Part shown: in pieces, positions 1 to 64,000 of the stretch
How positions within the stretch are numbered: position 1 is the first letter of the stretch
How the letters are laid out: every line of letters starts with the position of its first letter
Assembly: GCF_000012485.1 (NCBI RefSeq)
Contig: NC_007512.1
Location: 1,489,001 to 1,553,000, forward strand
Origin: Pelodictyon luteolum DSM 273
Lineage (GTDB): Bacteria > Bacteroidota > Chlorobiia > Chlorobiales > Chlorobiaceae
DNA: 64,000 nucleotides
Direction of reading: 5' to 3'
Program-made: the position numbers and the translations under genes
The notes under the pieces: generated by a model
Seen by the model: the letters and a program-made list of their open reading frames with translations, nothing else
Told to the model about the DNA's origin: nothing
The model's database searches: none

Positions 1-1
1 A

Positions 2-301
2 AACCGCCCGAAGGATACCATCAAGTACATCGGCAGCGACCCCTCCTGCTTCGGAGCCACCCTTGAGCGTTCGCGCCTCATGCAGGTGCAGACCCCCCAG
101 GGATTCCGTGCCGGCATGCTCATCGATGCGCACCATAGGGCGGCAGAAGAGGGATGGTACGCAACCGATGACGCAGCGCTGGTCGAACGCTATTTCCCCG
201 ACTATCCGGTCAGGATCTACGAAACAGGCTACCACAACATCAAGATCACCACACCCGAAGACATACCGGTAGCCGAAGCGATTTACCAAGCTCTCCTGTA
301 A
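2..301 (+). CDS. ispD: IspD C-terminal part (2-C-methyl-D-erythritol 4-phosphate cytidylyltransferase), 5' truncated by window edge
   Basis: The frame is open from base 2 to the TAA at 299-301, and the gene begins before the window. The visible part carries family hallmarks: the QTPQGF motif, then TDDA followed by VE, and the C-terminal NIKITTPED segment. IspD makes 4-diphosphocytidyl-2-C-methyl-D-erythritol from CTP and MEP in the non-mevalonate isoprenoid pathway, a cytoplasmic step that feeds carotenoid, quinone and bacteriochlorophyll tail synthesis. About 99 residues are visible, roughly the last 40 percent of a usual IspD. A bifunctional IspDF is excluded because the stop directly follows the cytidylyltransferase C-terminus. 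Confidence 0.88.
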   Translation, partial: NRPKDTIKYIGSDPSCFGATLERSRLMQVQTPQGFRAGMLIDAHHRAAEEGWYATDDAALVERYFPDYPVRIYETGYHNIKITTPEDIPVAEAIYQALL

Positions 302-348
302 TAGCCCTGAAACCGGCTGCCGGAGCCCAGAAAAACCAGAGATTCAGT

Positions 349-376
349 TTGTTTATTGTGAGGGCTGTCGTATATT
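349..376 (+). promoter_or_regulatory. candidate promoter of tRNA-Met
   Basis: TTGTTT at 349-354 and TATATT at 371-376 are 16 bases apart and lie just upstream of the tRNA-Met at 391. The -10 sits in a TCGTATATT context that recurs before other genes in the window. This is inference from spacing and position only. Confidence 0.45.
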
Positions 377-390
377 ATCAGCCCGGAAAT

Positions 391-467
391 GGTGAGGTAG
401 CTCAGTTGGTTAGAGCACAGGATTCATAACCCTGAGGTCGAGGGTTCAACTCCCTCTCTCACCACCA
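391..467 (+). tRNA. tRNA-Met (anticodon CAU), CCA encoded
   Basis: A full cloverleaf can be folded. The 7-bp acceptor stem starts GGTGAGG and closes with one G-U pair. The D-arm has the GCTCAGTTGG type sequence, the anticodon loop is TTCATAA, and the T-arm carries GGTTCAAC. CCA is encoded at 465-467. A CAU anticodon fits elongator tRNA-Met or, less likely, the tRNA-Ile2 whose C34 is modified. The 3' end is repeated at 2925-2939, making this gene the probable integration site of the neighbouring hipBA segment. Confidence 0.93.
453..467 (+). repeat. direct repeat copy 1 (attL-like), 3' end of tRNA-Met
   Basis: CCTCTCTCACCACCA at the tRNA 3' end, including CCA, is repeated exactly at 2925-2939. 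A 15-bp identity covering the T-arm/acceptor end of a tRNA is the usual form of an att core left by site-specific integration. Confidence 0.7.
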
Positions 468-500
468 CTTCCAAGTTTACCACCATGCGTAAAGCGCCGA

Positions 501-526
501 AAGCCCCTATTCCACAGGGGTTTTCG
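501..526 (+). terminator. candidate terminator after tRNA-Met
   Basis: CCCCT at 504-508 pairs with AGGGG at 516-520, followed by TTTT. It lies 34 bases after the tRNA 3' end. The stem is short, so the call is moderate. Confidence 0.45.
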
Positions 527-592
527 CGTTTCTGCCATTCGCCTCTTTTCGCTCATACTACCATTATCCGCATTATTAATCCGGCAACGAAA

Positions 593-787
593 CTACGAAG
601 CTTGTGCATACCGGACTTTTGGGTGATTGAATAGCTTCGCAACTTTCCTGGCGATTTCTGAAGATGCCTCAAATGTGAAACGGTCTTCTTTCGAATTGTT
701 TCTTTGTTCCGCGAAACACCGCCCTTGTTTCCATGCACGGCCGATTTCTCTTGTGCAAAGCACGACAGACAGCTCTAGACTTTTCAT
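593..787 (-). CDS. possible 64-residue protein translationally coupled to hipA
   Basis: The ATG overlaps the hipA TGA in an ATGA arrangement (784-787), so ribosomes leaving hipA could restart here. The 64-residue product is basic in its centre and has no family I recognise. It may be a third cistron of the toxin-antitoxin operon, or a chance frame in decayed island DNA. There is no independent Shine-Dalgarno site, and support comes only from the overlap. Confidence 0.25.
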   Translation of the reverse strand: MKSLELSVVLCTREIGRAWKQGRCFAEQRNNSKEDRFTFEASSEIARKVAKLFNHPKVRYAQAS

Positions 788-2088
788 TTCAGGTATATAA
801 GGGTCTTTGAGATCTGGTCCCGTAAGGCAGGATTAACCATGACTTCATCGGCATAGTGCGTCCAATCCGCAACCGCAGCATTGACTTCATCGATGATGCC
901 GGCGGCTTTTTTTACACTGACGGATTTGCCGATGGCGAGCAGGTCTTCCCTGGTGATGTCTCTGCGCTTGCCGTTGATGCTCAGGGCATGCTGACTGACC
1001 CATCGATGATCGGGCTGCCAGGCGTGGCAGACATCATACGCCGGTGCCAGTTCCCATTTTCCGCCCTGTTTCAGCCGGAATGAAAAATTCTTGGTATGGT
1101 CGTCACAGTTCCGGGCCGCGACGTTGAAGGTCATCCTCCTGAACAGTTGCTCGGCATCGGGATAGGGCAGTTTCAGTTCGCGCATGGTCTGAAAAAGCTG
1201 TTCGTAGCTGAAACTCATGACCAAGTTGTAGTCGAAGTGCTTCAGGGCACTGAAGGTCTGGATATGATGTTTCGTTGATCCTCCTTCACGGTCGAACCGT
1301 TTGGTCATGAAGTGCGCCCTCCCGTGTTCCTCCAGCAATCGGCAGGGCATCATGGTGATGCCGCAGGCCTGGGCCATGTGGTAGTAGGCCATTTCCACCC
1401 GGCCATAGCCGTGAGATGAGCCGAGTTGCACGTCGCTTACGCCGTCGAGCTTTAATAGCCAATGCGAGAACCCTTGTGGGGCATTAGTCTGCCCAGATCG
1501 AACCTCTCCGGTTTTCTCGTTCAATGCAATTATGGCCTTCGGCCTTGCACCGCCTGCCGAGGTGCCGATACGCAGCAGTTCCGACACCACCTTTTCCGTG
1601 TCCGCTTCGAGGTTGGTTGAAAAGGCCTCTTTGCTGGAGAGCATCCTTTTGGCAATATCCACCAGCGTATCGATCTCCAGAGAAAAGGTCCGTTTGCTGG
1701 CTTTCCAGACAGCCGGTTCGAATTCCAGAGCACCCATTCCACGGGTGCCCATAAAGCAGAGCATTTCGACCGGATTCATGCTGTTCTGTGGGCGGCCCTG
1801 GCGGGCCAGCCACAGATTGATCAACTGGTTACCGTACCGGTCAGGCAACACATCGGCCAGGAGGCCCGGCAATCCTTTGAAATTGTCCAGTGCAGGTTCA
1901 GCCTTTTTGCGCAGCGAGGGAAACAGAAACAGATTCCCAACATATGAGATGGGCATCTGCAGGGGAGCAAGGTCCCATCCCTTCGACTTGAACCGGGGAT
2001 CAAACTCAAAGGTTGCCAGACCGGCCGCATCATCCCAAGCGACAGCTCCGGCCAGTTCTCCCCATATTCTGACTTCCGCTACGTCCAT
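784..2088 (-). CDS. hipA: HipA-family serine/threonine kinase toxin
   Basis: This is a 434-residue protein with the full HipA architecture: an N-terminal subdomain of about 110 residues, then the kinase fold. The glycine-rich loop GTSAGGARPKA lies at 175-185, the ATP-lysine segment WLLKLDG at 210-216, the catalytic loop NCDDHTKNF at 327-335 and the metal-binding APAYDV at 348-353. Known HipA proteins phosphorylate glutamyl-tRNA synthetase and stall growth until neutralised by HipB. The start lies three bases after the hipB stop, so the two are one operon. All catalytic positions are present, so activity is expected. It lies on a tRNA-flanked island, which suggests horizontal acquisition. Confidence 0.93.
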   Translation of the reverse strand: MDVAEVRIWGELAGAVAWDDAAGLATFEFDPRFKSKGWDLAPLQMPISYVGNLFLFPSLRKKAEPALDNFKGLPGLLADVLPDRYGNQLINLWLARQGRPQNSMNPVEMLCFMGTRGMGALEFEPAVWKASKRTFSLEIDTLVDIAKRMLSSKEAFSTNLEADTEKVVSELLRIGTSAGGARPKAIIALNEKTGEVRSGQTNAPQGFSHWLLKLDGVSDVQLGSSHGYGRVEMAYYHMAQACGITMMPCRLLEEHGRAHFMTKRFDREGGSTKHHIQTFSALKHFDYNLVMSFSYEQLFQTMRELKLPYPDAEQLFRRMTFNVAARNCDDHTKNFSFRLKQGGKWELAPAYDVCHAWQPDHRWVSQHALSINGKRRDITREDLLAIGKSVSVKKAAGIIDEVNAAVADWTHYADEVMVNPALRDQISKTLIYLK

Positions 2089-2091
2089 TGC

Positions 2092-2433
2092 TTACCATTC
2101 ATGTTCTGTGGAGTCGTTGCGCTGTTTGCCTCTGGCCCGATGCCTTTTTTCTTTCTGCATTCTGGCCAGTGCCAACGGACTGAGGCGCTGCTCCACGACA
2201 AAACTATCCATGACCTGCAACTGCTCCAGTACTCTGAGTACCTGGATCAGGGTGCCGAGAGTGACAGTCTGGCCTCTTTCCAGCAAACTCAGAGTCGAGC
2301 GGCTGATGCCCGCCGCATGGGCAGTCGCGTCCTGTGTCCGGTTCTGTTCCAGACGATGGTGCCGCACAAAAGCGCCTATGTAGGCGGCAAGCGCCTGGTC
2401 ACTCATTGATGTCCAATTGATGTTCTCAGTCAT
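2092..2433 (-). CDS. hipB: HipB-type antitoxin, XRE-family helix-turn-helix repressor
   Basis: This 113-residue protein has a helix-turn-helix of the XRE class at about 25-75, including the AAGISRSTLSLLERG recognition region, and a polar, basic C-terminal tail of about 35 residues. It precedes hipA by three bases, the normal antitoxin-first order. HipB binds HipA and represses its own promoter by binding short inverted repeats. A candidate operator lies upstream at 2512-2529. It is longer than the classical E. coli HipB (88 residues), mainly because of the tail. Confidence 0.88.
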   Translation of the reverse strand: MTENINWTSMSDQALAAYIGAFVRHHRLEQNRTQDATAHAAGISRSTLSLLERGQTVTLGTLIQVLRVLEQLQVMDSFVVEQRLSPLALARMQKEKRHRARGKQRNDSTEHEW

Positions 2434-2511
2434 ACTCCTGCTTTTTGCCTCATCAATGCACTAATCACCATTGGAAGATACCCTTAATCATGCGAATGCT
2501 CAAAATAAATG

Positions 2512-2529
2512 AGTGACATATCATTCACT
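2512..2529. promoter_or_regulatory. candidate HipB operator (inverted repeat)
   Basis: AGTGA at 2512-2516 and TCACT at 2525-2529 form an inverted repeat with an 8-base spacer, in an AT-rich stretch about 80 bases upstream of hipB. HipB operators are paired inverted repeats near the promoter. The assignment is positional. Confidence 0.35.
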
Positions 2530-2591
2530 ATATATCAATAATGCCCTTAATGCATGACTTTCTACGCCTTGATGCATAGTGCAGCTACGGA

Positions 2592-2792
2592 TGGCGGTCT
2601 TGCTCCAAGACGTCTCTATATACGCCATGCGCCACTCTTCCCGCTGAAGTGCGATTTCAGCCTCAGGAACCGGAACTGAATGACGACAATGAGCGGCAGG
2701 CGAAGCGGCTCATTCGGCCGGTGCGGCATCGCGATGAAGGCGACATCCAGCGCATTTATGTGGGCATCCTGTGGATCCCGGCAAAAAAGTGA
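2592..2792 (+). pseudogene. possible degraded gene end, unidentified
   Basis: One frame is open without a convincing start and ends at TGA 2790-2792. Its last 50 or so residues look protein-like, with charged stretches and a hydrophobic IYVGILWIP tail, but I do not recognise the family. It may be the truncated 3' end of a gene carried in with the island. The region 2434-2942 is otherwise non-coding. Confidence 0.2.
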
Positions 2793-2924
2793 ACGGTTTT
2801 TTTAAAAAAAAGTGTCATATTCCTTTGCACAAAAGCGGGGACTTATTTTACATGGAAAGATGATTCAGGTGACGATATTTTCAGCCCCCGCTGAAAAAGT
2901 CTGTAAACAGGAGGGCATTCATTG

Positions 2925-2939
2925 CCTCTCTCACCACCA
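2925..2939 (+). repeat. direct repeat copy 2 (attR-like)
   Basis: This is an exact 15-base copy of the tRNA-Met 3' end (453-467), including the CCA, and is not part of any tRNA here. It lies three bases before tRNA-Gly. Confidence 0.7.
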
Positions 2940-2942
2940 GAT

Positions 2943-3015
2943 GCGGGTGTAACTCAGTTGGTAGAGTGTTTGCTTCCCAAGCAAAATGTCGCGAGTTCGA
3001 ATCTCGTCACCCGCT
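2943..3015 (+). tRNA. tRNA-Gly (anticodon CCC)
   Basis: The acceptor stem GCGGGTG pairs with CACCCGC at 3008-3014. The anticodon loop is TTCCCAA, giving CCC, which reads GGG glycine codons, and the T-arm has GTTCGAATC. CCA is not encoded, unlike the tRNA-Met upstream. If the island at 468-2939 is an insertion, this gene was originally three bases downstream of tRNA-Met and has been cut off from that gene's promoter. Confidence 0.93.
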
Positions 3016-3051
3016 CCCTGTCCGGAACCCTTTCCACGAACTCCTCCGCCC

Positions 3052-3504
3052 ATGACCCAGCCATCCGTTTTCTTCGGACCCGCAAGCGCGGAAGAAATCA
3101 ACCGGACGCAGATCCTTGAAGGGCAGATGGCCCACCACATCGGCATTGAAATGGTTGAAACGGGACCCGATTACATGACGGCCCGAATGCCGGTCGACCA
3201 GCGCACCATCCAGCGCATCGGCATCCTCCACGGGGGCGCCTCGCTTGCCCTTGCCGAAACCGTCGGCAGCATTGCCGCATCCTACGTCGTCGACCGCGAA
3301 AAGTTCTACATCGTCGGACAGGAAATCAACGCGAACCACATCCGCCCGACGAGAAGCGGATACGTCTACGCAACGGCCCGGCCGCTGCACCTCGGCAGAA
3401 CATCACAGGTCTGGGACATCAAGCTGAAGAATGACGAGGGTAAGCTTACCTGCGTCAGCCGCTTCACCGTTGCCGTCCTGAAAAAGGATCCCACCCTCAG
3501 CTGA
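3052..3504 (+). CDS. hotdog-fold acyl-CoA thioesterase, PaaI/MenI-like
   Basis: This 150-residue single hotdog domain has the family signature GILHGGASLALAETVGS at about 58-74, in which the HGG(A/V) turn and following glutamate-containing helix form the active site. Relatives hydrolyse 1,4-dihydroxy-2-naphthoyl-CoA (menaquinone synthesis), phenylacetyl-CoA intermediates or similar thioesters. Green sulfur bacteria need menaquinone, so MenI is attractive but unproven. An upstream in-frame GTG/ATG extension would overlap the tRNA-Gly, so ATG 3052 is chosen. The gene stands alone between the tRNA and the radical SAM gene. Confidence 0.8.
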   Translation: MTQPSVFFGPASAEEINRTQILEGQMAHHIGIEMVETGPDYMTARMPVDQRTIQRIGILHGGASLALAETVGSIAASYVVDREKFYIVGQEINANHIRPTRSGYVYATARPLHLGRTSQVWDIKLKNDEGKLTCVSRFTVAVLKKDPTLS

Positions 3505-3641
3505 CATCTCCGTCAGCGCCGACCCCCTTTAGCGATTTTAAAGCCATCCCGGCCGTTTTTATCAAAACTTTTCCTAACTTGGAAGTTCTTTAGCTTAAGG
3601 AACCTACAGGTCTTTTCACCTCATTTGTCGTTTTTCAGGGT

Positions 3642-5057
3642 ATGCAGACTGAACAAGCCGAAACCTTCATCGATCCTTCCGCCGCTTTCGCAACATCCAT
3701 CTCCCCGGAAGACATCCTCCAGCAGCTCGCACGGCAACAGAAAACCAGAAAGAAATGGCTTCTGATCCAGCCCAAAAGCATTACCAGCATGATGGTGGAC
3801 TCCGGCACCGTCAGCATGCCCCTGAACCTCATTATGGTGGCGACCCTCGTCGGACAGCTGTTCGAAGTCACCTTTATCGACGAACGCCTTGGAGAACAGA
3901 TACCCGAAGACTTCTCCCCGTATGATGTCGTGGCCATCACCTCCCGCAGCCTCAATGCCATGAAAGCATATGGTATCGGCGACCGGGCGCTCCGTCAGGG
4001 CAAAACCGTCATCCTCGGCGGCGTCCATCCCACCATGCTTCATGAAGAAGCCGCCTCGCACTGCACAAGCGTCGTCTACGGCGAGATCGAATCCATATGG
4101 ACGGAGCTGGCCACCGATATCCTCAACGGCCGCATGAAGCCGCTGTACCGCGCCAAGGAGCTGAAACCGATGGGAGACATGCACCGACCGGACTTCAGCT
4201 ACGCGCTGGCCTCTAAAAACTCAAAGAAATACAGTTCAAGGATTCCGATCCTGGCCACGAAGGGGTGCCCGGTCGGCTGCAACTTCTGCACCACGCCCAC
4301 CATCTACGGCAAAAATTACCGCTACCGTGAACTTGATCTGGTGATCGAGGAAATGCGATACCACCAGGAGCGCCTCCAGAAAGAGAAGATCAATCTCTCC
4401 TTCATGGACGACAACATCAGTTTCCGGCCGAAGTACTTCATGACGCTGCTTGAGGAGATGTCGAAAATCGGCGTGCGCTGGAACGCAAACATATCCATGA
4501 ACTTTCTGGACAAACCCGAAGTGGCGGAACTGGCCGGACGCTCCGGATGCGACCTCCTCTCGATCGGCTTCGAGTCGCTCAACCCGGAGACCCTCAAAAG
4601 CGTCCACAAAGGCTCCAACCGCCTTGACAACTACGCAAAGGTGGTCGACAACCTCCACCGGAACGGCATCGCCATCCAGGGCTACTTCATGTTCGGGTTC
4701 GACAACGACACCGAGGAGAGTTTCCAGCTCACCTACGACTTCATCATGAAGAACCGGATCGAGTTCCCGGTCTTCTCGCTTGTGACCCCCTTCCCCGGCA
4801 CGCCCTACTTCGACGAGATGAAACCCCGCATCCGCCACTTCGACTGGGACAAGTACGACACCTACCACTACATGTTCGAGCCGCAGGGCATGGGAGGCGA
4901 AACCCTCCTGAAGAACTTCGTCAAACTCCAGCAGGAAGTCTATAAAGGAAAGGCGATCATGCGGCGCATGCAGGGCAAGCCGCTCAACTGGGTCTGGCTG
5001 GCAAACTTCATGATGAACCGCTTCACCCGGAAACTGACGCCGGAGATCTACCTCTGA
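3642..5057 (+). CDS. B12-binding radical SAM protein, BchE/BchQ/BchR-like; candidate bacteriochlorophyllide side-chain methylase
   Basis: This 471-residue protein has an N-terminal cobalamin-binding Rossmann-like domain (about 40-170, including GGVHPTMLHEEA) and a radical SAM barrel. The barrel carries the cluster motif CPVGCNFC, a CX3CX2C arrangement, near residues 207-214. The layout matches class B radical SAM enzymes. In Chlorobi the members include BchE (ring cyclisation) and BchQ and BchR (methylation at C-8 side chain and C-12 of antenna bacteriochlorophylls). Length and the lack of BchE-specific features make a methylase more likely, but the substrate cannot be read from sequence. It is monocistronic, with a strong terminator directly after. 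Confidence 0.8.
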   Translation: MQTEQAETFIDPSAAFATSISPEDILQQLARQQKTRKKWLLIQPKSITSMMVDSGTVSMPLNLIMVATLVGQLFEVTFIDERLGEQIPEDFSPYDVVAITSRSLNAMKAYGIGDRALRQGKTVILGGVHPTMLHEEAASHCTSVVYGEIESIWTELATDILNGRMKPLYRAKELKPMGDMHRPDFSYALASKNSKKYSSRIPILATKGCPVGCNFCTTPTIYGKNYRYRELDLVIEEMRYHQERLQKEKINLSFMDDNISFRPKYFMTLLEEMSKIGVRWNANISMNFLDKPEVAELAGRSGCDLLSIGFESLNPETLKSVHKGSNRLDNYAKVVDNLHRNGIAIQGYFMFGFDNDTEESFQLTYDFIMKNRIEFPVFSLVTPFPGTPYFDEMKPRIRHFDWDKYDTYHYMFEPQGMGGETLLKNFVKLQQEVYKGKAIMRRMQGKPLNWVWLANFMMNRFTRKLTPEIYL

Positions 5058-5092
5058 AAATTGCGGAAAGAGGGATACACGCCTGAAAGCAG

Positions 5093-5126
5093 GGGCGGGC
5101 ATGCGGATTGCATGCCCGCCCTTTTT
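5093..5126 (+). terminator. rho-independent terminator of the radical SAM gene
   Basis: The perfect 12-bp stem GGGCGGGCATGC / GCATGCCCGCCC (5093-5104 and 5110-5121) has a 5-base loop and is followed by TTTTT. It starts 36 bases after the stop codon. Confidence 0.88.
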
Positions 5127-5190
5127 CGTTCAGGGCAGAGAGAAGTGGCCAACAGGCGGGAAATACGAACATGGAAACAGCGTTTCACTG

Positions 5191-5652
5191 CTAGAGGTAG
5201 CGCATGTTCACCCGGATCGCTTTTTCCGGGGCGTCAAGAAGGAAGGATGCATCGTTGAATGAAGGCGGGCCGAATGATGTGCGGGGGTTGTTTGATGTGC
5301 CGACACCCTCTTTCGGCATGCCGAGGAAGTTGGCATCCAGCCTCCCGTTGCCGTTCCGGTCATGAAAGATGGTGAGGGCGTAGGTGCCGTAGGGAACGGC
5401 ATCAAAGCGGGCGGAAGTAACGCCTGACGGTATGGTGAGGGTTCTCGCTGCCCGGGCAGTCTTGGCCGGGAACCCTTTTTTTTCATTGAACAGGGCGATG
5501 ATGCAGCCGGCATTTTCGTTACTGAGGCCGGAGACGGAAACGGTGATCGAACCAGTCTCGGCTGCCTGAAGGGACCCGGCGCCGGCAAGAACCGGCACCA
5601 GAGCAAGAAAAACAGCCACTGGCAACAGAACCGTCCTTAGGAGCCCCATCAC
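5191..5652 (-). CDS. secreted DUF2141 family protein
   Basis: This 153-residue protein has a signal peptide (hydrophobic run about 5-24, AxA-type end near LQAAE). A compact beta-rich domain typical of DUF2141 follows, with the conserved [16 protein letters not shown] segment, a calcium-loop-like D-x-N-x-N-G-x-L-D motif, and LGMPKEGVG. The molecular role of the family is unknown, and it is probably periplasmic or outer-surface. The start overlaps the aspS end by 4 bases, so it is read from the aspS transcript. Confidence 0.85.
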
Positions 5653-7463
5653 TTCTTCTCTTCTTCAGGAAGGTCAAGGCGGATATGGAGCTCCCGAAGC
5701 TGCGCCCCGGTAACTTCAGACGGAGCCGCCATCATGAGATCCTGTGCCTGCTGGTTCATCGGGAAGGCGATGACTTCGCGGATGTTCTGCTCATCGCGCA
5801 GAATCATGACGAGACGGTCAAGGCCCGGTGCGATACCTCCGTGGGGCGGTGCGCCGAGCTTGAAGGCCTCGATCATGTGCCCGAAGCGCAGATCGACCTC
5901 CTCGCGGCTGTAGCCTGCGATCTCGAAGGCCTTGTACATGATCTCGGGCTTGTGGTTGCGGATGGCGCCGCTGGAGAGCTCGATGCCGTTGCAGACGATG
6001 TCGTACTGGTAGGCCAGCACGTCGAGCGGGTCCATGGTCTCAAGTGCCTCCATCTCGCCCTGCGGCATGGAGAATGGGTTATGGGAGAAGTCGACCTTTT
6101 TGGCGTCCTCATTGTATTCGAACATCGGGAAGTCGACGATCCAGCAGAATGATAGTTCGTCGGGGTCAAGGGTGAACAGGTCGCCGAAATAGGTGCGCAT
6201 GCCGCCCATGATCTTGCATGCCGCCTCCCATTTGCCTGCAGCGAAGAAGACCACATCCCCGGTCTCAAGCGTGAGCTGGTCTTTCATGGCCTGCAGTTCG
6301 GGCTCCGTCATGAACTTCACGATCGGACCCTTCGGGCCTTCCTCGCGGAACTGGATGTAGGCCAGTCCTGCCGAACCGAGCTCTCTGGCCCTTTTTTCAG
6401 CCTTGTCATAAAAAAGGCGGGACTCGGTCCCACGACCTTTCAGGACGAGCGCCTTCACGGCACATCCGGGCTTTGTGTTCGAGGCGAAAACCTTGAAACC
6501 TGAATCCGTGAACATCGGCGTCACATCCTCGATCTTGAGCGGGATGCGCAGGTCCGGCTTGTCGGTACCGTAGCTGTCCATAACCTCGCGGTAACTGATG
6601 CGGGGAAAGGGGAACCGGGTGATGCGTTTCTTCGACATGGTGTCGGTAAGATGGCGGAACATGCCCTCGAGAATCTCGAACAGGTCGTCCTGCTCGATGA
6701 AGGCCATCTCCATGTCAAGCTGGTAGAACTCGCCGGGGCTGCGGTCCGCACGGGCGTCCTCGTCGCGGAAGCATGGCGCGATCTGGAAATAACGGGGAAA
6801 GCCGGCAACCATGAGCAGCTGCTTGAACTGCTGGGGTGCCTGCGGCAGTGCATAGAACTTCCCGGGATGCAGACGGCTCGGGACCAGAAAGTCACGTGCA
6901 CCTTCGGGAGAACTGGAGGTAAGAATAGGGGTCTGTATCTCGATGAAGTCACGCTCCTCGAGGTAGCGGCGGATGGCGGCACTGATGCGGCTGCGGAAGA
7001 TGATGTTCTCGTGGATCTTTTCCCGGCGAAGGTCTATGAACCGGTACTTGAGCCGAAGCTCTTCGGACGTCTGCACCTCGTCGGCAACGGGAAAAGGCAG
7101 TGGACGTGCGTGGCTTTCAACGCCGATCGCTGAGACCACGACCTCGATCGAGCCTGAAGCAAGTCGGGGATTGATGGTTTCCGAAGAGCGCGCGACAACC
7201 CGGCCCTCAATGGTGATGACTGACTCTGCGTGCAGACGGCCGGCAAGTTCGAAAAGCTCCTCCCGCTCGGGCTGCACCACGAGCTGGCAGATGCCGGTAT
7301 GGTCTCGCAGGTCGATGAACACAAGGCCGCCGTGGTCGCGGATTCTGTGGACCCACCCACCGAGCCTTACCTCACGGCCTTCACCATCAAGGCCTAGCTG
7401 GCCGCAGTAGTCGGTGCGAAAACGGTTTTTGAGTGCATTCAGCTCGCCTGCTTCTTTCGTCAT
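5649..7463 (-). CDS. aspS: aspartyl-tRNA synthetase (bacterial type)
   Basis: This is a 604-residue class II synthetase. It has an N-terminal OB-fold anticodon domain (about 15-115), the catalytic core with motif 2 around [19 protein letters not shown], the bacterial GAD insertion (about 310-420), and motif 3 [14 protein letters not shown] near the C-terminus. It charges tRNA-Asp; many bacteria without asparaginyl-tRNA synthetase use a non-discriminating form that also charges tRNA-Asn, which cannot be decided here. Length is normal (about 590-600). The DUF2141 gene is coupled to its 3' end. Confidence 0.97.
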
Positions 7464-7593
7464 AATATCTATGGATGTCCTTGGGATTGAAATACTTGTC
7501 GGCCGGCTGCGGCCGGAAAGACTGAATATGAGGAATTTTCATCATTTATAAAACCATCAGCATGTGGAACCCCGCACACAGCTGAACACACGA

Positions 7594-8289
7594 TCAATAG
7601 ATCAGCTCCCCTCCGAACTCCTTAATGATGTAGCGGACGACCTCGTTCGTGCCGGTCAGTTCCCCAAAGAGGGTGAAGACGCTCTTCTCTCTGGTGCAGG
7701 CGTCTTTTTCCGCATCGTAACGGATGCGGACCCGGAGCGGTTTCTGGTAAAACGCCGTCAGCTTCTCTCCGAGCAGGTCGGCCGCCCCGATCAGTTCCTC
7801 GCATGAGAACTTCCGGCAACAGACGAGATCGAGAACTCCTTTGGCGTTGCAGGCCGTAATCTCGCATAACTGCAGGTGCGTTGCCATGACGGACCCTCCC
7901 CCTTTCTGGAGACTGTCGAGAAAGAGGTTCCACTCAAGGCGAAGAGCCTGTAGATCTCCATCATCGCATGCCGGGGAGCCGGACGGAGAGGGGCCGCTGC
8001 CTCCGGAAACGGAAGGAAGGCGGGCAGCGGGGTTTGAGACGTAGCCCGTGAATTTTTTCTGCCATGAACCGAGGTCAAGCCCTTCTTTATGGGGCGCGGG
8101 ATTTGGCTGCCCGGTCGCTGCAGGCAGAGACTGGTCGAGCGGGGTATCAAAGGCCTCGGGGACTTCTACAGGCGGCGGCTCCGGCAGAGGAGCTGGCTCA
8201 ACGGAAACAGGCGGCTGCCCGACAGGCTCACTCTTCTGGGAGGCGACTGAGGGATCGGCAGTCTTTCGGCGGGATGCTACATCAGGGGC
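7594..8289 (-). CDS. dnaX: dnaX tau-specific C-terminal extension, read by -1 frameshift
   Basis: This open frame continues dnaX in the -1 frame without any stop for 231 codons from the slip site. It begins A-P-D-V-A after the A-run and ends with the GGELIY C-terminus. The first about 125 residues are proline- and serine-rich, a linker as in tau of other bacteria. The last about 95 form a compact domain with a CCRKFSCEELIG segment, plausibly the polymerase alpha-binding domain V. The internal ATG at 7885-7887 is not needed as a start. Joined to the 393 codons upstream it gives a tau of about 624 residues, close to E. coli tau (643). Confidence 0.8.
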   Translation of the reverse strand, partial: APDVASRRKTADPSVASQKSEPVGQPPVSVEPAPLPEPPPVEVPEAFDTPLDQSLPAATGQPNPAPHKEGLDLGSWQKKFTGYVSNPAARLPSVSGGSGPSPSGSPACDDGDLQALRLEWNLFLDSLQKGGGSVMATHLQLCEITACNAKGVLDLVCCRKFSCEELIGAADLLGEKLTAFYQKPLRVRIRYDAEKDACTREKSVFTLFGELTGTNEVVRYIIKEFGGELIY

Positions 8290-9467
8290 TTTTTTTTTTG
8301 AGGCTCCTGCGTTATCGGAAGCTTGCCAATGTCATCGGCCGGAAGGTGCAGCTCGATCAGCCGGAGAAGGGCCAGCTCAAAGCGGAACTGGTACTCGAAC
8401 TGGAACTTCAGTTCTTTCTGGGTTTCAAGCAGGAATGAAGCCATCTGCATGAGCTGCCGGGCGGAAAACTTGCCGGCATCGGCCTCATAGCGCTCCCGGA
8501 CGGCATCGGGCCGTTCGACAAGGCGCGAGGAGCGGAGGTTCTGCACCATGAGGAGGTTGCGGAGATGCTCGATCAGCTTTTCAAGAAAATCCTGCTCGTC
8601 ATAGCCGTTCTGGATGACGAACTGAGCAACCTCGATCATGGCTGGAGCATCACCGGCGGCAATGGCGTCGGTGACGGCAAAAAGCTGTTCGTCATCAATG
8701 TAGTTCAACAGCTCTGCCACGTTCTGGTAACTGATGGCGCCATCCCCTCCTGATTGGGCTGAAAAGGCGATCACCTGATCAAGGATGCTCTGGGCGTCAC
8801 GCATCGAGCCCTGGGCTTTGCGGCACACCAGCTGCAGGGCGTCCGGTTCGACCTTGATTCCTTCGGACTCGCAGATGCCCTGCAGCTGCTGCTGGATTTC
8901 GGGCAGCGGGATCCGCTTGAAATTGAACCGCTGGCAGCGCGAGGCGATGGTCGCGGGAATCTTGTGCAGTTCAGTCGTGGCGAAGATGAAGATGGCATGC
9001 GGCGGCGGCTCTTCAAGCGTCTTCAGAAACGCATTGAAGGCTGCAATGGAGAGCATGTGCACCTCATCGATGATGTAGACCCGGTAGCGCCCCTTCTGCG
9101 GGCCGTAACGGACGTTCTCGCGCAGAGCGCGGATATCGTCGACGCTGTTGTTTGAAGCGGCATCGAACTCGGCGATGTTGAGGCTGGTGCCGGTCTCGAA
9201 GTCACGGCAGCTTTCACACTCCCCGCAGGGCTCGGTAACATCGCGGAGCCAGTCAGCATCATCGATCATCCTCTGGCAGTTGAGGGCCTTGGCAAACACT
9301 CTGGCAGCCGTGGTCTTGCCAACGCCTCGAAGACCCGAAAAAATGTACCCGTGGCCGAGCCGTCCCATCCTGAGCGCATTCTGGATCGTGCGGGTGATAT
9401 GCTCCTGCGCCGTGATGTCGGCAAATTTTGCCGGCCTGTATTTTCTTGCGATTACCTGATAACTCAT
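8277..9467 (-). CDS. dnaX: DNA polymerase III clamp-loader subunit gamma (in-frame product); tau by frameshift
   Basis: The in-frame product is 396 residues, the length of a gamma subunit. It has the AAA+ clamp-loader domain with Walker A GVGKTT near 50 and a zinc module (cysteines in CGECESC, about 81-87, plus an upstream Cys). It also has a DEVHML Walker B near 133 and the sensor/SRC region. DnaX loads the beta clamp and, as tau, tethers polymerase cores. The frame ends five codons after a decamer of A (8290-8299 on the plus strand as T), where a -1 shift enters the long downstream frame. The start overlaps the yihY-like stop by ATGA. Confidence 0.95.
   Translation of the reverse strand: MSYQVIARKYRPAKFADITAQEHITRTIQNALRMGRLGHGYIFSGLRGVGKTTAARVFAKALNCQRMIDDADWLRDVTEPCGECESCRDFETGTSLNIAEFDAASNNSVDDIRALRENVRYGPQKGRYRVYIIDEVHMLSIAAFNAFLKTLEEPPPHAIFIFATTELHKIPATIASRCQRFNFKRIPLPEIQQQLQGICESEGIKVEPDALQLVCRKAQGSMRDAQSILDQVIAFSAQSGGDGAISYQNVAELLNYIDDEQLFAVTDAIAAGDAPAMIEVAQFVIQNGYDEQDFLEKLIEHLRNLLMVQNLRSSRLVERPDAVRERYEADAGKFSARQLMQMASFLLETQKELKFQFEYQFRFELALLRLIELHLPADDIGKLPITQEPQKKKPLM
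8289..8308 (-). promoter_or_regulatory. dnaX programmed -1 frameshift site with Shine-Dalgarno-like stimulator
   Basis: Read on the minus strand, AGGAG (8308-8304) is followed by CCTC and ten A then G. The heptamer A AAA AAG (8295-8289) lies in the correct frame and 8 bases after the AGGAG. E. coli dnaX uses the same heptamer and an AGGGAG stimulator. A weak downstream hairpin (GACTG/CAGTC) lies about 40 bases on. Transcriptional slippage on A10, as in Thermus dnaX, is an alternative. Confidence 0.8.
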
Positions 9468-10747
9468 ACCTGCCCTTCGTTACTTCCATCCATCAGTTGT
9501 ATGAGGGGGACGTGCATGCTCTCTTCGAAGCATGCGCCGAGACGCTCCCGAACCCCCTGCAGTTCAATTCCATCCCATGCAGGCCCGGCCTGACCGAAAT
9601 CCTCAGCGCCGAAATCCGGCGGGAGCTTTATGAAGAGGTCGTACAGCGTCATGACATGGAGGTCGCTCGCCGCAGCCATCCCGCCGCTGGCGGTCAGATG
9701 CATGAAGCGGCACTCAAGAAGAATATCCACAATTTTTCTTAAAGAGGAAGGGTTCTCTCGATGAAACTCCCTGAGAATTTTTTTCATGTCCAGAACAACG
9801 CCCTCCCCCCCTGCACGCCAGACCATCCGGAGTACTGCGAGCATGAGGGGAACACCCCTCAAAGGATCGAACTCCGGGGCCGCCGGGCCGGAAAGCCTCC
9901 GCGCCCCGAGGCAGTAGACGATTTCTGCGCCGGTCAGTACGACGACCCAGCCGAGGTAGATCCAGAAAAACAGCATCGGAATGACCGACAGGGCTCCGTA
10001 GATGTGCTCGAACGTTGCCACATTGGCCACATAGAACGCAAACCAACGCTTTGAGACCTCAAACAGCAGCGTTGCCACAAGTGCGCCGGAAAGGGCGTGA
10101 AGGAAACGGACCCTGCGGTTCGGCACAAGGAGGTAGAGCAACAGAAGGGCAAGCACGGTGATGGTGGAGGGAAGCAGGGAGAGGAGCCGGGTTTTCAGCT
10201 CGAGCAGCGGACCTTCCGTGAAGACCGTGTACCAGACGAAGGAACTTGCCGCAAGGCTCGTGGCCAGAAGCACGGGTCCGAGCGTCAGGACCGTCCAGTA
10301 GAGGGTGAAGCCCTGCAGGACCTTTCTCGGCGAGTGTACCTCCCAGATCTCGTTGAGGGTATGGTCGACGGTTGAGATGAGGACAAGAGCGACAATGAAG
10401 AGAAACAGGGCCCCGAAAATGGGCATGGTGAAGGTGTTGCCGATGAAACCTGAGAAATACTCCCGGATCATCCCGCCGGTACCCGGCACGAAATTATGCA
10501 CGATGAAGTCTTCCACATACGGCTGGAGCGGGGCGAAGACGGCAAAGACGTTGAGAATGGAAAGCACCACGGCAAGAAGGGGAACGATCGAGAGGAGGGT
10601 CTGGAAGGCCAGTGAGCCGGCGCTGAGAAATATCCGGTCATGGCGGACGTTCTGCAGGAAGAACGGAACGAACGAACGGAAAAAAGCCCCCGCCTCTCCG
10701 ATCCGCCGGTGCATGCCGTCCATGATTCCGTTGCTGCCAGGTGCCAT
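9464..10747 (-). CDS. YihY/BrkB family inner-membrane protein with C-terminal extension
   Basis: This 427-residue protein has six predicted membrane helices within residues about 45-285, preceded by the family hallmark SAGSLAFQTLLSIVPLLAV. The family was once called RNase BN, but that activity belongs to another protein, and the transport or signalling role is unsettled. The roughly 140 extra residues after the membrane domain look soluble and helical, possibly a winged-helix-like tail, and are absent from the short E. coli YihY. It is coupled to dnaX by ATGA. Confidence 0.87.
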   Translation of the reverse strand: MAPGSNGIMDGMHRRIGEAGAFFRSFVPFFLQNVRHDRIFLSAGSLAFQTLLSIVPLLAVVLSILNVFAVFAPLQPYVEDFIVHNFVPGTGGMIREYFSGFIGNTFTMPIFGALFLFIVALVLISTVDHTLNEIWEVHSPRKVLQGFTLYWTVLTLGPVLLATSLAASSFVWYTVFTEGPLLELKTRLLSLLPSTITVLALLLLYLLVPNRRVRFLHALSGALVATLLFEVSKRWFAFYVANVATFEHIYGALSVIPMLFFWIYLGWVVVLTGAEIVYCLGARRLSGPAAPEFDPLRGVPLMLAVLRMVWRAGGEGVVLDMKKILREFHRENPSSLRKIVDILLECRFMHLTASGGMAAASDLHVMTLYDLFIKLPPDFGAEDFGQAGPAWDGIELQGVRERLGACFEESMHVPLIQLMDGSNEGQV

Positions 10748-10807
10748 TCGTATCCGCTGTTCAGTTTAGCGCACCTTCGGGGGCGCCTTTCAGGGTAAGA
10801 TAGCAAT

Positions 10808-12085
10808 TCAGCCGGAATCGGAGGCACCCGCGGCCGAAGCACCGGCGAGGCTGCTTTCGGAACGGACCCTCGTCATCAAGAGAAGTCCTGCCATGAAAAA
10901 GAGCAGGAGCGAAGCGAGAGCCGCTTTCTGGCTTCCCGCTCCGGCCGACACAAGACCGAACACCAAAGGGCCGGCAATGGCGGAAGCCTTGCCGAAGGTG
11001 CCGTCATAGAACCCGAAAAACTCCGCCAGATGTGCCCGGGGCGTCAGGCGGGCCATCATGGAACGGGAGGCCGCCTGCGAAGAGCCCATGGACATGCCGG
11101 CCAGCATGCCGGTTGCAAAAAACATCTCTTTGCTGTCGGAGAGAATAGCTGCCAGGATGACCAGAAACCAGATGATGAGGGTAATGACGATGGTGCGCTT
11201 GGGACCGATCCGGTCGGTCACGAAACCAAACGCCACTGAACCCGCAATGGCGGTGGTCTGCACCGTCATGAAAAACACGATGAGCTCTCCGGTTGTGAAA
11301 TGGAGCGTGTTCTGGGCATAGATGAAGGCAAAGGCGATGACCGTCAGAATGGCATCGTTGTAGAAAAAGTAGGCAAGAAGAAACCGTGACAGATCGGGGA
11401 AGGATCGGATATGGGTAACGGTGTGGCGCACCTCCCTGATGGAGCGAACTATCCCCTCCAGAGAGAGCATCGGGCCCGCCCTTCGGCCGGAGTCCCGGAG
11501 CACGAGAAAGAGCGGCGTGGCGAAGAGGGCGAAAAAAGCTGCGGCAATGAGAAAACTCAGCTTGAGGTTCCCGATGTTCGACACAGTGACCCCGCCCTCG
11601 AGCAGCGGGCGGACGAGCAGCAGGATCGAAAGCGCCCCGAGGTATCCCATCGCGAATCCGTAGCCTGAAAGGCGGCCGATGCTCTTTTCGGATGTGATCT
11701 CCTTGAGGTAAGCGTCATAGAACACGAGCCCGCCCTCGAAGCCCATGTTGGCAAGCACAAAGAGCACGAGCGCCAGAGCAGCCGTCCCGGGCCCTGAAAA
11801 CGAAAGGAGTGCGGTTGCAAGAACCGACATGAGGGTGAAGGAGAAGAGGAATCGCTTGCGCCGGCCCGACAGGTCGGAAGCTGCGCCGAGCACTGGAGAG
11901 ACCACGGCGACAAGCAGCATGGAAATGCTGACGCCGGCACCCCAGAGGGCGTCTCCGGAAGGGTCTCCCCCGCAGATGACGTTCTTGAAGTAGAGCGGGA
12001 AGACGAAGGTGACCATCATCACGCTGAAGGAGGTGTTGGCATAATCAAACAGCAGCCATGCAAACACCTTTCTTCGCTGGGTCAC
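10808..12085 (-). CDS. MFS transporter, UMF1/Atg22-like family
   Basis: This 425-residue integral membrane protein has about 12 hydrophobic segments. The N-terminus WLLFDYANTSFSVMMVTFVFP is characteristic of the UMF1 (Atg22-like) branch of the major facilitator superfamily, and the cytoplasmic loop SDLSGRRKRF matches the MFS motif A position. Eukaryotic Atg22 exports amino acids from the vacuole; bacterial substrates are unknown. It lies between yihY and purQ on the same strand, 14 bases from purQ, so co-transcription is likely but a functional link is not evident. Confidence 0.85.
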   Translation of the reverse strand: MTQRRKVFAWLLFDYANTSFSVMMVTFVFPLYFKNVICGGDPSGDALWGAGVSISMLLVAVVSPVLGAASDLSGRRKRFLFSFTLMSVLATALLSFSGPGTAALALVLFVLANMGFEGGLVFYDAYLKEITSEKSIGRLSGYGFAMGYLGALSILLLVRPLLEGGVTVSNIGNLKLSFLIAAAFFALFATPLFLVLRDSGRRAGPMLSLEGIVRSIREVRHTVTHIRSFPDLSRFLLAYFFYNDAILTVIAFAFIYAQNTLHFTTGELIVFFMTVQTTAIAGSVAFGFVTDRIGPKRTIVITLIIWFLVILAAILSDSKEMFFATGMLAGMSMGSSQAASRSMMARLTPRAHLAEFFGFYDGTFGKASAIAGPLVFGLVSAGAGSQKAALASLLLFFMAGLLLMTRVRSESSLAGASAAGASDSG

Positions 12086-12099
12086 GATGGTGGCGGGAG

Positions 12100-12795
12100 T
12101 TAAAGTTGCCGGAAGAGAGATGCGAAGAGGCGCCGTCCGTCTTCGGAACCGAGCAGTTTTTCGCTGGCGCGCTCGGGATGCGGCATGAGGCCGAGTACAT
12201 TGCCATTGCGGTTCATGATGCCGGCAATGTTTCCAACCGAACCGTTGGGATTGGCCTCATCACTGACATGGCCCTCACGATCGGTATAACGGAACACCAC
12301 CTGGTCATGCTCCTCAAGGCTTTCAATCACCTCGGGCGGGGCAAAATAATTGCCCTCCCCGTGGGCGATCGGGATGCTGAGCACCTCATCCTCACGGTAG
12401 AGACCTGTAAACATGGTGTTGCTGTTCACCGGACGGATGTACGTGTCGCGGCAGAGGAATTTCTTGTCACGGTTTCTGGAGAGCGCACCATCAAGCAGTC
12501 CGCTCTCAAGCAGCACCTGGAAGCCATTGCAGATACCGAGCACAGGAAGCCCTTTTCCTGCAGCATCGACCACCTCCTGCATGATGGGCGAAAAGCGAGC
12601 GATGGAACCGGCGCGGAGATAGTCGCCATAGGAAAAGCCGCCGGGAAGGATGATCGCCTTAGCCCCCTGGAGGTCATGCGAGCCGTGCCAGAGCATGACG
12701 GGTTTCACGCCCTCGAACGATGCGACGGCATGCATGGTGTCATGATCACAGTTCGATCCGGGGAACACAACGACCCCTATGGTGATGTCAGCCAT
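12100..12795 (-). CDS. purQ: phosphoribosylformylglycinamidine synthase, glutaminase subunit
   Basis: This 231-residue class I glutamine amidotransferase has the nucleophile elbow LGICNGFQ (Cys near 88) and a C-terminal catalytic His-Pro-Glu in MPHPER. PurQ releases ammonia from glutamine for PurL, which converts FGAR to FGAM in purine synthesis. Its small partner PurS is directly upstream (12836-13087), as expected for the PurQ-PurS-short PurL form; PurL itself is not in this window. Length is normal. Confidence 0.96.
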
Positions 12796-12835
12796 GTGTA
12801 GTAGCGAATTTGGTGGGTGAGCTGAAAACCGGCAC

Positions 12836-13087
12836 TCAGGCTTTTTCCAGTTCGAATGAATAATTTTCCATAACGGGGTTCGAAAGCAGCTTCAGGCAGA
12901 TTTCGTTGCAGATGCGTTCGGCTGCAAGGGCATCGTCTTCATTGATGCTCACCTCGATGTACTTGCCGATCCTTGCCGAACCCACGCTGCCGTAACCAAG
13001 GTTCAGGAGGGCATGCTCAACGGCTTTTCCCTGGACATCAAGAATGGACTGGCGGAGCGTCACCTTAATCTTAGCGGTATATGCCAT
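12836..13087 (-). CDS. purS: phosphoribosylformylglycinamidine synthase, PurS subunit
   Basis: This 83-residue protein matches PurS: it starts with a beta strand [25 protein letters not shown] and has the [17 protein letters not shown] core. PurS dimers bridge PurQ and the small PurL in the FGAM synthetase complex. It sits 40 bases upstream of purQ and 30 bases downstream of pssA, all minus strand. Confidence 0.94.
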
Positions 13088-13117
13088 GGTCGGAACAGGT
13101 GGTTTATTGGTGGAGAT

Positions 13118-13918
13118 TCAGCCGGCCCGCTGCCGCACGAGCAGCATCAGCGAGCGCAGGATACCGAGCAGAATATACAACAACATGGCAAGAAAAAAAG
13201 CCTTCGACTGAAAGACAAGAACCGAGAATCCGGCCAGGGCGTAGAGCGCCATCTGAAACGGCCTCTGGCGGATTGATTCTACGGTCGGCTTGGGAAGAGC
13301 GTCGTAATTGACCTTGCTCACCATGAGCAGCGCCAGCGTCACCGACAGCCATGCAATTACTGTCGGCATCATCTCAACGGGGAAAAAGCGTTCGGACTGC
13401 ATCCAGAGGACAAAGCCCGAAATGGTCAGGGCCTGGGCGGGGGTCGGAAGCCCCGAAAACGAATCCTTGCTGTAGCCGATCATGCTGATGTTGAAGCGGG
13501 CCAGCCGGAGCCCGCTGCCAATCATGATGAGGGCGCTCACCGCGATGCCGAGCATGCCCGGCATCCCCTCGAGCCCGAATTTATAGACCAGGTATGCAGG
13601 AGCTGCGCCGAAGGAAACAAGGTCGGAGAGTGAATCGAGCTCAAATCCGAAATCGGAGATTCCGTTGGTGGCCCGGGCGACGAATCCGTCAACGGTATCG
13701 AAAAAAGCCGCAAGGATGATGAACCAGCAGGCTGCCACATAACTGCCCTCGCCGGACATGACGATGGAGGCGTAGCCTGAAACCATGTTCATCACGGTGA
13801 AGACGGAAGGGAAAAACGAACGGGAAACGAAGCCGAAACGCTGCGGCCGCACACCGGACTCCTCCGTAATGAAGGGCGGATAGTGTTTCGAAGCATTACT
13901 GTTGGGGGGGTCGGCCAT
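13118..13918 (-). CDS. pssA: CDP-diacylglycerol-serine O-phosphatidyltransferase
   Basis: This 266-residue integral membrane CDP-alcohol phosphotransferase carries the signature D-G-x2-A-R-x8-G-x3-D-x3-D at about 74-96, starting at DGFVAR. The size and adjacent hydrophobic helices (about eight) fit the PssA subtype-II enzyme that makes phosphatidylserine, the precursor of phosphatidylethanolamine. A phosphatidylglycerolphosphate synthase is less likely because of the VSFGAAPAYLVYKFG segment and the length. Upstream of purS on the same strand. Confidence 0.9.
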   Translation of the reverse strand: MADPPNSNASKHYPPFITEESGVRPQRFGFVSRSFFPSVFTVMNMVSGYASIVMSGEGSYVAACWFIILAAFFDTVDGFVARATNGISDFGFELDSLSDLVSFGAAPAYLVYKFGLEGMPGMLGIAVSALIMIGSGLRLARFNISMIGYSKDSFSGLPTPAQALTISGFVLWMQSERFFPVEMMPTVIAWLSVTLALLMVSKVNYDALPKPTVESIRQRPFQMALYALAGFSVLVFQSKAFFLAMLLYILLGILRSLMLLVRQRAG

Positions 13919-14021
13919 AGAGGATAATCAATTCAATCATGAAAATCGGCAGCCTGGAGCACGCCGTATAAAGTACAATGTTTCACCGGAGCTGTAAAGC
14001 TCCGTGGCCATTTCAGGAGGC

Positions 14022-14855
14022 TCAGTAGCTTTCATCGACCGAGGGAAATCCGCCGCTCCGCACATCCTCCACATACTGCCGGACGGCCTGTTCGATGACG
14101 GTGTTGAGATCGGCGTACTGGCGGACGAACCGTGGATGGAACTCCCTGTTGAGGCCGAGGATATCATTGACGACGAGTACCTGCCCGTCACACTCAGCCC
14201 CGGCACCGATACCGATTGTCGGAATGGAAAGCAGGCGGGAGATCTCAGCGGCAAGGCCGGCAGGAATCTTTTCAAGCACAACGGCAAACGCGCCCGATCG
14301 CTCGAGCGTCACTGCATCCTCGAGCAGTTCTTCGGCTTCGGCCGGATCTTCGGCCCGCACCTTGTAGCTGCCGTATTTATAGATGGACTGGGGCATCAGG
14401 CCGAGATGGCCCATCACCGGTATGCCCGCATCGGTGATGCGCCTGACGGTATCGGCGATGGTGCGCCCGCCCTCCATCTTGACGGCATCGCACTCATGCT
14501 CCTTCATGATCTTGCCGGCATTGCGAAGCGCATCTTCCGGCGAGAGCTGATAGCTCATGAACGGCATGTCCACGACAACCATGGCCCTGCTGGTTTCAGC
14601 CTGCACCCCGCGCACGACCCCCTTGGCATGGTAGATCAACTCATCGACGGTGATGGGGAGCGTGGTGTTGTGGCCTGAAAAGACATTGCTGGCAGAATCA
14701 CCCACCAGGATGACATCAATGCCGGCCCGGTCGAGGATCCTGGCCATGGTATAGTCGTAGGCGGTCAGAACGGATATCTTCTCACCGTTCTGCTTCATGT
14801 CGTAGAGTCGCCTCGTGGTGACATGGGCTGCCTTCTGCTGTGAATTTTTGTTCAT
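14022..14855 (-). CDS. panB: 3-methyl-2-oxobutanoate hydroxymethyltransferase
   Basis: This 277-residue PanB has the conserved [15 protein letters not shown] start, the metal-binding [12 protein letters not shown], and the [15 protein letters not shown] and [14 protein letters not shown] segments. It makes ketopantoate from 2-oxoisovalerate and methylene-tetrahydrofolate, the first committed step to pantothenate and CoA. It overlaps the upstream lipoate-ligase-like gene by 4 bases (ATGA at 14852-14855), so the two are translationally coupled. Confidence 0.96.
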
Positions 14856-15697
14856 GGTGCCAAGCTCTCCGTGATGGATGAAGGTAAAAGCCGTCCGTCG
14901 GGCCCCGGTGCCCCGGGAGACCGAAGCCGCACCGGCGCACTGCCGCCATGGGTTTCAAGTGCGGCAAGCATCAGCTCCACAAGCCGCCCGTAGGATGGAA
15001 TGTAACCAAGAATCTCCTCAAGGGAAACGGTTTTCCGCTCCATCTCCGCCCTCAGATCTTCTGCATCCGCAATCCCACCCCCCGGAACGTACCGGGAAAG
15101 GTCCATGTGACGGCGGGACAACGGCAGCGAACCGTGCTGGAGCAGCACCCTTCCGCTTCTACGCTGCGCCGACCCCACCAGCTTCCGTCCGTCAACCTGC
15201 AGTTCATGGCGCGCCGAGGCGGTGAAGCATGCAACAGGAGCCGTGACGCCGCGGGCGGGCAGGGTCGAGCGGCAGAACTCTGCATGGACACCGAGCCCTT
15301 CAAGCGCAATCCGTATAACTTCATGCACATGACGATACAGCTCGGTGTTCTCTTCGGGAGAATCCGCAATAAAACTGTAGGTAAATTCCTCGCCATGCAG
15401 GACCGCCCTGCCGCCGGTCGGCCGCCTCACGACATCAATACCCTCCATCCGGCACCTCCCGGTATCGAAAAGAGCGATATCCTGATTGTAGCCGATGGTA
15501 AGGGCATGGGGCCGCCAGCCGTAAAACCGCCAGAGGCAGCTCCCCTCCCCGAACTCTTTCTGGAAGAGACCATCGGCGAACGCCTGCATCATGCGGCGGT
15601 CGAACGCCATGTTCTCCTCCCCGGTCCCGAAACCGGTGTCGATAGCCAGTACCGCTGAAAAAGAGGGATGCACGGCAGTCAGTCGTTCTTCAGACAT
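14852..15697 (-). CDS. lipoate-protein ligase A / octanoyltransferase family protein
   Basis: This 281-residue BPL/LplA/LipB-fold protein has [10 protein letters not shown] at about 28-37, the [11 protein letters not shown] substrate loop near 90-100, and the [10 protein letters not shown] segment with the catalytic Lys position ([10 protein letters not shown]) near 180. The family attaches lipoyl or octanoyl groups to E2 and GcvH proteins. Which of LplA, LipM or LipL is meant cannot be settled. It is first in a two-gene unit with panB. The ATG is taken because an upstream extension has no support. Confidence 0.82.
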
Positions 15698-15987
15698 TTA
15701 TCGTTACGGACAGTATGGGGACAGCGCCAGATGGAGCCGGTCTCGATAATGCCTAAGATAGCCCAAAAAGTACGCGTCGGCAATACGCAGGACGGATCGG
15801 TCCCCCGCAACCGTCGTGGGACCCCGGGAAAACAGACGACAGGACTGATGCAGAAAAAAAAGCAGTTTCAGGACCTTATTGTGGCCCGAAGCATTGTTTG
15901 TCTCCTCCTCGAGGGGTATTTTCATGAAAAATCTGGTCTGCCCCGCACCCGGCCGCCAGCTTTGTAACATATTCCCCGGCAGATGAC
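15698..15987. other. 290-bp intergenic region between divergent units, no gene recognised
   Basis: This gap separates the minus-strand panB unit from the plus-strand CoA-binding gene and must hold both promoters. A purine-rich GAGGAGGAGA followed by ATG and an eight-codon frame exists on the minus strand near 15895-15915. I see no riboswitch core, tRNA or conserved small RNA motif. Confidence 0.4.
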
Positions 15988-16407
15988 ATGGGAACACCAG
16001 CTCCCTCCATAGAGGACATACTCGGCACATGCCGCGTCCTGGCCATCGTCGGGCTCTCACCGAAGCCGGAACGGCCTTCAAATGCCGTGGCGCGCTACAT
16101 GATTGCCGCCGGATACACCCTCATCCCCGTCAACCCCGGCCAGACAACGATCCTCGGGCTCCCCTGCTATCCGTCCCTCAAGGCGCTGCCCCCGGAAATT
16201 GCCGAATCGGTGGAAATCGTCAACATTTTCCGCAAACCCGCAGATATCCCGCCAGTCGTCGACGAAGCCATTGCCATCGGGGCGAAAGTGATATGGATGC
16301 AGCTGGGCATCACCAATGAACCCGCTGCAGAAAAAGCCCGTCAGGCCGGCATCTCCGTCGTACAGAACCGGTGCATTTCGGTTGAACACCAGCGACACTT
16401 CATTTGA
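15988..16407 (+). CDS. CoA-binding (Rossmann-fold) protein, YccU-like
   Basis: This 139-residue single-domain protein of the CoA_binding_2 family has [20 protein letters not shown] near the N-terminus and IPVNPG after the second strand. The motif [13 protein letters not shown] follows, and a cysteine-containing [12 protein letters not shown] end matches the E. coli YccU type. It binds CoA; its physiological role is unknown. It directly precedes ddl and may be co-transcribed with it. Confidence 0.87.
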
Positions 16408-16433
16408 ACCAAGAACACCCGCCGCAGACCACC

Positions 16434-17519
16434 ATGCACCATACAACCGTAGCCCTCCTGTTCGGAGGCCGCTCTCTAGAGCATGAAATATCGGTCATTT
16501 CCGCCCGCGCTGTGGCCGCCAACATCGACCGGGACCGCTACCGGGTTCTAGCGGTCTACATCACCCGTGATGGCGGGTGGTATGCCGGCGGAGTAGCCGA
16601 ACAGATTCTCAAGCTTGACATCGCCGACCTCATCCGCACCACATCGCTTGAAGCCACAGCCGCAACCCTGCGTGAAATGGTGGCGGCATCGGCAGAGCCG
16701 CCCTTCAACTTTGATTTCCGGGGTATCGACGTCGCATTTCCGGTTCTGCACGGCTCTTACGGAGAAGACGGCCGGGTGCAGGGCCTGCTTGAAACCCTGC
16801 AGGTGCCCTGCACCGGCTGCGGGGTCCTTGCGTCTGCCCTCACCATGGACAAAGCGCTGACGAAACTCGCTGCCGCCGATGCAGGCCTTGCCGTTGCAGT
16901 GTCGGTGACCGTCATGAGCCATGCCTACCGCCGTGACCCTGAAGCAACGCACAGGCTGGCCGTTGCATCACTCTCGTTCCCGATGTTCGTTAAACCCGTC
17001 AGCCTCGGTTCATCGGTCGGCATAACCAAAGTGAACTCCGAAAGCGAGCTCGCTGAAGCCATCACCCATGCCTGCAGCCTGGACTCGAAGGTACTGATTG
17101 AACAGGCCGTCAAAGGCCGGGAAGTGGAAGTCGCCGTCATCGGCAATGACACCCTGGAAGCTTCGCCCTGCGGGGAAATCGAACCCGGCAGCGAATTCTA
17201 CGACTACGAAGACAAATACATCCACGACACAGCGAAACTCTTCATTCCCGCCCGAATACCCGGCGATCTGCAGGAAAAGGTCAGGGAGGCTGCGCTCTGT
17301 GCCTACCGGGCGCTTGGATGCCGAGGAATGTCGAGGGTCGACTTTTTCGTCGACGAAACCACCGGAAGCATCGTCTTCAATGAAATCAACACCATCCCCG
17401 GCTTCACACCGGTCAGCATGTACCCCCGGCTCATGGCGGCTGCCGGAACCGGGTTCATGGAACTGACGGACCGCCTGATCCGCCTTGCAATGGAACCTGA
17501 AGCGGGGGCGTCCGCCTGA
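16434..17519 (+). CDS. ddl: D-alanine-D-alanine ligase
   Basis: This ATP-grasp ligase has the Ddl N-terminus [27 protein letters not shown] near 110, [11 protein letters not shown] near 190, and [16 protein letters not shown] near the C-terminus, which includes metal and substrate residues. It joins two D-alanines for peptidoglycan precursors in the cytoplasm. ATG 16434 is chosen because the product then begins like other Ddl proteins. A TTG at 16404, overlapping the previous stop, would add ten residues and cannot be excluded. Length about 361. Confidence 0.95.
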
Positions 17520-17526
17520 AAAAGCC

Positions 17527-18144
17527 ATGCAAGGCAACAACACCACAGCACGTATCCGGAACCCCCATCTTTTTTTTGCGGAAGTATCGCTTGACATTTC
17601 CCGGGGAGAGTACCAGATGGCACTTGAGCGCCTCAGCCCCCAACGGGAGATGTTCGGGGACTCATACCTCTTCAGTCTCCTCTATGCACGAGCGCTGCGG
17701 GGCCTCGGCAGCACCTTGAACGCCATGGACCACCTCAGGAAATGCTGTGCAATCGCACCCGCAAATCAAGTGGCCCGGAGGGAGCTGCAGGAACTCTATA
17801 CCGCACCTCCCGAAGCGGCAGGGCCGGAAAGCGAAGCACCGTCGATGGGAGAAGCCGGATTCGACCGGGTGACGGCCGAACTCGAAGAGCTCTCGGAAGC
17901 CCTCCTGCACTTCGAACCATTAATGACATCGGAAACCGCCGATCCCACCCCCATCGTCGAACAGAAAATGCCCTTCTCCGACGAAGAGGCGATTGAGGTG
18001 CCCACCGAGACACTTGCCCAGCTCTTCAGCATGCAGGGCGCGACGAAAAAGGCCATCAAGGTCTATACCCAGCTCATCCGTCTGCAGCCGGAAAAAGCTG
18101 CCGGTTACATGCGGAAAATCGATACCCTGCTTGAAAAGCTCTGA
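17527..18144 (+). CDS. tetratricopeptide-repeat-like protein
   Basis: This 205-residue acidic protein has two helical-repeat regions. An N-terminal one covers about 15-85 (EYQMALERL, YLFSLLYARALRGLG, NAMDHLRKCCAIAPANQVAR). A C-terminal one covers about 160-205 (LAQLFSMQGATKKAIKVYTQLIRLQPEKAAGY), a clear TPR. The linker is Glu/Pro-rich. Such proteins usually scaffold partners, and none is evident beyond the upstream ddl, 7 bases away. No signal peptide. Confidence 0.75.
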   Translation: MQGNNTTARIRNPHLFFAEVSLDISRGEYQMALERLSPQREMFGDSYLFSLLYARALRGLGSTLNAMDHLRKCCAIAPANQVARRELQELYTAPPEAAGPESEAPSMGEAGFDRVTAELEELSEALLHFEPLMTSETADPTPIVEQKMPFSDEEAIEVPTETLAQLFSMQGATKKAIKVYTQLIRLQPEKAAGYMRKIDTLLEKL

Positions 18145-18330
18145 GGATCTGCAGCGCTTCGACATCTCCTTCACACGGAAACTTTTCAGCCGATTCGGCG
18201 GTAGTAATCTCCATATGTCCCATATGCTTACGGCGGCTTTGCCTGCAGTTGGCTATATTGAGTTTGAAGGGCAACAGCTTGCAGCATGAACCGCTCCGAC
18301 TGCCCGTAAACCTGTAGCGCATTACCAACA

Positions 18331-19722
18331 TTGACTTCTACACTACGCTCCTTCATCGCCGCAGCCATCATCCTTCTTGCTCCGCCCTTTACCCTGCGGG
18401 CAGCTGAAGCAGAGCCGCCGGCCCGGCTCACGCTGAAAGAGTGCGTCAGGGAAGCTCTTGCCACCGCCTCAGAGGGCAAAAAAGCAGAAAACGCCCTGCA
18501 GCTCCAGGCAACCGACGTGCTCCGGAGGTATGGACGGTTTCTTCCGGGCGTAACGGCATCGGCCACATACTCGCCTTACAGCCGGGCAAAAGCCTACTCG
18601 CCAGCTACCACTCTGGCGGATTACACAACGACCTCAACAGAATCTGCCACTGCCACCCTGACGGCGAGCCTGAACCTGTTCAACGGCTTCAGCGACTACT
18701 CTGCGCTGCAGGCGGCCCTGAAAACAAAACGCGCCCTCGGCTACAGCCTCACGAGAGCCTATGAAACCATAGCCTACGACGTAACCCAGACCTACTACCA
18801 GGCCCTCCTCGACCGGGAGCTCCAGGCAATTGCCGAAGAGGACCTGCTGGCATCGGAAGACCAGCTGAAGCTGACCGAGAACCAGTTCAGGGTGGGACTT
18901 AAATCCATGACCGAACGCTACCAACAGGAAGCCGAAGTAGCCTCGAGGCGTCTTGCATCCATCCAGGCTGAAGCCAGAGCGCAGAGAAGCCTCCTTGAGC
19001 TCCTGCGGCGCATCAACCGGACCCCCGCCGTCCCGGTCACCCTCGCCGACGCTCCCGAAGGAACCGGAACCATGCCGCCGTACCTTCCTGCGCTTGACTC
19101 CCTCATGACGACGGCCTTCCAAAAAAGACAGGACCTCATCGGAAGCGAACTCGAAGCACGTGCTGCCCGCTGGCAGGTCCGTGAAGCCCGGGGCCAGCGC
19201 CTGCCATCCCTTGATGCCACCTGGACCCTCTCGAGCGGTGGGTCCCGCTACCTCAGCGGATCAACCATTACATATCCTACGCCGACCCTTGACGACCAGC
19301 TTGAGCGTTCCATCGGCCAGTCGGTCTCCATCGGCCTCAGCTGGACCATCTTTGACGGCTGGCAGACCGGGTACCTGGTGCAGTCCGCCAAAATCGGCTG
19401 GCTCAACAAGTCCCTCGACTACAACGACCTGCGTCGCGACATTGCAATCGATCTCGGTCAGGCATATAACGACTTCCGCTCAGCCCGGATGCAGACGGAA
19501 ACCGCCCAAATCAGCCTGAAAGCCGCACAGTCCGCATATCTGGCGGTCAGAAAGAAATACGAGCTCGGTGCTGCCGGGTTCGTCGACCTCTCCACCGCCC
19601 GAGCCGCACTGTTCAGCGCCCGCTCAAGCCTCACACAGGCGCGCTACAACCTTGAGCTCCAGAAGAATGTGATTGCCTATGCCACCGGCACCCTTGAGCT
19701 GCCCATGAATCCCCAACCCTGA
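18331..19722 (+). CDS. TolC-family outer-membrane efflux protein
   Basis: This 463-residue protein has a signal peptide (FIAAAIILLAPPFTLRAAEA, cut near AEA) and two repeats of the outer membrane efflux protein domain, rich in long amphipathic helices and with LTLKECVREAL at the start. It forms the trimeric outer-membrane channel of a tripartite exporter. The adaptor, ATPase and two permeases follow on the same strand with 10-30 base spacing. The start is TTG 18331; no ATG in frame gives a signal peptide. No obvious Shine-Dalgarno sequence. Confidence 0.9.
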   Translation: MTSTLRSFIAAAIILLAPPFTLRAAEAEPPARLTLKECVREALATASEGKKAENALQLQATDVLRRYGRFLPGVTASATYSPYSRAKAYSPATTLADYTTTSTESATATLTASLNLFNGFSDYSALQAALKTKRALGYSLTRAYETIAYDVTQTYYQALLDRELQAIAEEDLLASEDQLKLTENQFRVGLKSMTERYQQEAEVASRRLASIQAEARAQRSLLELLRRINRTPAVPVTLADAPEGTGTMPPYLPALDSLMTTAFQKRQDLIGSELEARAARWQVREARGQRLPSLDATWTLSSGGSRYLSGSTITYPTPTLDDQLERSIGQSVSIGLSWTIFDGWQTGYLVQSAKIGWLNKSLDYNDLRRDIAIDLGQAYNDFRSARMQTETAQISLKAAQSAYLAVRKKYELGAAGFVDLSTARAALFSARSSLTQARYNLELQKNVIAYATGTLELPMNPQP

Positions 19723-19732
19723 GAGAGAACCG

Positions 19733-20965
19733 ATGAACAGGAAAAAATCGTCCACGAAAAGAAACCGGCTCCTCCTTATGGGTGCGGCCGCCATTGCCGC
19801 GCTCGCCGTTCTTGCCGCACTCTTGTTCGGGAGGCAAAAGCCGGTCGAGGTGACACTTGAACCCGTATTCCGCAAGGAGGTCATTCACCTCGTCACCGCA
19901 ACAGGCAAAATCCAGCCCGAAACCGATCTGGCAATCTCCCCTGACGTCTCGGGTGAAATCATTGAACTGCCGGTCAGCGAAGGCCAGCAGGTCAAAAAAG
20001 GGGCACTGCTCTTCAAGATCCAGCCGGACGTCTACATCAACCAGGTCGAACAGAGTCTGGCGCAACTCAACCAGGCAAAGTCACTGAGCCTCGAAACCCG
20101 ATCGAAACAGGTCAAGGCAGAGGATGATTTCCGCAAGGCATCCATCCTCTTCAATGAGAAGCTTATCTCGGAAAGCGACTACATCTCAGCCAGAACCAAT
20201 GCCCAGGCGGCGCGTGCCGCCTATCAGTCGTCACAGTATGCCATCGCCCAGAACCGCAGCCTGCTCGACCAGAACCAGGACCGGCTGAAAAAAACCGTCG
20301 TTCCGGCGCCGATCAGTGGCTCGATAATCTCGCTCCAGAGCAAGCTCGGTGAGCGTGTAGTCGGTACAGGACAGTTCCCGGGTACCGAAGTGATGCGCCT
20401 TGCCGATCTCGACAGCATGCAGGTCGAGGTGGAAGTGAACGAAAACGACATCGTCAACGTGCGACTCGGCAATCCCGTCTCGGTGACCGTCGATGCATAC
20501 GGCAAACGGGTCTTCCGGGGAACCGTGCATGAGATCGCCAATTCTGCCATTTCAACGGCCGCCGGCACGCAGGAAGAGGCCACCAACTTTTCGGTCAAGG
20601 TGCGCATCTTCAACCACGAACGCCTCCTCAAGCCCGGCATGAGCGCCACGGCGGACATTGAATCCGAACGGGTACCCGATGCTCTGGTGGTCCCCATCCA
20701 GAGCGTAACATTGAGGTCACCGAAAGCGGAAAGCGGCAGAAAAAAAGATGACGCCCCGGGAAAGCATCAGGAGGAAAGCCGGCAGGGGGTCTTCGTCTTC
20801 AAAAACAACCGGGTCAGTTTCGTGCCGGTCACTACAGGAACGACCGACAACACCCACATCGTCATCACCGGAGGACTGAAGGAGGGCGAACGGGTGGTTT
20901 CTGGCAGTTACACAGCCATCAGCACCCAGCTTCAGGATGGAGAGAAGGTCCGTCTCGCAGAGTAA
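19733..20965 (+). CDS. periplasmic adaptor (membrane fusion) protein, MacA/HlyD-type
   Basis: This 410-residue protein has a membrane anchor at about 13-33 and a split lipoyl/barrel-sandwich domain (around 50-90 and 190-230, [20 protein letters not shown]). The coiled-coil hairpin lies between (about 95-175), followed by beta-barrel and membrane-proximal domains. It links the inner-membrane ABC transporter to the TolC-like channel. It has a Lys-rich insertion near 330-350, which is unusual and of unknown role. The next gene overlaps its end only if read from an upstream start. Confidence 0.9.
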
Positions 20966-20990
20966 AGAGAGAGCAAGAACCCTACGCCCT

Positions 20991-21680
20991 ATGCCGTCAA
21001 ATGCAGTCATCACCATGCAGTCGCTCTCGAGGTATTACGAAATGGGGGACCAGATCGTCAAGGCACTCGACAACGTCAGCCTCGAGTTCCTGAAAAACGA
21101 TTATGCCGCAATCATGGGGCCCTCCGGCAGCGGCAAATCCACCCTCATGAACATCATAGGCTGCCTCGACACGCCAACCTCCGGAACCTACGACCTGAAC
21201 GGCCAGAATGTCGCCGACATGGACGATGACGAACTGGCCCGCATCAGGAACCGTGAAATCGGCTTTGTATTCCAGACCTTCAACCTTCTCCCCCGCCTCA
21301 ACTGCCTCCAGAACGTTGAGCTGCCGCTGATATACGCCGGTATCGACCCTTCAGAACGGAGGGAGCGGGCCGAATCGGCGCTTACCCGGGTAGGGCTCGC
21401 CGACCGTATCACCCACCGCCCCACAGAACTCTCGGGAGGGCAGATCCAGCGTGTTGCCATCGCCAGGGCGCTCATCAACAAGCCATCGATAATCCTTGCC
21501 GATGAACCGACCGGCAATCTCGATACCGCCACAAGCCACGACATCATGGAAATCTTCGGCGAACTCTCCAGGGCGGGAAACACCATTATCCTGATCACCC
21601 ACGAGGAGGATATCGCGCACTGCACGTCAAGGATCATAAGGCTGCGCGATGGAAAGATAGAAAGCGACGAACGGCGATGA
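20991..21680 (+). CDS. ABC transporter ATP-binding protein, MacB/LolD subfamily
   Basis: This ATPase of about 229 residues has Walker [11 protein letters not shown]-loop [10 protein letters not shown], signature LSGGQIQRV, Walker [10 protein letters not shown] and H-loop ITHEED, all intact. It powers the two adjacent FtsX-type permeases, which have no fused ATPase. ATG 20991 is preferred; an earlier in-frame ATG at 20937 would overlap the adaptor gene by 29 bases. It overlaps the first permease by 4 bases. Confidence 0.94.
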
Positions 21681-22942
21681 ACGACGGCATGCACCGTTTC
21701 CGTTACGAATCGGCGGAAAGTTTCAGGATGGCCCTGTTCCAGATTAGGGACAATAAGATCCGCTCGTTCCTCACCGCGCTCGGCGTCATTATCGGCATCG
21801 TGGCCATCACCATGATGGGAACGGCCATCAACGGCATCGACAGCGGTTTTGAACGGAGTCTGGCCATGCTCGGATACGACGTCGTCTATGTACAGAAATC
21901 ATCCTGGAGCACCATGGGCCAGTGGTGGCGCTACCGCAACAGGCCCGACTTGAAAACAGGCTACAGCGAAACCATCAACCGCATCATCGAAAGCAACCCC
22001 CGCTCGGAGCTCTCGGTCGCCGTCCCCCAGATATCGACCTACCAGGCCTCGGTCCGCTACCTCGGCCAGACGGTCGAGCAGGCATTCGCGCTCGGCACCA
22101 ACGAGGATTACCTCCAGACCGCCTCCGGCGACCTTGCCGAAGGACGGTTCTTCACCCCCGGTGAGGCTGCCTCAGGCGATAGGGTCGCGGTCATCGGCGA
22201 CGACATTTCGAGCGGACTTTTCGGTGAAGCATCTGCCGTCGGACGCACCATCATGCTGAAAAACACCCGCTTCCGGGTTGTCGGCACATTCCGCAAACAG
22301 GGGAAGTTCCTCGGGCTCTTCAGCTTCGACAACCAGATCATCATGCCCCTCGGCGCATTCGAGCGGGTCTACGGCAAGAACGCGTTCGTCACCATGCGGG
22401 TGAAAATACGGGACCAGAGCCGCGTTGCGGAAGCAAAGGAGGAACTGCTCGGCATCATGCGCCGTATCCGGCGCCTCGCCCCCGGAATGGAGGATGATTT
22501 TGCAATCAACGAACAGAAAGCCTTCAAAAGCCAGCTCGACCCCATCAAGAACGGCATTGCCGCCGCAGGCATATTCATCACCGGCATGTCGCTTTTCGTA
22601 GGAGCCATCGGCATCATGAACATCACCTTCGTCAGCGTCAGGGAGCGAACCCGCGAAATCGGCCTCCGCAAGGCGCTCGGGGCCAGGCGGAAGACCATTC
22701 TCATGCAGTTCCTCATCGAATCGGTGATGATCTGCCTCATCGGCGGCTTCATCGGACTCCTGACCGCCCTTGGCATCACGCTGGCCATAGGCAGAATCGT
22801 ACCGGACTTCCCGGTCAGCTTCTCACTCGGCCTCTTGACAGCAGGACTCATCGTGTCCGTGGCCACCGGCATCGTTTCGGGACTGGCACCGGCCGTCACG
22901 GCCTCAAAACTTGATCCGGCCGACTCGCTCCGCCATGAATAA
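21677..22942 (+). CDS. MacB-like ABC transporter permease 1
   Basis: This 421-residue permease has the MacB/FtsX layout. An N-terminal membrane helix (about 28-50) is followed by a large periplasmic MacB_PCD domain (about 60-260). Three C-terminal helices carry the motif [16 protein letters not shown] near 320. It overlaps the ATPase stop by ATGA and precedes a second homologous permease by 8 bases. A pair of separate permeases suggests a heterodimeric MacB-type transporter. The substrate may be a lipophilic or peptide compound, as in MacAB-TolC, but is not known. Confidence 0.9.
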
Positions 22943-22950
22943 GAACGCCC

Positions 22951-24186
22951 ATGTCACTCATTGAAATCATCCGGCAGGCCGTCTCATCACTCGCCGCCAA
23001 CAAACTCCGCTCATGGCTGACCCTTATGGGCGTGGCCGTCGGGGTCTTTTCGATCATTGCCGTAATGACCACCATCGACGCCCTCGACAGGAGTGTAGAG
23101 TCAGGGCTGGCGAGCCTCGGAGCCAACACCTTCCAGATCCAGAAATATCCCGCCACCGTCTTCGGCAGCGGTCATAGAAGGAACATCTACGTAAACCGGC
23201 AGGACATCACCTGGAGGGAGGCCCAGGCGTTCAGGAAAACCATGGAACAGAAGGCGCGCACCATCGGCTTTATCATCTCCAGCCAGGCCAACCAGGCCAA
23301 GTCCGGCGACAGAACGACCAATCCCGATGTGGTGCTTACCGGCGGAGATGAACACTTCGCGGCATCAAACGGGTTCGACGTCAAGATTGGGCGCAACCTC
23401 ACTCCGAACGACATCCGGTCTGCGAAAAACACCGCCATACTCGGCAGCGATCTGGCCGAGGCGCTCTTCCCGGCAAGTGATAGCCCCATCGCCAAACAGG
23501 TCCGCATCGGCGGGGAGGTATACACCGTCAGCGGCGTCTTCACAAAAAAAGGTGCCGCGTTCGGCCAGAGCCAGGACAACTTCATGCTGATCCCGATCAC
23601 CCGCTACATCAGCCATGTCAATGAAAAAAGCAGCCTCGGCATAACGGTGGAAGCCTGGTCGCAGAAAGAGTACGCCCGGACACTCGATCATGCCATCGGA
23701 GCGATGCGCCTGGCAAGGGGACTTGGCGTCAGGGAGGAAAACGACTTTGAAATCAGGACGAATGAATCGCTGGTGGAATCCTTCCGCGACATCAAGCGCT
23801 CCATCAGCATCGGAGCCTTCATCATCAGCTTCATGGCGCTCCTGACGGCAGGAGTCGGCATCATGAACATCATGCTGGTCAGCGTCACCGAACGGACCAG
23901 GGAGATCGGCATCCGCAAATCGATCGGAGCCCCGAAAAGCAGCATACTTCGTCAGTTCCTCTATGAAGCACTGCTTCTTTCGCTTGCAGGAGGCCTCATC
24001 GGAGCAGCCGCAGGAGCCGGTGCCGGCAACATCGTGGCGATAAACCTCCAGCTCCCGCCCGTCATCCCCATCCTCTGGGTCGCCGTATCCATGGCGGTAT
24101 GCTCGGCCATCGGGGTGGCATTCGGGCTCTTCCCCGCCTGGAAAGCTGCGAACCTCGACCCTGTCGAAGCACTCAGAGGGAAATAA
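22951..24186 (+). CDS. MacB-like ABC transporter permease 2
   Basis: This 411-residue paralogue of permease 1 has the same arrangement: TM at about 20-42, periplasmic domain to about 270, and three C-terminal helices. The diagnostic segment is TERTREIGIRKSIGA. It is the last gene of the five-gene export operon that begins with tolC. The two permeases differ enough in the periplasmic domain to suggest distinct roles in a heterodimer. Confidence 0.9.
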   Translation: MSLIEIIRQAVSSLAANKLRSWLTLMGVAVGVFSIIAVMTTIDALDRSVESGLASLGANTFQIQKYPATVFGSGHRRNIYVNRQDITWREAQAFRKTMEQKARTIGFIISSQANQAKSGDRTTNPDVVLTGGDEHFAASNGFDVKIGRNLTPNDIRSAKNTAILGSDLAEALFPASDSPIAKQVRIGGEVYTVSGVFTKKGAAFGQSQDNFMLIPITRYISHVNEKSSLGITVEAWSQKEYARTLDHAIGAMRLARGLGVREENDFEIRTNESLVESFRDIKRSISIGAFIISFMALLTAGVGIMNIMLVSVTERTREIGIRKSIGAPKSSILRQFLYEALLLSLAGGLIGAAAGAGAGNIVAINLQLPPVIPILWVAVSMAVCSAIGVAFGLFPAWKAANLDPVEALRGK

Positions 24187-24211
24187 CTCTCGAAAATAAT
24201 CCCGGCGGTTT

Positions 24212-24228
24212 CATATATTTTATATATG
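24212..24228. promoter_or_regulatory. AT-rich perfect inverted repeat upstream of ompA-like gene
   Basis: CATATAT (24212-24218) and ATATATG (24222-24228) form a perfect 7-bp inverted repeat with a TTT spacer, 40 bases upstream of the ATG. It includes a TATATT-like -10, so it may be promoter, operator or both. Confidence 0.35.
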
Positions 24229-24267
24229 CAGTACGTATAGAACAGTGAAACATAAACCGCAGACACC

Positions 24268-24957
24268 ATGACACACCTGCTGAAACTGACCCGACCCCTC
24301 GCATTCATCCTCATCCTTGCAACCGCCACCATGACATGGGGCTGCGAATCAACCAGCCGCACCGGGCGTGGTGCCGGCATAGGAGCTACGGCGGGGGGTG
24401 TACTCGGCGGCATCATCGGAAGCCGTTCGGGAAGCTGGGTAAAGGGCGCGTTGATCGGCGCGGCCGTCGGTGGCGCAGCTGGAGCGCTCATCGGCAACTA
24501 CATGGACAAGCAGGCAGCCGAGATTGACCGCGATGTCGATGGTGCGAGGGTCGAGCGGGTCGGTGAAAGCATCCGGGTAGTCTTCGATTCAGGCATCCTC
24601 TTCACGACAGGATCAGCCACCATCACGTCCACAAGCCGGTACAACATCGAGAAACTTGCAAGGATCCTCAACCGCTACCCTGACACGAACATGGTCATCG
24701 AAGGCCATACCGACTCAATCGGCAGCGAAACACAGAACCAGCTGCTTTCCGAACGGCGTGCCGAATCGGTGGCAACCCTCCTGAAAACCTACGGCGTCTC
24801 CAGCTCCCGCCTCTCACCGGTCGGATACGGTGAAACACGCCCGGTCGCATCGAACGAAACCGAAACGGGACGCAGGCAGAACCGCAGGGTAGAGGTGCTG
24901 ATCTATGCGAATGACGACCTGAAAGATCAGGCCCAAAGCGGCGAATTGAGGATGTAG
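24268..24957 (+). CDS. OmpA-family (Pal/YiaD-like) outer-membrane protein with glycine-zipper
   Basis: This 229-residue protein has an N-terminal signal ending MTWGC, an imperfect lipobox whose Cys is near 26. A glycine-zipper hydrophobic segment (about 35-78, repeated GxxxG/AxxxG) follows, then an OmpA C-terminal peptidoglycan-binding domain (about 100-220, VIEGHTDSIGSETQNQLLSE and RRQNRRVEV). It resembles YiaD and probably tethers the outer membrane to peptidoglycan. It is monocistronic, with its own palindromic promoter region and a terminator. Confidence 0.9.
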   Translation: MTHLLKLTRPLAFILILATATMTWGCESTSRTGRGAGIGATAGGVLGGIIGSRSGSWVKGALIGAAVGGAAGALIGNYMDKQAAEIDRDVDGARVERVGESIRVVFDSGILFTTGSATITSTSRYNIEKLARILNRYPDTNMVIEGHTDSIGSETQNQLLSERRAESVATLLKTYGVSSSRLSPVGYGETRPVASNETETGRRQNRRVEVLIYANDDLKDQAQSGELRM

Positions 24958-24988
24958 GGACAGCTGGTCCGAAGGGATGGGATTTAAG

Positions 24989-25023
24989 AAATCCCGCCGC
25001 AGTTGATGTGGCGGGATTTTTTT
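24989..25023 (+). terminator. rho-independent terminator after ompA-like gene
   Basis: AAATCCCGCC (24989-24998) pairs with GGCGGGATTT (25010-25019) and is followed by TTTT, 31 bases after the stop. Confidence 0.88.
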
Positions 25024-25069
25024 ATCTTCACGCAGGAGAACCTTCATACGGAACCAACAACGATCCCAC

Positions 25070-25465
25070 ATGACACACTTCAAGACTGCTGAAGAGATCC
25101 TTTTCGGATGGGTCACAAGAGTATGCAGCGCCAATCCCGATGAAATCGCCGCCCTCTACCATGAAAACGCGGTGCTCATTCCGACATTTTCCCCCCATAC
25201 GGTCATGGGACCCGTAGCCATCCGGGAATACTTCGCACAGCTGGCGACAAGGGAGGGAATGGGCGTGAGACTGCACAGCAAGGCGCTCCGCAAGCACATC
25301 CTGAGCGACTCGATCTCCACAATCAGCGGCATCTATTCCTTTGAATTCGAGGTAGACGGGGTGCTGCTCAGTTTCCCGTCGCGCTTCAGTTTCGTCGTGG
25401 ACATAACCCAGCCGAAGCCTATCATCCACCACCACTCCTCGCAGGTGCCGAGGAATCTCTCCTGA
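25070..25465 (+). CDS. NTF2-like (SgcJ/DUF4440-type) protein
   Basis: This 131-residue single-domain protein has the cone-shaped NTF2-like pattern. An N-terminal helix and HENAVLIPTFSPHTVMG precede IREYF, then beta strands end in RFSFVVD and IIHHHSSQVP. The C-terminal HHHSS is the hallmark of the CaMKII-association/SgcJ group. These proteins bind small ligands or act as association domains, and no function can be assigned. It stands alone, with the convergent lpxD downstream. Confidence 0.72.
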   Translation: MTHFKTAEEILFGWVTRVCSANPDEIAALYHENAVLIPTFSPHTVMGPVAIREYFAQLATREGMGVRLHSKALRKHILSDSISTISGIYSFEFEVDGVLLSFPSRFSFVVDITQPKPIIHHHSSQVPRNLS

Positions 25466-25506
25466 GTGAGCGGAAACGAGCCTTACTAGAGCAGGCGCTC
25501 ATCGGG

Positions 25507-26565
25507 TCAGTCCCGTGAAGCGCCCTGCTCTTTGAGTTCCCTGTCGATGCGATCAATCTTCTCCTTCATCGATCCGAGATGGCGGAGCATTGCCTCATGG
25601 CGAAGCTGTTCGCGCATAGGCTGGGCAGGATAGCCGCGGAGAGCCGTTCCCGGCTCAAGAAAGGATTTCGACACCCCGGCCTGGGCTGCCACGTGGGTGC
25701 GGTCGGCAAGCTCGAGATGGCCGGCAAAACCCGCCTGCCCGCCGATCATGCAGCCGCGGCCCATGATGGTGCTTCCTGAAATGCCCGCCTGAGCGGCAAT
25801 GACGGTGTGTTCGCCGATGCGGCAGTTGTGCGCCACCTGCACCAGGTTGTCGACCTTCACCCCTTTTGCAATCACGGTGCTGCCCATGGTGGCGCGGTCG
25901 ATCGTGGCGTTGGCGCCGATTTCGGCATCGTCGCCGATCTCAACGACCCCCATCTGCGGAATCTTCACATAGGAACCATCAGGCTGAGGAGCGAATCCGA
26001 ATCCGTCAGCACCGATGACGCTGCCGGCATGGATGACCACCCGGTCGCCGATGAGGGTTCCATCGTAAATGGTGACCTGAGGAAAGATGGTGCAGCCCTC
26101 ACCGATCTTCACGTCATGCATGATGACGGCGTTCGGAGCGATCACCGTTCCGGCGCCTATCGAGCACCGGTCGCCGATTACCGCGTGCTCACCGACCGCA
26201 ACCCCCTCGCCGAGCGATACCCCCCCGCCAATCGCCGCCGTCGGTGCAACGCCCGGCTTGGCAAGCGTTCTCGGGCGGGCAAATTTCTGGAGCACAAAAA
26301 CAAAAGCGGTATAGGGATCGGACACCTTCAGGAACGAGCGTTCTCCGGCGTAAAGGGAGACATCGACGGAGCGGTGGACGATGACCAGCGATGCCGAGGT
26401 GAGGGAAAGGTAGCGGAGATACTTCTCATTTGCTATGAAGCTGACCTCGCCCCGGGCAGCAGACTCGATTTTGGCCGGCCCGGCTATCACGGCATCACCC
26501 TCACCAACCAGTTCAACAGGATCGAAAAACTGGGTAAGGTACTGGCGGATTTCTTGAATGGTCAT
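25507..26565 (-). CDS. lpxD: UDP-3-O-acylglucosamine N-acyltransferase
   Basis: This 352-residue protein starts at MTIQEIRQYL. It has the LpxD uridine-binding N-terminal domain, then a left-handed beta helix of about 25 hexapeptide repeats (ADGFGFAPQPDGSY, VAHNCRIGEHTVIAAQAGISGS with the catalytic His), and a C-terminal helix. It adds the second hydroxyacyl chain in lipid A synthesis, so the organism makes lipopolysaccharide. The frame stays open far upstream, but that part has no LpxD similarity and is antisense to prs, so ATG 26565 is chosen. Length matches the family. Confidence 0.94.
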   Translation of the reverse strand: MTIQEIRQYLTQFFDPVELVGEGDAVIAGPAKIESAARGEVSFIANEKYLRYLSLTSASLVIVHRSVDVSLYAGERSFLKVSDPYTAFVFVLQKFARPRTLAKPGVAPTAAIGGGVSLGEGVAVGEHAVIGDRCSIGAGTVIAPNAVIMHDVKIGEGCTIFPQVTIYDGTLIGDRVVIHAGSVIGADGFGFAPQPDGSYVKIPQMGVVEIGDDAEIGANATIDRATMGSTVIAKGVKVDNLVQVAHNCRIGEHTVIAAQAGISGSTIMGRGCMIGGQAGFAGHLELADRTHVAAQAGVSKSFLEPGTALRGYPAQPMREQLRHEAMLRHLGSMKEKIDRIDRELKEQGASRD

Positions 26566-26742
26566 GTCTCTGGAGCTATGGGGTCGTGGCAAAAAGAGGA
26601 AAAAAAAATTAATTTTTAACCCGTTTTCATTATATTCGGAGTCCCTGTAAGTGTATCGGACCTTGAAGGATGGCTGAGGATACCGCGGGGCTTTGAAGTA
26701 CTGCCATAATATAACCCGTTTCATCCGAAAATGCAGGACACG

Positions 26743-27714
26743 ATGGCAAAACCCATTAAAATTTTTGCAGGCCGCAGTAACCCGGCGCTTGCAGAAAAGA
26801 TTGCCGCCTATCTCGACATGCCCCTTTGCAACGCAAAGGCGGAGAACTTCTCCGATGGCGAGATTTCCGTCAACTATTTCGAGTCGATCCGGGGCTCCGA
26901 CATGTTCATCATCCAGTCGACCAACCCCCCGGCCGACAGCCTGATGGAACTGCTCATCATGATCGACGCCGCAAGGCGCTCTTCCGCGGCAAGGATTACC
27001 GCCGTCATCCCCTATTACGGATACGCGCGCCAGGATCGAAAGGACAAGCCGAGGGTGGCCATCACGGCAAAGCTTGTAGCCAACCTCCTCACCGAGGCCG
27101 GCGCAAACCGCATCCTGACCATGGATCTCCATGCAGCGCAGATCCAGGGCTTCTTCGACATTCCCTTCGACCATCTCTACTCAAGCGTCGTCCTCATCGA
27201 GTACGTCCGTCACAAGGAGTTCCGCGACAACCTGGTGGTCGCATCCCCTGACGTCGGTGGCGTAAAGCTCGCCAGGAAGTTCGCCGAAGAGCTCGGCACC
27301 GACCTTGTCATTGTCGACAAACGGCGCCCCAAGGCCAATGTAGCTGAAGTCATGAACATCATCGGTGACGTCAGCGGCAAGAACGTACTGCTCGTCGATG
27401 ACATGATCGACACGGCCGGAACCCTCGTCAACGCAGCCAAAGCCATCCGGGAAGCCGGCGGCCTGAAGATATACGCCGCAGCCACCCACCCGATCCTGTC
27501 GGGACCGGCCATCGAGAGAATCAATGCCTCGATACTTGAGAAGGTCATCGTCACCGATTCGGTGGTCACCGGCCACGAATACTCGCCGAAAATCGAAACC
27601 GTCACGGTCAGCAACCTGTTCGGCGAGGCGATCAAACGCATTTATGAAGATGATTCCGTCAGCTGCCTGTTCGACAGCAAGAACATCACCCAGAAAATCA
27701 CGAACAACCACTAA
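26743..27714 (+). CDS. prs: ribose-phosphate pyrophosphokinase
   Basis: The protein of about 323 residues has the PRPP synthetase N-terminus IKIFAGRSNPALAEKIA and the PYYGYARQDRK flexible loop. It also has the DLHAAQIQGFFDIPFDHL regulatory segment and the PRPP-binding VLLVDDMIDTAGT. It makes PRPP for nucleotides, His and Trp. ATG 26743 is preceded by AGGA; ATG 26731, four codons earlier, is an equal alternative. Divergent from lpxD, with rplY 28 bases downstream. Confidence 0.95.
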   Translation: MAKPIKIFAGRSNPALAEKIAAYLDMPLCNAKAENFSDGEISVNYFESIRGSDMFIIQSTNPPADSLMELLIMIDAARRSSAARITAVIPYYGYARQDRKDKPRVAITAKLVANLLTEAGANRILTMDLHAAQIQGFFDIPFDHLYSSVVLIEYVRHKEFRDNLVVASPDVGGVKLARKFAEELGTDLVIVDKRRPKANVAEVMNIIGDVSGKNVLLVDDMIDTAGTLVNAAKAIREAGGLKIYAAATHPILSGPAIERINASILEKVIVTDSVVTGHEYSPKIETVTVSNLFGEAIKRIYEDDSVSCLFDSKNITQKITNNH

Positions 27715-27742
27715 ACACTAGCGATAAGAGGATAGGAAGAGC

Positions 27743-28351
27743 ATGGAAACAATAGTACTCGGGGTCGCTCCTCGTGAAATCAAGAAGAATGCAGCTGGAA
27801 AGCTCCGCAAAACTGGCGAAGTGCCTGCCGTCGTCTACCATAAAGGTGAGGCAACCATTGCGGTGAGCGTCAATGAAATTGCGCTCAACAAATTGGTGCA
27901 CTCGGCAGAATCGCACATCATCGACCTGAAATTCCCTGACGGGAACGTCAAGCGCTCCTTCATCAAGGACGTGCAGTTCGACCCCGTCACCGACAGAGTC
28001 ATCCACACCGACTTCCAGCTGGTTTCGGCCAACGAGGTCATCGAGATGGATGTGCCGGTTGCTGTGGAAGGTGATGCCATCGGTGTTGAAAAGGGCGGCA
28101 AGCTCCAGATTATCCGCCACAGCCTCACCGTTAAAGGCAAGCCCGGAGACATGCCTGCGCACGTCACAATCGATGTCACGGCACTCGAGATCGGCCACAG
28201 CATCCACGTCAGGGAGATCCCTGCCACAGCGTTCCCCGGACTCGAAATCATGGATGACCGCGACACTCCTGTCGTCACCGTCCTTGCATCGAAGAAAGAG
28301 GCCGAAGCGACAGAGGCAGTTGCCGGCGCTACCCCGGAAGGCGCAGCCTGA
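27743..28351 (+). CDS. rplY: 50S ribosomal protein L25 (CTC form)
   Basis: This 202-residue long-form L25 has an N-terminal 5S-rRNA-binding domain (about 1-95, VPAVVYHKGEATIAVSVN) and the C-terminal TL5/CTC domain (about 100-185). The tail is Ala/Glu-rich. It binds 5S rRNA in the large subunit. It has a good purine-rich ribosome site AGGAAGAG before ATG. Neighbouring prs is a common partner, and a strong terminator follows. Confidence 0.95.
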   Translation: METIVLGVAPREIKKNAAGKLRKTGEVPAVVYHKGEATIAVSVNEIALNKLVHSAESHIIDLKFPDGNVKRSFIKDVQFDPVTDRVIHTDFQLVSANEVIEMDVPVAVEGDAIGVEKGGKLQIIRHSLTVKGKPGDMPAHVTIDVTALEIGHSIHVREIPATAFPGLEIMDDRDTPVVTVLASKKEAEATEAVAGATPEGAA

Positions 28352-28383
28352 CAGGTCAGGACACCGGACCGTTTTTCTACAGG

Positions 28384-28418
28384 AAAGCCGCTCTCCAGAA
28401 AGGAAGGCGGCTTTTTTT
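28384..28418 (+). terminator. rho-independent terminator after rplY
   Basis: AAAGCCGC (from 28384) pairs with GGCGGCTTT (to about 28413) around an A/G-rich loop and runs into seven T. Confidence 0.85.
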
Positions 28419-28514
28419 GTTTTTTTTCTGTAATATTGTTGGCCCCGCACCTGCACTGCCTCGACTAACCGTGCGAGAGGGCCCTACAGCAAGCCAGAGC
28501 GAAAAAGCGACAGC

Positions 28515-29954
28515 GTGAAACCAGATACCCTTCCGTCGGCATACAGGCCAGATCCCGCCCAGAAGCCAAAGGGCCGGGGATGGTTTATTCCATCGGCACT
28601 CGCCATTTTCCTCATCATCCTTTTTAGGGAATCGCAGCTCGTCGCCCTCAGCTTCCGCTCCCTCATGACGTCCGGAGCCCTTCTGCTCATTGACCCCTCG
28701 GCCCTCGGCAGCATCTTCACCCCCGAAATAACGGCGTTCTGGATTGCAGCGTTCTACCTCATTCTTGCACCCGCCATCCTCGGCCTGATCCTCTGGAAAC
28801 AAAGATCGAATAAAAACCAGCAGGAAGCCCGTCCCGAAGAAGAAAGCCTCAGGAACATCAGCCTCAGGGCCTTCATGCGGCAGAAAATCGCCCTTTATGC
28901 ATCGGCCATCATTTTCGTGCTCTATTCCGTGGCATTTCTTGCCCCGTTTCTCGCTCCGTTCAGCCCTTACGACCAGCAGGATTTCCTCGTCACCGCATAC
29001 AAGCCTCCCCTGACCGAGCTTGAGGCACTTGTGCTCAAGCAGTCGAAAACCCTTGAAATCCCCCTGCAGGAAGGAAGCGGCATAGCCGTCGACCTCGCCA
29101 ACAGCCTCGTTACGGACTTCCGTGCCCTCAAAACCCGGAACCTCCCCAATGCCATCCGCTTTGTCGATGAATACCGGATTGAAAACGGAACCGTCACCTA
29201 CCGCCAGGGCATGCGGACAAAGACAATGCCGGTCGAAGAGCTCAAAGACCCCCTGCACCCCGCCCTCAGCCGGACATTCGTTCTCGGAACAGACCAGTAC
29301 GGGCGCGACATCCTGAGCCGGCTCATATACGGTTCACGCATCTCGCTCTCGATCGGGTTTCTGGTCGTATTGATCTCCGTGACCCTCGGTACCGTTGTGG
29401 GCGTTACATCGGGCTACTTCGGGGGATGGATCGATGCGGTCTCGATGCGCATCGTCGATGTCCTGATTGCTTTTCCTGCGCTCTTTCTCATCCTCATCAT
29501 CATCGCGACCTTCGGCAACTCCATCTACCTCATCGTCATCACCCTCTCATTTACCGGCTGGATGGGCGTAGCGCGCATTGTCCGCAGCCAGGTACTCTCC
29601 TTGAAGGAACAGGAGTTCATTCTCGCAGCACGCTCGCTCGGGCTTTCGCACCTGCGGATCATTTTCCGGCACCTAGCCCCCAACACCCTCACCCCTGTCA
29701 TCATCGCCGCTACCCTGCGCATCGGCAGCATCATCCTCACCGAAGCGGGGCTCTCGTTTCTCGGCCTCGGGGTCCAGCCTCCCGTTCCAAGCTGGGGGAA
29801 CATCATCAACGAAGGGCGCGACAGCCTGCTGAACCACTGGTGGATATCGACCTTCCCCGGCATCGCCATCCTCATCACCGTCGTCTGCTTCAACCTGATC
29901 GGAGACGGGGTGCGCGATGCCCTTGACCCGAGAATGCGGGGGCAGGACGCATGA
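28515..29954 (+). CDS. OppC/DppC-like ABC transporter permease
   Basis: This 479-residue protein has two or three N-terminal hydrophobic segments (about 26-45, 70-95, 120-145), then a periplasmic loop of about 110 residues. The C-terminal BPD_transp_1 domain (about 270-479) includes the EAA-type loop with RSLGLSHLRIIFRHLAPN. It resembles permeases for di/oligopeptides or nickel but is longer. No OppB, ATPase or binding protein is adjacent, so partners must be elsewhere. The start is GTG 28515. It overlaps the Nudix gene by ATGA at 29951. Confidence 0.85.
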   Translation: MKPDTLPSAYRPDPAQKPKGRGWFIPSALAIFLIILFRESQLVALSFRSLMTSGALLLIDPSALGSIFTPEITAFWIAAFYLILAPAILGLILWKQRSNKNQQEARPEEESLRNISLRAFMRQKIALYASAIIFVLYSVAFLAPFLAPFSPYDQQDFLVTAYKPPLTELEALVLKQSKTLEIPLQEGSGIAVDLANSLVTDFRALKTRNLPNAIRFVDEYRIENGTVTYRQGMRTKTMPVEELKDPLHPALSRTFVLGTDQYGRDILSRLIYGSRISLSIGFLVVLISVTLGTVVGVTSGYFGGWIDAVSMRIVDVLIAFPALFLILIIIATFGNSIYLIVITLSFTGWMGVARIVRSQVLSLKEQEFILAARSLGLSHLRIIFRHLAPNTLTPVIIAATLRIGSIILTEAGLSFLGLGVQPPVPSWGNIINEGRDSLLNHWWISTFPGIAILITVVCFNLIGDGVRDALDPRMRGQDA

Positions 29955-30748
29955 GGCTGAAAAACAGCCGGAAGTCCGATGAATGTCTGAACAGCCGGAA
30001 GTCCGATGAATGTCTGAACAGCCGGAAGTCCGATGAATGTCTGAACAGCCGGAAGTCTGATGAATGTCTGAACAGCCGGAAGTCTGATGAATGTCTGAAC
30101 AGCCGGAAGTCTGATGAATGTCTGAACAGCCGGAAGTCCGATGAAGAATGCACTGGAAGCGATGAACCGCAGCCGTGGACGATCCTCGGCACCGAGTACC
30201 TGCACAGGGAACCGTGGTTGACCCTGCGTCGCGATCGAGTAAAGCTCCAGAATGGCAAAGTCATCGACGACTATTTCGTGCAGGAATTTCCCCCGTGGGT
30301 CAATGTCATCGCCGTGTGCGAAAACGGCCGCATCGTGCTCATCCGCCAGTACCGCCACGGTATCGGGAAAGTCTATTATGAACTGCCCGCCGGTGTACAC
30401 GACCGGGAGGGCGAAAGCCTGCTTGAGGCTGCCCGTCGTGAACTACGGGAGGAGACAGGCTACGGCGGAGGCCGCTGGACCCGGTGGATGGAGCTCAGCG
30501 CCAACCCGGCGCTACAGGATAATATCTCAACGACCTTCCTTGCCGAAGGAGTGAAAGCACTCGGCAGCCAGGAACTCGATGCCACCGAGGAGATTTCGGT
30601 CACATCCGTCACCCCCGAAGACCTCTTGAGAATCATCGACAATGGCCAGATGGTGCAGGCACTCCACACAGCCCCGCTGCTCCGCTATCTCATGACAGGC
30701 GGAAACGGCGGACTCGGCAGAGGGAGCTTCGGAAAGGAGAACGGATGA
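29951..30748 (+). CDS. Nudix hydrolase with N-terminal 9-residue tandem repeats
   Basis: This 265-residue protein has a Nudix domain at about 80-235 with the intact Nudix box GVHDREGESLLEAARRELREETGY (G-x5-E-x7-REL-x-EE-x-G-Y). Relatives include ADP-ribose pyrophosphatases. The first about 68 residues are unusual: seven repeats of NSRKSDECL (the last incomplete), encoded by a 27-bp tandem array, which add Cys and charge but no known fold. The domain itself begins near PWTILGTEYL. ATG 29951 overlaps the permease stop. A start after the repeats has no good ATG, so the repeats are probably translated. Confidence 0.88.
   Translation: MRLKNSRKSDECLNSRKSDECLNSRKSDECLNSRKSDECLNSRKSDECLNSRKSDECLNSRKSDEECTGSDEPQPWTILGTEYLHREPWLTLRRDRVKLQNGKVIDDYFVQEFPPWVNVIAVCENGRIVLIRQYRHGIGKVYYELPAGVHDREGESLLEAARRELREETGYGGGRWTRWMELSANPALQDNISTTFLAEGVKALGSQELDATEEISVTSVTPEDLLRIIDNGQMVQALHTAPLLRYLMTGGNGGLGRGSFGKENG
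29963..30145 (+). repeat. 27-bp tandem repeat, 6 full copies plus 21 bases
   Basis: The units run head to tail from 29963 and encode NSRKSDECL. They are identical except for one C/T change in the fifth codon (TCC in copies 1-3 and 7, TCT in 4-6), which suggests recent block duplication. Each unit contains TGAATG in another frame. Confidence 0.95.
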
Positions 30749-31017
30749 AAAAAACAGCACAGCTGGCGTTGCTTGAAGCCGCCCTCCGAAAAGAAGGCTA
30801 CAGGCTCCGCTATGAAAAAGGCAACTTCCTCGGTGGCGACTGCAGGCTTCGTGAAGACCGTGTGGTCGTCGTCAACAAGTTCCTGCCGATTGAGGGAAAA
30901 CTCATCACCCTTGCCAAAGTCATTGGCAAAATCAACCCGCCCGGGCTCTCTCCAGACGTCGGCGCCGTCATCGACAAAATGCTCAACAGCGGACTCTTCG
31001 GCAGAAATAAAGCCTGA
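30745..31017 (+). CDS. conserved-looking 90-residue protein, unknown
   Basis: This small basic protein starts MKKTAQLALLEAALRKEGYRLRYEKGNF, overlaps the Nudix stop by ATGA and contains a mixed helix/strand pattern with VVVVNKFLPIEGKL. I do not recognise the family. No signal or membrane segment is present. Coding character and coupling to the Nudix gene support it as real. Confidence 0.65.
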   Translation: MKKTAQLALLEAALRKEGYRLRYEKGNFLGGDCRLREDRVVVVNKFLPIEGKLITLAKVIGKINPPGLSPDVGAVIDKMLNSGLFGRNKA

Positions 31018-31028
31018 TTTATCCAGTC

Positions 31029-33308
31029 TTACCTGAACACCGCCTGTGCCGTTTTCGAACGGATTTGCACCCGGGGGTTCCGCCGGGCAAAACTGCCAAG
31101 AAAACCCCTCTCTTTTTTAGGCATCAGCGGACCCGGTATGAGAATACAGCTGCCGGGCGCAACATCGCCAATCCAGCCTGACAACGCCGCCTCGTCTTTC
31201 CGCCTAAACCGGTGCAGCCGAACCACGGCAATGTCAGCGCGCCGCAATGCCCCACCCGAAGTGAAGAGCCCCTCTAAACCCTTCACCATAAGCAGCGAAC
31301 GATGGCGGCTCCATACCCGGAGCACACCCCCTGCTGGACGGAATGCGACAATGGAAGGCAGAGAGAGCACGCTGTCGGCCGAGAGCATTAGACGTGCAAC
31401 GGGTACACGGGAGATCACGGAGTCCTTGAGCGCAAACGCTACAGCCGCACTGAGGGGGGGAAGGCCATACCCTTGCGCCTGATTTGCTATGCGCCCGAAG
31501 GCGCGTTCATCCCGACCGGCATCTATCATCACGCTCTCCCTGCCGGAACTGAACAGCATCGCGACATCCCTGCCGAGGTTGACCGTCACGGCCGAAGGCG
31601 GACCAGCCAACCCGCCTGAAAACAGTGGCACCCAGACGAGGATGTCAGCCACGGCGAGCAGCAGCAAGACGGCTCCTGCTCGCCTTGCGGACATCATAAA
31701 CAGCAGCAGTGCGGCAAGGAGCGCATACCAGACCAGCGCACCCGCTGCGCCAACACTGAAGGGCACCGAAGCAAAGGGCACAGCGCTGAACCACCTGGCC
31801 GCATCAATGGCAAGGCCCGAAAAATAGACTGCCGAAGAAGCAAAGAGGGACGCAACCGGGCCTGAAACGAGGTTCACGAGGAGCATCGGCAGGAGGGCGT
31901 AGACCATCAGTGATGAGAAAAAGACGACCGGCAGGTTGGCTGCGATTCCAACGATCGAGACACTGCCGAAATACATGGCGATGACGGGAGCGACCCCCAC
32001 GGTCGCTGCAACCGTCAGGGAAAGGCTTCCACGGAGTGCATGCCATCCGCCGGCCAGAAGCCCGCCTCCGCTCCCGGCTGGCGGATGCAGCCTCGGAAGA
32101 AGGAGGAGTATGCCGGCAACGGCTCCATTGGTCATCTGGAAGCCCGGATTGAACAGTTCAAGGGGATCGAACGAAAGGAGGAGAACATCGGCAAGAGCGA
32201 GGGAGTTCAGGGGAAAAGCCTTTCTGCCCGACACTCCGCCCCCGAGCAGCGCCATCGTCATGAGGGAGGCACGCCGCACCGAAGGCGCGCCGCCGGCCAC
32301 CGAACCGTAGATGATGAGCACAAAGGCCGTCAAAAGAAAAACTGCCCAGCGTCCGGGACCCGTCACCCGAAGGCGGTGCAGGAGCAGATTGACAACAAGC
32401 ACAATAAGACCGACATGGAGCCCCGACACGGCGAGGATGTGCGCAGTTCCTGTCCTCTGGAACGCTTCACCGAGATCCTCATCCAGCCCTGCCCTTTGCC
32501 CGACCAGCACCCCTGCCATGAACTGACGGCGGGGACCGTCAGGGAAAAACTCCCCAAGGGTGTTGATGACATAGTCGTGGACAGGATCCACGAACAACCG
32601 GTCGAACGTCCCGATGTCGCGACCTCCCTCATGCAGGATCTGCCATGGGCCCTGGCAGTAGATCGATGCCGAAACACGCTGCAGGCGTGCTCTCCGGTGC
32701 GGATCGAACTCGCCGCGATTGGCCGGGCCGCCCGGGATCCCCACCGCCCCTCTGACCAGCACCAGATCCCCGTCCCGGAGCGGGAGCACCTCCGCCTTCG
32801 GGTTCCTGACGTAGACGGAAGCCCTGTCATGCATCGCTTTTTCCGCCCCGTCCGCGTAAATGCTCGAAATATCCAGAACGAATGCGGTGCCGCGAGAGGA
32901 AACTGCCGGACGCCCATCGATCCTGCCTGATACCACGACAGAGCTGCCGGCCTGCTCAAGCAGGCCCCGGCGGGGTACATGATTGAAAAGAAAGTCACCA
33001 TACGCGCCAAACGCCGTAAAAACCAGGGCCAGATAGAAGATCGTCGTGAAAGGATCGGGAAAACGGCCGGAAGGACGGCGGAAGCTGAGAGCAAGTCCGA
33101 TCGCAGTCAGGGCAAGTGCCACACTGAATGCCACAATCCATATGTCAAGGGAAAAGGGGTGGCGGGTTCCGGCGAGAATGCCGGCAACAACAGCAGCAAG
33201 AAGGCGGAGCGCAGGATAGGGAGCAAGCCCGGAGGAGGGGGGTGCATGGAACGGGCGTATAATTTTTACGCGCCCTAAGCCATTGTTTCGTATATTCTTC
33301 TTTTTCAA
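31029..33308 (-). CDS. comEC: ComEC/Rec2-family DNA-uptake channel protein
   Basis: This 759-residue protein has N-terminal membrane helices, a DUF4131/OB-like periplasmic region (about 100-230) and the Competence domain. The latter shows the family motif TGTAHILAVSGLHVGLIVL near 275, then about seven more helices to about 555. ComEC forms the inner-membrane channel for single-stranded DNA. The C-terminal part keeps remnants of the metallo-beta-lactamase-like domain but lacks the HxHxDH metal motif. No other competence genes are in the window. The ATG lies just inside the divergent metF promoter region; no other start codon is near. Confidence 0.87.
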   Translation of the reverse strand: MKKKNIRNNGLGRVKIIRPFHAPPSSGLAPYPALRLLAAVVAGILAGTRHPFSLDIWIVAFSVALALTAIGLALSFRRPSGRFPDPFTTIFYLALVFTAFGAYGDFLFNHVPRRGLLEQAGSSVVVSGRIDGRPAVSSRGTAFVLDISSIYADGAEKAMHDRASVYVRNPKAEVLPLRDGDLVLVRGAVGIPGGPANRGEFDPHRRARLQRVSASIYCQGPWQILHEGGRDIGTFDRLFVDPVHDYVINTLGEFFPDGPRRQFMAGVLVGQRAGLDEDLGEAFQRTGTAHILAVSGLHVGLIVLVVNLLLHRLRVTGPGRWAVFLLTAFVLIIYGSVAGGAPSVRRASLMTMALLGGGVSGRKAFPLNSLALADVLLLSFDPLELFNPGFQMTNGAVAGILLLLPRLHPPAGSGGGLLAGGWHALRGSLSLTVAATVGVAPVIAMYFGSVSIVGIAANLPVVFFSSLMVYALLPMLLVNLVSGPVASLFASSAVYFSGLAIDAARWFSAVPFASVPFSVGAAGALVWYALLAALLLFMMSARRAGAVLLLLAVADILVWVPLFSGGLAGPPSAVTVNLGRDVAMLFSSGRESVMIDAGRDERAFGRIANQAQGYGLPPLSAAVAFALKDSVISRVPVARLMLSADSVLSLPSIVAFRPAGGVLRVWSRHRSLLMVKGLEGLFTSGGALRRADIAVVRLHRFRRKDEAALSGWIGDVAPGSCILIPGPLMPKKERGFLGSFARRNPRVQIRSKTAQAVFR
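33291..33296 (+). promoter_or_regulatory. candidate -10 element of metF
   Basis: TATATT in a TCGTATATT context, 37 bases upstream of the metF ATG. No clear -35 at normal spacing. It overlaps the 5' end of comEC on the other strand. Confidence 0.3.
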
Positions 33309-33333
33309 AGAAAGCTCCTAACCCACTGTGTGC

Positions 33334-34203
33334 ATGCTGGTCAAAGAGATCCTGAACACGGCCGAAAAGCCGGTATTCAGTTTTGAGTTCTTCCCCCCGA
33401 AAAAAGATGAAGATTGGGAGACGCTGTTCGACACCATCAAAGCTCTCTCCCCCCTGAACCCTTCCTATGTCAGCGTCACATACGGCGCAGGCGGTTCAAC
33501 CCGTACCCGCACCCATGATCTGGTGACCCGCATCCAGAAAGAAACCGGCCTGTCGGTCGTTTCACACCTGACCTGCATCGCTTCAAGCAGGGAAGAGACC
33601 GGAATCATCCTCGAAAACTACCGCCGGCACGGCATCAACAATGTCCTAGCCCTCAGGGGCGACAAGCCTGCCGGAGCCGCCACGCTTGCTGAAGCCATAA
33701 AGGATTTCCCCCACGCCATCGACCTGGTAGGGTTCATAAAATCCAACTACCCCGACTTCGGTGTCGGCGTAGCAGGGTTCCCCGAAGGCCATCCCGAAAC
33801 GCCAAACAGGCTTACGGAAATAGAGTATCTGAAGGAAAAAGTAGATGCCGGTGCAGACTACATCGTCACCCAGCTTTTCTTTGACAACCGGGACTTTTTC
33901 GATTTCAGGGACCGCTGCAGACTTGCAGGCATCACGGTACCGATCATTGCCGGCATCATGCCGGTGACGACGAAGAAAGGCATGATCAGAATGTCCGAAC
34001 TCGCTCTCGGTGCACGGATTCCCGCTCCTCTTCAGGAAAAAGTGATGGCTGCCTCAAGCGAGGGCGAAGTTGCCTCGATCGGCATAGAGTGGGCAACCTG
34101 TCAGGTCCAGGAGCTTGTCGACAACCATGTCCGCGGCATCCATTTCTACACCCTGAACATGGCCGACGCCACCCTCAGGATCTTCAGGAACCTCCACGCC
34201 TGA
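33334..34203 (+). CDS. metF: 5,10-methylenetetrahydrofolate reductase
   Basis: This 289-residue TIM-barrel flavoprotein has the MetF hallmarks FSFEFFPPKKDEDWE, SVTYGAGGSTR, VVSHLTC, NVLALRGDKP and a QLFFDN segment. It reduces methylene-THF to methyl-THF for methionine synthesis. ATG 33334 fits the family start; a GTG two codons upstream is possible. Divergent from comEC and convergent with lysA. Confidence 0.95.
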   Translation: MLVKEILNTAEKPVFSFEFFPPKKDEDWETLFDTIKALSPLNPSYVSVTYGAGGSTRTRTHDLVTRIQKETGLSVVSHLTCIASSREETGIILENYRRHGINNVLALRGDKPAGAATLAEAIKDFPHAIDLVGFIKSNYPDFGVGVAGFPEGHPETPNRLTEIEYLKEKVDAGADYIVTQLFFDNRDFFDFRDRCRLAGITVPIIAGIMPVTTKKGMIRMSELALGARIPAPLQEKVMAASSEGEVASIGIEWATCQVQELVDNHVRGIHFYTLNMADATLRIFRNLHA

Positions 34204-34223
34204 GCCGTATTCACCGTTCACCG

Positions 34224-34248
34224 TTCCGGTCCGGATCCCGAACCGGAA
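34224..34248. terminator. hairpin between convergent metF and lysA
   Basis: TTCCGGT (34224-34230) pairs with ACCGGAA (34242-34248) with an 11-base loop in the 56-bp convergent gap. There is no T-run, so termination is only a suggestion. Confidence 0.35.
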
Positions 34249-34259
34249 TCTCCCTCCCT

Positions 34260-35510
34260 CTACACTTCATTCTGAATCAGCTGTTCAAAGCTTTCACGGC
34301 GGCGGATGACCTGCACGTCACTCCCCTCCACCATAACCTCGGCAGGACGAAGCCGTCCATTGTAGTTGCTTGACATCACCGCGCCATAAGCGCCGACCGT
34401 CATCACGGCAAGCAGCTCGCCTTCAGGGGCATCGCCGATGGCACGCTGGCGCGCAAAAAAGTCACTGGACTCGCAGATCGGACCCACCACATCGGCAACA
34501 ACCGTTTCATCATGACGGGTCACGCTGAGCACCTCATGATGCGACTGGTACAGCGCCGGACGGATCAGCTCCGTCATGCCGCCGTCGACAACAAAGAACT
34601 CCTTCCCGGTATGGTTGCGCTTCCGGTACAGAATCCTGGTCAGGAGCACAGAAGCATTGGCAAGCAGAAACCTGCCCGGCTCAAAAATAACCTTCACGCC
34701 GGTAGGCTTCAGCATCGGAATGATCTTGTCGGCAAAGCGGTCGAGCGGGGTCTCGGGTTTCATCGGGTCGTAGGTTGCAGGGAACCCGCCACCGATGTCA
34801 AGGAACTCCACCCCAAAGCCCTTACTGCGTGAATAATTGAAGATATCGAGCAGTTTGGTAATGGCTGCGACATAGAACTCGGGGTCAAAAATCTGCGATC
34901 CGATATGCATGTCGAGCCCCACCAGGCGGACATGCTGCAGCTCACCGAGAAGCGAGAACACCTCGGGAAGTTCAGCCTCGTCGATGCCGAACTTCTCCTT
35001 GCTGTCGCCGGTCGTGATGTAGGGGTGGGTTTCAGCGGTGACATTGGGGTTGATGCGCAGGGCAACAGGTGCCGTGAGGCCTCGTTCTGCGGCAATGGCA
35101 TCGATTGCCCGGAGCTCCGAGAGCGACTCGGCTTTCAGCATGAGCACACCGCTCAGAAGCGCGTAGGAAATCTCATCGGGGCGTTTGCCGACACCGGCGA
35201 AAATGATCCGGCTGCCGGGAACCCCGGCCTTAAGGGCTCGGAACAGCTCACCGGCGGAATTGACGTCGCACCCGCATCCAAGATCGCCAAGGGTCTTTAT
35301 GACACTGAGATTGAAATTGGCCTTCACCGAATAGCATGTGAAGTGTTCAAGACCGGAAAAAGCCGCTTCAAATTCGCGGTACCGGTCTTCGATGCTATGC
35401 TTCGAAGTGACGTAGAGAGGGGTCCCCCACCTGGAGGCCAAATCTTTAAGGGCGACGCCTTCACAGAAGAGCGCTCCGTTGTCGTAGTGGAATGCAGTGC
35501 GGTCAAGCAA
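34260..35510 (-). CDS. lysA: diaminopimelate decarboxylase
   Basis: This fold-type III PLP enzyme of about 416 residues includes CYSVKANFNLSVIKTL (the PLP lysine), the HIGSQIFDPEFY loop, DIGGGFPATYDP, and EPGRFLLANASVLLTRI. The cofactor-binding CESSDFFARQR is near 365. It converts meso-DAP to lysine. The reading frame extends further 5', but homology begins at the TTG at 35510 (LDRTAFHYDNGALFCEGV). The upstream extension is antisense to a possible small gene, so TTG is preferred. Start uncertain. Confidence 0.92.
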   Translation of the reverse strand: MLDRTAFHYDNGALFCEGVALKDLASRWGTPLYVTSKHSIEDRYREFEAAFSGLEHFTCYSVKANFNLSVIKTLGDLGCGCDVNSAGELFRALKAGVPGSRIIFAGVGKRPDEISYALLSGVLMLKAESLSELRAIDAIAAERGLTAPVALRINPNVTAETHPYITTGDSKEKFGIDEAELPEVFSLLGELQHVRLVGLDMHIGSQIFDPEFYVAAITKLLDIFNYSRSKGFGVEFLDIGGGFPATYDPMKPETPLDRFADKIIPMLKPTGVKVIFEPGRFLLANASVLLTRILYRKRNHTGKEFFVVDGGMTELIRPALYQSHHEVLSVTRHDETVVADVVGPICESSDFFARQRAIGDAPEGELLAVMTVGAYGAVMSSNYNGRLRPAEVMVEGSDVQVIRRRESFEQLIQNEV

Positions 35511-35561
35511 GATGCAGCAGAATTTTGTGGTTGTCAATGGAAAGTAACTGGGTACTGAATA

Positions 35562-35702
35562 ATGAAGATACCAAAATTCCCCCGGTTTTCGGAGCAGTCC
35601 CCCAAACCTCCGGAGCTCCGGGTGCATAAGCCGGAGGAAATCCTCACTGCCGCCGGAACCAAATCAGAGCGAAGGCTGTTTTTGAAACGCCTGCAGCCAT
35701 AA
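35562..35702 (+). CDS. possible 46-residue basic proline-rich peptide
   Basis: An ATG frame of 46 codons gives a Lys/Arg/Pro-rich product beginning MKIPKFPRFSEQ and ending FLKRLQP. The TAA stop lies inside a perfect 12-bp hairpin. It fills the gap between lysA (divergent) and the DUF2934 gene. No family recognised, and the start has only a weak purine stretch before it. Confidence 0.35.
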   Translation: MKIPKFPRFSEQSPKPPELRVHKPEEILTAAGTKSERRLFLKRLQP

Positions 35703-35717
35703 CGGTATGGCTGCAGG
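35690..35717. other. perfect 12-bp hairpin, CCTGCAGCCATA stem with 4-base loop
   Basis: CCTGCAGCCATA (35690-35701) and TATGGCTGCAGG (35706-35717) are perfectly complementary around ACGG. No T-run on either strand. It may be an attenuator, an mRNA stabiliser or a protein site before the DUF2934 gene. Confidence 0.5.
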
Positions 35718-35783
35718 CACGCGCAGTATGATGATGACCCGAAGTGGTGCTTGATATCATGAAACCAATCAACAGGAGAGAAC

Positions 35784-35939
35784 ATGTCGAACAAGAGAAA
35801 CGAAGAGATGCCCGAACAACAGGTCAACAGGGAAGAGGAAGTCAGGCTTGCGGCTTACTACCTCTGGGAACAGAAAGGCAGGAGGATCGGTTGCGAGGTT
35901 GAGGACTGGCTTGAGGCCGAACAATGCCTTATGCAGTAG
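35784..35939 (+). CDS. DUF2934 family small protein
   Basis: This 51-residue acidic protein matches the DUF2934 pattern: R-x2-A-Y-x-L-W-E-x2-G-x7-E-x2-W-L-x-A-E, seen here as RLAAYYLWEQKGRR then EVEDWLEAEQ. The role of the family is unknown. AGGAGAG lies 6 bases before the ATG, one of the better ribosome sites in this window. A terminator follows. Confidence 0.8.
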   Translation: MSNKRNEEMPEQQVNREEEVRLAAYYLWEQKGRRIGCEVEDWLEAEQCLMQ

Positions 35940-35970
35940 GCTGCAATACCTGCAGAGACGCCCTCAATGG

Positions 35971-35996
35971 GCCGCTCCATAGGGGCGGCTCTTTTT
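35971..35996 (+). terminator. rho-independent terminator after DUF2934 gene
   Basis: GCCGCTCC (35971-35978) pairs with GGGGCGGC (35982-35989, one G-U) and is followed by CTTTTT. Confidence 0.82.
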
Positions 35997-36043
35997 ATTG
36001 AAGCATCACAGCATCAGGAAGAAAGGAAAGAACTGGTTCCTGC

Positions 36044-36072
36044 TTGCAAAATCTAGAGGGCAGTCGTATATT
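36044..36072 (+). promoter_or_regulatory. promoter of rpmG
   Basis: TTGCAA (36044-36049) and TATATT (36067-36072) are spaced by 17 bases, 45 bases upstream of the rpmG ATG. This is the best sigma-70-like promoter read in the window. Confidence 0.6.
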
Positions 36073-36116
36073 CACTGCTCTTTACAATTTATCCCCTACA
36101 TACCAGGAAGCGAACC

Positions 36117-36299
36117 ATGGCCAAAGGAAAAGAAAACAGAATCGTCATCACGCTTGAGTGCACTGAAGCCAAAAAAGAAGGAAAGACGGTTTCGAGGTAC
36201 AGCACGACGAAAAACAAAAAGAACACCACCGACAGGCTCGTCCTGAAGAAATACAACCCCAACCTGCAGCGCCACACCCTGCACAAGGAGATCAAGTAA
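36117..36299 (+). CDS. rpmG: 50S ribosomal protein L33
   Basis: This 60-residue basic protein has the L33 pattern [30 protein letters not shown] and ends [17 protein letters not shown]. It lacks the paired CxxC zinc motifs of the C+ form, so it is a zinc-independent variant. It is followed by tRNA-Leu 62 bases downstream, possibly on the same transcript. Confidence 0.95.
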
Positions 36300-36361
36300 T
36301 TTTTGTTTTTTGCATTGTAGCCAAAAAGAGCTTATTTGTTTTTGTTTCAGCATAACGCGTT

Positions 36362-36443
36362 GCCCGAATGGCGGAACTGGTAGACGCACTCGTTTCAGGG
36401 ACGAGCGCCGCAAGGTGTAGGAGTTCGAATCTCCTTTCGGGCA
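36362..36443 (+). tRNA. tRNA-Leu (anticodon CAG)
   Basis: Acceptor stem GCCCGAA pairs with TTCGGGC. The anticodon stem CTCGT/ACGAG encloses TTCAGGG, giving CAG, which reads CUG. A class II variable arm follows, and the T-arm has GTTCGAATC. Length 82 without encoded CCA. Confidence 0.94.
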
Positions 36444-36544
36444 CAAACAAGTTTTCTTAGCGATATGCACAAGAGGTCCCTCATAAAAGTTTCTGCAGAC
36501 GATTCAGTACAGTCTGTTATTTCACATACCACCCGGCAGAGCGT

Positions 36545-36574
36545 GCACCTTTTCACTGAAAAGGTGCTTTTTTT
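36545..36574 (+). terminator. rho-independent terminator after tRNA-Leu
   Basis: GCACCTTTT (36545-36553) pairs with AAAAGGTGC (36559-36567), followed by seven T, about 100 bases after the tRNA. Confidence 0.85.
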
Positions 36575-36604
36575 ATGCCTCAATAATCCAAAACACAAGC
36601 AGTA

Positions 36605-37405
36605 GTGGATCATACGAAAATCAACCTCCTCGTCAGGCTGCAGCACCTTGACAACCAGATAGAAAAAATCGTCAGCCTCCAGAAAGGCCTGCCTGAAGAG
36701 ATCAGCGCCCTGGAAGAGGACCTGGCGTTCACAACCCGCCAGATCGCAGCCCGCAGCAAAACCGCCGAGGAGCACCTGAAGCTCCGCCAGTCGTTCAATG
36801 AAATCATCAACGGCTGCCACGAGAGGATCCAATCCTTCAAGGAGAAACAGACCCTTGCCAGGAACAACAAGGAGTATGATGCCCTCTCCAAGCAGATCGA
36901 GTACGAAGAAAAGGAGATCGCCCAGGCCGAAATACGTCTGCAGGACATCAGCCAGGGAGAACAGCGCAAGGAAGAGCTCCAGAAAAAAGGCCGCCAGCTG
37001 ATTGAGGAAAACCGTTACGACGAAATGACGGAAGAGATGATGCCCGACGATGTCCTCAAGCAGCAGCTGACCGATCTGGATAAGCAGGTCGAACATAAAA
37101 AAGAGGAACTCAACAGCATCGTCATCGAGACCGAGGACGAGGTCCAGCAGCTCCGGAAGAAAATCGAAGCGCAGAGAGCGATCATCAATACTGAAGCCAA
37201 GCGCCTTCTCGACAAATATGACCACCTCCGCAGCGGCACCCTCCAGAATGCCGTGGTCCGCCTGAACCGCAACGCATGCTCAGGCTGCAACACCCGTGTG
37301 CCTACCAACCGTCACACCATGATTGTGCAGGGCGGGTTCTACCTCTGCGAGTCATGCGGCCGCATCGTCGTCCACGAACGACTGTTCGAAGAAGCTGAAG
37401 GCTGA
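36605..37405 (+). CDS. coiled-coil protein with C-terminal C4 zinc ribbon (CT398/CdsZ-like)
   Basis: This 266-residue protein has two long coiled coils (about 5-95 and 105-190, rich in E/K/Q/R). The zinc ribbon at about 225-257 has the two pairs CSGC and CESC. It belongs to the zf-RING_7 family, known from the chlamydial CT398 structure, where it binds sigma-54 and secretion proteins. Its role in green sulfur bacteria is unknown. The start is GTG 36605, straight after the tRNA-Leu terminator. The rnpB gene follows. Confidence 0.85.
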   Translation: MDHTKINLLVRLQHLDNQIEKIVSLQKGLPEEISALEEDLAFTTRQIAARSKTAEEHLKLRQSFNEIINGCHERIQSFKEKQTLARNNKEYDALSKQIEYEEKEIAQAEIRLQDISQGEQRKEELQKKGRQLIEENRYDEMTEEMMPDDVLKQQLTDLDKQVEHKKEELNSIVIETEDEVQQLRKKIEAQRAIINTEAKRLLDKYDHLRSGTLQNAVVRLNRNACSGCNTRVPTNRHTMIVQGGFYLCESCGRIVVHERLFEEAEG

Positions 37406-37473
37406 TATTCAATTCCCCGGAATGATTTTCAGGCATTCCATGTTCTTTTATTCGTCACTCAAGAAATTCATTT

Positions 37474-37882
37474 GCTGAAACCGCAAGTGTGCAGCCGCTC
37501 TGCGCCTTTGGGCGCAGGGAGGAAAGTCCGAACTTCACAGGGCAGGGTGCCGGTCGAGATCCCCGAAAGGGAATCAAGCCCGGGTATGGCGGTGCAAACC
37601 GTCCATAACAGAGAGCGCAGCAGAAAGCAGACCGCTCCGGGAAACCGGAGTAAGGGTGAAACGGCGGTGTAAGAGACCACCAGGCATTCCGGCAACGGAA
37701 TGCGCTATGCAAACCTCCCCGAAGCAAGGCTGAATAGGAAAGCTTTTCCCGTAAGGGAAAGAGGGCGGCCCGCCCGATTCCGCAAGGAGAGTTTTCGGGT
37801 AGGCCGCATCAGATAAATGGCTGCAGTTTTATCCGGCACGCCGGATAATTCACAGAATTCGGCTTATATCTTCGGTTTCGGC
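37474..37882 (+). ncRNA. rnpB: RNase P RNA (class A)
   Basis: The universally conserved GAGGAAAGTCCG occurs near 37520, and the 3' conserved ACAGAATTCGGCTTA near 37852. P1 pairs GCTGAAACCG (37474-37483) with CGGTTTCGGC (37873-37882), followed by a T-run that can end transcription. Length about 409, normal for class A. It is the catalytic RNA that matures tRNA 5' ends. The last 19 bases overlap the 3' end of the histidine kinase gene on the other strand. Confidence 0.95.
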
Positions 37883-40188
37883 TTTTTTATTTTCCCTCCG
37901 GGGCCGGCAATAAGCCCCGATACCCCCTCGATCAGATCCTTTACGGAAAACGGCTTGTGCAGATGCCCGACCCCCGATTCCGGAACCCCTTCTTTTTCAA
38001 GCACACTCGCGGCATAGCCCGACATGAAGAGAACCCGCATGGCCGGACAGAGGTGGCGCAGTTCCAGATACAGTTCACGGCCATTCATCCCCGGCATGAT
38101 GATGTCGGTAAGGAGCAGATCCGGACAGCAGGAGCCGTCCTTAATGGCAGCTTTGGCAGATGATGCACCATCCGCCTCACTAACCCGGTAGCCGTAATGA
38201 CGGAGTGCGTCGGCAACAAACGAACGAACAACTGCACTGTCCTCCACCACCAGCACGCTTTCGCCGCCCTCCACCGGAGGGCTGAAAAGAGTGGCTGCAT
38301 CCGCCACCGATGAAACGGGCTCTCCAGAAGAAACGGGAACATACACGGTAAAGGAAGCGCCTTCTCCCGGGGTGCTTGCAACCGCAACCATCCCGTTATG
38401 CTGGCGGGCGATGCCGTAGACAGTAGCCAGACCGAGACCGGTGCCGCTCCCCTTCTCCTTCGTCGTGAAAAACGGCTCGAAAACCCGCTCCAGCGTATCG
38501 CGGTCCATGCCGGCACCGCTGTCAGTGAAAGAGAGGGCCACACAGTCCACCGGGCCGATCTCATCAAGAACATCTCTCGGCAACAGGCCGGCCGCAACCA
38601 TTTCTGTAGAAATCGAAAGTTGGCCTCCACCCGGCATGGCATGCTGCGCATTGACGGCAAGGTTCATCATGACCTGCTCGATCTGCCCGATGTCCCCCTC
38701 AATTGCAACCACGCCCTCGGCCAGTGCTTCCTTGATTGCGATATTCTCCGGCAAGGTTCGACGCAGGAGGGGCAGGAACCCCCTGACGACGGCATTGAGA
38801 TTCAGCACCCTGAAATCAAGCGACTGACGGCGGCTGAAAGCAAGCAGCTGGCGGATCAGGTCGCGTGCACGGACCCCTGCGCCGTGGATGGCCCGGATAT
38901 CCTGCAGTCGTTCATCGTCAGGGCCGAACTGCCCGTCCAGAATCTCGGCATATCCGAGAATAGGCGTCAGAAGATTATTGAGGTCATGGGCCACGCCGCC
39001 GGCAAGCCTGCCGATGGATTCCATTTTCTGAGACTGGAACAGATCCTGCCGAAGCCGTAACCGCTCCTCTTCAGCACGGTGCCGTTCAGTGGTATCATGC
39101 ACGAACACCAGAGCACCATGCTGGCCGTCATGCATGAACGGAACCGCTGAGACATCGGCATCGAAAAATGATCCGTCGCAGCGCAGGAACCGACGTTCTT
39201 CAGGAAACGGAAGGCCGATCCTCTCCTCGTTGAGCTTCCGGATCCGCTCAAGCACCCGTTCACGGAAATCCGGATGCAGATGATCGACCACCGGCCGGGA
39301 AAGCATCTCCTCTTCCTTTGCCGCCCCGAACATCCTGAGCGCTGCCGGGTTCAGGTAGGCGAAGGTGTCGCCGGTCTGGATGAATATCCCGTCGGGAGCC
39401 GATTCCACAACAGCACGAAAACGCGACTCGCTCTCCCGGAGAGCCTTTTCGGCCTCACGACGCTCCGTTATGTCTTCAGCCGTAACGATCTGATAGAGCG
39501 GATCGCCATGCTCGTCACGCACGAAAACAATGTCGACCTGCACCGGCACCAGCGAACCGTCCTTGCGGCTCTTGAAGGCCTCGAACTTGCAGGATCCACT
39601 CTCGGCGGAACGAAGGAGGCAGGAGCTGACAACATCCTTCTGTGAATCCGGATAGAACTCCATCAGGTGCAGCCCGGTCATCTCTTCGACCGTCCGCCCG
39701 TGCAGCCCGGCAAAAGCAGGGTTGCAGGCAAGGATCCGCCGGGTATCGGGATCCTCGATTGCCAAGCCGTGGGTACAGTGCTGAAACGCATCGGTCAAAA
39801 GACGGGTCTTCCGGGCAGCCTGCATCCGTCCGGTAATGTTGCGGGCAACCGCATAGACAACACCGTCTTCGGCCGGGGAAGCATTCCACTCCATCCAGAG
39901 CCAGTCACCGCTCCGGGACTGCATGCGATTGATGAAATTGACGGTACGCTGTCCGGACCGCTGTCGCTCCATCTCCCGTTTCGTCGAAGAGCGGTCGTCG
40001 GGATGCAGAAGACGATAGAGCGACATCGAGAGCAGTTCCCGGGAAGTGTAGCCGAGATGTTTCTGCCAGGCGGCATTCACCTGCAGAAGCTTTCCCTCGA
40101 TCGACATCCTGCAGAGCATGTCGGGAACAAGTTCGAAAAAATGGCCGGCGTCAAATGGACGCTCAATGTATCCCCTCTCATTTTGCAT
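37864..40188 (-). CDS. hybrid sensor histidine kinase (three PAS, HisKA, HATPase, receiver)
   Basis: This 774-residue soluble kinase has PAS domains at about 15-125, 130-245 and 250-370, then HisKA with the phosphorylated His in [13 protein letters not shown] near 405. An HATPase_c domain (about 500-620, with [22 protein letters not shown]) and a C-terminal receiver (about 645-755, Asp in [13 protein letters not shown]) follow. No membrane segment is present, so it senses a cytoplasmic signal. There is no partner regulator next to it. The final codons lie antisense to rnpB, and the C-terminal tail is Lys/Pro-rich. Confidence 0.9.
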
Positions 40189-40283
40189 GACAATGGTACA
40201 GTTACGTTGTCAATTTCGGCAAAAAGCCCGCCTGATGCTTGACCGGCAGGCAGGCACATGCTTGGGGAGCGGGGGATGCTCCG

Positions 40284-40475
40284 TCAGGAATCTTCGGGAC
40301 GCGCCTCGACGGAAGGGGTGCCGTTCGAGGCAATCGCGACAACAATGGTGACCGGCTTGCAGCAGACAGGACAGTCCTCGGTGTATTGCTGATTTCCTGC
40401 AGCACAGTCGATCTCAAGATCCATGGTCTGCCCGCAATAGGGGCAAGGCACAGAAACGGATTCCAGGAGGTTCAT
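40284..40475 (-). CDS. CPXCG-motif cysteine-rich protein
   Basis: This 63-residue protein has CPYCG near 11-15 and CPVCCKPV near 35-42, the two metal-binding knuckles of the CPXCG cysteine-rich family, with an acidic middle. Function unknown, probably zinc-binding. It lies alone between the kinase and the aminotransferase. Confidence 0.85.
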   Translation of the reverse strand: MNLLESVSVPCPYCGQTMDLEIDCAAGNQQYTEDCPVCCKPVTIVVAIASNGTPSVEARPEDS

Positions 40476-40578
40476 GGCTTTATAGTAGTTTACGGTTTAC
40501 AGCACCATACTCCTTCGTAGGGACAGCACATACCCCAACTGATAAAATATAACAGCGGTAGCCCTCAATCGGTTGCCT

Positions 40579-41736
40579 TCAGCGAAGAAACTGCAGGCGG
40601 CGGCACGCTTCATCAAGTACCGCGTCTTCTTTTGCATAGCAGAACCGCACAAACGACTCCCCTTTTCCTCCGCTGTAGAAAGCACTGCCGGGCACTGAAG
40701 CCACGCCGGTCTTATGAAGGATATGGATGGCCCGCTCAAATGCATTCCGGCCGGGTATCCCGGTCACATCCGCAAGAACATAGTATGCTCCGTCCGGAAC
40801 GGCGGGCCTCAGGCCTGCCGCCGACAGCGCTGAACAGAACCGGTCCTTTTTCAGGCGGTATTCCTCTGCAAGATCCCGGTAGTAGTCATCCCCGAGTTCA
40901 TCCATCCCGCAAGCAACGCCGGCCTGCAGGGGTGCTGGAGCACAGACATACACCAGATCGCTGAAATACCCGATTGCAGCCGCCCACCGAGCATCTGCAA
41001 TGGCGTAACCGATCCGCCATCCCGTCACGCTGTAGGTTTTCGACGCCCCCGAAATGGTGATGGTCCGCTCTTTCATGCCCGGAAGTGTCGCAAAGGGCAG
41101 GTGAGAAAGCCCCCCGTAGAGGAAATGCTCGTAGATCTCATCAGTGAAGACAAACAGGTCAAAGCGTTCGGCAGCGGCAGCAATGACCTCCAGTTCGCTG
41201 CGGGAAAACACCTTTCCGCAGGGGTTCGCGGGAGTGTTGACGATGATTCCCCGCGTCTTTGGTCCTACGGCGGACATGAGGTCTGCTTCGCTAAAAGACC
41301 ATCCTTCGGGATTCAGTGGCAGAAAAACGGGAACGGCCCCTGCAGACTGCAATGTGGTGATATGATAGCCGTAGAAAGGCTCGAACACGATGACCTCGTC
41401 ACCCGGATCGAGCAGAGCCTGGAACGCACAGTAAAGGGCCCCTGTGGCACCCGCCGTGACAACGATCTCACTGTCGGGGTCGCACACCATGCCATACATA
41501 CGCTGCTGCTTCTGCGCGATGGCCCGCCGAAGGGCACCGATGCCGACATGCGGCGTATAGGTGTTCAGGCCTCTCTGCATGGCATCGGCAGCCCCCCGCA
41601 GAACCACCTCAGGAACCGGGGTATCGCAGACACCCTGCGCGAGGTTGATGCCGCCCTGGCGGCTGCATTCGAGGCTCATGCTGCGGATTTCCGACTGCAT
41701 GACCGTACCGTGACGGTTGCTGAGGTGGAGGCTCAT
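40579..41736 (-). CDS. class I/II PLP-dependent aminotransferase
   Basis: This 385-residue fold-type I enzyme has INLAQGVCDTPVP at the start, VVTAGATGALYCAF and the NTPANPCGKVFS asparagine. The DEIYEHFLYGG aspartate and the PLP-lysine segment SGASKTYSVTGWRIGY follow. It is most like the kynurenine/methionine (YbdL, AspC-like subgroup If) aminotransferases, and the substrate cannot be fixed. It ends a minus-strand run downstream of hflX and ybeY, 11 bases from ybeY. Confidence 0.88.
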   Translation of the reverse strand: MSLHLSNRHGTVMQSEIRSMSLECSRQGGINLAQGVCDTPVPEVVLRGAADAMQRGLNTYTPHVGIGALRRAIAQKQQRMYGMVCDPDSEIVVTAGATGALYCAFQALLDPGDEVIVFEPFYGYHITTLQSAGAVPVFLPLNPEGWSFSEADLMSAVGPKTRGIIVNTPANPCGKVFSRSELEVIAAAAERFDLFVFTDEIYEHFLYGGLSHLPFATLPGMKERTITISGASKTYSVTGWRIGYAIADARWAAAIGYFSDLVYVCAPAPLQAGVACGMDELGDDYYRDLAEEYRLKKDRFCSALSAAGLRPAVPDGAYYVLADVTGIPGRNAFERAIHILHKTGVASVPGSAFYSGGKGESFVRFCYAKEDAVLDEACRRLQFLR

Positions 41737-41747
41737 GGATTGAAATG

Positions 41748-42161
41748 TTATCGAAAAAGCTGTTGCAGGTAGCTATCCTCCCTCTCCGTCATACGGCGGC
41801 GGTCTTCGGGCAAATGGTCGTCATACCCGGCGAGGTGGAGGACGGAGTGGATGGTGACACGAAACAGTTCACGCTCGAAGTCCGTATTGAAGCGCCGGGC
41901 GTTCTCTTCAATGACGTCGAGGCATATGTAGAATTCGCCCTCGACGTTCCCGCCGCTCCCGTAAGGAAAGGAAATGGTATCGGTAGGCCAGTCATGCTGC
42001 AGGTACTCCCGGTTGATGCGGCGGCTCATCCTGCTTCCGCAGTAAACCGCAGCAATCTCTAGAGCATGCCTGCCTTCGCCCTGGATGACGGTCTCCACCG
42101 CTCGACAAAGGAGTGCATCGTCGAGTTTCCGGCGGGTCGTGTTATGAATCTGCAACTGCAT
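41748..42161 (-). CDS. ybeY: endoribonuclease YbeY (rRNA maturation)
   Basis: This 137-residue UPF0054 protein has the zinc motif H-S-V-L-H-L-A-G-Y-D-D-H (HX3HX5H) near 113-124 and the conserved NREYLQHDWPTDTISFP. It takes part in 16S rRNA 3' processing and ribosome quality control. It overlaps the 3' end of hflX by 20 bases, a tight coupling of two translation-related genes. Confidence 0.93.
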   Translation of the reverse strand: MQLQIHNTTRRKLDDALLCRAVETVIQGEGRHALEIAAVYCGSRMSRRINREYLQHDWPTDTISFPYGSGGNVEGEFYICLDVIEENARRFNTDFERELFRVTIHSVLHLAGYDDHLPEDRRRMTEREDSYLQQLFR

Positions 42162-43449
42162 GTCCGGCCTCTTCGCTATGCCCGGTGAGGGCGTCGATAT
42201 GCTTCAGTCTGTTCTTGTGCACCCTGTAGGTCAACTCGACCTCTTCGTCGACGCACCGCCGGCCGGTAACTTCGGTATGCTCATAAAGGTAGCCGATGAT
42301 CTTGTAGTCGGCGACATGTACCCTGATCCGGCGTTCACTGTAATCACGGCCGACATGCTCTGCGATGCACTCTCTCAATGCCGTCAGGTTTATGCCACGC
42401 GCGGCTGAAATGAACACCGCATCGGGGTAGCGTGCCCTGAGGTCACGAAGCACCGAAGGATCCGCAAGTGCATCGATTTTGTTGAACACGTCGATGATAT
42501 GCTGGTGCTTCACGCCGATCTCGCGAAGCGTGCTCTGCACCACCTGCATCTGTTCCTCGAAACCCGGATGGCTGAGATCGACGACGTGCAAAAGGAAATC
42601 GGCCTGCAACACCTCGTCAAGCGTGGAGCGGAAGCTTTCGACGAGGGTATGCGGAAGTTTGCGGATGAATCCCACCGTGTCGGAGAGAAGAACGAGTTTA
42701 TTTATCTTCAGCTCGAGACGCCGGGTCCTGGTGTCGAGCGTAGCAAACAGCCTGTCCTCTGCGTATGCACCGGCATCGGGACAAAGCTGGTTCATAAGGG
42801 TAGACTTCCCCGCGTTCGTATAGCCAACAAGCGCCACCCTCGGCACGCTGCGCCGGCTGCCGGTCTGGGTATCGTGCTGCAGCGACACGTCCCGGAGTTT
42901 TTGCTTGAGTGAAGCGATACGGTTCCTCACCAGCCGACGGTCGGTCTCGATCTGGGTTTCGCCGGGTCCCTTGGTTCCGATACCGCCCTTCTGCTTCGAA
43001 AGATGGGTCCACTGACCCGAAAGCCGGGGCAGCAGATATTCAAGCTGGGCGAGCTCAACCTGCATCTTCGCCTGGTGCGACTTGGCCCTGATGGCAAAGA
43101 TCTGGAGAATGAGGCCGGTGCGGTCAATGACCTTGCAGTCGAGCGCACGCTCAAGGTTCCGGGTCTGGCCCGGAGTGAGGTCATCGTCGAAAATGACAAT
43201 ATCCACCTGATCCTCCTTCGTCATCTCCAGAAGCTCATCCACCTTTCCCCGGCCTATGCAGTAGGCCGGATCGCGGAGCTTCCTTTCCTGGATGAGTGTC
43301 CGGACAACATCGGCTCCCGCAGTATCGGCAAGGAAAGCCAGCTCGACAAGGTACTCCTCGACAAGTGAACGGGGTATTTCGGGAGGAGAGGGAAGGCCGA
43401 CCAGTATGGCCCTCTCCCTCGGGTGTTCAGTAACGGGCGTATTCGGCAA
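42142..43449 (-). CDS. hflX: ribosome-associated GTPase HflX
   Basis: This 435-residue protein has the HflX N-terminal domain (about 35-190, with GRGKVDEL and DDDLTPGQTRNLE) and a coiled coil. The G domain carries GYTNAGKSTLMN (P-loop), DTVGFIRKLP (G3) and NKIDAL (G4). A short C-terminal domain follows. HflX splits stalled ribosomes under stress. It is divergent from crtB and first in hflX-ybeY-aminotransferase. Confidence 0.95.
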   Translation of the reverse strand: MPNTPVTEHPRERAILVGLPSPPEIPRSLVEEYLVELAFLADTAGADVVRTLIQERKLRDPAYCIGRGKVDELLEMTKEDQVDIVIFDDDLTPGQTRNLERALDCKVIDRTGLILQIFAIRAKSHQAKMQVELAQLEYLLPRLSGQWTHLSKQKGGIGTKGPGETQIETDRRLVRNRIASLKQKLRDVSLQHDTQTGSRRSVPRVALVGYTNAGKSTLMNQLCPDAGAYAEDRLFATLDTRTRRLELKINKLVLLSDTVGFIRKLPHTLVESFRSTLDEVLQADFLLHVVDLSHPGFEEQMQVVQSTLREIGVKHQHIIDVFNKIDALADPSVLRDLRARYPDAVFISAARGINLTALRECIAEHVGRDYSERRIRVHVADYKIIGYLYEHTEVTGRRCVDEEVELTYRVHKNRLKHIDALTGHSEEAGHAVADS

Positions 43450-43696
43450 CAGCGGTATGATTACTTAAGTGGTGGAGCGGCAACAATCTGCAGGAGTGCG
43501 TGTTGCGATATTAGATGCATTGTTTTATCTTGCCCACGCTTCCTCTCTCTGAATATTCCATGGCTATGTCCATAGTTATGTCCATAATAACATTCCGCAG
43601 GCGCTGAAAGTTACAAATTTCTGAGGCGACGCCATACCCCGGAAAGAGAGAAAAAAAGGAACCGAAGCGGACGGCCGACAACAAGCGCACGAGGTG

Positions 43697-44632
43697 ATGC
43701 ATCACGACAACGACAGGGAAACCATCGCCATCAAGGCAGCCGGAGGCTCTACGCCGCTAGACTCCGCATACCGGTACTGCCGGGAGATTGCAAAGCATCA
43801 CGCAAAGACATTCTACCTGGCGACCCTCTTCCTCCCCAAACCCCAGCAGAAGCCGATTTTCGCCATCTACGCTCTCCTGCGCACGGTCGACGACCTTGTC
43901 GACAATGCCCAGGACCAGCTTGAGGCGGGCCATATCACCCGAACCGACATCAACCGGATGCTTGAGGAGTGGATGGAAAAGCTGCAGAACTGTTATCAGG
44001 GAAAGCACGGCGGCGACCCGATCATGATGGCGTGGCACGATACCCTTCTGCGCTGCAACATCCCCATAGAACTCCCGCTCGAACTCATCGAGGGGGTCGC
44101 CATGGACATCGAATTCAATCCCTTCCAGACCTTCGACGAACTCTATGTATACTGCTACAAGGTTGCATCGGTGGTCGGGCTCATGACCTCCGAAATCTTC
44201 GGATACAGTGACCGCCGGGCGCTCCAGCACGCCATCGACCTTGGCATTGCCATGCAGCTTACCAACATCCTCCGCGATGTCGGGGAGGATATTGACCGCG
44301 GCAGGATCTACATCCCCCTTGAAGACCTCGAGCGGTTCGGGTACAGCAGGGAGGAGTTCATGCAGAAAACCATGAACGAACGATTCAAGAAGCTCATGCA
44401 GTTCCAGATCGAACGGGCTCGCAACTATTACCTTTCCGCCGACGAAGGGATCCCGATGCTTGAAAAAAGAAGCCGTTTCGCCGTTGCCGTCAGCAGCGTC
44501 AATTACGGCAACATCCTTAACGCAATTGAGGAAAACGGCTACGACGTCTTCACCAAAAGGGCATACCGGTCGTTCATCCAGAAAATCAGTACGATCCCCC
44601 ACGTCTGGCTCAAAACACGAAACACACAGTAA
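43697..44632 (+). CDS. crtB: phytoene synthase
   Basis: The protein of about 311 residues has the two aspartate-rich motifs of squalene/phytoene synthases: DDLVDNAQD near 71 and [14 protein letters not shown] near 190. It condenses two GGPP to phytoene, the first carotenoid step (chlorobactene or isorenieratene in green sulfur bacteria). A dehydrosqualene synthase (HpnC/D) is less likely given the overall CrtB-like pattern. ATG 43697 follows GAGG; GTG 43694 is the other option. lysS starts 11 bases after its stop. Confidence 0.9.
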
Positions 44633-44643
44633 TCCCACGCCCC

Positions 44644-46149
44644 ATGCACCAGGACAACGAACAGCTTTCCCTGAATGACCAGATGCAGCGCCGTTTCGAC
44701 GAGCGGCGCCACCTTCAGGAATCAGGCATCAACCCCTATCCCTGCAGCTTTGAGGTAACCGGCCATTCCAGGCAGATCATCGAGCACTTCAAGGAAGACG
44801 CTGAGGAAAAAGTATCGGTTGCCGGTCGCATCATGGCCATCCGCAGGATGGGCAAAGCCTCCTTCTTCCATATTCAGGACAGCGATGGCCGCATGCAGAT
44901 CTACCTGAAAAAGGACGAAGTCGGAGACGATGCCTACGCCACATTCAAGCTGCTCGACATAGGTGACATCGTCGGAGTCAACGGCTACACGTTCCGTACC
45001 AGAACCGGTGAAATTTCGGTGCATGCCGAGTCCTTCGAACTGCTCTGCAAATCGCTGCGTCCCATTCCCGTCGCCAAGGAAAAAGAGGTGGAGGGAGAAA
45101 AAGTGGTATTCGACGCATTCGCCGACCGCGAACTGCGCTACCGCCAGCGCTACGTTGACCTCATCGTCAACCCCGAAGTCCGCAGCACCTTCATCAAGAG
45201 AAGCGCCATCGTATCACACATCCGCAGCTTCTTCACGTCCCAAGGGTGGCTCGAGGTTGAAACCCCCATCCTCCAGCCCATTTACGGAGGAGCGGCGGCA
45301 CGCCCGTTCACTACCCACCACAATGCGCTTGACATGCAGCTCTATCTGCGCATTGCCAACGAGCTCTACCTCAAACGCCTCATTGTCGGCGGCTTCGACG
45401 GCGTATTCGAGTTTGCAAAGGACTTCCGCAACGAAGGCATCGACCGCTTCCACAACCCGGAATTCACCCAGGTCGAACTCTATGTCGCCTACAAAGATTA
45501 CGACTGGATGATGCGGCTCGTCGAGGAACTCTTCCAACAGACCGCCATTGCCGTAAACGGAACGGCAATGACAACGTTCCTCGGCCATGAGATAAGCCTT
45601 GAAGCACCCTTCCGCCGCCTCACCATCGCTGATTCCATTCGGGAGTACACCGGTGCCGAGATTGAAGGTAAAACCGAAACGGAACTCCGCAACCTGGCCA
45701 AGGACCTCGGACTGGAACTCGATCCGAAAATAGGATCCGGAAAAATCATCGATGAAATCTTCGGCGAATTCGTAGAGCCGAAGCTCATCCAGCCGACCTT
45801 CATTACCGACTACCCGACCGAGATGTCTCCCCTTGCCAAGCCCCACCGCTCCAAACCGGGACTTGTCGAGCGCTTCGAACTTATCGCCGGCGGCAAGGAG
45901 ATATGCAACTCCTTCTCGGAACTCAACGATCCCGTGATCCAGCGCCAGCGGCTTGAAGAGCAGGCGAGCCTCCGCCAGCGCGGTGACGATGAAGCCATGG
46001 TGGTCGACGAAGACTTCCTCCGTGCCCTTGAATACGGCATGCCTCCCACGGCAGGCCTCGGCATCGGCATCGACCGCCTCGTCATGCTCATCACCGGAGA
46101 GGAATCAATACGCGATGTCATTTTCTTCCCGCACCTTAAGCCGGAATAA
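44644..46149 (+). CDS. lysS: lysyl-tRNA synthetase (class II)
   Basis: This 501-residue synthetase has an OB-fold (about 55-165) with [15 protein letters not shown]. Motif 2 lies in [19 protein letters not shown], the signature [12 protein letters not shown] near 395, and motif 3 in [16 protein letters not shown]. It charges tRNA-Lys. It is co-oriented with crtB, 11 bases downstream, and ends at a strong terminator. Confidence 0.97.
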
Positions 46150-46177
46150 GAGTCCGTTCTCCAGCCTTACGACAGAA

Positions 46178-46210
46178 AAAGCCCCGGGATACCAGCACCG
46201 GGGCTTTATT
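46178..46210 (+). terminator. rho-independent terminator after lysS
   Basis: AAAGCCCCGG (46178-46187) pairs with CCGGGGCTTT (46198-46207), followed by ATT. It could act in both directions because A precedes the stem. Confidence 0.85.
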
Positions 46211-46622
46211 GCAACGTACCCTGCATACAGTGCAGAGGTTTGCATAGCATAGACTTATACGACAAAACTTAGCGACACCGGACGCCACACTTGTCCAAGA
46301 AGCCACATACCACTCCTGTCTGCGTATTTAAACAAGTGAAATGGCCGAATATCGCCGTGCGCCCTAAACTTCTTGGAATTTAGATGTGACATGCGCTTTT
46401 GAATTTAATCCGCATGCAACTGCATCATGACAAGAACCGGACAAGCAGCATACCCCCGGATTATGTGTCTTTGCGTCAGAGAAAGGCGGGTCAATAAGTT
46501 CATATTGATAAAATCCGTATCAACAGATAACATAGCCGCATTTTGATCTGAGATATGAGGAGTACGTCATCCAAGATGTTCAGCAGCTCAATCACAGAAA
46601 ATGTGATGGCCTGTGCATATCT
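46211..46622. other. 412-bp stretch with no gene recognised
   Basis: This is AT-richer than its surroundings, lies between two converging units, and contains only short frames without coding character. No transposase remnant, tRNA or small RNA motif could be identified. It may be a decayed gene. Confidence 0.4.
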
Positions 46623-49313
46623 TCATTCAGTAACCCGAGACTGGACGACGTCCTCGTCAGCCGCGTCTTCCGCTCTCTTCAGCAATACGGTAAACTGACT
46701 CCCCCGGTCCAGTTCGCTCTGCACTCCGATGCTCCCCCCCTGCATTTCGACAATATCCTTGACAATGGCCAGACCGAGTCCGGTGCCCTCGATTTGGAAA
46801 GCACTAGGAACGCTCCGGTAGAATCGATCGAAGATCTTTTCGTGATCCGATGCGGCTATACCAATGCCCGTATCATCAACCGTAATAGAAACCATCTCTT
46901 CCGCCCCCGAGATACTGACCTTCACCCGACCACCCTTCGGAGTGAACTTCAACGCGTTACCAAGAAGATTCATCATGACCTGCTTGAGGGAGTCCTGGTC
47001 AAAGACGACACGGTGTTCCCTGTCCGGTTTCTCTTCAACAAGCTCAATCCCTTTCTCCTCAGCCTGCCGTCTCAGGATGGCAACAACAGCCGAAACAGGC
47101 TTTACGGGGTCAAAGATTTGCCGGCTGTACTTCGCCTTGCCGCTGTCAATGCGCGAAATGGTGAGAATATCCTCGATAAGACTTGAAAGCCGGACGCTCT
47201 CGTCATGGATGATTGAGGTGAACTCAAGACGGGTTGCAGGGTCCAGCGAGCCGCTTTCTTTGAGCAACGTGCTGGAAAAGCCGAGGATGGAAAACAGCGG
47301 AGTCCTGAGCTCATGAGAGACGCTGGAAATAAAATCGTTTTTGAGGCGGATGTTTTCCTGGATCTGACATTCATGTTTTTTCCGTTCACTGATATCGCGC
47401 ATGGTGCCGACTATTTTCATCAAGCCGTCAGGTACACCCTTGATGAGGCTGATTGCCAGTGATACGGTAATCGGCTCACCGCTCTTCGTGAGAAAATGGG
47501 CCTCGAAGTCCCTGAGGCTGCCCATGTCGGCCAATGCGCTGATCAAGCGGTCCCTTTCTTCCGGATTAACATAATAATCGAGCGACTGGCGGTGCAGGAT
47601 TTCGTCTCTTGTATAGCCGAAAGAACTGATGGAGGGGCTGATCTCCTCAATCGTACCCGTGGCAAGATTTACTTCAGCATAGACATCCTGAATGCTCTCG
47701 AAAATCGCACGGTACTTTGCTTCCCGTTCCCAAATCTGCTGCGCTGACTTTTCACGGTTCAGGGATCCGAAAATAAGATCACTTGCTAGTTGCAGGAGGG
47801 GTATATGATCTTCATGAAGGTTTAGAACTGAACTATTGACCCAGTCCAGCCCCAGAAATCCTCCAGAGAAACCGGCGGTCGAAACCGGCACGGCAACGAG
47901 AGAGCGGATGCCTTGGCGCTCAAGGTGTTCCTTTTCCACCTTCGCCTCCACGGGAAGAGCCGAAACGTCCGGGATAAAAATCGGTTCATGCCTTTTGATG
48001 CGCTCCATCCACCACGGAAACTCGTCAACAGCAAGCTGCTGCAACCCGTGTTTCTCCGCCGCTACACCTGCCGCACACCACTCGTAAGTATTGCTGACCA
48101 CCAGCCCGTCATCCGTGAACTGGAAGATGAAGCAACGGTCAGCCTTGGTAAATGATCCGACAAGTCCCAGAACGTGCTCAATACTCTCATCCAGCACTTC
48201 ACCAACCGGGGTCATGAGATACGTTGAGATATTGGCTAGCAGGCCCTGAACACCAAGCTTTGCCATCAGCTGCTGTTCACTGGCCATCAGTTGCTGGTTT
48301 GCCGCCATCAACTGCTGCTCACTGGCCTGCAGCTGCTGGTTTGCCACCATCAACTGCTGTTCACTGGCCTGCAGCTGCTGGTTTGCCGCCATCAACTGCT
48401 GCTCACTGGCCTGCAGCTGCTGGTTTGCCGCCATCAACTGCTGTTCACTGGCCTGCAGCTGCTGGTTTGCCGCCATCAACTGCTGTTCACTGGCCTGCAG
48501 CTGCTGGTTTGCGAGGCGGATTGCCTGCTCAGCCTCCTTACTTTCAGTGATATCACGAAAGGCCCCGATAAGGCAAGGCTTGTCGTTTACTACAACCTGA
48601 GCCGCAGTAACGCTTACTGGGATCCGCTTCCCCGATGCCGTCAGCACCTCCGACTCTATCACACGCAGCTCCCCTTTCGCCTGCCGTTCAAAAGCGCATA
48701 GCTGAGCCTCAAGCACATCAGGGGGATGTATGGAGTGGATCGAACGATGCAGCAGGACGGTGCGGTCGACCTCCATCATCGCTTCTGCCGCACTGTTGCA
48801 CTGCACGATCTGTTTCGTATCAATATCAGCGACCAAGAGAGCATCGGGAATGCCCTCATACAGAGCATGAAGCTGCGCCGCTTTTGCGGCCAGTTCATCT
48901 TCAAGCTGCCTGCGCTCCGTAATATCATAGTTGATGCCGATCATCTTCAGCGGTACTCCTGCTTCATCATACTGTACAACCGCGCTGGCTTTGATATGAT
49001 GGACATCTCCTGATGGATGTACGACCCGAAACTCTGTATCAAAAGGCTTTCCGCCGGTCATCGCCTCATCGGCTTCTCGGGCAGCACGTTCCATATCATC
49101 AGGGTGCAAACCATTCACCCAAGCCTCATATGCCCCGGAAAATCGATCAGGCTCAATGCCGTAAAGCCGGTACATCCAGTCGTCCCATACGAGCAAACTA
49201 CCGGCGATGTCATATTCCCAGATTCCTATCCCTGCACCGTCAACGGCAGCCCTCATGCGGCTGGACAGTTCGCGGTTTTCATTGTCTAGTCGTTCAAGGT
49301 CGCGGGCCATCAT
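46623..49313 (-). CDS. PAS/GAF sensor histidine kinase (C-terminal portion of a frameshift-split gene)
   Basis: This 896-residue frame has two PAS domains (about 20-135 and 145-262), then an 84-residue Gln-rich coiled coil made of six identical-length repeats. A GAF domain (about 365-520), a third PAS (about 540-655), HisKA with the His in SVSHELRTPL near 685, and HATPase_c (about 780-885) follow. No membrane segment is present. Its frame continues upstream past the ATG as FAGYSGLDRDITEER, the missing end of the PAS domain encoded by the frame at 49310. The two frames are therefore pieces of one gene with a one-base loss near 49360. The ATGA overlap could still allow this part to be translated alone. 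Confidence 0.85.
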   Translation of the reverse strand: MMARDLERLDNENRELSSRMRAAVDGAGIGIWEYDIAGSLLVWDDWMYRLYGIEPDRFSGAYEAWVNGLHPDDMERAAREADEAMTGGKPFDTEFRVVHPSGDVHHIKASAVVQYDEAGVPLKMIGINYDITERRQLEDELAAKAAQLHALYEGIPDALLVADIDTKQIVQCNSAAEAMMEVDRTVLLHRSIHSIHPPDVLEAQLCAFERQAKGELRVIESEVLTASGKRIPVSVTAAQVVVNDKPCLIGAFRDITESKEAEQAIRLANQQLQASEQQLMAANQQLQASEQQLMAANQQLQASEQQLMAANQQLQASEQQLMVANQQLQASEQQLMAANQQLMASEQQLMAKLGVQGLLANISTYLMTPVGEVLDESIEHVLGLVGSFTKADRCFIFQFTDDGLVVSNTYEWCAAGVAAEKHGLQQLAVDEFPWWMERIKRHEPIFIPDVSALPVEAKVEKEHLERQGIRSLVAVPVSTAGFSGGFLGLDWVNSSVLNLHEDHIPLLQLASDLIFGSLNREKSAQQIWEREAKYRAIFESIQDVYAEVNLATGTIEEISPSISSFGYTRDEILHRQSLDYYVNPEERDRLISALADMGSLRDFEAHFLTKSGEPITVSLAISLIKGVPDGLMKIVGTMRDISERKKHECQIQENIRLKNDFISSVSHELRTPLFSILGFSSTLLKESGSLDPATRLEFTSIIHDESVRLSSLIEDILTISRIDSGKAKYSRQIFDPVKPVSAVVAILRRQAEEKGIELVEEKPDREHRVVFDQDSLKQVMMNLLGNALKFTPKGGRVKVSISGAEEMVSITVDDTGIGIAASDHEKIFDRFYRSVPSAFQIEGTGLGLAIVKDIVEMQGGSIGVQSELDRGSQFTVLLKRAEDAADEDVVQSRVTE
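48261..48512 (-). repeat. 42-bp tandem repeat, six copies, encoding a coiled-coil
   Basis: Exactly six units of 14 codons (ANQQLQASEQQLMA with a few changes) lie between the second PAS and the GAF domain. Each unit is two heptads of the form xxQQLxA. The DNA is highly repetitive. Confidence 0.95.
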
Positions 49314-49924
49314 CCGCTCTTCTGTGATATCGCGATCCAGTCCTGAGTACCCGGCAAAGGCCCGTTGTCGTCATAGATCGGAACTCCGGTGGTAAGCAGG
49401 GTTATCAGCCGGCCGTCCTTGTGGATATTGATGTTTTCAATGGCATGAATCGGCTGCCGGCTCTCGACAAGCGATCCAAAAATCCCGCTGACGCGTACTG
49501 CCTCTTCTGGAGGCATGAATGCAAAGGGTGGCTTTCCGAGCAGTTCCTCCGGCTCATATCCCAGAGACTCTTTGACCTTAGAGCCAACACTGATATAGTT
49601 ACCCTGCACATCAACCTGCCAGAGCCAGTCACTTAGGGTTTCATGCAATACCGATTTTTCAAGTGTACGAAAATATTCAGCTGTCTTTCGTTCATCCATA
49701 AACGGGCGGCAGATCGCGGCTGACTGCGTTTCAACCCGCGCCAACGACTCCATAAGAGGCTGAATCGCATCAGAGCTGAGGCCTGCCATAGCAAGTTGGG
49801 AGTGTAATTCTGCAATATTCTGCAACAGGAGCTCAGCTGACTGTACAAGTGCGTGTCTCATAAGGGGGTGGGGATTACAGAGATCTATCGTTTGATCTGA
49901 TTTGCGCACATCCGGGGTGCTCAA
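49310..49924 (-). CDS. PAS-domain N-terminal portion of the split kinase
   Basis: This 204-residue frame has a helical N-terminus (about 20-95) and a PAS domain (about 95-195: LSDWLWQVDVQGNYISVGSKVKESLGYEPEELLGK, then HKDGRLITLLTTGVPIYDDNG). After that point the frame turns into an unrelated tail ending QKSG. The expected PAS ending appears in the next frame, so about one C is missing in GGGCCTTT near 49357-49363. Either a pseudogene-like split, a programmed shift, or a sequencing error. The divergent gene at 50095 shares the upstream region. Confidence 0.7.
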   Translation of the reverse strand: MSTPDVRKSDQTIDLCNPHPLMRHALVQSAELLLQNIAELHSQLAMAGLSSDAIQPLMESLARVETQSAAICRPFMDERKTAEYFRTLEKSVLHETLSDWLWQVDVQGNYISVGSKVKESLGYEPEELLGKPPFAFMPPEEAVRVSGIFGSLVESRQPIHAIENINIHKDGRLITLLTTGVPIYDDNGPLPGTQDWIAISQKSG

Positions 49925-50013
49925 AAAATTTGAATTAAAATATGGCAGGAAACTTTCTCATTGCCAAGAAAGTACGAAAGAATGCCCTGGCTTAAATGGT
50001 TCCATTATTATCG

Positions 50014-50019
50014 TATATT
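50014..50019 (+). promoter_or_regulatory. candidate -10 of the receiver-phosphatase gene
   Basis: TATATT in a TCGTATATT context, 75 bases upstream of ATG 50095, in the gap shared with the divergent kinase. The -35 is unclear. Confidence 0.3.
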
Positions 50020-50094
50020 GATGAGGCAAAAACGCGCGGAGCGCTATGAATCAGCTTATTACTAACCGCCGTATTTAGCCAGACCACGCCCCTC

Positions 50095-51705
50095 ATGGAC
50101 ATGAATACTGATGCCAATATCCTGATAGTCGACGACGAGCAGGATACTCTTTTTGCCCTGAAGCGATATCTGCGGCTTGAGCCCTATACAACCCATTTCG
50201 CAAAAAGTGCAGAGCAGGCCTTAGAGACATGCGATACAATCAATATCGCCGTTGTTGTCACCGACCTCCGTATGCCGGGCATGTCCGGCAAAGAACTGCT
50301 TGACGCTCTCCAAGAGCGGCACCCGTTGATCGTGCGCATCATCATCAGTGGCACCGAGGATATCGGTATGATCATCGACTCGATCAATTCAGGAGTGATC
50401 TTCCGCTTCATCCCGAAGCCAATGGAGCCGGAACGCATGAAGGCAATCATCAGGGATGCCATAGCATTCTACCGGATGCAGCTGGAACACCGGGAGATGT
50501 CTGCCCTGGCCGAAAAGCAGAACCGGTACCTTACGCAGATCAATGATGAGCTGCGACTCATGACAACACGGCTTCAGGACAGCGAACAGCGCTTCCGGGC
50601 CATGAACGATGCGGCATTCGACCCTATTTTCCTTCTTGATGCAGCCGGCCGTATCGTCTATGCGAATGTGGCGGCCGAAACCATTTTCGGGTATACCCGC
50701 AAAGAATTTCTGTCGCTCCTGGTTGGCGATTTGATGACTCCGGAAAATATCAAAGCAGGAATAATTGAAAAACTGCTTACGTCGCTGAACACGGCACCGA
50801 AGGAACTGGAGATAGACTGCCTTAAAAAAGATGGAACCGATGTAAACATCGGGATTTCAGTTAACACGGCCAAGATCCTCTCGGTTCCGCATATCATCAT
50901 GATTGCCAGAGACAACACGCTCCGGGCCCAGGAAGAGAAAAGCCGGCTTGAACTGGAAAAAGTACAGAAGACGCTTGAATCCCAGATTGAACGACGACTC
51001 CTGCAGCGACATGTCCCGATTACGCTTGAGGGCGCCTCTATCAGCCACTTCATGCTCTCCTCGGGACACCTGAACGGTGATTTTTCAGACTTCATCGTCT
51101 ATGAACAACAGCTGGCTGATATCCTGCTCGGCGATGTCATGGGCCATGGCATCCTGTCGGCCCTGGTGGGATCGGGCATGAAATCACTCTACCTGAGGAC
51201 GATTGCGAGGAAAAGCTTCAGAAAAACCGTTCCTGAACTACAGGAAATCGTCACCGATCTCCACAGGGAGTGCATTCATGACCTGCTGGACATAGAAATC
51301 TATGCGACCATGCTCTTCTTCAGGCTTGACCTGAAACACAAGAGACTTTCGATGATTGACTGCGGGCATACTTCAACCATTCATGTCCATGCAGCTGACG
51401 CCACATGTTCCCTTCTGAAAGGATCGAACCTTCCGATTGGAATGGTTGAGGAGCAGGACTTCGCCTGCGTCGATGTGCCGATCGAGCACGGTGATACCAT
51501 CGTCATTTACTCCGACGGGATCACAGAAGCCCAGCTGCCCGATCGCTCGTTTTTCGGAGAAGATCGCCTCATCGAACTCGTTACCCGGCACCAAAAGGCC
51601 TGCACGGACGATATACTGCTCGCTATCCGCCAGGAGCTCTCTTCCGCAACAGGCGGAACTACCTTTGAAGACGATGCCTCGTGCATTGTCATCCGCATCA
51701 GCTGA
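50095..51705 (+). CDS. response regulator with PAS and PP2C-type (SpoIIE/RsbU) phosphatase output
   Basis: This 536-residue protein has a receiver (about 7-125, acidic pocket DDE near 13-15 and phospho-Asp 57 in [10 protein letters not shown]), a coiled-coil, and a PAS domain (about 165-285). The SpoIIE-type phosphatase (about 310-536) includes [21 protein letters not shown] and YSDGITEA. Such enzymes dephosphorylate STAS antagonists to start a partner switch. Two STAS proteins and an RsbW-like kinase lie 3-7 kb downstream. The likely input is the split kinase encoded divergently. A sigma-54 activator gene follows 7 bases later. Confidence 0.92.
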
Positions 51706-51712
51706 ATCGACT

Positions 51713-53002
51713 ATGGGCATATCCTCCATCCTCATCATCGGCGGCAAGCCCGGAACCTTCCGCCAAACCGCCCGGGCCCCCTTCAAAGTCACCTATGTGG
51801 ATGATGCCGGGGATGCTGCGGCAATGGTCAGAGACGACGAAATATTCCAGCTTGCCATCATCACCCTCAGCAAAACCGGACCCGCTGTTCTCCCCTTATG
51901 CAACAGCCTGCTGGAAGCCACCCCACCGGCAAAAGTAATGTTAGTTGCGGGTGATGACGAACTGCAGGAGATACTTTCCTGGCTTGCAGGACTCACTCCC
52001 GGGGACATCAACAGCTTTACCCGCAGCACCGCGCCTCTGCCGGAGAAAGAAAAAACGGTTACGAGTGCACTCCCGTCCCGCTTCGAAGGCCTCATCGGGG
52101 AGTCGCCGGAAATGAAGAAGGTAAAGACCCTGATAGAAAAAATCGCGCCGACGGGCACGACTATTCTGCTGCAGGGGGAAAGCGGTACAGGGAAGGAGGT
52201 TCTTGCCAGAGCCATCCACCGCAGCAGCGCACGTAGCGACAGGCCGTTCATCCCGGTTGACTGCGCAGCAATCAGCGGCACGATTATCGAAAGCGAGTTG
52301 TTCGGCCATGCTAAAGGAGCGTTCACCGGAGCGGACCGCAGCACGCTCGGCATGATCCGCTCAGCCGACAAGGGAACATTATTCCTTGACGAAATCGGGG
52401 AACTCCCGATGAACATGCAGGCCAAACTCCTAAGGACTCTTCAGGAAAGAGCCGTCAAGCCGGTAGGCGAAAGCAGGATCTACCCCGTCGACATCCGCAT
52501 TATCGCAGCAACAAATCGAAACCTCGCCGAAGGGGTCAAGAACGGGGAGTTCCGTGAAGACCTATACTACCGGCTCAATGCCATCACCATCTATGCCCCC
52601 CCCCTGCGCGAAAGAGCTTCAGACATCCCGCTGATCTGCCGCCACATCCTCAATCGCCTAGAGAACGAGGGATTTACACAAAAAACTATTTCAGAACGGG
52701 CATTGACCATGCTCTCGGCCTACGGATGGCCCGGCAATGTCAGGGAACTCGAAAATGTGATGCGCCGGGCCACCATGCTCACCAATGGCGACACCATTGA
52801 TACAGACGTACTGTCCTTTGAATCTGGCCACATGCTTGCCCTTGAAGCCTGCGATGTCAATCCCGGAAGCATGGCTTCACATGAAAAAGAGGCTATCCAG
52901 AAAGCCCTGCAGAAAACCTCGGGGAACAGACGTGCCGCCGCCGACCTTCTCGGCATCAGCGAAGCGACCCTGTACCGCAGGCTCAAGACCTACAGCATCT
53001 GA
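51713..53002 (+). CDS. sigma-54-dependent transcriptional activator with degenerate receiver
   Basis: This 429-residue protein has a receiver-like N-terminus (1-105) and an AAA+ domain with GESGTGKE at 155-162, GAFTGA at 202-207 (sigma-54 contact) and [10 protein letters not shown] at 221-230. A Fis-type helix-turn-helix lies at about 390-429. The receiver lacks the phospho-acceptor Asp: the third strand reads [10 protein letters not shown]. Control is therefore not by ordinary phosphorylation. ATG 51713 is used because the longer frame runs inside the previous gene. A matching sigma-54 promoter and palindrome lie just downstream. Confidence 0.92.
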
Positions 53003-53040
53003 CCCGCTCCGCTCCCCCCTCTCCACACACGCACAAGCAC

Positions 53041-53057
53041 CTCTCTCGATGAGAGAG
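53041..53057. promoter_or_regulatory. candidate enhancer-binding site (palindrome) upstream of the polysaccharide cluster
   Basis: CTCTCTC (53041-53047) and GAGAGAG (53051-53057) form a perfect inverted repeat, 107 bases upstream of the -24 element of a sigma-54-type promoter. Activators of this class bind such palindromes at about 80-150 bases. It could also be a weak terminator of the activator gene, but no T-run follows. Confidence 0.5.
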
Positions 53058-53162
53058 AGTATCCACTTTGACTTGCATTCTGAAAGCGAAGGTCCGCATC
53101 AAAGAAGACGTAAGTCACCCGAACAGCACGCAGACAAAGGCTCTGAAGCCCTCCCCTCAATT

Positions 53163-53178
53163 TGGCACTGTTCTTGCT
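53163..53178 (+). promoter_or_regulatory. sigma-54-type promoter of the polysaccharide cluster
   Basis: TGGCAC-N5-TTGCT has GG at 53164-53165 and GC at 53176-53177 with the obligatory 10-base gap, close to the consensus. It lies 53 bases upstream of ATG 53231 and 160 bases after the sigma-54 activator gene. Confidence 0.75.
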
Positions 53179-53230
53179 ATATTTTTCAAGATAAGAACGA
53201 GCCCATTTCCTTTAAACCGAAACAATACGG

Positions 53231-54061
53231 ATGGCTAACGAACAGCTCAACATGACCATGACCCGAACAGGACACATCATGATACTGGGATGCTCACACA
53301 AAACCGTGCAGCTGCAGGACCTGCTCGGAAAAAAAGGCCATATGGTATCGGTTGCCGGAAACCATGCTGCATATATAGACGCCATCGAAGCAAAGCCCCC
53401 CTACGAGATAACCATACTGACCGACAGCTTCGATGATGCACTCAATAGCTCGCTGCTGACCACTATCAGAACGTCCTGCCAGCCCGGCAACATCATCTGC
53501 CTCTGCAGTGGGGACAGCCCTGAAACGGAGCGCCTGATCCGGTCATCAGGCCCGGTTTTCTATGGCAGCTGCGAAAGTTTCATTGCAGAGGCTGACCGGA
53601 TCATCCAATCGTCATTGGCCGCATCCGGATCAAGAGCAAGCGACAAGAGGGCGGCATCGGCAAAAATGCTTGAGCAAAGACTTCTTACCCCCCCACCATT
53701 CACGTCGAACAGCCTCAGGTGCCAAATACATGCCGTGAGAACTGGTGCAGTTACAATAGCGGGTCGCTCAATGGAAGTACTTATGGCTCTGACGCTCCTT
53801 ACCCTGACAGGATTGCCTGTCCTGCTGGTGCTGGCGGCAAGAAAGCTTCTCAAGGGAACGCCGGTACTCGATACCGTTTCAATACGGACATCAACAGGAA
53901 CGGCAGTGAAAGCCTACCGGTTCCATTCCACCGGACATGCTTTTCGCGACATTCCGCTCGCAGTCCTGATTCTTTTGGGGAAACTCTCAATCATTGATAC
54001 GAATCAGCCTGACCACAACAGCGTAATGCAGTGGAATGCGCTGATACGTGATTTGCAATAG
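53231..54061 (+). CDS. receiver-like/degenerate sugar-transferase-like membrane protein
   Basis: This 276-residue protein resembles two known folds without their active residues. Residues 14-128 look like a receiver fold (HIMILGCS, EITILTDSF, NIICLCSG, PVFYGSCE) with no phospho-Asp pattern. Residues about 178-260 follow the outline of a polyisoprenyl-phosphate hexose-1-phosphate transferase: a hydrophobic hairpin (181-203), then TPVLDTVSIRTSTGTAVKAYRF in place of the usual GPV-x-Q-RVGRNG-F-KF block, then LGKLSIIDTNQP in place of KGDMSLVGPRP. It is first in the sigma-54-controlled cluster, directly before the canonical transferase. A regulatory or assembly role is inferred. Confidence 0.6.
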   Translation: MANEQLNMTMTRTGHIMILGCSHKTVQLQDLLGKKGHMVSVAGNHAAYIDAIEAKPPYEITILTDSFDDALNSSLLTTIRTSCQPGNIICLCSGDSPETERLIRSSGPVFYGSCESFIAEADRIIQSSLAASGSRASDKRAASAKMLEQRLLTPPPFTSNSLRCQIHAVRTGAVTIAGRSMEVLMALTLLTLTGLPVLLVLAARKLLKGTPVLDTVSIRTSTGTAVKAYRFHSTGHAFRDIPLAVLILLGKLSIIDTNQPDHNSVMQWNALIRDLQ

Positions 54062-54068
54062 GAACACC

Positions 54069-54788
54069 ATGGAACTCGACCCGACCGTCAGAAAAGAGCT
54101 GATCGAGAAAATCAGCGAGACCATCAGCCCTGCAGCCCAGAGACACAGGGCAATGCGGGTATACATCTGGGAAGCGACAGTCCGGGTCTCCTATAGACTG
54201 AAACGGCTGCTCGACATCACCGTATCGGTTGCTGCGACCATCCTGCTCATGCCGGTTTTCCTCATCACGGCGGCAGCAATCTGGATCGAGAACCCCGGAC
54301 CGGTACTCTTTGCCCAAACCAGGGTGGGTCGGAACGGCAGGCACTTCAGGTTCTTCAAGTTCCGCTCCATGGTAGTCAATGCCGACTGCATGAAAGATCA
54401 GCTTGCCGCAATGAATGAATCAGCGGCCGGAGTGATTTTCAAGATGAAAAAAGACCCAAGGATTACGAAAGTAGGGCGTATAATCCGTAAGTTGAGCATC
54501 GATGAACTCCCTCAGCTGCTTAATGTGCTGAAAGGTGACATGAGTCTGGTGGGCCCGAGGCCTCCGCTTCCACGGGAAGTCGCGGAATACACCCTCGAAG
54601 AACGCAAACGGCTGCATGTCATGCCAGGCATCACCTGTCTCTGGCAGGTAAGCGGAAGAAGCGACATCCCGTTCAACGAACAGGTCCTGCTTGACATGCA
54701 GTATATTCAAAGTTCCAGCATCACCAACGACATCGCCCTGCTTCTCAGGACAGTTCCTGCAGTGCTTACTGGAAGGGGCGCATATTGA
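54069..54788 (+). CDS. polyisoprenyl-phosphate hexose-1-phosphate transferase (initiating sugar transferase)
   Basis: This 239-residue protein has a hydrophobic hairpin (about 48-72), the KFRSM motif at 97-101, SIDELPQL at 143-150 and GDMSLVGPRP at 156-165, the complete catalytic core of the PglC/WcaJ/WbaP small-domain family. It loads the first sugar phosphate onto undecaprenyl phosphate, the starting step of exopolysaccharide or O-unit synthesis, at the inner face of the membrane. ATG 54069 has AGGA 5 bases upstream. It overlaps neither neighbour and is followed closely by a STAS gene. Confidence 0.93.
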   Translation: MELDPTVRKELIEKISETISPAAQRHRAMRVYIWEATVRVSYRLKRLLDITVSVAATILLMPVFLITAAAIWIENPGPVLFAQTRVGRNGRHFRFFKFRSMVVNADCMKDQLAAMNESAAGVIFKMKKDPRITKVGRIIRKLSIDELPQLLNVLKGDMSLVGPRPPLPREVAEYTLEERKRLHVMPGITCLWQVSGRSDIPFNEQVLLDMQYIQSSSITNDIALLLRTVPAVLTGRGAY

Positions 54789-54802
54789 CAACGAGAGCCA
54801 CT

Positions 54803-55156
54803 ATGGAATTCAGTGTCGACACATCAGCTGGAGTACGGGTAGGAGTGGCCATCCTTCCCGAACGCATCGACGCTGCCAGCTGTGCAGAGCTTCAGGCAGC
54901 GGCTGCGGGGTGGCTGAAACAGACGGCAAACCTGGTATTTGACTGCTCCGGCCTCGACTTCATCGACAGCAGCGGCCTCGGTGTTCTGGTTTCGACCCTA
55001 AGAAAGACCATTGAGCAAGATGGGGATCTCAAACTTGCCTGCCTCGGCATGAAAGCCTCCATGCTGATGGAGCTCACCAAGGCAAAACGGCTCTTTTCAA
55101 TCCATCCTGATGCCGTATCTGCCATAGCGGCCTTCCATGGAGGAGTGCGGCAATGA
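54803..55156 (+). CDS. STAS-domain anti-sigma-factor antagonist 1
   Basis: This single STAS domain of about 117 residues has the phosphorylatable serine motif FIDSSGLGVLVSTLRK near 55. Proteins of this type (SpoIIAA/RsbV) bind an RsbW-like kinase when dephosphorylated and release its target. ATG 54803 is chosen; a TTG at 54785 overlapping the transferase stop would add six residues. The stop overlaps ATG 55153 of the next, interrupted gene by ATGA. Confidence 0.9.
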   Translation: MEFSVDTSAGVRVGVAILPERIDAASCAELQAAAAGWLKQTANLVFDCSGLDFIDSSGLGVLVSTLRKTIEQDGDLKLACLGMKASMLMELTKAKRLFSIHPDAVSAIAAFHGGVRQ

Positions 55157-55239
55157 ACACAGGATCAGTGCAGACCCTCATCGTGCTGCGGGAAGAGGAA
55201 CACGCATGACTCCAGGACCTGTTCAGAAGCCGCCACCCG

Positions 55240-56544
55240 ATGCTGGTGACACTCTGCAACAAGCCCTTCATAGAGTATCTTATCGACTTTGCCATTCTTT
55301 CCGGCAGCGAAGCCTTAAGGATCGCAAGCGACAGCCCGATCACCGACCTGGAAAACTACTGCGGGAACGGAAGCCGTTGGGGCATCACCATCGACTATGC
55401 ACATATTCTTTTCGAAGATGACCAGGAACGGCTCCTCGAAAAGAACCGACAGTTCTGCTCCAGAGGCAAGACGATGCTGATTGAAAAAACGCTATTTGTG
55501 GCCTACGACAAAAAAAACGACTACAGACTATGGCTCAGGGCCTGTCCGGAAGGAGTCGCGGTTTCCGGCACGAGCGGATCAATCACCATCCTGGGTAACA
55601 AACAAGAGAACGCCATACCGGGACCCATTCCCGGGCCATCTCTTCCAATGCTCCTCACCATAGGGGAATACTACCGCCTTGCTGACGACACACTGAAGAA
55701 CGCAGATCGCTACATCCTCCCTGGCTACAGCAGCGAGCCCGACTGTTTTCTTGGAAGAAATGTGGTCATCCAGAAAGGGGCAGAGATCCGCAAGCCCGTC
55801 ATGATCGGCAACAATGTACAGATCTCGGCAGGCTCGATCATCGGCCCCGGTGCCATCATCGGCAGCAACATCATCATCGACAGGGAAAGCGTTGTTTCCG
55901 GAAGCATCCTCATGGACAACACCTTCATTGGCGAGCAGCTTGAAGTCAAAGGGAGGATTGCTGACGGCAGCCTCCTCATTGATCCCGAAAGCGGAGCGAC
56001 GCTGCAGATGGAAGACCCTCATCTGATGAGCGTCATCCAGCCCGGTGCATCGACAAAGCAGATCATCCGCCGCCTTATCCACGCCCTTGCAGCCCTCGCC
56101 CTGCTCATCGTCCTTGCCCTCCCGTTCCTCGTTCTCCGTCCCCTGCTCGGATTGCGCAGGAACTGGCATACGAAGAAACGCCTCTTCCCGCCGGGAGCAA
56201 CAGCAAAAAAACTCACCATTGAACAGGTCGTGATCAGACCCGAGGGAGCAGACGGCAGACTCGCCATTGCACTATCCATCGATCGATATCCCTCGCTTTT
56301 CAAGGTACTCGGCGGAAAACTCCGGCTGATCGGGCACCGTCCGGCAGTATCTTCGGATACATCAACAATCTCTTCAGGCTGTATCGCCATGAACCCTGCC
56401 GTTTTCGGTTATGCAGAAACTGAAGAGTGGCCCGAAAATGAGCGCGATGAACTGATGGTCGACCATTATCATCTTCTTCATAGCGGATCGCTTAACGACA
56501 TCGGCCTGCTTCTGAAAGCTTTACTGAACAAAAAACATATGTAA
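55240..56544 (+). CDS. nucleotidyltransferase-like/hexapeptide-repeat protein with sugar-transferase-like tail, interrupted near its start
   Basis: The product is 434 residues from ATG 55240. An NDP-sugar pyrophosphorylase-like region (LCNKPFIEYLIDFAI) lacks the GxGTR loop. It is followed by left-handed beta-helix repeats (about 165-230, VVIQKGAEIRKPVMIGNN). A hydrophobic hairpin (about 277-305) and a transferase-like tail come last, with GGKLRLIGHRP at 358-368 echoing KGDMSLVGPRP. The same frame runs back through an in-frame TGA (55207-55209) to ATG 55153, which overlaps the STAS stop (ATGA). The original gene therefore probably began at 55153 and carries a nonsense codon at position 19. It may be silenced, restarted at 55240, or a scaffold. 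Confidence 0.7.
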   Translation: MLVTLCNKPFIEYLIDFAILSGSEALRIASDSPITDLENYCGNGSRWGITIDYAHILFEDDQERLLEKNRQFCSRGKTMLIEKTLFVAYDKKNDYRLWLRACPEGVAVSGTSGSITILGNKQENAIPGPIPGPSLPMLLTIGEYYRLADDTLKNADRYILPGYSSEPDCFLGRNVVIQKGAEIRKPVMIGNNVQISAGSIIGPGAIIGSNIIIDRESVVSGSILMDNTFIGEQLEVKGRIADGSLLIDPESGATLQMEDPHLMSVIQPGASTKQIIRRLIHALAALALLIVLALPFLVLRPLLGLRRNWHTKKRLFPPGATAKKLTIEQVVIRPEGADGRLAIALSIDRYPSLFKVLGGKLRLIGHRPAVSSDTSTISSGCIAMNPAVFGYAETEEWPENERDELMVDHYHLLHSGSLNDIGLLLKALLNKKHM

Positions 56545-56557
56545 CACGGGAGGAAAC

Positions 56558-56881
56558 ATGAATATTGCAGAATCCACCATCAACGGCATAAAGGTACTCT
56601 CACTGGAGGGAGTACTCAACGCAGCTTCATCGCCAAAGTTCAAAGCCTATCTTGAAACGGCAGATCACTCCGGACCCATGATCATCAATCTGGAGCAGGT
56701 CGAGTTCATTGACAGCAGCGGGCTGGGGCTGCTGGTTAGGCTTGCCAGACAGAAAAAATCGGCCAATGAAGCCCTGAAACTGGCAAAGATGAATGACCGG
56801 GTGAAGCGCGTGTTCGAGATCACTCAGGCACACAGCCTCTTCGACATATATGATGACATTCAGGCAGCTGCCGGCAACTAA
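56558..56881 (+). CDS. STAS-domain anti-sigma-factor antagonist 2
   Basis: This 107-residue STAS protein has FIDSSGLGLLVRLARQKKS, with the conserved serine near 57-58. GGGAGGAAAC precedes the ATG, the strongest ribosome site in the cluster. It lies 16 bases before the RsbW-like gene, the classical antagonist/kinase pairing, so this one is the more likely direct partner. Confidence 0.93.
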   Translation: MNIAESTINGIKVLSLEGVLNAASSPKFKAYLETADHSGPMIINLEQVEFIDSSGLGLLVRLARQKKSANEALKLAKMNDRVKRVFEITQAHSLFDIYDDIQAAAGN

Positions 56882-56897
56882 TACCGGAGACCATAGT

Positions 56898-57335
56898 ATG
56901 ACTCAAATTCTTTCGGCAACCCTCAAAGCTGAACTTAGAAACAGCCGGATCGCCGCAAATATCGCCCGCTCAACCGCTGAAGTTTTTGCCGAAGAGCGCC
57001 ACTTTTCCGGAAATGTCCAGGAGTTCGGCCACACCTTTGAACTCGCCGTAAGCGAAGCGTTCACCAACTCCGTCAACTACAGGGATCCGAGCATCAAAGA
57101 CATTACCGTGACAATCGGCTTTGAGGAGGAAAGCAACGCACTGACGGCCAGCGTGACAGACATGAACGCCCCGTTCAACATCCACCCTCCTGAACCCGAA
57201 ATCACTGAATATCCGGAAGGGGGATTCGGACTGTTCATCATCTGGAAGCTCATGGACGAAGTCTCATGCAGTCGGGAAGGACAGAGCAATGTGCTCTCCA
57301 TGAAAAAATTCATCAGCAGGCCTGAAAACCCATAA
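56898..57335 (+). CDS. RsbW-like anti-sigma factor / serine kinase (HATPase_c_2)
   Basis: This 145-residue GHKL ATPase has an N-box ELAVSEAFTNSVNYRD near 50-65, a G1-type DMNAPFNIHPP, and a G2 box EGGFGLFIIWKLMDEV near 117-132. It should phosphorylate the STAS antagonists and sequester a sigma factor or another target. No sigma factor gene is adjacent, so the target may be one of the polysaccharide proteins. ATG 56898 is preferred over the earlier in-frame ATG that would lie inside the STAS gene. Confidence 0.9.
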   Translation: MTQILSATLKAELRNSRIAANIARSTAEVFAEERHFSGNVQEFGHTFELAVSEAFTNSVNYRDPSIKDITVTIGFEEESNALTASVTDMNAPFNIHPPEPEITEYPEGGFGLFIIWKLMDEVSCSREGQSNVLSMKKFISRPENP

Positions 57336-57351
57336 CCCCCCTCCCCAACAC

Positions 57352-58326
57352 ATGGTATCGGTCATCATCGTCAGTTTCAACACCCGGGAAATCCTTGCAG
57401 AGTGCCTCATGAGCCTGTTCCGACATGCCGGAGAAGTCCCTATGGAAGTCTTCGTTGTCGACAACGCGTCCAAAGACGGATCCCCGTCGATGGTCAGGGA
57501 ACGGTTTCCTGCAGTCCGGTTGATTGAAAACAGTGACAACCGGGGGTTTGCAGCAGCTAACAATCAGGCATACACGCTCTCGCAGGGTGACTATGTCGTC
57601 CTGCTCAACCCGGATGCCTACCTTCAGCCCGAATCTCTGGCCAACGCGGTTGCATTCATGGACAGAACCACCGGATGCGGGCTCTCTGGCGGAAAAATCA
57701 TCTCCCCCAAGGGAACGCTCGAACCCTCGGCAAGGCGCTTTCCCTCAATCCGCTCAAAACTGCTGACCATCTCCGGCATCAGCGGCAGGTACCCCCGCTC
57801 CCCCATCCTGAACCGCCATGAATTCGGTGGATTCAACCACGACGCCCCCATGGAGGTCGACTGGGTCCCCGGGACCTTCACCATCGTCCGCCGGAGCATG
57901 CTTGAGTCGATCGGTTTTTTCGACGAACGCTTCTATCTCTATTACGAAGAAACAGACCTCTGCCGCCGTGCGAAAAATGCAGGCTGGAGCGTGTATTTCA
58001 TTCCCGATGCGTCAGTCATACATATCGGCGGAGCATGCAGCAAGACGAGAAAGGAAAAGACTTTTGACGATTCAGGATCACAGGTGCTCTCCTTCCGACT
58101 CCGCAGCGAATGCCTCTACTACAGAAAAAACCATGGAGCTGCAATGCTTATCGCATCAACAGGACTTGAAATCTTCTGGAACCTTCTGATCTTCACCAAA
58201 AACATGGTTATCCCCTCGGAAGAGGCGCAGAGAAAACGCACGGCATCGATTGGCATCGGCAAACAGACCCTCCGTGCACTAAAAGACACCCGCTTTGGCA
58301 CAATCTCACCACCAACTCCATGGTAA
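57352..58326 (+). CDS. family 2 glycosyltransferase (rhamnosyltransferase-like)
   Basis: This 324-residue GT-A enzyme begins VSVIIVSFNTREILAECL and has FVVDNASKDGSP, FAAANNQAY and the DxD-equivalent LLNPDAYLQPE near 82-92. WVPGTFTIVRRSMLESIGFFDERFYLYYEETDLCRR follows near 165-200. It resembles WbbL-type rhamnosyltransferases. It adds a sugar to the lipid-linked unit in the cytoplasm. 16 bases after the RsbW-like gene. Confidence 0.92.
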   Translation: MVSVIIVSFNTREILAECLMSLFRHAGEVPMEVFVVDNASKDGSPSMVRERFPAVRLIENSDNRGFAAANNQAYTLSQGDYVVLLNPDAYLQPESLANAVAFMDRTTGCGLSGGKIISPKGTLEPSARRFPSIRSKLLTISGISGRYPRSPILNRHEFGGFNHDAPMEVDWVPGTFTIVRRSMLESIGFFDERFYLYYEETDLCRRAKNAGWSVYFIPDASVIHIGGACSKTRKEKTFDDSGSQVLSFRLRSECLYYRKNHGAAMLIASTGLEIFWNLLIFTKNMVIPSEEAQRKRTASIGIGKQTLRALKDTRFGTISPPTPW

Positions 58327-58464
58327 TCATGAGACAACCCGCTCCCCGACAGCCAGACAGAAAAACAGCCGATACGATCAACATAACAGAGTAACATCCC
58401 ATTAACATTATGGCACGGATTGTCTGATTTCTGTGGCAGTAATGAAGGAATAATTCCCCCTGCA

Positions 58465-59553
58465 ATGCACCACAAATTTTCTTCTCCCCTGATACAACCG
58501 CCAGTCGTCAAGGTTTTACAGTGTCTTTTTCTGGCCTTGCTGCTCACCTCATGTGCGGGGCTTTCACCCAAGCCTACCAAAAACCCTCAATCACCGCCTC
58601 CCGGCAGGGACTTTACCATAAAGCTACCAGACAAATCCCCCATCTTCGCCAAGAAAGAAGACCTCAATAAAGAAATAAGCGAGGCAAAACCTTTCGAATA
58701 CCGCCTCGGACCGGGAGACATCATCGGCCTCAAGGTTTGGCGACGCCCCGAACTCTCGGAAGAACGAATGATCATCTCTCCGGATGGGTTTATTGCTACC
58801 CCCAGGGTCGGAATGCTCAATGTCAACGGTAAAACCCCTGACGAAGTCAAAGAATCGATTACTACAAAACTTGAGGTCCTGTACATCAAACCGGAAGTCA
58901 CCATACAGGTACATGATTTTCAGAATAACAAGGCCTATGTGCTTGGCAATGTCAACAAACCCGGGTTGGTACGATTCTCAGGCAGGGGGACGCTGCTCGA
59001 AGGCCTATCGCTTGCTGGCGGGGTCCCGAAAGAAGATCGTATGACCCGCTGTTCAATCATCAGGGGGAACGATCAGGTGATTTGGATCGATCTGCAGGAT
59101 CTGCTCTCGAACGGAAATATGAGCCTGAATACCACCATCCACAACAACGATATCATTTATGTGCCGGAACACGCCCACGACATGATTTATGTCATGGGAG
59201 AAGTCAAGACGCCCGGGGCAATCCCCATGCATGACGGCATGAGCGTACTCAAGGCAGTCATGATGGCAGGCGGCATCACACGAACGGGCAATGAGGAAAA
59301 AGTCTTCATCATCCGTCAGCAGGATACGAATGGCACAGTGGCTGAAATCAACCTCAAAAGACTGGTTGAAAACGCTGATTTCACCCGAAACTATACCCTC
59401 ATGCCCAACGACATCATATATGTCAGCCCCTCCGGCATGGCAAAGTTCAACTACACGCTTCAGGATATCATGCCGACGCTACAAATCATCAATCTGGGAA
59501 CATCTGCGCTGAATTCAGTCAATTCAACCATTATAATCCCATCTCAGCCTTAA
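58465..59553 (+). CDS. Wza-type polysaccharide export lipoprotein
   Basis: This protein of about 362 residues has a signal and lipobox (LLLTSCAG, Cys near 30). It has a Poly_export domain (about 75-160, YRLGPGDIIGLKVWRRPELS), then two SLBB domains (NKAYVLGNVNKPGLVRF and DMIYVMGEVKTPGAIPM). It forms the outer-membrane export channel with the Wzc-like protein. ATG 58465 gives a proper signal peptide; an earlier in-frame ATG (58420) would bury it. A gap of 138 bases precedes it and may hold a second promoter. Confidence 0.92.
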   Translation: MHHKFSSPLIQPPVVKVLQCLFLALLLTSCAGLSPKPTKNPQSPPPGRDFTIKLPDKSPIFAKKEDLNKEISEAKPFEYRLGPGDIIGLKVWRRPELSEERMIISPDGFIATPRVGMLNVNGKTPDEVKESITTKLEVLYIKPEVTIQVHDFQNNKAYVLGNVNKPGLVRFSGRGTLLEGLSLAGGVPKEDRMTRCSIIRGNDQVIWIDLQDLLSNGNMSLNTTIHNNDIIYVPEHAHDMIYVMGEVKTPGAIPMHDGMSVLKAVMMAGGITRTGNEEKVFIIRQQDTNGTVAEINLKRLVENADFTRNYTLMPNDIIYVSPSGMAKFNYTLQDIMPTLQIINLGTSALNSVNSTIIIPSQP

Positions 59554-59572
59554 CAGGTAATTCCGCCCAATC

Positions 59573-61828
59573 ATGCTGAAAGAACAGTCAACAAAAGATC
59601 CGCTACCATTGGGGAAACCCAGAAAGGCTTTCGACTTAGCGGGCTTTATAAAAAGGTACGGCTTATTCATCCTCCTGCTTGGCGGTTTCCTTTTCGCCAT
59701 GCTGACACCGCTTATCTTCATCATAAAAAAACCATACTACGAAGTTCATGCCCTCATGCAGGTTGACCCGACGGTACCTACCCTTTTCAGCAATACTGAA
59801 GAGTCCTCCATCGTGAGTTACTACCCGCGCTATATCAGCACTTCGGCTCAGGCAATGACAACCATCGACATCCTGATAAAAGCGCTTGATTCAATGAAAC
59901 CGGCTGACAGAGAGGCGCTCTTCCCCAAAGGGGTACCCACGGAAACTTGCGCAGCAATTCTTCACAACATGGTGTCGGTTACTCCGGGCAACAGGGATCA
60001 CATACTCACCCTTCAGATTTCCGGGAGCAAACCTGAGGGGCTTGCAGAGTTCCTCAATACTCTCATGCAGACCTATATGGAGGAAACCCGCAAAGCGAGC
60101 AACAACTCTAACAGCGACAGGCTCAAATTCCTCTATGCCCAGAAAAATGTCATCACGCAGGAGATGTCGGCCATTGAGCGGGATCTTGACAGCCTGACCC
60201 GGGATATCGGCACATCATCTTTTTCTGAAACCTTTAATATCGCAGCAAAAAACAGCGACAACCTCTTACGGTCCTACAACTCTGTCCTGAATGAACGACT
60301 TGCATATGAAACAAATTACAGGGCCCTGCAGCAATCAAATAATGCGTTAAAAAAAATCGCTCTTGACCCCTTAGTCAATGAAATTGTCTTGAATAACAAT
60401 GCCTTGACTAATACAGAATCATGGACCTACCAGCAGCTCCAACAGCTGAGAAGCACCACCGACGGGCTGACAGAAATAAACCCGGAGCGTATTTATGTAG
60501 AAGGACAAATGAAATCAATGAAATCCTATGCACAGGAGCTCCGTGAAGAAGTACGCAACAAGGCAAAAAACATCACCCTTGGCAAAAGAGATATAGACAT
60601 GCAAAAGTCGGTAATCATCGCCAAAAACAATTATGAAGCCGCACAAGCAAGAGAAGACACCCTGCGGGTTGCAATCAATGAAAACAGCAAGGAAGCAAAA
60701 CGCATCTCGATAGGCATCCACAGAGGCGAGTATCTTTCAGCCAACTGGCAAAACAAGTTCGACCTCCTCAACAACATTGAAAAACGCATTACAGAAATTG
60801 AAATCGAGAAAAAATCCCCCCTGCGCCTTTCCGTTCTCTCTATTGCCCGCACACCGAAACAGCCGCTGAAATCAAACATCAACAAGATAACGATCCTGCT
60901 TCTCGTCGGCAGTTTCGGCCTCGTGGGCGGGGCGTTTGCAACATATGAATTTTTTGACGACACCATTAGAAGCAGCAAGGATATCACGCATGCACTTGGG
61001 CACCCTCCCGTGCAAACCATCGTCAACCTCAGGGCGCCGAATGCAGAGGATCAGGAACAGCTTAGCCTTGCTCCCGATGATTTTCGGGCACATCAGATCG
61101 GGAGCCTTGCCGTCAAATTCTTTAGGGAAAGAACATCGAGCAATGCTAGGGCGCTCATTTTCACAGGTACGGATAAGGGGGTAGGATCATCAGCCATCAC
61201 ATTCAGCTGTGCCAAAGCCCTCTCGCAGCTTGTCCCGAAAGTACTCATTATCGATGGAGACATCGAAGCCGCGCCAATCGACGAGGACGATGAATTCCAG
61301 ATCAGCCTGCCGGGGCTCTGCGATTACCTGGCCGACTCAATGACGCTGGAAGAATGCATAGTCAGCACTCCCGGTGACAATATTGATATGATGTATGCTG
61401 GCAATATCACCGGTAGAAGTGTCCCGCGCCAGAAAATTCCTGAACTCTTTGCTGAACTGAAAGAGAAATACGATTTCATCTGCGTGGACAGCACCCCCCT
61501 TCTCAAAAGCCACCTGGCTGAGCAGTTCGCCATGCATGCCGATATCGTAACACTGATCTCACTCGGCGATAGCTCTAAATTCAGGGATCTGAGAAAAGCT
61601 GCAGCTTTGCTGGTTCTGCTTGGAGTACCGAGCATCGCGCCCATCCTGAATTTCGGGGGGATCCGCAAAACTCTGACTATTGCCGAAATGTTCGACAACC
61701 CCCCCGCCCTCATAAGCAAAGTGGTTCCAGAAAAGATGATTGACGGCATACGGCGTTCGCCGGTCGGGATCCGCATGATTGACAAGCTACTGCAGTTCAC
61801 ACAGAAACTCCAGCAAACAAAAGATTAG
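59573..61828 (+). CDS. Wzc-like polysaccharide co-polymerase with degenerate ATPase domain
   Basis: This 751-residue protein has a Wzz domain (first helix about 28-50, second about 440-460, long coiled coil between, about 170-400). A cytoplasmic BY-kinase-like ATPase domain (about 525-720) follows. The Walker A reads FTGTDKGVGSSAI at 530-542, with serine in place of the P-loop lysine. The DGD of the second Walker motif (about 563) and VDSTPLL (about 637) remain. There is no C-terminal tyrosine cluster. It sets chain length and opens the Wza channel; kinase activity is doubtful. Confidence 0.9.
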   Translation: MLKEQSTKDPLPLGKPRKAFDLAGFIKRYGLFILLLGGFLFAMLTPLIFIIKKPYYEVHALMQVDPTVPTLFSNTEESSIVSYYPRYISTSAQAMTTIDILIKALDSMKPADREALFPKGVPTETCAAILHNMVSVTPGNRDHILTLQISGSKPEGLAEFLNTLMQTYMEETRKASNNSNSDRLKFLYAQKNVITQEMSAIERDLDSLTRDIGTSSFSETFNIAAKNSDNLLRSYNSVLNERLAYETNYRALQQSNNALKKIALDPLVNEIVLNNNALTNTESWTYQQLQQLRSTTDGLTEINPERIYVEGQMKSMKSYAQELREEVRNKAKNITLGKRDIDMQKSVIIAKNNYEAAQAREDTLRVAINENSKEAKRISIGIHRGEYLSANWQNKFDLLNNIEKRITEIEIEKKSPLRLSVLSIARTPKQPLKSNINKITILLLVGSFGLVGGAFATYEFFDDTIRSSKDITHALGHPPVQTIVNLRAPNAEDQEQLSLAPDDFRAHQIGSLAVKFFRERTSSNARALIFTGTDKGVGSSAITFSCAKALSQLVPKVLIIDGDIEAAPIDEDDEFQISLPGLCDYLADSMTLEECIVSTPGDNIDMMYAGNITGRSVPRQKIPELFAELKEKYDFICVDSTPLLKSHLAEQFAMHADIVTLISLGDSSKFRDLRKAAALLVLLGVPSIAPILNFGGIRKTLTIAEMFDNPPALISKVVPEKMIDGIRRSPVGIRMIDKLLQFTQKLQQTKD

Positions 61829-61829
61829 T

Positions 61830-62339
61830 ATGAAGACAAGCCGGCAGGTGATTTCAGCAACAGAGCCAGACTTGAGCAGAGAACAGGCCATCCCGGGCAA
61901 ATACGAACCGGGCAAATACCTTCTGGCATCAATACGGCGCTATCAGTCTTTAAGAACAAAAGGCCCTACAGGTAAGTTGCTTTCAAAAATCACCGTACTA
62001 CAACACCGATTCTGGAGCGCGGTTTGTGGAGCGGACATCCCAATCAATGCCAACCTCGGAGGAGGTCTCCTGATCCCTCACCCAAACGGCATCGTGATCC
62101 ATCCTGCGGCAATAATCGGTCCCAACTGCCTGATCATGCATCAAGTCACTATCGGCACTACGGGAAAAGGGACTCCAATCATTGAAGGCCATGTTGATAT
62201 AGGTGCTGGCGCCAAGATCTTGGGAGAAGTACACATTGGGGCCCATGCACTAATAGGAGCCAATGCGGTGGTACTCAAAAATGTACCGGCAAACACGACC
62301 GCAGTCGGCGTACCGGCAAGAATCAAGGGTAATCCGTGA
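61830..62339 (+). CDS. serine acetyltransferase-like (hexapeptide) O-acetyltransferase
   Basis: This 169-residue left-handed beta-helix protein shows a CysE/WcaB-like core: HRFWSAVCGADIPINANLGGGLLIPHPNGIVIHP, the catalytic His in CLIMHQVTIG, and repeats up to AVVLKNVPANTTAVGVPARI. Without the CysE N-terminal domain it is probably a polysaccharide acetyltransferase of the EpsB/WcaB type, not the cysteine enzyme. It lies one base after the wzc-like stop and overlaps the next gene by GTGA. Confidence 0.88.
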   Translation: MKTSRQVISATEPDLSREQAIPGKYEPGKYLLASIRRYQSLRTKGPTGKLLSKITVLQHRFWSAVCGADIPINANLGGGLLIPHPNGIVIHPAAIIGPNCLIMHQVTIGTTGKGTPIIEGHVDIGAGAKILGEVHIGAHALIGANAVVLKNVPANTTAVGVPARIKGNP

Positions 62340-63580
62340 AAAAGAAACCGTATGATCAATTGCGGAAAATGAAAGAGAAACATTCGACACGGTTATGCAT
62401 AGCTTACGCTGCCGGACCGGGTGATATCGTTAAAACATTTTCCTACTGGCAGAAAGGAAACGACGACCCTCATCAGGTTTCGACAACCTATAGCGCAATG
62501 TTCTTTGATGCATGCCGTTCGCTCAATGCGAGGGGTATCGCCATTTCTTCATGCCCCAGAAAAGACCGTATCGTCACGGACCGGTTCCATGTCGAAAACC
62601 TCCCTAAAAATCCGCAAGCGAATGCCATTGCGTTTCATAAGGAACAGGTCAGCTATGTTCTAAGGGTTGCTGATTTTGCTAAAAAGCAGGGTGCAGACTT
62701 CCTGATCCTCAGTGAGGCTACAGGATATTTTTTCCCGCTTCTATGGGCAATACCCTCAAGGATGAAGCTGATCCCCACGCTGCACTGCAACCTCAAGTCT
62801 CGTTTTCGGCCTCTCTCTGCAGCTCAGAAGCTGATACAGTTCATGAATGCTATGTTTTTCATCAGAAAAGCATCGGCCATCATGTCCGTTTCACCAAGCG
62901 TAACCGAACAGATTGAGGGGATGACTTACGCCATGGCCTCACCGGTCCATCGCTTCTATCAGCTCTATCGACGAAAGTATTTTGAGTGTATCAACCCGCC
63001 AATACATCATAATAAACCCTTCAATATTCTGTTCGTAGGGCGGATGGAAACCGATAAAGGCATTTTTGACCTGCTTCAGATCGCCAGGGACCTCAGAGAA
63101 AAAGGACACACGGACATCGTCATCAATCTTTGTGGTGGAGGATCAGAAGAAACCGGGCTGCGCATGGCAGCATCAGCGTATGGGATAGAGGAAACATTCC
63201 GAATCCATGGCTTCTGCCGCCAGGACGAAATGCTTGAGCATATCAACAATAGCCATGCATTCATCGTGCCGACAAGAACAACATTCGAAGAAGGGTACAA
63301 CAAAGCACTTGTGGAGGGGCTGCTTTCAGGAAGACCGGTCATCACATCCATTGTATGCGCCTACCCCCACCTTGAAGAGCTCAACAGCGGAATCATTCTT
63401 GTCCCGCCTGATGAAACTGAAGGGTACCGTGAGGCCATTGAACGACTGGCTTACGACAGCGCATTTTATGCAGAAAAACAAAATGGAACTCAGAGGGGCA
63501 TGGAACCATTTTTCGACCCGGCATGCTCTTGGCAGGCCGTGCTAGAACGCATCATTACAAACATACGGAAGCATGGGTAA
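62336..63580 (+). CDS. family 4 glycosyltransferase
   Basis: This 414-residue GT-B enzyme has an N-terminal half with GDIVKTFSYW and a C-terminal GT4 domain (about 220-395). The latter contains FNILFVGRMETDKGIFDLLQIA, FRIHGFCRQDEMLEH and the E-x7-E motif EEGYNKALVEGLLSGRPVI. It uses an NDP-sugar to extend the repeat unit. GTG 62336 overlaps the previous stop. The polymerase-like gene overlaps its 3' end by 8 bases. Confidence 0.9.
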   Translation: MKKKPYDQLRKMKEKHSTRLCIAYAAGPGDIVKTFSYWQKGNDDPHQVSTTYSAMFFDACRSLNARGIAISSCPRKDRIVTDRFHVENLPKNPQANAIAFHKEQVSYVLRVADFAKKQGADFLILSEATGYFFPLLWAIPSRMKLIPTLHCNLKSRFRPLSAAQKLIQFMNAMFFIRKASAIMSVSPSVTEQIEGMTYAMASPVHRFYQLYRRKYFECINPPIHHNKPFNILFVGRMETDKGIFDLLQIARDLREKGHTDIVINLCGGGSEETGLRMAASAYGIEETFRIHGFCRQDEMLEHINNSHAFIVPTRTTFEEGYNKALVEGLLSGRPVITSIVCAYPHLEELNSGIILVPPDETEGYREAIERLAYDSAFYAEKQNGTQRGMEPFFDPACSWQAVLERIITNIRKHG

Positions 63581-64000
63581 TCCCGGAGCTAACATTCTGG
63601 TGCCCTTAGCCTTTTTCCTCTGGCCTGGCGTTGTCATTCTGCTGTACAAGAAGCTGGATAAACGACTTGTACCGGTCATTGCCTATGTCGCAGGCTGGAT
63701 GTTTCTGCCGTGCGCGGAGTATGATATCTTCATGCTGAAAAACACCAAATCAACAGTAATTGGATACAGCCTGCTTGCCGCAACATGGCTCTTTGACAAA
63801 GAAAAACTGCTCAGCTACCGATTCCGCAGCATAGATATCCCCATAATATTATGGTGTACGACCCCTTTTTTCTCTTCACTCGCCAACGGGCTGGGAATAT
63901 ATGATGGCTTGGCCTCAACACTCTACACCACAATTAAATGGGGGATCCCGTACTTTTTTGGCCGGGTCTATTTTAACGAAAGCGATATTCTCAAGACCCT
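63573..64000 (+). CDS. Wzy-like polysaccharide polymerase / O-antigen ligase family, 3' truncated by window edge
   Basis: The frame is open from ATG 63573 (overlapping the GT4 gene by 8 bases) to the end of the window, 142 codons. Three or more hydrophobic segments lie at about 7-25, 33-48 and 60-78, with further ones after. In this position, after glycosyltransferases and an acetyltransferase, a Wzy-type polymerase is the most likely identity. No conserved motif is visible in the part seen. Confidence 0.55.
   Translation, partial: MGNPGANILVPLAFFLWPGVVILLYKKLDKRLVPVIAYVAGWMFLPCAEYDIFMLKNTKSTVIGYSLLAATWLFDKEKLLSYRFRSIDIPIILWCTTPFFSSLANGLGIYDGLASTLYTTIKWGIPYFFGRVYFNESDILKT

Follow-up and report, generated by a model that had tools for sequence, protein, structure and literature searches.

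A split dnaX gene with a conserved A-run in Chlorobiales, probably decoded into gamma and tau by transcriptional slippage

Results

Two reading frames of dnaX meet at a run of ten A's

The window, by which we mean the whole 64,000-nucleotide stretch of DNA analysed here, belongs to a complete genome of 2,364,842 bases whose closest named relative is Pelodictyon luteolum CIII (97% identity in the gamma part of dnaX). Its dnaX gene lies on the minus strand and consists of two reading frames that meet at an A10G sequence at 8299-8289. The following features are referred to throughout, in window coordinates:

8277..9467, minus strand: gamma ORF, the 0-frame of dnaX, 396 aa, with AAA+ domain, lid and domain III
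8290..8299, minus strand: A10 run at the gamma/tau junction, containing, together with G8289, an in-phase A_AAA_AAG
8282..8284, minus strand: third-frame TGA, outside the frames of gamma and tau, at which translation of A9 and A12 transcripts would end
8277..8279, minus strand: TAG stop of gamma, in the templated frame
7594..8289, minus strand: -1-frame extension of 231 codons, with a linker and the tau C-terminal domain (domain at about 7594-8085)
7594..7887, minus strand: mechanically called ORF of 97 aa, the end of tau and no separate gene
8304..8308, minus strand: AGGAG, Shine-Dalgarno-like, 8 nt before the heptamer, common to the window and its sister genome only and of doubtful role

In the gamma frame the junction reads CAA AAA AAA AAG CCC CTG ATG TAG, and the -1 frame continues past it as GCC CCT GAT GTA, open for 231 codons down to 7594. 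Joined across A10G, gamma and the extension make a tau of 624 aa. The gamma ORF matches Pfam PF13177, PF22608 and PF12169, all above their cut-offs (AAA+ clamp-loader domains, lid and domain III), and the E. coli gamma/tau chains at a phmmer E-value of about 7e-84. Gamma ORF and tau tail also match NCBIfam NF011516 (397 positions) and NF011515 (620 positions), which hold the short and the long dnaX as two models; recoding is absent from these entries as displayed.

The original prediction described this layout accurately. Its gamma of 396 and tau of about 624 residues correspond to the ORF at 8277-9467 (minus strand) and to the joined product, its A AAA AAG heptamer is in phase in the gamma frame (A10 at 8299-8290 plus G at 8289), and its AGGAG is found 8 nt before the heptamer, at 8308-8304. 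The -1 frame is open for the 231 codons it gave (8289 to 7594), and the 97-residue ORF that it placed at 7594-7887 is present as the tail of tau.

The -1-frame extension behaves as coding sequence

Compared with the sister genome, the 231-codon stretch of the window gives an omega of 0.30 for the tau frame, as against 2.45 and 1.00 for the other two frames, and omega falls to about 0.17 in the last two thirds. The C-terminal domain encoded in the -1 frame is about 50% identical among relatives (45-72% in the Chlorobiaceae aligned) and about 30% identical elsewhere in the order; 10 columns of the alignment are invariant. There is no ATG, GTG or TTG in the -1 frame before 7887, and the conserved domain begins about 70 codons earlier; its front can therefore be made only by joining the two frames. 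The 97-aa ORF corresponds to positions 525-620 of NF011515, the model of full-length gamma/tau, and in 15 of the 89 Chlorobiales loci compared below tau is encoded in a single frame. By these comparisons the extension is genuine coding sequence, and the 97-aa "hypothetical" is the C-terminus of tau.

The layout of the ORFs would in itself also fit a sequencing error, a pseudogene or two separate genes, readings to which we give next to no credence. The same layout recurs in 74 loci and omega is 0.30, on which grounds all three were rejected. A separate gene for the -1-frame ORF was rejected as well, since the first possible start, at 7887, lies inside the conserved domain and tau is fused in 15 relatives. 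The split in the window gene is, on sequence grounds, real and apparently functional, yielding gamma and tau.

A structural model of the tau C-terminal domain has a confident core (block pLDDT >90) and resembles domain I of DnaA (Z 9.9) and DciA (Z 7.7). The C-terminal domain of E. coli tau is matched weakly (2aya, E 0.09; 5fku_E, Z 6.3, rmsd 5.4 over 93 aligned residues), and searching PDB sequences with a profile of the tau tail returned nothing significant. This domain would be the polymerase- or helicase-facing domain of tau.

The A-run is kept while the frame of tau changes

We compared about 190 relatives overall, among them 89 distinct Chlorobiales dnaX loci (79 from Chlorobiaceae and 10 from outside that family); these loci are related, and counts over them are not independent. 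An uninterrupted A-run lies at the junction in 89/89, with A10 in 80, A9 in 8 and A11 in 1, so that the conservation in other Chlorobi which the original prediction proposed to look for is found throughout the order. For a run of at least nine A's at this place, the synonymous chance is 2.7% for the window gene and averages 12.5% per gene, AAA making up on average 41% of the lysine codons in these genes.

Tau is out of frame with gamma in 74 of the 89 loci and in frame in the other 15, with the reservation that some of these states rest on draft MAGs and might reflect indel errors. A10 is found in 14 of the 15 in-frame loci, as in the window. In a maximum-likelihood phylogeny built from the gamma part (88 rows), the frame state changes 11 times, 10 of these changes being forced by well-supported branches. 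Chlorobium sp. N1 (L005), a near relative of the window, has tau in frame, and the in-frame locus L053 has an out-of-frame sister, L051. A continuous frame in related genomes had been named at the outset as an observation that would speak against recoding. Taken literally, 15 of the 89 loci are of this kind, yet they retain the A10/A11 run and both stops described below, and for that reason they support recoding. One dnaX has a further A-run: in L007, whose contig stretch is the same as that of L119 (Candidatus Chlorobium antarcticum), an A8 follows closely, 44 nt from where the A10 begins.

Homopolymer tracts of about this length can be unstable, and tau is expected to be essential. Phase variation at the DNA level, in which replication slippage would alter the A10 and turn tau on or off between cells, could draw on such instability, but we find it hardly credible: the length of the run is nearly invariant (A10 in 80/89), most frame changes leave it unaltered (A10 in the window and in 14 of the 15 in-frame loci), and cells without tau would presumably lack an essential protein.

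The A_AAA_AAG heptamer is in phase in the window and in 78 of the 89 loci, and tau is reached in the -1 direction in every split Chlorobiales gene (74/74). Both observations are what one would expect of -1 ribosomal frameshifting on the heptamer. Against it, the run exceeds what the heptamer needs, and frame and phase change repeatedly among the loci; in 11 of them the heptamer is out of phase and the run is kept nevertheless.

Stops close both frames other than that of tau

Transcriptional slippage would place ribosomes in all three frames, and a stop would then be expected soon after the run in each non-tau frame. With a -1 ribosomal shift, translation of a split gene is confined to the frames of gamma and tau. 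This contrast was the basis of the DISCRIMINATING test. The tau-minus-1 frame, which in split genes is read by neither product and never entered by a -1 shift, closes no more than 9 nt from the run in 79/79 Chlorobiaceae, compared with 11% at other positions of the linker. The other non-tau frame closes no more than 25 nt from the run, at a stop equivalent to the TAG of gamma, again in 79/79 Chlorobiaceae and compared with 9% at other linker positions. Among the 10 loci from other families, the third-frame stop follows this pattern less regularly (e.g. L082 and L086).

In the commonest register (69 loci), the T of the third-frame stop, which occupies position 3 of the second tau codon, is kept in 65, and this tau codon can specify P, S, R, L, H, G or D. 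TAA takes the place of TGA in two genomes, and the four loci without the T have their third-frame stop one codon later. That the T is kept while the amino acid varies, together with the TAA swaps and the displaced stops, argues that it is the stop itself that is conserved, and not the protein or a nucleotide motif.

The synonymous null for a third-frame stop is modest (20% in the window, 46% on average per gene), and the weight of this stop rests on its conservation despite amino acid change and on the comparison with the linker. As the per-gene null is modest and the loci are related, we give no combined probability. In E. coli K-12 dnaX, a gene with ribosomal shifting and the sole control, the -1 stop is at 3 nt, and the +1 frame closes only at 35 nt. 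The alignments show directly the run, both stops, a -1-frame domain under selection, and the conservation of all of these. For -1 ribosomal frameshifting, a conserved stop in a frame that the mechanism never uses is difficult to accommodate.

Ribosomal stimulators and lysine tRNAs

The original prediction had tau made by ribosomal frameshifting as in E. coli, with AGGAG as the upstream stimulator. This sequence is suitably spaced in the window and pairs well locally with the Shine-Dalgarno partner (shuffle p 0.025), but the mean shuffle p over the loci is 0.43, and AGGAG is found only in the window and its sister. Any of AGGA, GGAG or GAGG within 16 nt occurs in 11 of the 89 loci, and no conserved upstream Shine-Dalgarno stimulator was found among the 89. 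Folds of 45 or 70 nt downstream likewise gave no conserved 3' structure (mean z of about 0.1 over 89 loci). A stem-loop search in the window (z 0.38) found nothing. For the downstream stem-loop the window scores z 0.14 to 0.81, a measure with low power for a single gene given that E. coli dnaX itself reaches only -1.2 to -1.6. The genome holding the window carries both tRNA-Lys(UUU) and tRNA-Lys(CUU), whereas the E. coli-like mechanism calls for a sole tRNA-Lys(UUU) that reads AAG.

The E. coli-like part of the original prediction is thus not supported by the comparison: AGGAG is not conserved, no conserved 3' structure was found, and tRNA-Lys(CUU) is present. We consider it unlikely that tau arises by -1 ribosomal frameshifting on A_AAA_AAG alone, even with help from the upstream AGGAG, although Atkins et al. 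(2016; PMC5009743) name one Chlorobium species, C. phaeobacteroides, as a candidate whose stimulators resemble those of E. coli.

Junction runs and double stops in the wider Bacteroidota

To place the window gene in the phylum, we sampled 87 single-frame Bacteroidota dnaX genes and 16 genomes with a short dnaX ORF. A run of A9-A11 lies at the junction in 54 of the 87, and in 81% of these 54 both off-frames close within 9 codons, compared with 25% further downstream and 18% in genes without the run. Single-frame dnaX genes that lack the run occur too, for example in families f5, f7, f12 and f19. In the split genes (16/16), the junction has A10 or A11 and tau is in another frame, which is reached in 15 of them by one extra A. 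In the remaining genome, L208, the shift to tau runs the other way, by losing one A or gaining two, and this could reflect an error of run length in the assembly. Junctions with A9-A11 and double off-frame stops are widespread among L202-L217 and L222-L308, in single-frame and split genes, and family f15 includes both states.

Discussion

The window dnaX is probably a single gene whose two clamp-loader subunits, gamma and tau, arise through programmed transcriptional slippage on its A10, much as in Thermus thermophilus, with gamma as the templated product. RNA polymerase slipping on the run would produce mRNAs with about A9, A10, A11 and so on. The A10 mRNA would give gamma (...QKKKPLM-stop, 396 aa), and the A11 mRNA (also A8 and A14) would be read straight through into tau (...QKKKAPDV..., 624 aa). 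On A9 or A12 mRNAs, translation would end at the third-frame TGA and give a second form of gamma (for A9, ...QKKSP-stop). That the event takes place at RNA polymerase, how efficient it is and how gamma and tau share their tasks are all inferred.

The loci display what slippage would ask for, a junction run of about nine A's or more (89/89) and early stops in both non-tau frames (79/79 Chlorobiaceae). Slippage is favoured because A9-A11 is kept in 89/89 loci though A_AAA_AAG needs six A's, because a stop is kept in a frame that a -1 shift never enters, and because the frame state changes repeatedly and 11 loci lack the in-phase heptamer while the run is always kept. It is further favoured by the want of a conserved Shine-Dalgarno sequence or 3' structure alongside two lysine tRNAs, and by the A9-A11 runs shared with Bacteroidota (54/87 single-frame, 16/16 split), where one split genome (L208) needs the opposite shift. 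As for the original prediction, one gene with two products from a -1-equivalent event at the A-run stands, and ribosomal -1 frameshifting is not supported: a run longer than the heptamer needs and stops in both non-tau frames suggest slippage of RNA polymerase in its place, which the original prediction mentioned only among the checks to be made.

A ribosomal -1 shift on the in-phase heptamer may nonetheless add some tau. Such a mixed model, with slippage making most tau, would account for the joint presence of run and in-phase heptamer in 78 of the 89 loci, but nothing requires its ribosomal part and 11 loci manage without an in-phase heptamer, and we think it quite unlikely.

Several points speak against transcriptional slippage, among them the in-phase heptamer in 78/89 loci and the less regular third-frame stop outside Chlorobiaceae. 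By the rule of Antonov et al. (2013; PMC3711429), the -1 direction in 74/74 split genes points to a ribosomal event; a hypothetical bias of RNA polymerase toward adding A's would explain the uniform direction too. In the same article, the runs of 7 A's (C. phaeobacteroides) and 8 A's (Chlorobium chlorochromatii) are short for slippage.

More broadly, we lean toward the view that dnaX is frame-indifferent across Chlorobiota and much of Bacteroidota, with the polymerase sampling all run lengths and the templated frame hardly mattering. This reading could explain why the templated frame has switched at least 10 times in Chlorobiales while the run and two guard stops were kept.

The T. thermophilus gene slips transcriptionally on A9 (Larsen, 2000, as cited in PMC1088944 and PMC5009743). 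It has nearby stops in both non-zero frames (PMC5009743), and its two tRNA-Lys may explain why it uses slippage over ribosomal shifting (Atkins et al., 2016; PMC5009743). The window gene shares the long A-run at the gamma/tau junction, the close stops in both non-tau frames and the two lysine tRNAs. It differs in the templated product, tau in Thermus and gamma in the window gene, where tau takes one extra A and would be read from the A11 mRNA; slippage is also reported there and deduced here. With E. coli dnaX the window gene has in common an in-phase A_AAA_AAG, tau and gamma products and an SD-like sequence nearby. The E. coli gene, however, has A6, a Shine-Dalgarno sequence and stem-loop, gamma as the shifted product and a sole tRNA-Lys. 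In the window gene the run is A10, the stimulators lack conservation and the shift yields tau, and its genome has two tRNA-Lys.

The split architecture and the idea of slippage have been known since 2013. The article of Antonov et al. (PMC3711429) describes a cluster of two-ORF dnaX genes (17 genes, including Chlorobi) for which slippage was proposed; nine have 10 A's, Chloroherpeton thalassium has 9, C. chlorochromatii 8 and C. phaeobacteroides 7. The window gene has the same architecture, clade and -1-type transition to tau, with no difference in kind, and very probably falls in or beside the set. Atkins et al. (2016; PMC5009743) list C. phaeobacteroides dnaX as a candidate for ribosomal shifting, so that published views of Chlorobi dnaX differ, with slippage in 2013 and one Chlorobium species as a ribosomal candidate in 2016. 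Besides these two papers, we found no literature joining dnaX, frameshift and Chlorobium. Conservation of the third-frame stop, repeated frame changes and a phylum-wide survey were not found in the literature examined. What we add is evidence, drawn from comparison of sequences, that appears to favour slippage.

A stop in the frame that a -1 shift leaves unused, combined with repeated frame changes, provides a signature that separates the two mechanisms from sequence and can be reused on other A-run genes. There is also a warning for annotation pipelines: what looks in this phylum like a broken dnaX followed by a "hypothetical" tau tail is an intact gene.

Long A-runs are found elsewhere in the genome of the window as well, which has about ten runs of at least 10 A's on either strand. 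Within the window, another A9 lies at 26600-26608, 5' of an lpxD-like ORF on the minus strand and apparently intergenic.

Follow-up and report, generated by a model that had tools for sequence, protein, structure and literature searches.

In Vibrio fischeri, the syp polysaccharide locus encodes a single-domain STAS protein (SypA), a protein that joins a serine kinase to a receiver-linked PP2C phosphatase (SypE, kinase-REC-PP2C), a sigma-54 activator (SypG) and the kinase SypF. According to passages of three papers, SypA acts below the level of transcription and its target protein is unknown (PMC10120452, PMC12369376, PMC4517449). In Nostoc punctiforme, HmpU/HmpV/HmpW comprise a STAS protein, a kinase and a phosphatase of a motility/polysaccharide locus, and the source likewise gives direct action of the STAS protein on a target as unknown (PMC8256260). 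The same text cites Anabaena all4160, a glycosyltransferase with an N-terminal STAS domain, alongside a paper on heterocyst envelope polysaccharide (PMC8256260).

The 64,000-nucleotide stretch of Pelodictyon luteolum DSM 273 analyzed here (the window) carries a comparable gene set, with STAS, kinase, PP2C, sigma-54 activator and histidine kinase genes lying beside polysaccharide genes. Compared by description, it differs from syp in having two STAS proteins, a pseudo-receiver activator and, between the STAS genes, a protein that we call NTLB; moreover, the kinase and PP2C joined in SypE are here separate genes. The likeness to the cyanobacterial HmpU/HmpV/HmpW is also drawn by description alone. 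All three core parts belong to the same families as those of the SpoIIAB/SpoIIAA/SpoIIE and RsbW/RsbV/RsbU switches but, unlike in those, no sigma factor is linked and gene presence tracks a polysaccharide protein. Among open-licence papers we found none that joins a phosphoglycosyl transferase (PGT) to partner switching, and none on Chlorobium exopolysaccharide together with an anti-sigma factor antagonist.

Gene content of the locus

Pfam searches bore out the original prediction of a receiver-PP2C phosphatase, a pair of STAS proteins and an RsbW-like kinase interleaved with the initiating transferase; their genes are in one operon (Table 1). The phosphatase matches PF07228 with E 2.6e-38, as a PP2C/SpoIIE-type enzyme, and the PGT matches WbaP and PglC in the PDB. 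The STAS1 open reading frame starts at a TTG at 54785, and aligned relatives share a conserved Met at 54803. The GT2 and export genes assigned to the cluster are also present (Pfam), although they lie just past position 57335, where the predicted module had been taken to end; NCBIfam matches of the Wzc-like protein fall below cut-off.

Table 1. Features of the locus in the window
Feature	Position	Strand	Basis or remark
Histidine kinase (PAS/GAF, HisKA, HATPase)	46623..49924	-	divergent from phosphatase gene
Receiver-PAS-PP2C (SpoIIE-type) phosphatase	50095..51705	+	Pfam
Sigma-54 activator, AAA+ and HTH_8	51713..53002	+	Pfam
Sigma-54 -24/-12 promoter match	53163..53178	+	0 mismatches
MYST: pseudo-receiver and degenerate Bac_transf	53231..54061	+	relatives, fold search, dyad counts
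Active-type initiating PGT, DE dyad intact	54069..54788	+	Pfam Bac_transf
STAS1, putative phospho-acceptor Ser of D-S-S-G	54803..55156	+	Pfam, alignment
NTLB: pseudo-nucleotidyltransferase, left-handed beta-helix, membrane helix and pseudo-PGT	55153..56544	+	
STAS2, putative phospho-acceptor Ser of D-S-S-G	56558..56881	+	Pfam, alignment
RsbW-like serine kinase (HATPase_c_2)	56898..57335	+	Pfam
GT2 glycosyltransferase	57352..58326	+	Pfam
Polysaccharide export protein, Wza-like, Poly_export/SLBB	58420..59553	+	Pfam
Chain-length determinant / BY-kinase-like protein (Wzc-like)	59573..61828	+	Pfam AAA_31 match weak
Hexapeptide acyltransferase-like protein	61779..62339	+	domain search
GT4 (Glycos_transf_1) glycosyltransferase	62336..63580	+	domain search

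As had been predicted, the window holds no sigma factor gene (zero Sigma70_r2 matches in Pfam). No STAS gene lies within 100 kb of the genome's two other PGTs. The sensing of light or redox that had been proposed for the system found no such footing: the sensory domains present are generic PAS/GAF domains, and one simple motif search of the kinase, the phosphatase and the activator turned up nothing of the LOV type.

Conservation of the module and features of NTLB

The gene order PGT-STAS1-NTLB-STAS2-RsbW is kept in 28/28 green sulfur loci, the window included, so that the neighbourhood, whose conservation had been set beforehand as a check on the prediction, is indeed conserved. Since the window kinase is just 40-60% identical to those of 11 aligned relatives, retention of the order in all of these loci points to a module that is more than a chance arrangement. 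An RsbW-like kinase is present in 38/38 NTLB carriers as compared to 1/48 non-carriers (as for all occurrence and co-occurrence counts given here, these are raw numbers, uncorrected for phylogeny).

The key residues are similarly maintained. The putative phospho-acceptor is Ser in 27/28 STAS1 proteins (Thr in the remaining one) and in 28/28 STAS2 proteins, and the kinase has its catalytic Glu and Asn in 28/28, with a G1 box that reads D-x-N, not D-x-G, in all 28. In SypA, the S56/S57 primers listed in PMC10120452 place the phospho-site at the first Ser of DSSG. Distant STAS domains have the acceptor Ser in 35/36 cases (T in one), which rules out the idea that STAS proteins lose this Ser where the kinase is unlinked.

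A STAS gene directly before NTLB also occurs in Desulfobacterota, Cloacimonadota, Armatimonadota and Chloroflexota. Outside the Chlorobiaceae, 21/23 loci with a PGT-like domain in NTLB have a STAS unit immediately upstream of that gene, and a STAS gene is nearby in 1/26 loci whose NTLB-type gene is without that domain, a control group that differs in taxonomy and in which some contigs end near the gene. Several loci of Cloacimonadota and Armatimonadota have STAS next to NTLB, and neither a linked kinase nor a linked phosphatase was detected in them; in G161 there is a free-standing PP2C-STAS-RsbW set without PGT or NTLB.

NTLB appears to carry a catalytically dead copy of the neighbouring enzyme. 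In alignments, the catalytic Asp-Glu dyad is lost in 30/30 NTLBs and kept in 30/30 neighbouring PGTs; in other phyla it is absent from 19/21 NTLBs (L093 could not be aligned and L119 keeps DE; L118 and L145, with a PGT-like domain, were left out of the 21) and present in 18/18 PGTs. The exception, L119 of the Ignavibacteriales, also retains a nucleotide loop by eye and adjoins STAS and PP2C genes, and may plausibly represent an ancestral form. Identification of the pseudo-PGT half of NTLB comes from its matches to profiles of PglC and WbaP and does not rest on the fold search.

The N-terminal half resembles a nucleotidyltransferase. The G-x-G-x-R nucleotide loop, a motif of NDP-sugar pyrophosphorylases, was not seen by eye in 30 NTLB N-termini, among which the window's row starts past its stop codon (see below). 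In L095 (Chloroflexota), this part is full length with a Pfam match of 101 bits, and may therefore not be dead there; a strong Pfam nucleotidyltransferase match is by itself no sign of activity, as L095 outscores L119. A structure model and fold search made on the relative L170, not on the window's copy, gave matches that include GMPPA/GMPPB, VTC1-KJC2 and eIF2B for residues 1-292, the part to which most matches of the whole-model search are confined. These eukaryotic proteins (GMPPA/GMPPB, VTC1-KJC, eIF2B epsilon/gamma) share the nucleotidyltransferase-like and beta-helix fold of the L170 NTLB model, and the dead subunits of their families are regulatory; we know of no PGT domain or STAS partner for any of them. 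A PHROGs search with NTLB retrieved just weak, unnamed matches to its beta-helix part, and a plasmid home considered for the NTLB relative L138 was dropped, with no match in PLSDB.

Candidate output of the switch

A switch of this type normally serves to free a transcription factor. In green sulfur bacteria and in several further phyla, it lies amid polymer-starting genes, with an apparently inactive copy of the initiating enzyme as neighbour; this arrangement suggests control of the polymer machinery itself. Gene order, STAS-NTLB adjacency, fusions of STAS domains to a glycosyltransferase (see below), co-occurrence with the kinase and the loss of the PGT dyad in NTLB together point to PGT/NTLB, and we give a probability of roughly 0.5 to the reading that this partner switch has the polysaccharide-initiating machinery, and not a sigma factor, as its output. 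The original interpretation, which is partly supported overall, had offered two targets: direct action on polysaccharide enzymes, which the adjacency, the fusions and the tracking of NTLB by the kinase favor, and action on the sigma-54 activator, which now appears less likely.

In the proposed mechanism, the sensor kinase encoded upstream, which probably belongs to the system, would signal to the receiver-PP2C phosphatase. The phosphatase would remove phosphate from STAS1 and STAS2, and the RsbW-like kinase would phosphorylate them at the Ser of D-S-[S/T]-G. Unphosphorylated STAS proteins would bind, at the membrane, an assembly of active PGT and dead paralogue in which NTLB, combining an NDP-sugar-synthase-like domain with a pseudo-PGT, would be the receiving subunit. 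This binding would either permit or block the step that places the first sugar on undecaprenyl phosphate. We infer the phosphorylation and binding steps, the direction of control and the receiving role of NTLB from sequence. Where present, the sigma-54 activator would drive the operon separately, from the -24/-12 promoter, and the STAS switch would control polymer initiation at the level of the proteins, a mode of action also inferred for Vibrio SypA.

More tentatively, these loci may exemplify a kind of partner switch that is widespread, with a phospho-controlled STAS protein gating an initiating PGT of a surface polysaccharide via a dedicated dead paralogue. The family names candidate targets, the PGT and NTLB, for STAS switches that do not act on sigma factors. 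If true, serine partner switching would be linked directly to how glycans are started at the membrane, serine phosphorylation would control the membrane step at which polymer synthesis begins, and NTLB would show that bacteria, too, can use a dead sugar-transfer enzyme for regulation.

Alternative readings

Compatible with any reading of the family, the module may be decaying in this particular strain and regulate nothing, a scenario that we consider somewhat unlikely. The histidine kinase is split over two overlapping frames (46623-49313 and 49310-49924) and is a single 1076-aa frame in the relative L064, and the reading frame of NTLB is interrupted by a stop codon at 55207-55209, a position that is open in two relatives with 98 and 99% identical protein. 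The switch may therefore be impaired in this genome, and to call the module "complete", as had been done, is overstated here. The window's MYST, moreover, is without the WecG/TagA domain that follows in 5/5 scanned relatives. Against decay, the key residues of STAS1, STAS2, RsbW and PGT are intact, the NTLB frame is open from 55240, where a restart is possible, and both interruptions might be sequencing errors.

It is unlikely, in our view, that the switch acts on the sigma-54 activator, with STAS or RsbW binding its pseudo-receiver and so regulating operon transcription. Such a role would fit the position of the activator gene, which separates the phosphatase gene from the operon, the receiver-like N-terminal part of the activator, from which the phospho-Asp is missing (by eye, in the window and 7 other carriers), and the extra PP2C-STAS-RsbW sets that adjoin the activator in L124, L160, L174 and L175. 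A sigma-54 site following the activator or phosphatase gene is likewise found in 8/11 activator carriers versus 0/15 other loci. However, in those 15 of 26 loci the stretches read contain no activator gene and the switch is kept whole, and many STAS-NTLB loci outside the green sulfur bacteria are without a detected activator. The site upstream of the operon is the window's only -24/-12 match at <=1 mismatch, and since one match is below the chance expectation of 2.4, only its place and conservation favor it as a promoter. Without the phospho-Asp, the receiver-like domain of the activator may need another input.

Action of the STAS proteins on another enzyme of the cluster, most likely WecG/TagA, in place of PGT/NTLB appears doubtful. 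Certain proteins of Chloroflexota join two STAS domains directly to a WecG/TagA glycosyltransferase, the partner being neither PGT nor NTLB. Pfam supports this WecG-STAS-STAS fusion in 3/3 proteins tested and HMM searches retrieve it also in L108 and L190-L192, the full-length form being limited to 4/199 genomes of its Chloroflexota class. Its second STAS domain keeps the acceptor Ser and lacks the preceding Asp (A in 5/36 distant STAS domains). By description, all4160 similarly combines STAS and glycosyltransferase in one chain, in a different arrangement. WecG genes also adjoin the module in many relatives. Yet the MYST of the window strain and its two closest relatives is without WecG, and both STAS proteins and NTLB are present there; the stretches read around L168 and L170, which have both STAS genes and NTLB, gave no WecG match, and none was detected beside STAS-NTLB in L123 and L157. 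The window's MYST itself gave no Pfam match; the structure model for MYST has a mean pLDDT of 69.5, a middling confidence.

Finally, a conventional switch, in which RsbW would hold back RpoD or an ECF sigma factor encoded elsewhere and its location in the cluster would be incidental, is improbable: the kinase is homologous to RsbW/SpoIIAB, and the Rsb network of Chlamydia acts on the primary sigma factor according to a title cited in PMC8256260, but the genome has only three Sigma70_r2 genes (a 359-codon gene and two shorter ones that we read as ECF-like), all of them outside the window, and a general sigma switch does not predict a kinase that follows NTLB.

Gene content and state of the locus

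The genome holding the window consists of one contig of 2,364,842 bases, in which the window covers bases 1489001-1553000, and near-identical loci were found in Chlorobium phaeovibrioides BrKhr17 (L170) and Pelodictyon luteolum CIII (L168). The original prediction placed partner-switching parts among polysaccharide genes, and Pfam matches bear this out for the receiver-PAS-PP2C phosphatase, the sigma-54 activator, the initiating phosphoglycosyl transferase (PGT), two STAS proteins, the RsbW-like kinase and a GT2. Downstream of the GT2, Pfam identified Wza-like, hexapeptide and GT4 genes; a Wzc-like gene gave a weak match and scored under the cut-offs of the models for tyrosine kinases and chain-length determinants. 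The G+C content of this downstream region is about 0.49, lower than the 0.55-0.60 found over most of the window, a drop of the kind seen in acquired DNA.

The genes that matter most are MYST and NTLB, the predicted "degenerate paralogues", both of which indeed carry a degenerate Bac_transf domain. MYST itself had no Pfam match in the window; the domain was recognized from its relatives, where it is followed by a WecG/TagA domain (5/5 scanned), and a structure model of middling confidence suggests a receiver fold for the N-terminal part. By Pfam and profile matches, NTLB is composed of a nucleotidyltransferase-like part, a left-handed beta-helix, a membrane helix and the degenerate Bac_transf, in this order (structure model built from the L170 relative).

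The window strain's own copy of the switch may be impaired, since its sensor histidine kinase gene is in two frames (one frame of 1076 aa in the related locus L064) and its NTLB has an in-frame stop, where the frame is open in L064 (99% identical) and L065 (98%). Binding, phosphorylation and polymer effects of the switch are predicted from the genes.

Coordinates of features discussed in the text
Feature	Coordinates	Location or basis
Sensor histidine kinase	46623-49924	window; break around 49349-49361
Perfect -24/-12 site (predicted)	53163-53178	between activator gene and MYST; sequence match
MYST	53231-54061	window
NTLB	55153-56544	window
In-frame TGA of NTLB	55207-55209	window; near gene start
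Downstream polysaccharide genes	58001-64000	window
L001	1188283-1191591	same genome
L002	982519-985827	same genome
L118 fusion	2503-4281	Nitrospirae contig

Conservation and linkage to STAS

Within the phylum, NTLB was found at E < 1e-100 in 28 of 296 genomes, including its own, and at weaker E-values in 11 further genomes; in two of these (L091 and L092) the match covers the beta-helix and the PGT part. The neighbourhood survey called for by the original prediction retrieved the order PGT-STAS1-NTLB-STAS2-RsbW in all 28 loci; PP2C was seen in 26, and the stretches of the other two (L073 and L086) stop short of its position. NTLB is carried by 38 of the 86 family genomes, and a cluster-type kinase (at least 174.9 bits, the next match reaching 65.8 bits) is present in 38/38 carriers versus 1/48 other genomes. 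This single genome, G161, has a free-standing PP2C-STAS-RsbW set without PGT or NTLB (L173), around which no polysaccharide gene was recognized by HMMs across 19.5 kb or by Pfam among four neighbours. Two NTLB carriers (G308 and G304) have a second PP2C-STAS-RsbW set adjoining a sigma-54 activator.

A contig profile search with a 12-row NTLB alignment yielded 120 confirmed loci, of which 80 were kept. Going by record titles, 31 of them belong to Chlorobiaceae, counting L122 ('Chlorobiota') and L158 ('Chlorobiales'), and 49 fall outside. The matched protein has a PGT-like domain in 23 of the outside loci, and 21 of these have STAS immediately upstream, as a gene or as a fused unit (exceptions L094 and L118). 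Among the 26 loci without the domain, STAS was found within 1.5 kb in one (L137, a short NTLB; Fisher p = 1.3e-10, relatedness ignored), a weak control because most of these loci are plain nucleotidyltransferases from other taxa and some of the contigs stop nearby. Desulfobacterota, Cloacimonadota, Armatimonadota, Chloroflexota and Chlorobi/Ignavibacteriales relatives are among the 21 STAS-linked loci, which also take in two records with questionable names (L117 and L165).

In Chloroflexota, the STAS unit ahead of NTLB is a double domain, fused to WecG in 3/3 proteins tested by Pfam and, by HMM, in L108 and L190-L192 (L098 is cut by its contig). The fusion is rare, with full-length matches in 4 genomes out of the 199 in that class. 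No kinase or phosphatase was detected near several Cloacimonadota and Armatimonadota loci; HATPase_c_2 proteins occur somewhere in the genome in 12/12 distant genomes tested. The L118 protein is a fusion whose PGT domain scores strongly (222 bits); its 7-kb contig showed no STAS.

Residues of the degenerate enzymes and of the switch

In a joint alignment of 30 loci (28 from green sulfur bacteria, window included, plus L091 and L092), the catalytic Asp-Glu dyad is kept in every PGT and lost in every NTLB, where it is replaced by DR (26), SR (2), DH (1) or ER (1). The dyad is also absent from MYST in all 17 loci aligned. In a PDB profile alignment the NTLB column falls on the D-E of PglC, its catalytic dyad. 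In other phyla, DE is kept in 18/18 PGTs examined and missing from 19 of 21 NTLBs, the others being L093, unaligned at the dyad, and L119, which has DE (L118 and L145 are outside this set). Read by eye, the NTLB N-termini of the joint alignment also show no G-x-G-x-R nucleotide loop. The nucleotidyltransferase part of the L095 protein (Chloroflexota) is complete in length and scores strongly against Pfam, so it may still function. In L119 (Ignavibacteriales), with its dyad, the loop visible by eye, and STAS and PP2C adjoining, NTLB could plausibly represent an ancestral, active form.

The nearest described system is syp of Vibrio fischeri. SypA is reported to work below the level of transcription, on a protein target still to be found, with SypE controlling SypA after transcription and SypG acting at transcription (PMC10120452, PMC12369376, PMC4517449). 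The parts described there closely parallel those of the window locus; here, however, kinase and phosphatase are separate genes, and NTLB is extra. How the steps of the switch follow one another, and whether its control is positive or negative, are guesses by analogy with syp. PMC8256260 mentions Anabaena all4160, in which STAS and glycosyltransferase share one chain, and HmpUVW.

By comparison with S56 of SypA (PMC10120452), the phospho-acceptor of STAS is the first Ser in the motif D-S-[S/T]-G. The predicted acceptor is Ser in 27/28 STAS1 (Thr in L082), 28/28 STAS2 and 35/36 distant STAS domains. The RsbW-like kinase keeps its Glu and Asn in 28/28 loci, with D-x-N replacing D-x-G in all 28.

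The sigma-54 activator and sigma factors

With one mismatch allowed, the predicted -24/-12 site is still the only one that the window contains; as 2.4 such matches are expected by chance, the evidence lies in its place and conservation, not in the count. Between -100 and +450 bases from the end of the upstream gene, a match occurs in 8/11 activator carriers versus 0/15 non-carriers (p = 1e-4, uncorrected; the remaining 2 of the 28 loci gave no information). The three carriers without a match include L066, where the activator is broken into two pieces, and L067, where it is encoded downstream of the operon. RpoN is present in the genome, and the N-terminal part of the activator is, by eye, receiver-like without a phospho-Asp.

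The original prediction offered this activator as a possible target of the switch, a reading kept alive by extra PP2C-STAS-RsbW sets that adjoin activators in L124, L160, L174 and L175 (L160 and L175, on contigs of equal length, are probably one locus). However, 15 of 26 loci keep the switch and show no activator within the stretch read, and the activator is therefore unlikely to be its general target.

No SigB-like sigma factor is evident among the three Sigma70_r2 genes of the genome. One has an open frame of 359 codons and the other two are ORFs of 209 and 180 aa; from their length and sequence we read them as RpoD and ECF. The same genome holds two further STAS and HATPase_c_2 sets outside the window, identical in STAS score and spacing (L001 and L002), probably a duplicated region.

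Follow-up and report, generated by a model that had tools for sequence, protein, structure and literature searches.

Degenerate monotopic phosphoglycosyl transferase domains around an active initiating transferase in Chlorobiaceae: candidate membrane docking modules

In Pelodictyon luteolum DSM 273, the gene for a canonical small monotopic phosphoglycosyl transferase (PGT), the initiating enzyme of a surface polysaccharide, with intact KFRSM, DELPQ and GPRP motifs is flanked by two genes, here termed X and Y, whose products end in sequences reminiscent of that very enzyme. This raises the question of what such sequences are and what they may do beside a PGT. An earlier note on the window, that is the stretch of 64,000 nucleotides analyzed here, had taken both products for degenerate PGT relatives without the KFRSM and DELPQ motifs, fused to a receiver-like fold in X and to a nucleotidyltransferase/beta-helix in Y, and had proposed that they hold or regulate the membrane complex. 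Gene positions, the flanked PGT and the quoted C-terminal ends (...LGKLSIIDTNQPDHNSVMQWNALIRDLQ* in X, ...GGKLRLIGHRP... in Y) are as described there. The locus comprises the following features (window positions):

50095..51705, + strand: receiver-PAS-PP2C-type phosphatase, likely the partner-switching phosphatase (SpoIIE/RR matches; upstream in nearly all loci)
53231..54061, + strand: gene X, 276 aa, receiver-like domain and truncated pseudo-PGT domain (HMM matches XRR 2e-49, XPGT 4e-12)
53240..53641, + strand: receiver-like domain of X (alignment of 12 orthologues; invariant TD, neither acidic pair nor KP motif; receiver assignment weak)
53726..54058, + strand: N-terminal half of the X pseudo-PGT domain (residue table, alignment; family against canonical PGT, hhalign E 4.8e-10)
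Landmarks therein, + strand: re-entrant-helix Pro 53816-53818; vestigial YRFHS 53915-53929; FRDIP replacing DELPQ; GKLSII
54069..54788, + strand: canonical small monotopic PGT (PF02397 E 4.8e-66; catalytic residues invariant in 17/17 aligned orthologues)
Motifs therein, + strand: KFRSM 54357-54371; DE dyad 54501-54506; GPRP 54552-54563
54785..55156, + strand: STAS-domain protein between PGT and Y (PF01740 E 2.8e-14; found in 37/37 loci)
55153..55239, + strand: lost N-terminus of Y, in frame from ATG 55153 (TGA 55207-55209 is Trp, TGG, in relatives)
55240..56544, + strand: gene Y as called, 434 aa, degenerate nucleotidyltransferase-like domain, left-handed beta-helix and pseudo-PGT domain
55240..55740, + strand: nucleotidyltransferase-like domain of Y (family without G-rich GGxGTR loop; RmlA 5ify profile match)
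55741..55959, + strand: left-handed beta-helix of Y, hexapeptide repeats (PF00132 E 9.3e-10; LbH_EIF2B E 2.8e-9)
56014..56541, + strand: pseudo-PGT domain of Y (alignment of 36 sequences; PDB profile match PglC 1.4e-6)
Landmarks therein, + strand: re-entrant-helix His 56080-56082 and Pro 56122-56124; Asp-Arg replacing Asp-Glu 56281-56286; GHRP 56332-56343; C-terminal Asp 56497-56499
56558..56881, + strand: second STAS-domain protein (PF01740 E 8.8e-17)
56850..57335, + strand: RsbW-like HATPase, anti-sigma-type kinase (PF13581 E 5.5e-18; RsbW 3.1e-10)
57352..58326, + strand: GT2 glycosyltransferase, homologous to the GT2 half of GT2-pseudo-WbaP fusions (up to 43% identity)

Relationship of X and Y to monotopic PGTs

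The resemblance of the X and Y end sequences to PGTs exceeds chance. Y alone passes the gathering score of PF02397 (29.0 bits against a cut-off of 27, E 9.6e-7, residues 343-428), with a match that covers the second half of the model only, and 13 of 15 Y orthologues match the same model at E <= 0.01. X of DSM 273 by itself gave no Pfam match and no useful NCBIfam match. It is recognized with an E value of 4e-12, over positions 2-81 of 155, by an HMM of the orthologous pseudo-PGT domains (XPGT) that was built from the domains of three other genomes, DSM 273 being left out. PF02397 is matched by 19 of the 21 X-family pseudo-PGT domains (best 2.4e-12), the two non-matching ones being truncated copies. 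A profile search with both domains had been suggested in the earlier note; in 177,635 PDB sequences searched with hmmsearch, all significant matches were PGTs, namely WbaP for the X domain (4.5e-7) and PglC for the Y domain (1.4e-6). These matches bear out the assignment of X and Y as degenerate PGT relatives. Structure prediction, likewise suggested, agreed in part: the model of an X orthologue (pLDDT 59) retrieved, at low confidence, WbaP 8t53, PglC 8e37 and PglC 8g1n at ranks 1-3 from 350,542 chains in Foldseek (probabilities 0.99, 0.85 and 0.80; E 0.07-0.5, with 0.068 for WbaP), and the Y pseudo-PGT model, itself weak (mean pLDDT 61), retrieved no PGT and nothing meaningful, which counts neither for nor against the assignment of Y.

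The remaining parts of Y are a nucleotidyltransferase-like domain and a left-handed beta-helix, just as had been proposed. The N-terminal profile matches RmlA 5ify (E 2.3e-5) from position 24 on only, PF00483 is matched by two of 15 members, and the G-rich loop of nucleotidyltransferases is missing from all Y orthologues aligned. Full-length X, as found in the orthologues L102, L107, L118, L123 and L125, continues beyond the pseudo-PGT domain into a WecG/TagA (GT26) domain (PF03808 E 1.7e-62; NCBIfam TarA 1.1e-48, EpsA 1e-43). The receiver fold ascribed to its N-terminus could not be confirmed: Response_reg was matched by one of 12 members (E 0.033), a PDB profile search returned no significant receiver match, comparison with the receivers of the locus itself by hhalign with decoys was not significant (probability 1.3), and the 12 aligned orthologues keep the TD and lack the acidic pair and the Lys of receivers. 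Of the 36 loci whose upstream sequence could be read, 19 carry a complete X pseudo-PGT domain. Loci without it have a GT26 of another type, approximately 33% identical to the fused one, and the X pseudo-PGT domain is therefore dispensable in many lineages. Because of this difference in type, simple loss of the pseudo-PGT domain from X in the GT26-only lineages was ruled out.

Loss of catalytic residues

Residues of the catalytic motifs have been described as important for PglC activity (PMC12802240, PMC10519829). K59, R88, D93, E94 and the arginine of the PRP motif are kept in 17 of 17 canonical PGTs, and each of the 30 active-type PGTs sampled has KFRSM and the other catalytic motifs. In X and Y the catalytic residues are gone, as the earlier note had stated; on the other hand, the motifs have not vanished without trace, since vestiges persist as YRFHS at the KFRSM site and FRDIP at the DELPQ site in X and as SIDRYP at the DELPQ site in Y. 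Between the two vestiges of X a block of approximately 46 residues including R88 is wholly deleted. Throughout the X family the KFRSM site is vestigial (RFNS-like), D93 is retained in none of 21 sequences, being replaced by R, A, C or S, and the PRP motif is missing. A KFRSM-like motif is absent from every Y searched, and E94 is replaced by Arg in 35 of 36. A regular expression for DELPQ did hit seven of 38 Y sequences; these hits are read as chance matches within an AEEWPE stretch, given that Arg occupies the dyad position in the alignment. Active transfer by X, Y or both through a different catalytic arrangement is thus highly improbable: in its favor, the position of the dyad Asp of PglC is still Asp in 35 of 36 Y proteins, but the dyad Glu has become Arg in the same proportion, X has no dyad Asp at all, and both have lost the KFRSM block and the R88 segment, and X the PRP motif as well. 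Annotators should treat partial PF02397 matches in such proteins with caution, as these are most probably not transferases.

Residues connected with membrane insertion have fared differently. The proline of the re-entrant helix is retained in 20 of 21 X and 36 of 36 Y sequences, and the C-terminal Asp, which stabilises this helix, in all 36 Y proteins and in 18 of the 19 X orthologues that possess the respective part; X from DSM 273 lacks it. The D(X12)P motif of the re-entrant helix takes the form E(X13)P in X and H(X13)P in Y. Active cousins with intact motifs exist for both architectures, namely a receiver-PGT (L091) and a nucleotidyltransferase-helix-PGT (L090).

Conserved linkage, constraint and damage in DSM 273

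The gene order PGT-STAS-Y is found in 37 of 37 loci, and the order STAS, Y, STAS and RsbW-like kinase is nearly universal. Y and PGTs of this type occur in the identical 27 of 65 genomes of the genus, a co-occurrence (27/27) of neighbouring genes in related genomes that does not count as independent evidence. The partner-switching set is complete, with STAS proteins bearing a DSSG serine motif, the RsbW-like kinase and a PP2C phosphatase. In other genomes both families are under purifying selection, with dN/dS values of 0.11-0.28 for the pseudo-PGT domains of X and 0.15-0.49 for those of Y.

In DSM 273 itself both genes are damaged. X stops half-way through the pseudo-PGT domain, the fused GT26 is gone and the genome has a single GT26, at a distance of 24 kb. 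In Y an in-frame TGA (55207-55209) upstream of the ATG at 55240 replaces a nearly invariant Trp and shortens the protein by 29 residues at the N-terminus; in the closest relatives the frame runs on without interruption from the position corresponding to 55153, L093 and L094 being open here. X and Y may therefore no longer work in this strain in the way the earlier note described, and the arrangement may be decaying. It is quite conceivable, though we would not put it forward as the better account, that X and Y of DSM 273 are without function, X as the remnant of a deleted fusion and Y as a gene broken by a nonsense mutation. The half-domain ending of X is seen in three close genomes, the stop codon in Y is private to DSM 273, and X shows a dN/dS of 0.53, calculated on 13 changes, against the CIII genome. 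Against decay, X is open and 97-99% identical across three genomes, Y has a dN/dS of 0.17 in the same comparison, and translation of Y could restart at 55240. Since both families are constrained elsewhere, decay could only be specific for the strain or clade. The idea of a held or regulated complex fits the linkage to the PGT and the purifying selection in other genomes.

A possible docking role and related systems

We propose, at about even chances and on the basis of sequence comparison, that the pseudo-PGT domains act as docking modules in the membrane, through which regulators and enzymes of later steps are held at the active PGT. They appear to descend from active monotopic PGT domains, to have lost the chemistry on sugar nucleotide and undecaprenyl phosphate and to have retained the membrane-inserting scaffold, that is the proline-bearing re-entrant helix, the amphipathic helix that follows it and the C-terminal aspartate. 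Placed as a monotopic domain next to the active PGT on the inner leaflet, such a domain could dock its fusion partner where the lipid-linked sugar is made, the partner being a second-step WecG/TagA-type transferase in full-length X and the nucleotidyltransferase-like/beta-helix module in Y. Y would represent the constant and X the variable part of the arrangement, and the surrounding STAS, RsbW-like kinase and PP2C genes probably time the activity of the complex. The present data show the homology, the missing catalytic residues, the conserved linkage, the constraint and a separate fusion of a pseudo-PGT with a homologue of the GT2 from this operon, whereas docking to the PGT, hand-over of substrate and regulation through STAS partner switching are inferred from them. 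The following observations argue against docking: a complete X pseudo-PGT domain is confined to about half of the readable loci, DSM 273 has lost half of this domain along with GT26 and carries a stop codon in Y, and the low-confidence Y model does not resemble a PGT.

A simpler function, in which the domains merely anchor their fusion partners to the membrane and do not bind the active PGT, appears unlikely to us, even though the conserved part comprises the re-entrant helix and the residues stabilising it and monotopic anchoring would be reason enough to retain one of these domains next to a transferase acting on lipid-linked sugar. For mere anchoring an amphipathic helix on its own would do, yet the constraint extends over the whole outline of the domain, with the LPxxxxVLxGxLxLVG helix and the helices at the C-terminus, and Y always accompanies a PGT of this type. 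Y might also be a regulator that turns the PGT on or off, with its dead nucleotidyltransferase/beta-helix as the sensor of a STAS partner or sugar nucleotide. The nearly invariable placement of Y between STAS genes and ahead of the kinase, the missing G-rich loop and the precedents of EpsW-EpsZ (PMC12802240) and SypA (PMC4517449) point this way, but the STAS genes could instead act on transcription, and we regard this role as rather doubtful. Regulation by Y is compatible with docking and not exclusive of it.

Beyond this locus, an independent family in which GT2 is fused to a pseudo-WbaP domain occurs in 127 of 297 genomes of the phylum. All 19 pseudo-WbaP tails that were read lack KFRSM and DE, and a canonical PGT is encoded nearby in 11 of the 19. 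The GT2 half is homologous to the GT2 of the operon described here, and this gene (57352) is its best match genome-wide (4.5e-58 against 3.1e-25 for the next). It is tempting to speculate, albeit tentatively, that dead PGT domains recur as a hitherto undescribed component of polysaccharide initiation in Bacteroidota/Chlorobiota. In at least three fusions (nucleotidyltransferase-helix-pseudo-PGT, pseudo-PGT-GT26 and GT2-pseudo-WbaP) they would serve as docking subunits, binding the active PGT and passing the undecaprenyl-diphosphate sugar on to the transferase of the following step, with STAS partner switching in control in Chlorobiaceae. If this is true, the frequency of GT2-pseudo-WbaP in the sampled genomes would make the connector a general design. 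The literature searched, with partial coverage that does not establish absence, contained no inactive monotopic PGTs, pseudo-WbaP proteins or PGT-WecG fusions. The matter bears on how the membrane enzymes that initiate and extend lipid-linked sugars meet and share a scarce carrier lipid; a direct candidate for the connector, and one open to experiment, is a dead membrane domain of the first enzyme that is joined to the enzyme of the second step and whose gene neighbours that of the live initiating enzyme.

With the PF02397 PGTs PglC and WbaP, X and Y share sequence homology, the proline of the re-entrant helix, the LPxxxxVLxGxxxLVG helix and the C-terminal Asp, whereas the KFRSM block, the DE dyad, the R88 segment and the PRP motif are degenerate or deleted. 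Full-length X orthologues end in the same domain as the second-step transferases WecG/TagA/CpsF (GT26), which in the X family is fused to a pseudo-PGT domain and in DSM 273 is missing. Bi-PGTs, a class cited in PMC10942596 as joining a functional domain to an active PGT core, are fusions of the same kind; in X and Y, however, the PGT core is dead, and the active PGT is the product of a separate neighbouring gene. In Myxococcus xanthus the single-domain receiver EpsW activates the PGT EpsZ post-translationally (PMC12802240); X is comparable in that it joins a receiver-like with a PGT-type domain at the locus of the initiating enzyme. Unlike EpsW, the X domain is without the acidic residues of receivers, is unconfirmed as a receiver and is fused to a pseudo-PGT. 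Finally, the STAS, RsbW-like kinase and PP2C genes that surround the polysaccharide-initiating enzyme here recall STAS/RsbW/PP2C partner-switching modules and the SypA-SypE system of Vibrio fischeri, where the STAS protein SypA controls biofilm polysaccharide (PMC4517449); as a difference, two STAS genes here bracket the gene of a pseudo-PGT.

Homology and dead active sites of the flanking domains

Genes X and Y, whose coordinates and sequence strings had been quoted correctly in the earlier note, lie on either side of a canonical monotopic phosphoglycosyl transferase (PGT). Among named genomes, C. phaeovibrioides BrKhr17 and P. luteolum CIII were the closest relatives found.

Genes of the X/PGT/Y region
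50095-51705, receiver-PAS-PP2C
ends 53002, sigma-54 regulator
53231-54061 (+), X
54069-54788, canonical PGT
54785-55156, STAS
55240-56544 (+), Y
56558-56881, second STAS
56850-57335, RsbW-like kinase
57352-58326, GT2
58420-59553, Wza-like export gene (label read from sequence)
59573-61828, Wzc-like export gene (label read from sequence)

On its own, Y passes the curated cut-off of the PGT family PF02397 (E 9.6e-7, residues 343-428), and 13 of 15 Y orthologues match this family. A profile built from 36 degenerate PGT (pseudo-PGT) domains of Y found PglC as top match (1.4e-6) and no significant non-PGT match among 177,635 PDB sequences. As the earlier note had proposed, this domain is preceded by a left-handed beta-helix (PF00132, 9.3e-10) and a nucleotidyltransferase-like domain (profile match to RmlA 5ify, 2.3e-5). 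Since the G-rich loop (AGGxGTR) of the latter is replaced by REKDYEW... in all orthologues and the PGT match is degenerate, Y appears to be a double pseudo-enzyme around a beta-helix. At locus L090 (6110-7681) an NTP-transferase, a beta-helix and a PGT with intact FRTM and DELPL form an active cousin of this architecture.

Window X has no Pfam match; its proposed kinship with PGTs is borne out through its orthologues. An HMM from the pseudo-PGT domains of three genomes matches it at 4e-12 over the first half of the model, 19/21 X-type domains match PF02397 and no other family, and their profile finds WbaP (4.5e-7) and PglC (1.9e-5) as its only significant PDB matches. In hhalign, where E-values are those of single comparisons, X aligns with the canonical PGT from the re-entrant helix through the C-terminus (4.8e-10), the only large gap being the segment from KFRSM to DELPQ, which X has lost, and the X domain aligns with that of Y at 3.7e-9. 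An active cousin of the X architecture is found in L091 (7708-9012), where a receiver (PF00072 1.7e-7) is joined to a PGT (PF02397 2.8e-58) whose KFRSM, DELPQ and NRP motifs are intact.

Catalytic status was scored for X, Y and canonical orthologues on the PglC key residues, that is the D11-P24 helix motif, K59, R88, D93-E94, R111 and D168 (PMC12802240). All are kept in 17/17 canonical orthologues, and 30/30 active-type PGTs of the same phylum carry KFRSM/KFRTM, DE[LFIV]PQ and VGPRP. The D93 position is never Asp in X domains (R 8, A 8, C 3, S 2); Y domains keep D93 in 35/36 cases and have Arg for E94 in 35/36. The dyad is broken in both, and PRP is absent from X; the KFRSM block, said earlier to be missing throughout, is absent from Y but vestigial in X. 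The re-entrant helix proline (X 20/21, Y 36/36) and the C-terminal Asp (X 18/19, Y 36/36) persist, the helix Asp being replaced by Glu in X and His in Y. In PglC, R88Q leaves minimal activity (PMC10519829). The loss appears selective, with the membrane scaffold retained and the chemistry gone, and X and Y are almost certainly degenerate, inactive PGT relatives.

Structures were predicted for the pseudo-PGT domains of an X orthologue and of Y. For the X orthologue (L102; pLDDT 59 on average, close to 80 in the N-terminal part), PGTs took the top three places among 350,542 chains, namely WbaP 8t53 (prob 0.99), PglC 8e37 (0.85) and 8g1n (0.80), at modest E-values (0.07-0.5), and the fold of the X domain may be PGT-like. 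The Y domain model matched nothing meaningfully, at a confidence (pLDDT 61) too low for this to count against a PGT fold.

Linkage, constraint and fusions

A search of 84,980 species genomes with the Y profile yielded 36 loci, none of them outside Chlorobiaceae and its order/phylum bins, and the order PGT-STAS-Y holds in 37/37 loci including the window. The 27/65 genus genomes that have the canonical PGT (E <= 1e-60) are the ones that have Y (E <= 1e-40), and the other 38 lack both; because the two genes are neighbours and the genomes related, this speaks for a unit and not for independent co-occurrence. Pairwise dN/dS of 0.11-0.28 (X) and 0.15-0.49 (Y) versus 0.04-0.11 (active PGT) indicates pseudo-PGT domains that are constrained, but more loosely than the enzyme.

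In other Chlorobiaceae the X slot is often filled by a longer gene with a WecG/TagA-type second-step transferase domain (GT26).

Architectures in the X slot (37 loci)
pseudo-PGT-GT26: 13
GT26 alone: 9
receiver-like-pseudo-PGT-GT26: 5
receiver-like + half pseudo-PGT: 3 (window, BrKhr17, CIII)
receiver-like alone: 2
receiver-like-GT26: 2
pseudo-PGT alone: 1
receiver-like and GT26 in separate genes: 1
empty, contig end: 1

These architectures are scattered on the PGT+Y tree, and pseudo-PGT fusion is confined to one of two GT26 types, both found in the slot upstream of the PGT (L093-L128). Since fused type a and unfused type b are only ~33% identical, trimming of the pseudo-PGT in GT26-alone lineages is ruled out, and lineages lacking it have exchanged the whole pseudo-PGT-GT26 unit. 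In the MAG locus L095 (7011-8220) the pseudo-PGT gene has lost its GT26, and two reading frames share what is elsewhere the single sigma-54 regulator gene ahead of X.

When relatives were searched with PF02397, proteins of 660-700 aa from other orders gave matches that were partial and degenerate. They combine GT2, WbaP-like membrane and CoA-binding-like parts and a pseudo-PGT in which hardly anything separates the re-entrant helix from an LPxVLxGKxSLVG segment. Such fusions (about 650-810 aa in L083-L089 and L131-L142) occur in 127/297 sampled phylum genomes and 86/140 genera. In a non-random sample of 19 stretches, dyad and KFRSM are missing from all 19 tails read and a canonical large PGT lies nearby in 11. 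Their GT2 half is homologous (up to 43%) to gene 57352, its best match genome-wide (4.5e-58 vs 3.1e-25 for the next), so the same GT2 that adjoins dead PGT proteins here has a dead PGT attached in cis in other genomes.

State of the pair in the window strain

Window X ends at the pseudo-PGT midpoint and lacks its GT26; the genome has a single GT26, 24 kb further downstream, which shares 29-38% identity with each of the two slot types. In the N-terminal region of Y (55153-55239), a TGA at 55207-55209 replaces a nearly invariant Trp; CIII has TGG and BrKhr17 is open, the nonsense codon being private to this genome. Y either restarts at ATG 55240, losing 29 residues and the first strand, or is broken. 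In the comparison with CIII, X differs by 8 nonsynonymous and 5 synonymous changes (dN/dS 0.53), and the dN/dS of Y is 0.17. The pseudo-PGT finding is real for the family; the window pair may be decaying.

Possible role and known systems

Docking is the best-supported role of the pseudo-PGTs, and we consider it an even call whether it is the main one; rival explanations are partly compatible, so confidence in one need not lower that in another. In X orthologues the pseudo-PGT would hold the second-step transferase, and in Y a regulatory module, next to the active PGT at the inner leaflet. Homology, the dead sites, linkage, constraint and the fusions are established, whereas contact with the active enzyme, hand-over and regulation are inferred. 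The dimerisation of WbaP (PMC10942596) and the activation of EpsZ by a receiver (PMC12802240) show PGTs to be working as regulated assemblies. Two STAS genes, the RsbW-like kinase and PP2C are interleaved with PGT and Y in the window (50095-57335) and all of L093-L128, a set that makes up a partner-switching module. STAS on both sides of Y together with kinase and PP2C suggests partner-switch control. A precedent for a STAS protein that acts on a polysaccharide is SypA of Vibrio fischeri (PMC4517449).

The literature searched, which excluded the original monoPGT-fusion survey, describes no dead PGT domains encoded as proteins of their own next to a live PGT. Extra domains fused to PGTs are already known as bifunctional monoPGTs, a class cited in PMC10942596; compared with these fusions, the PGT domains of X and Y are dead and the live PGT is a protein apart.
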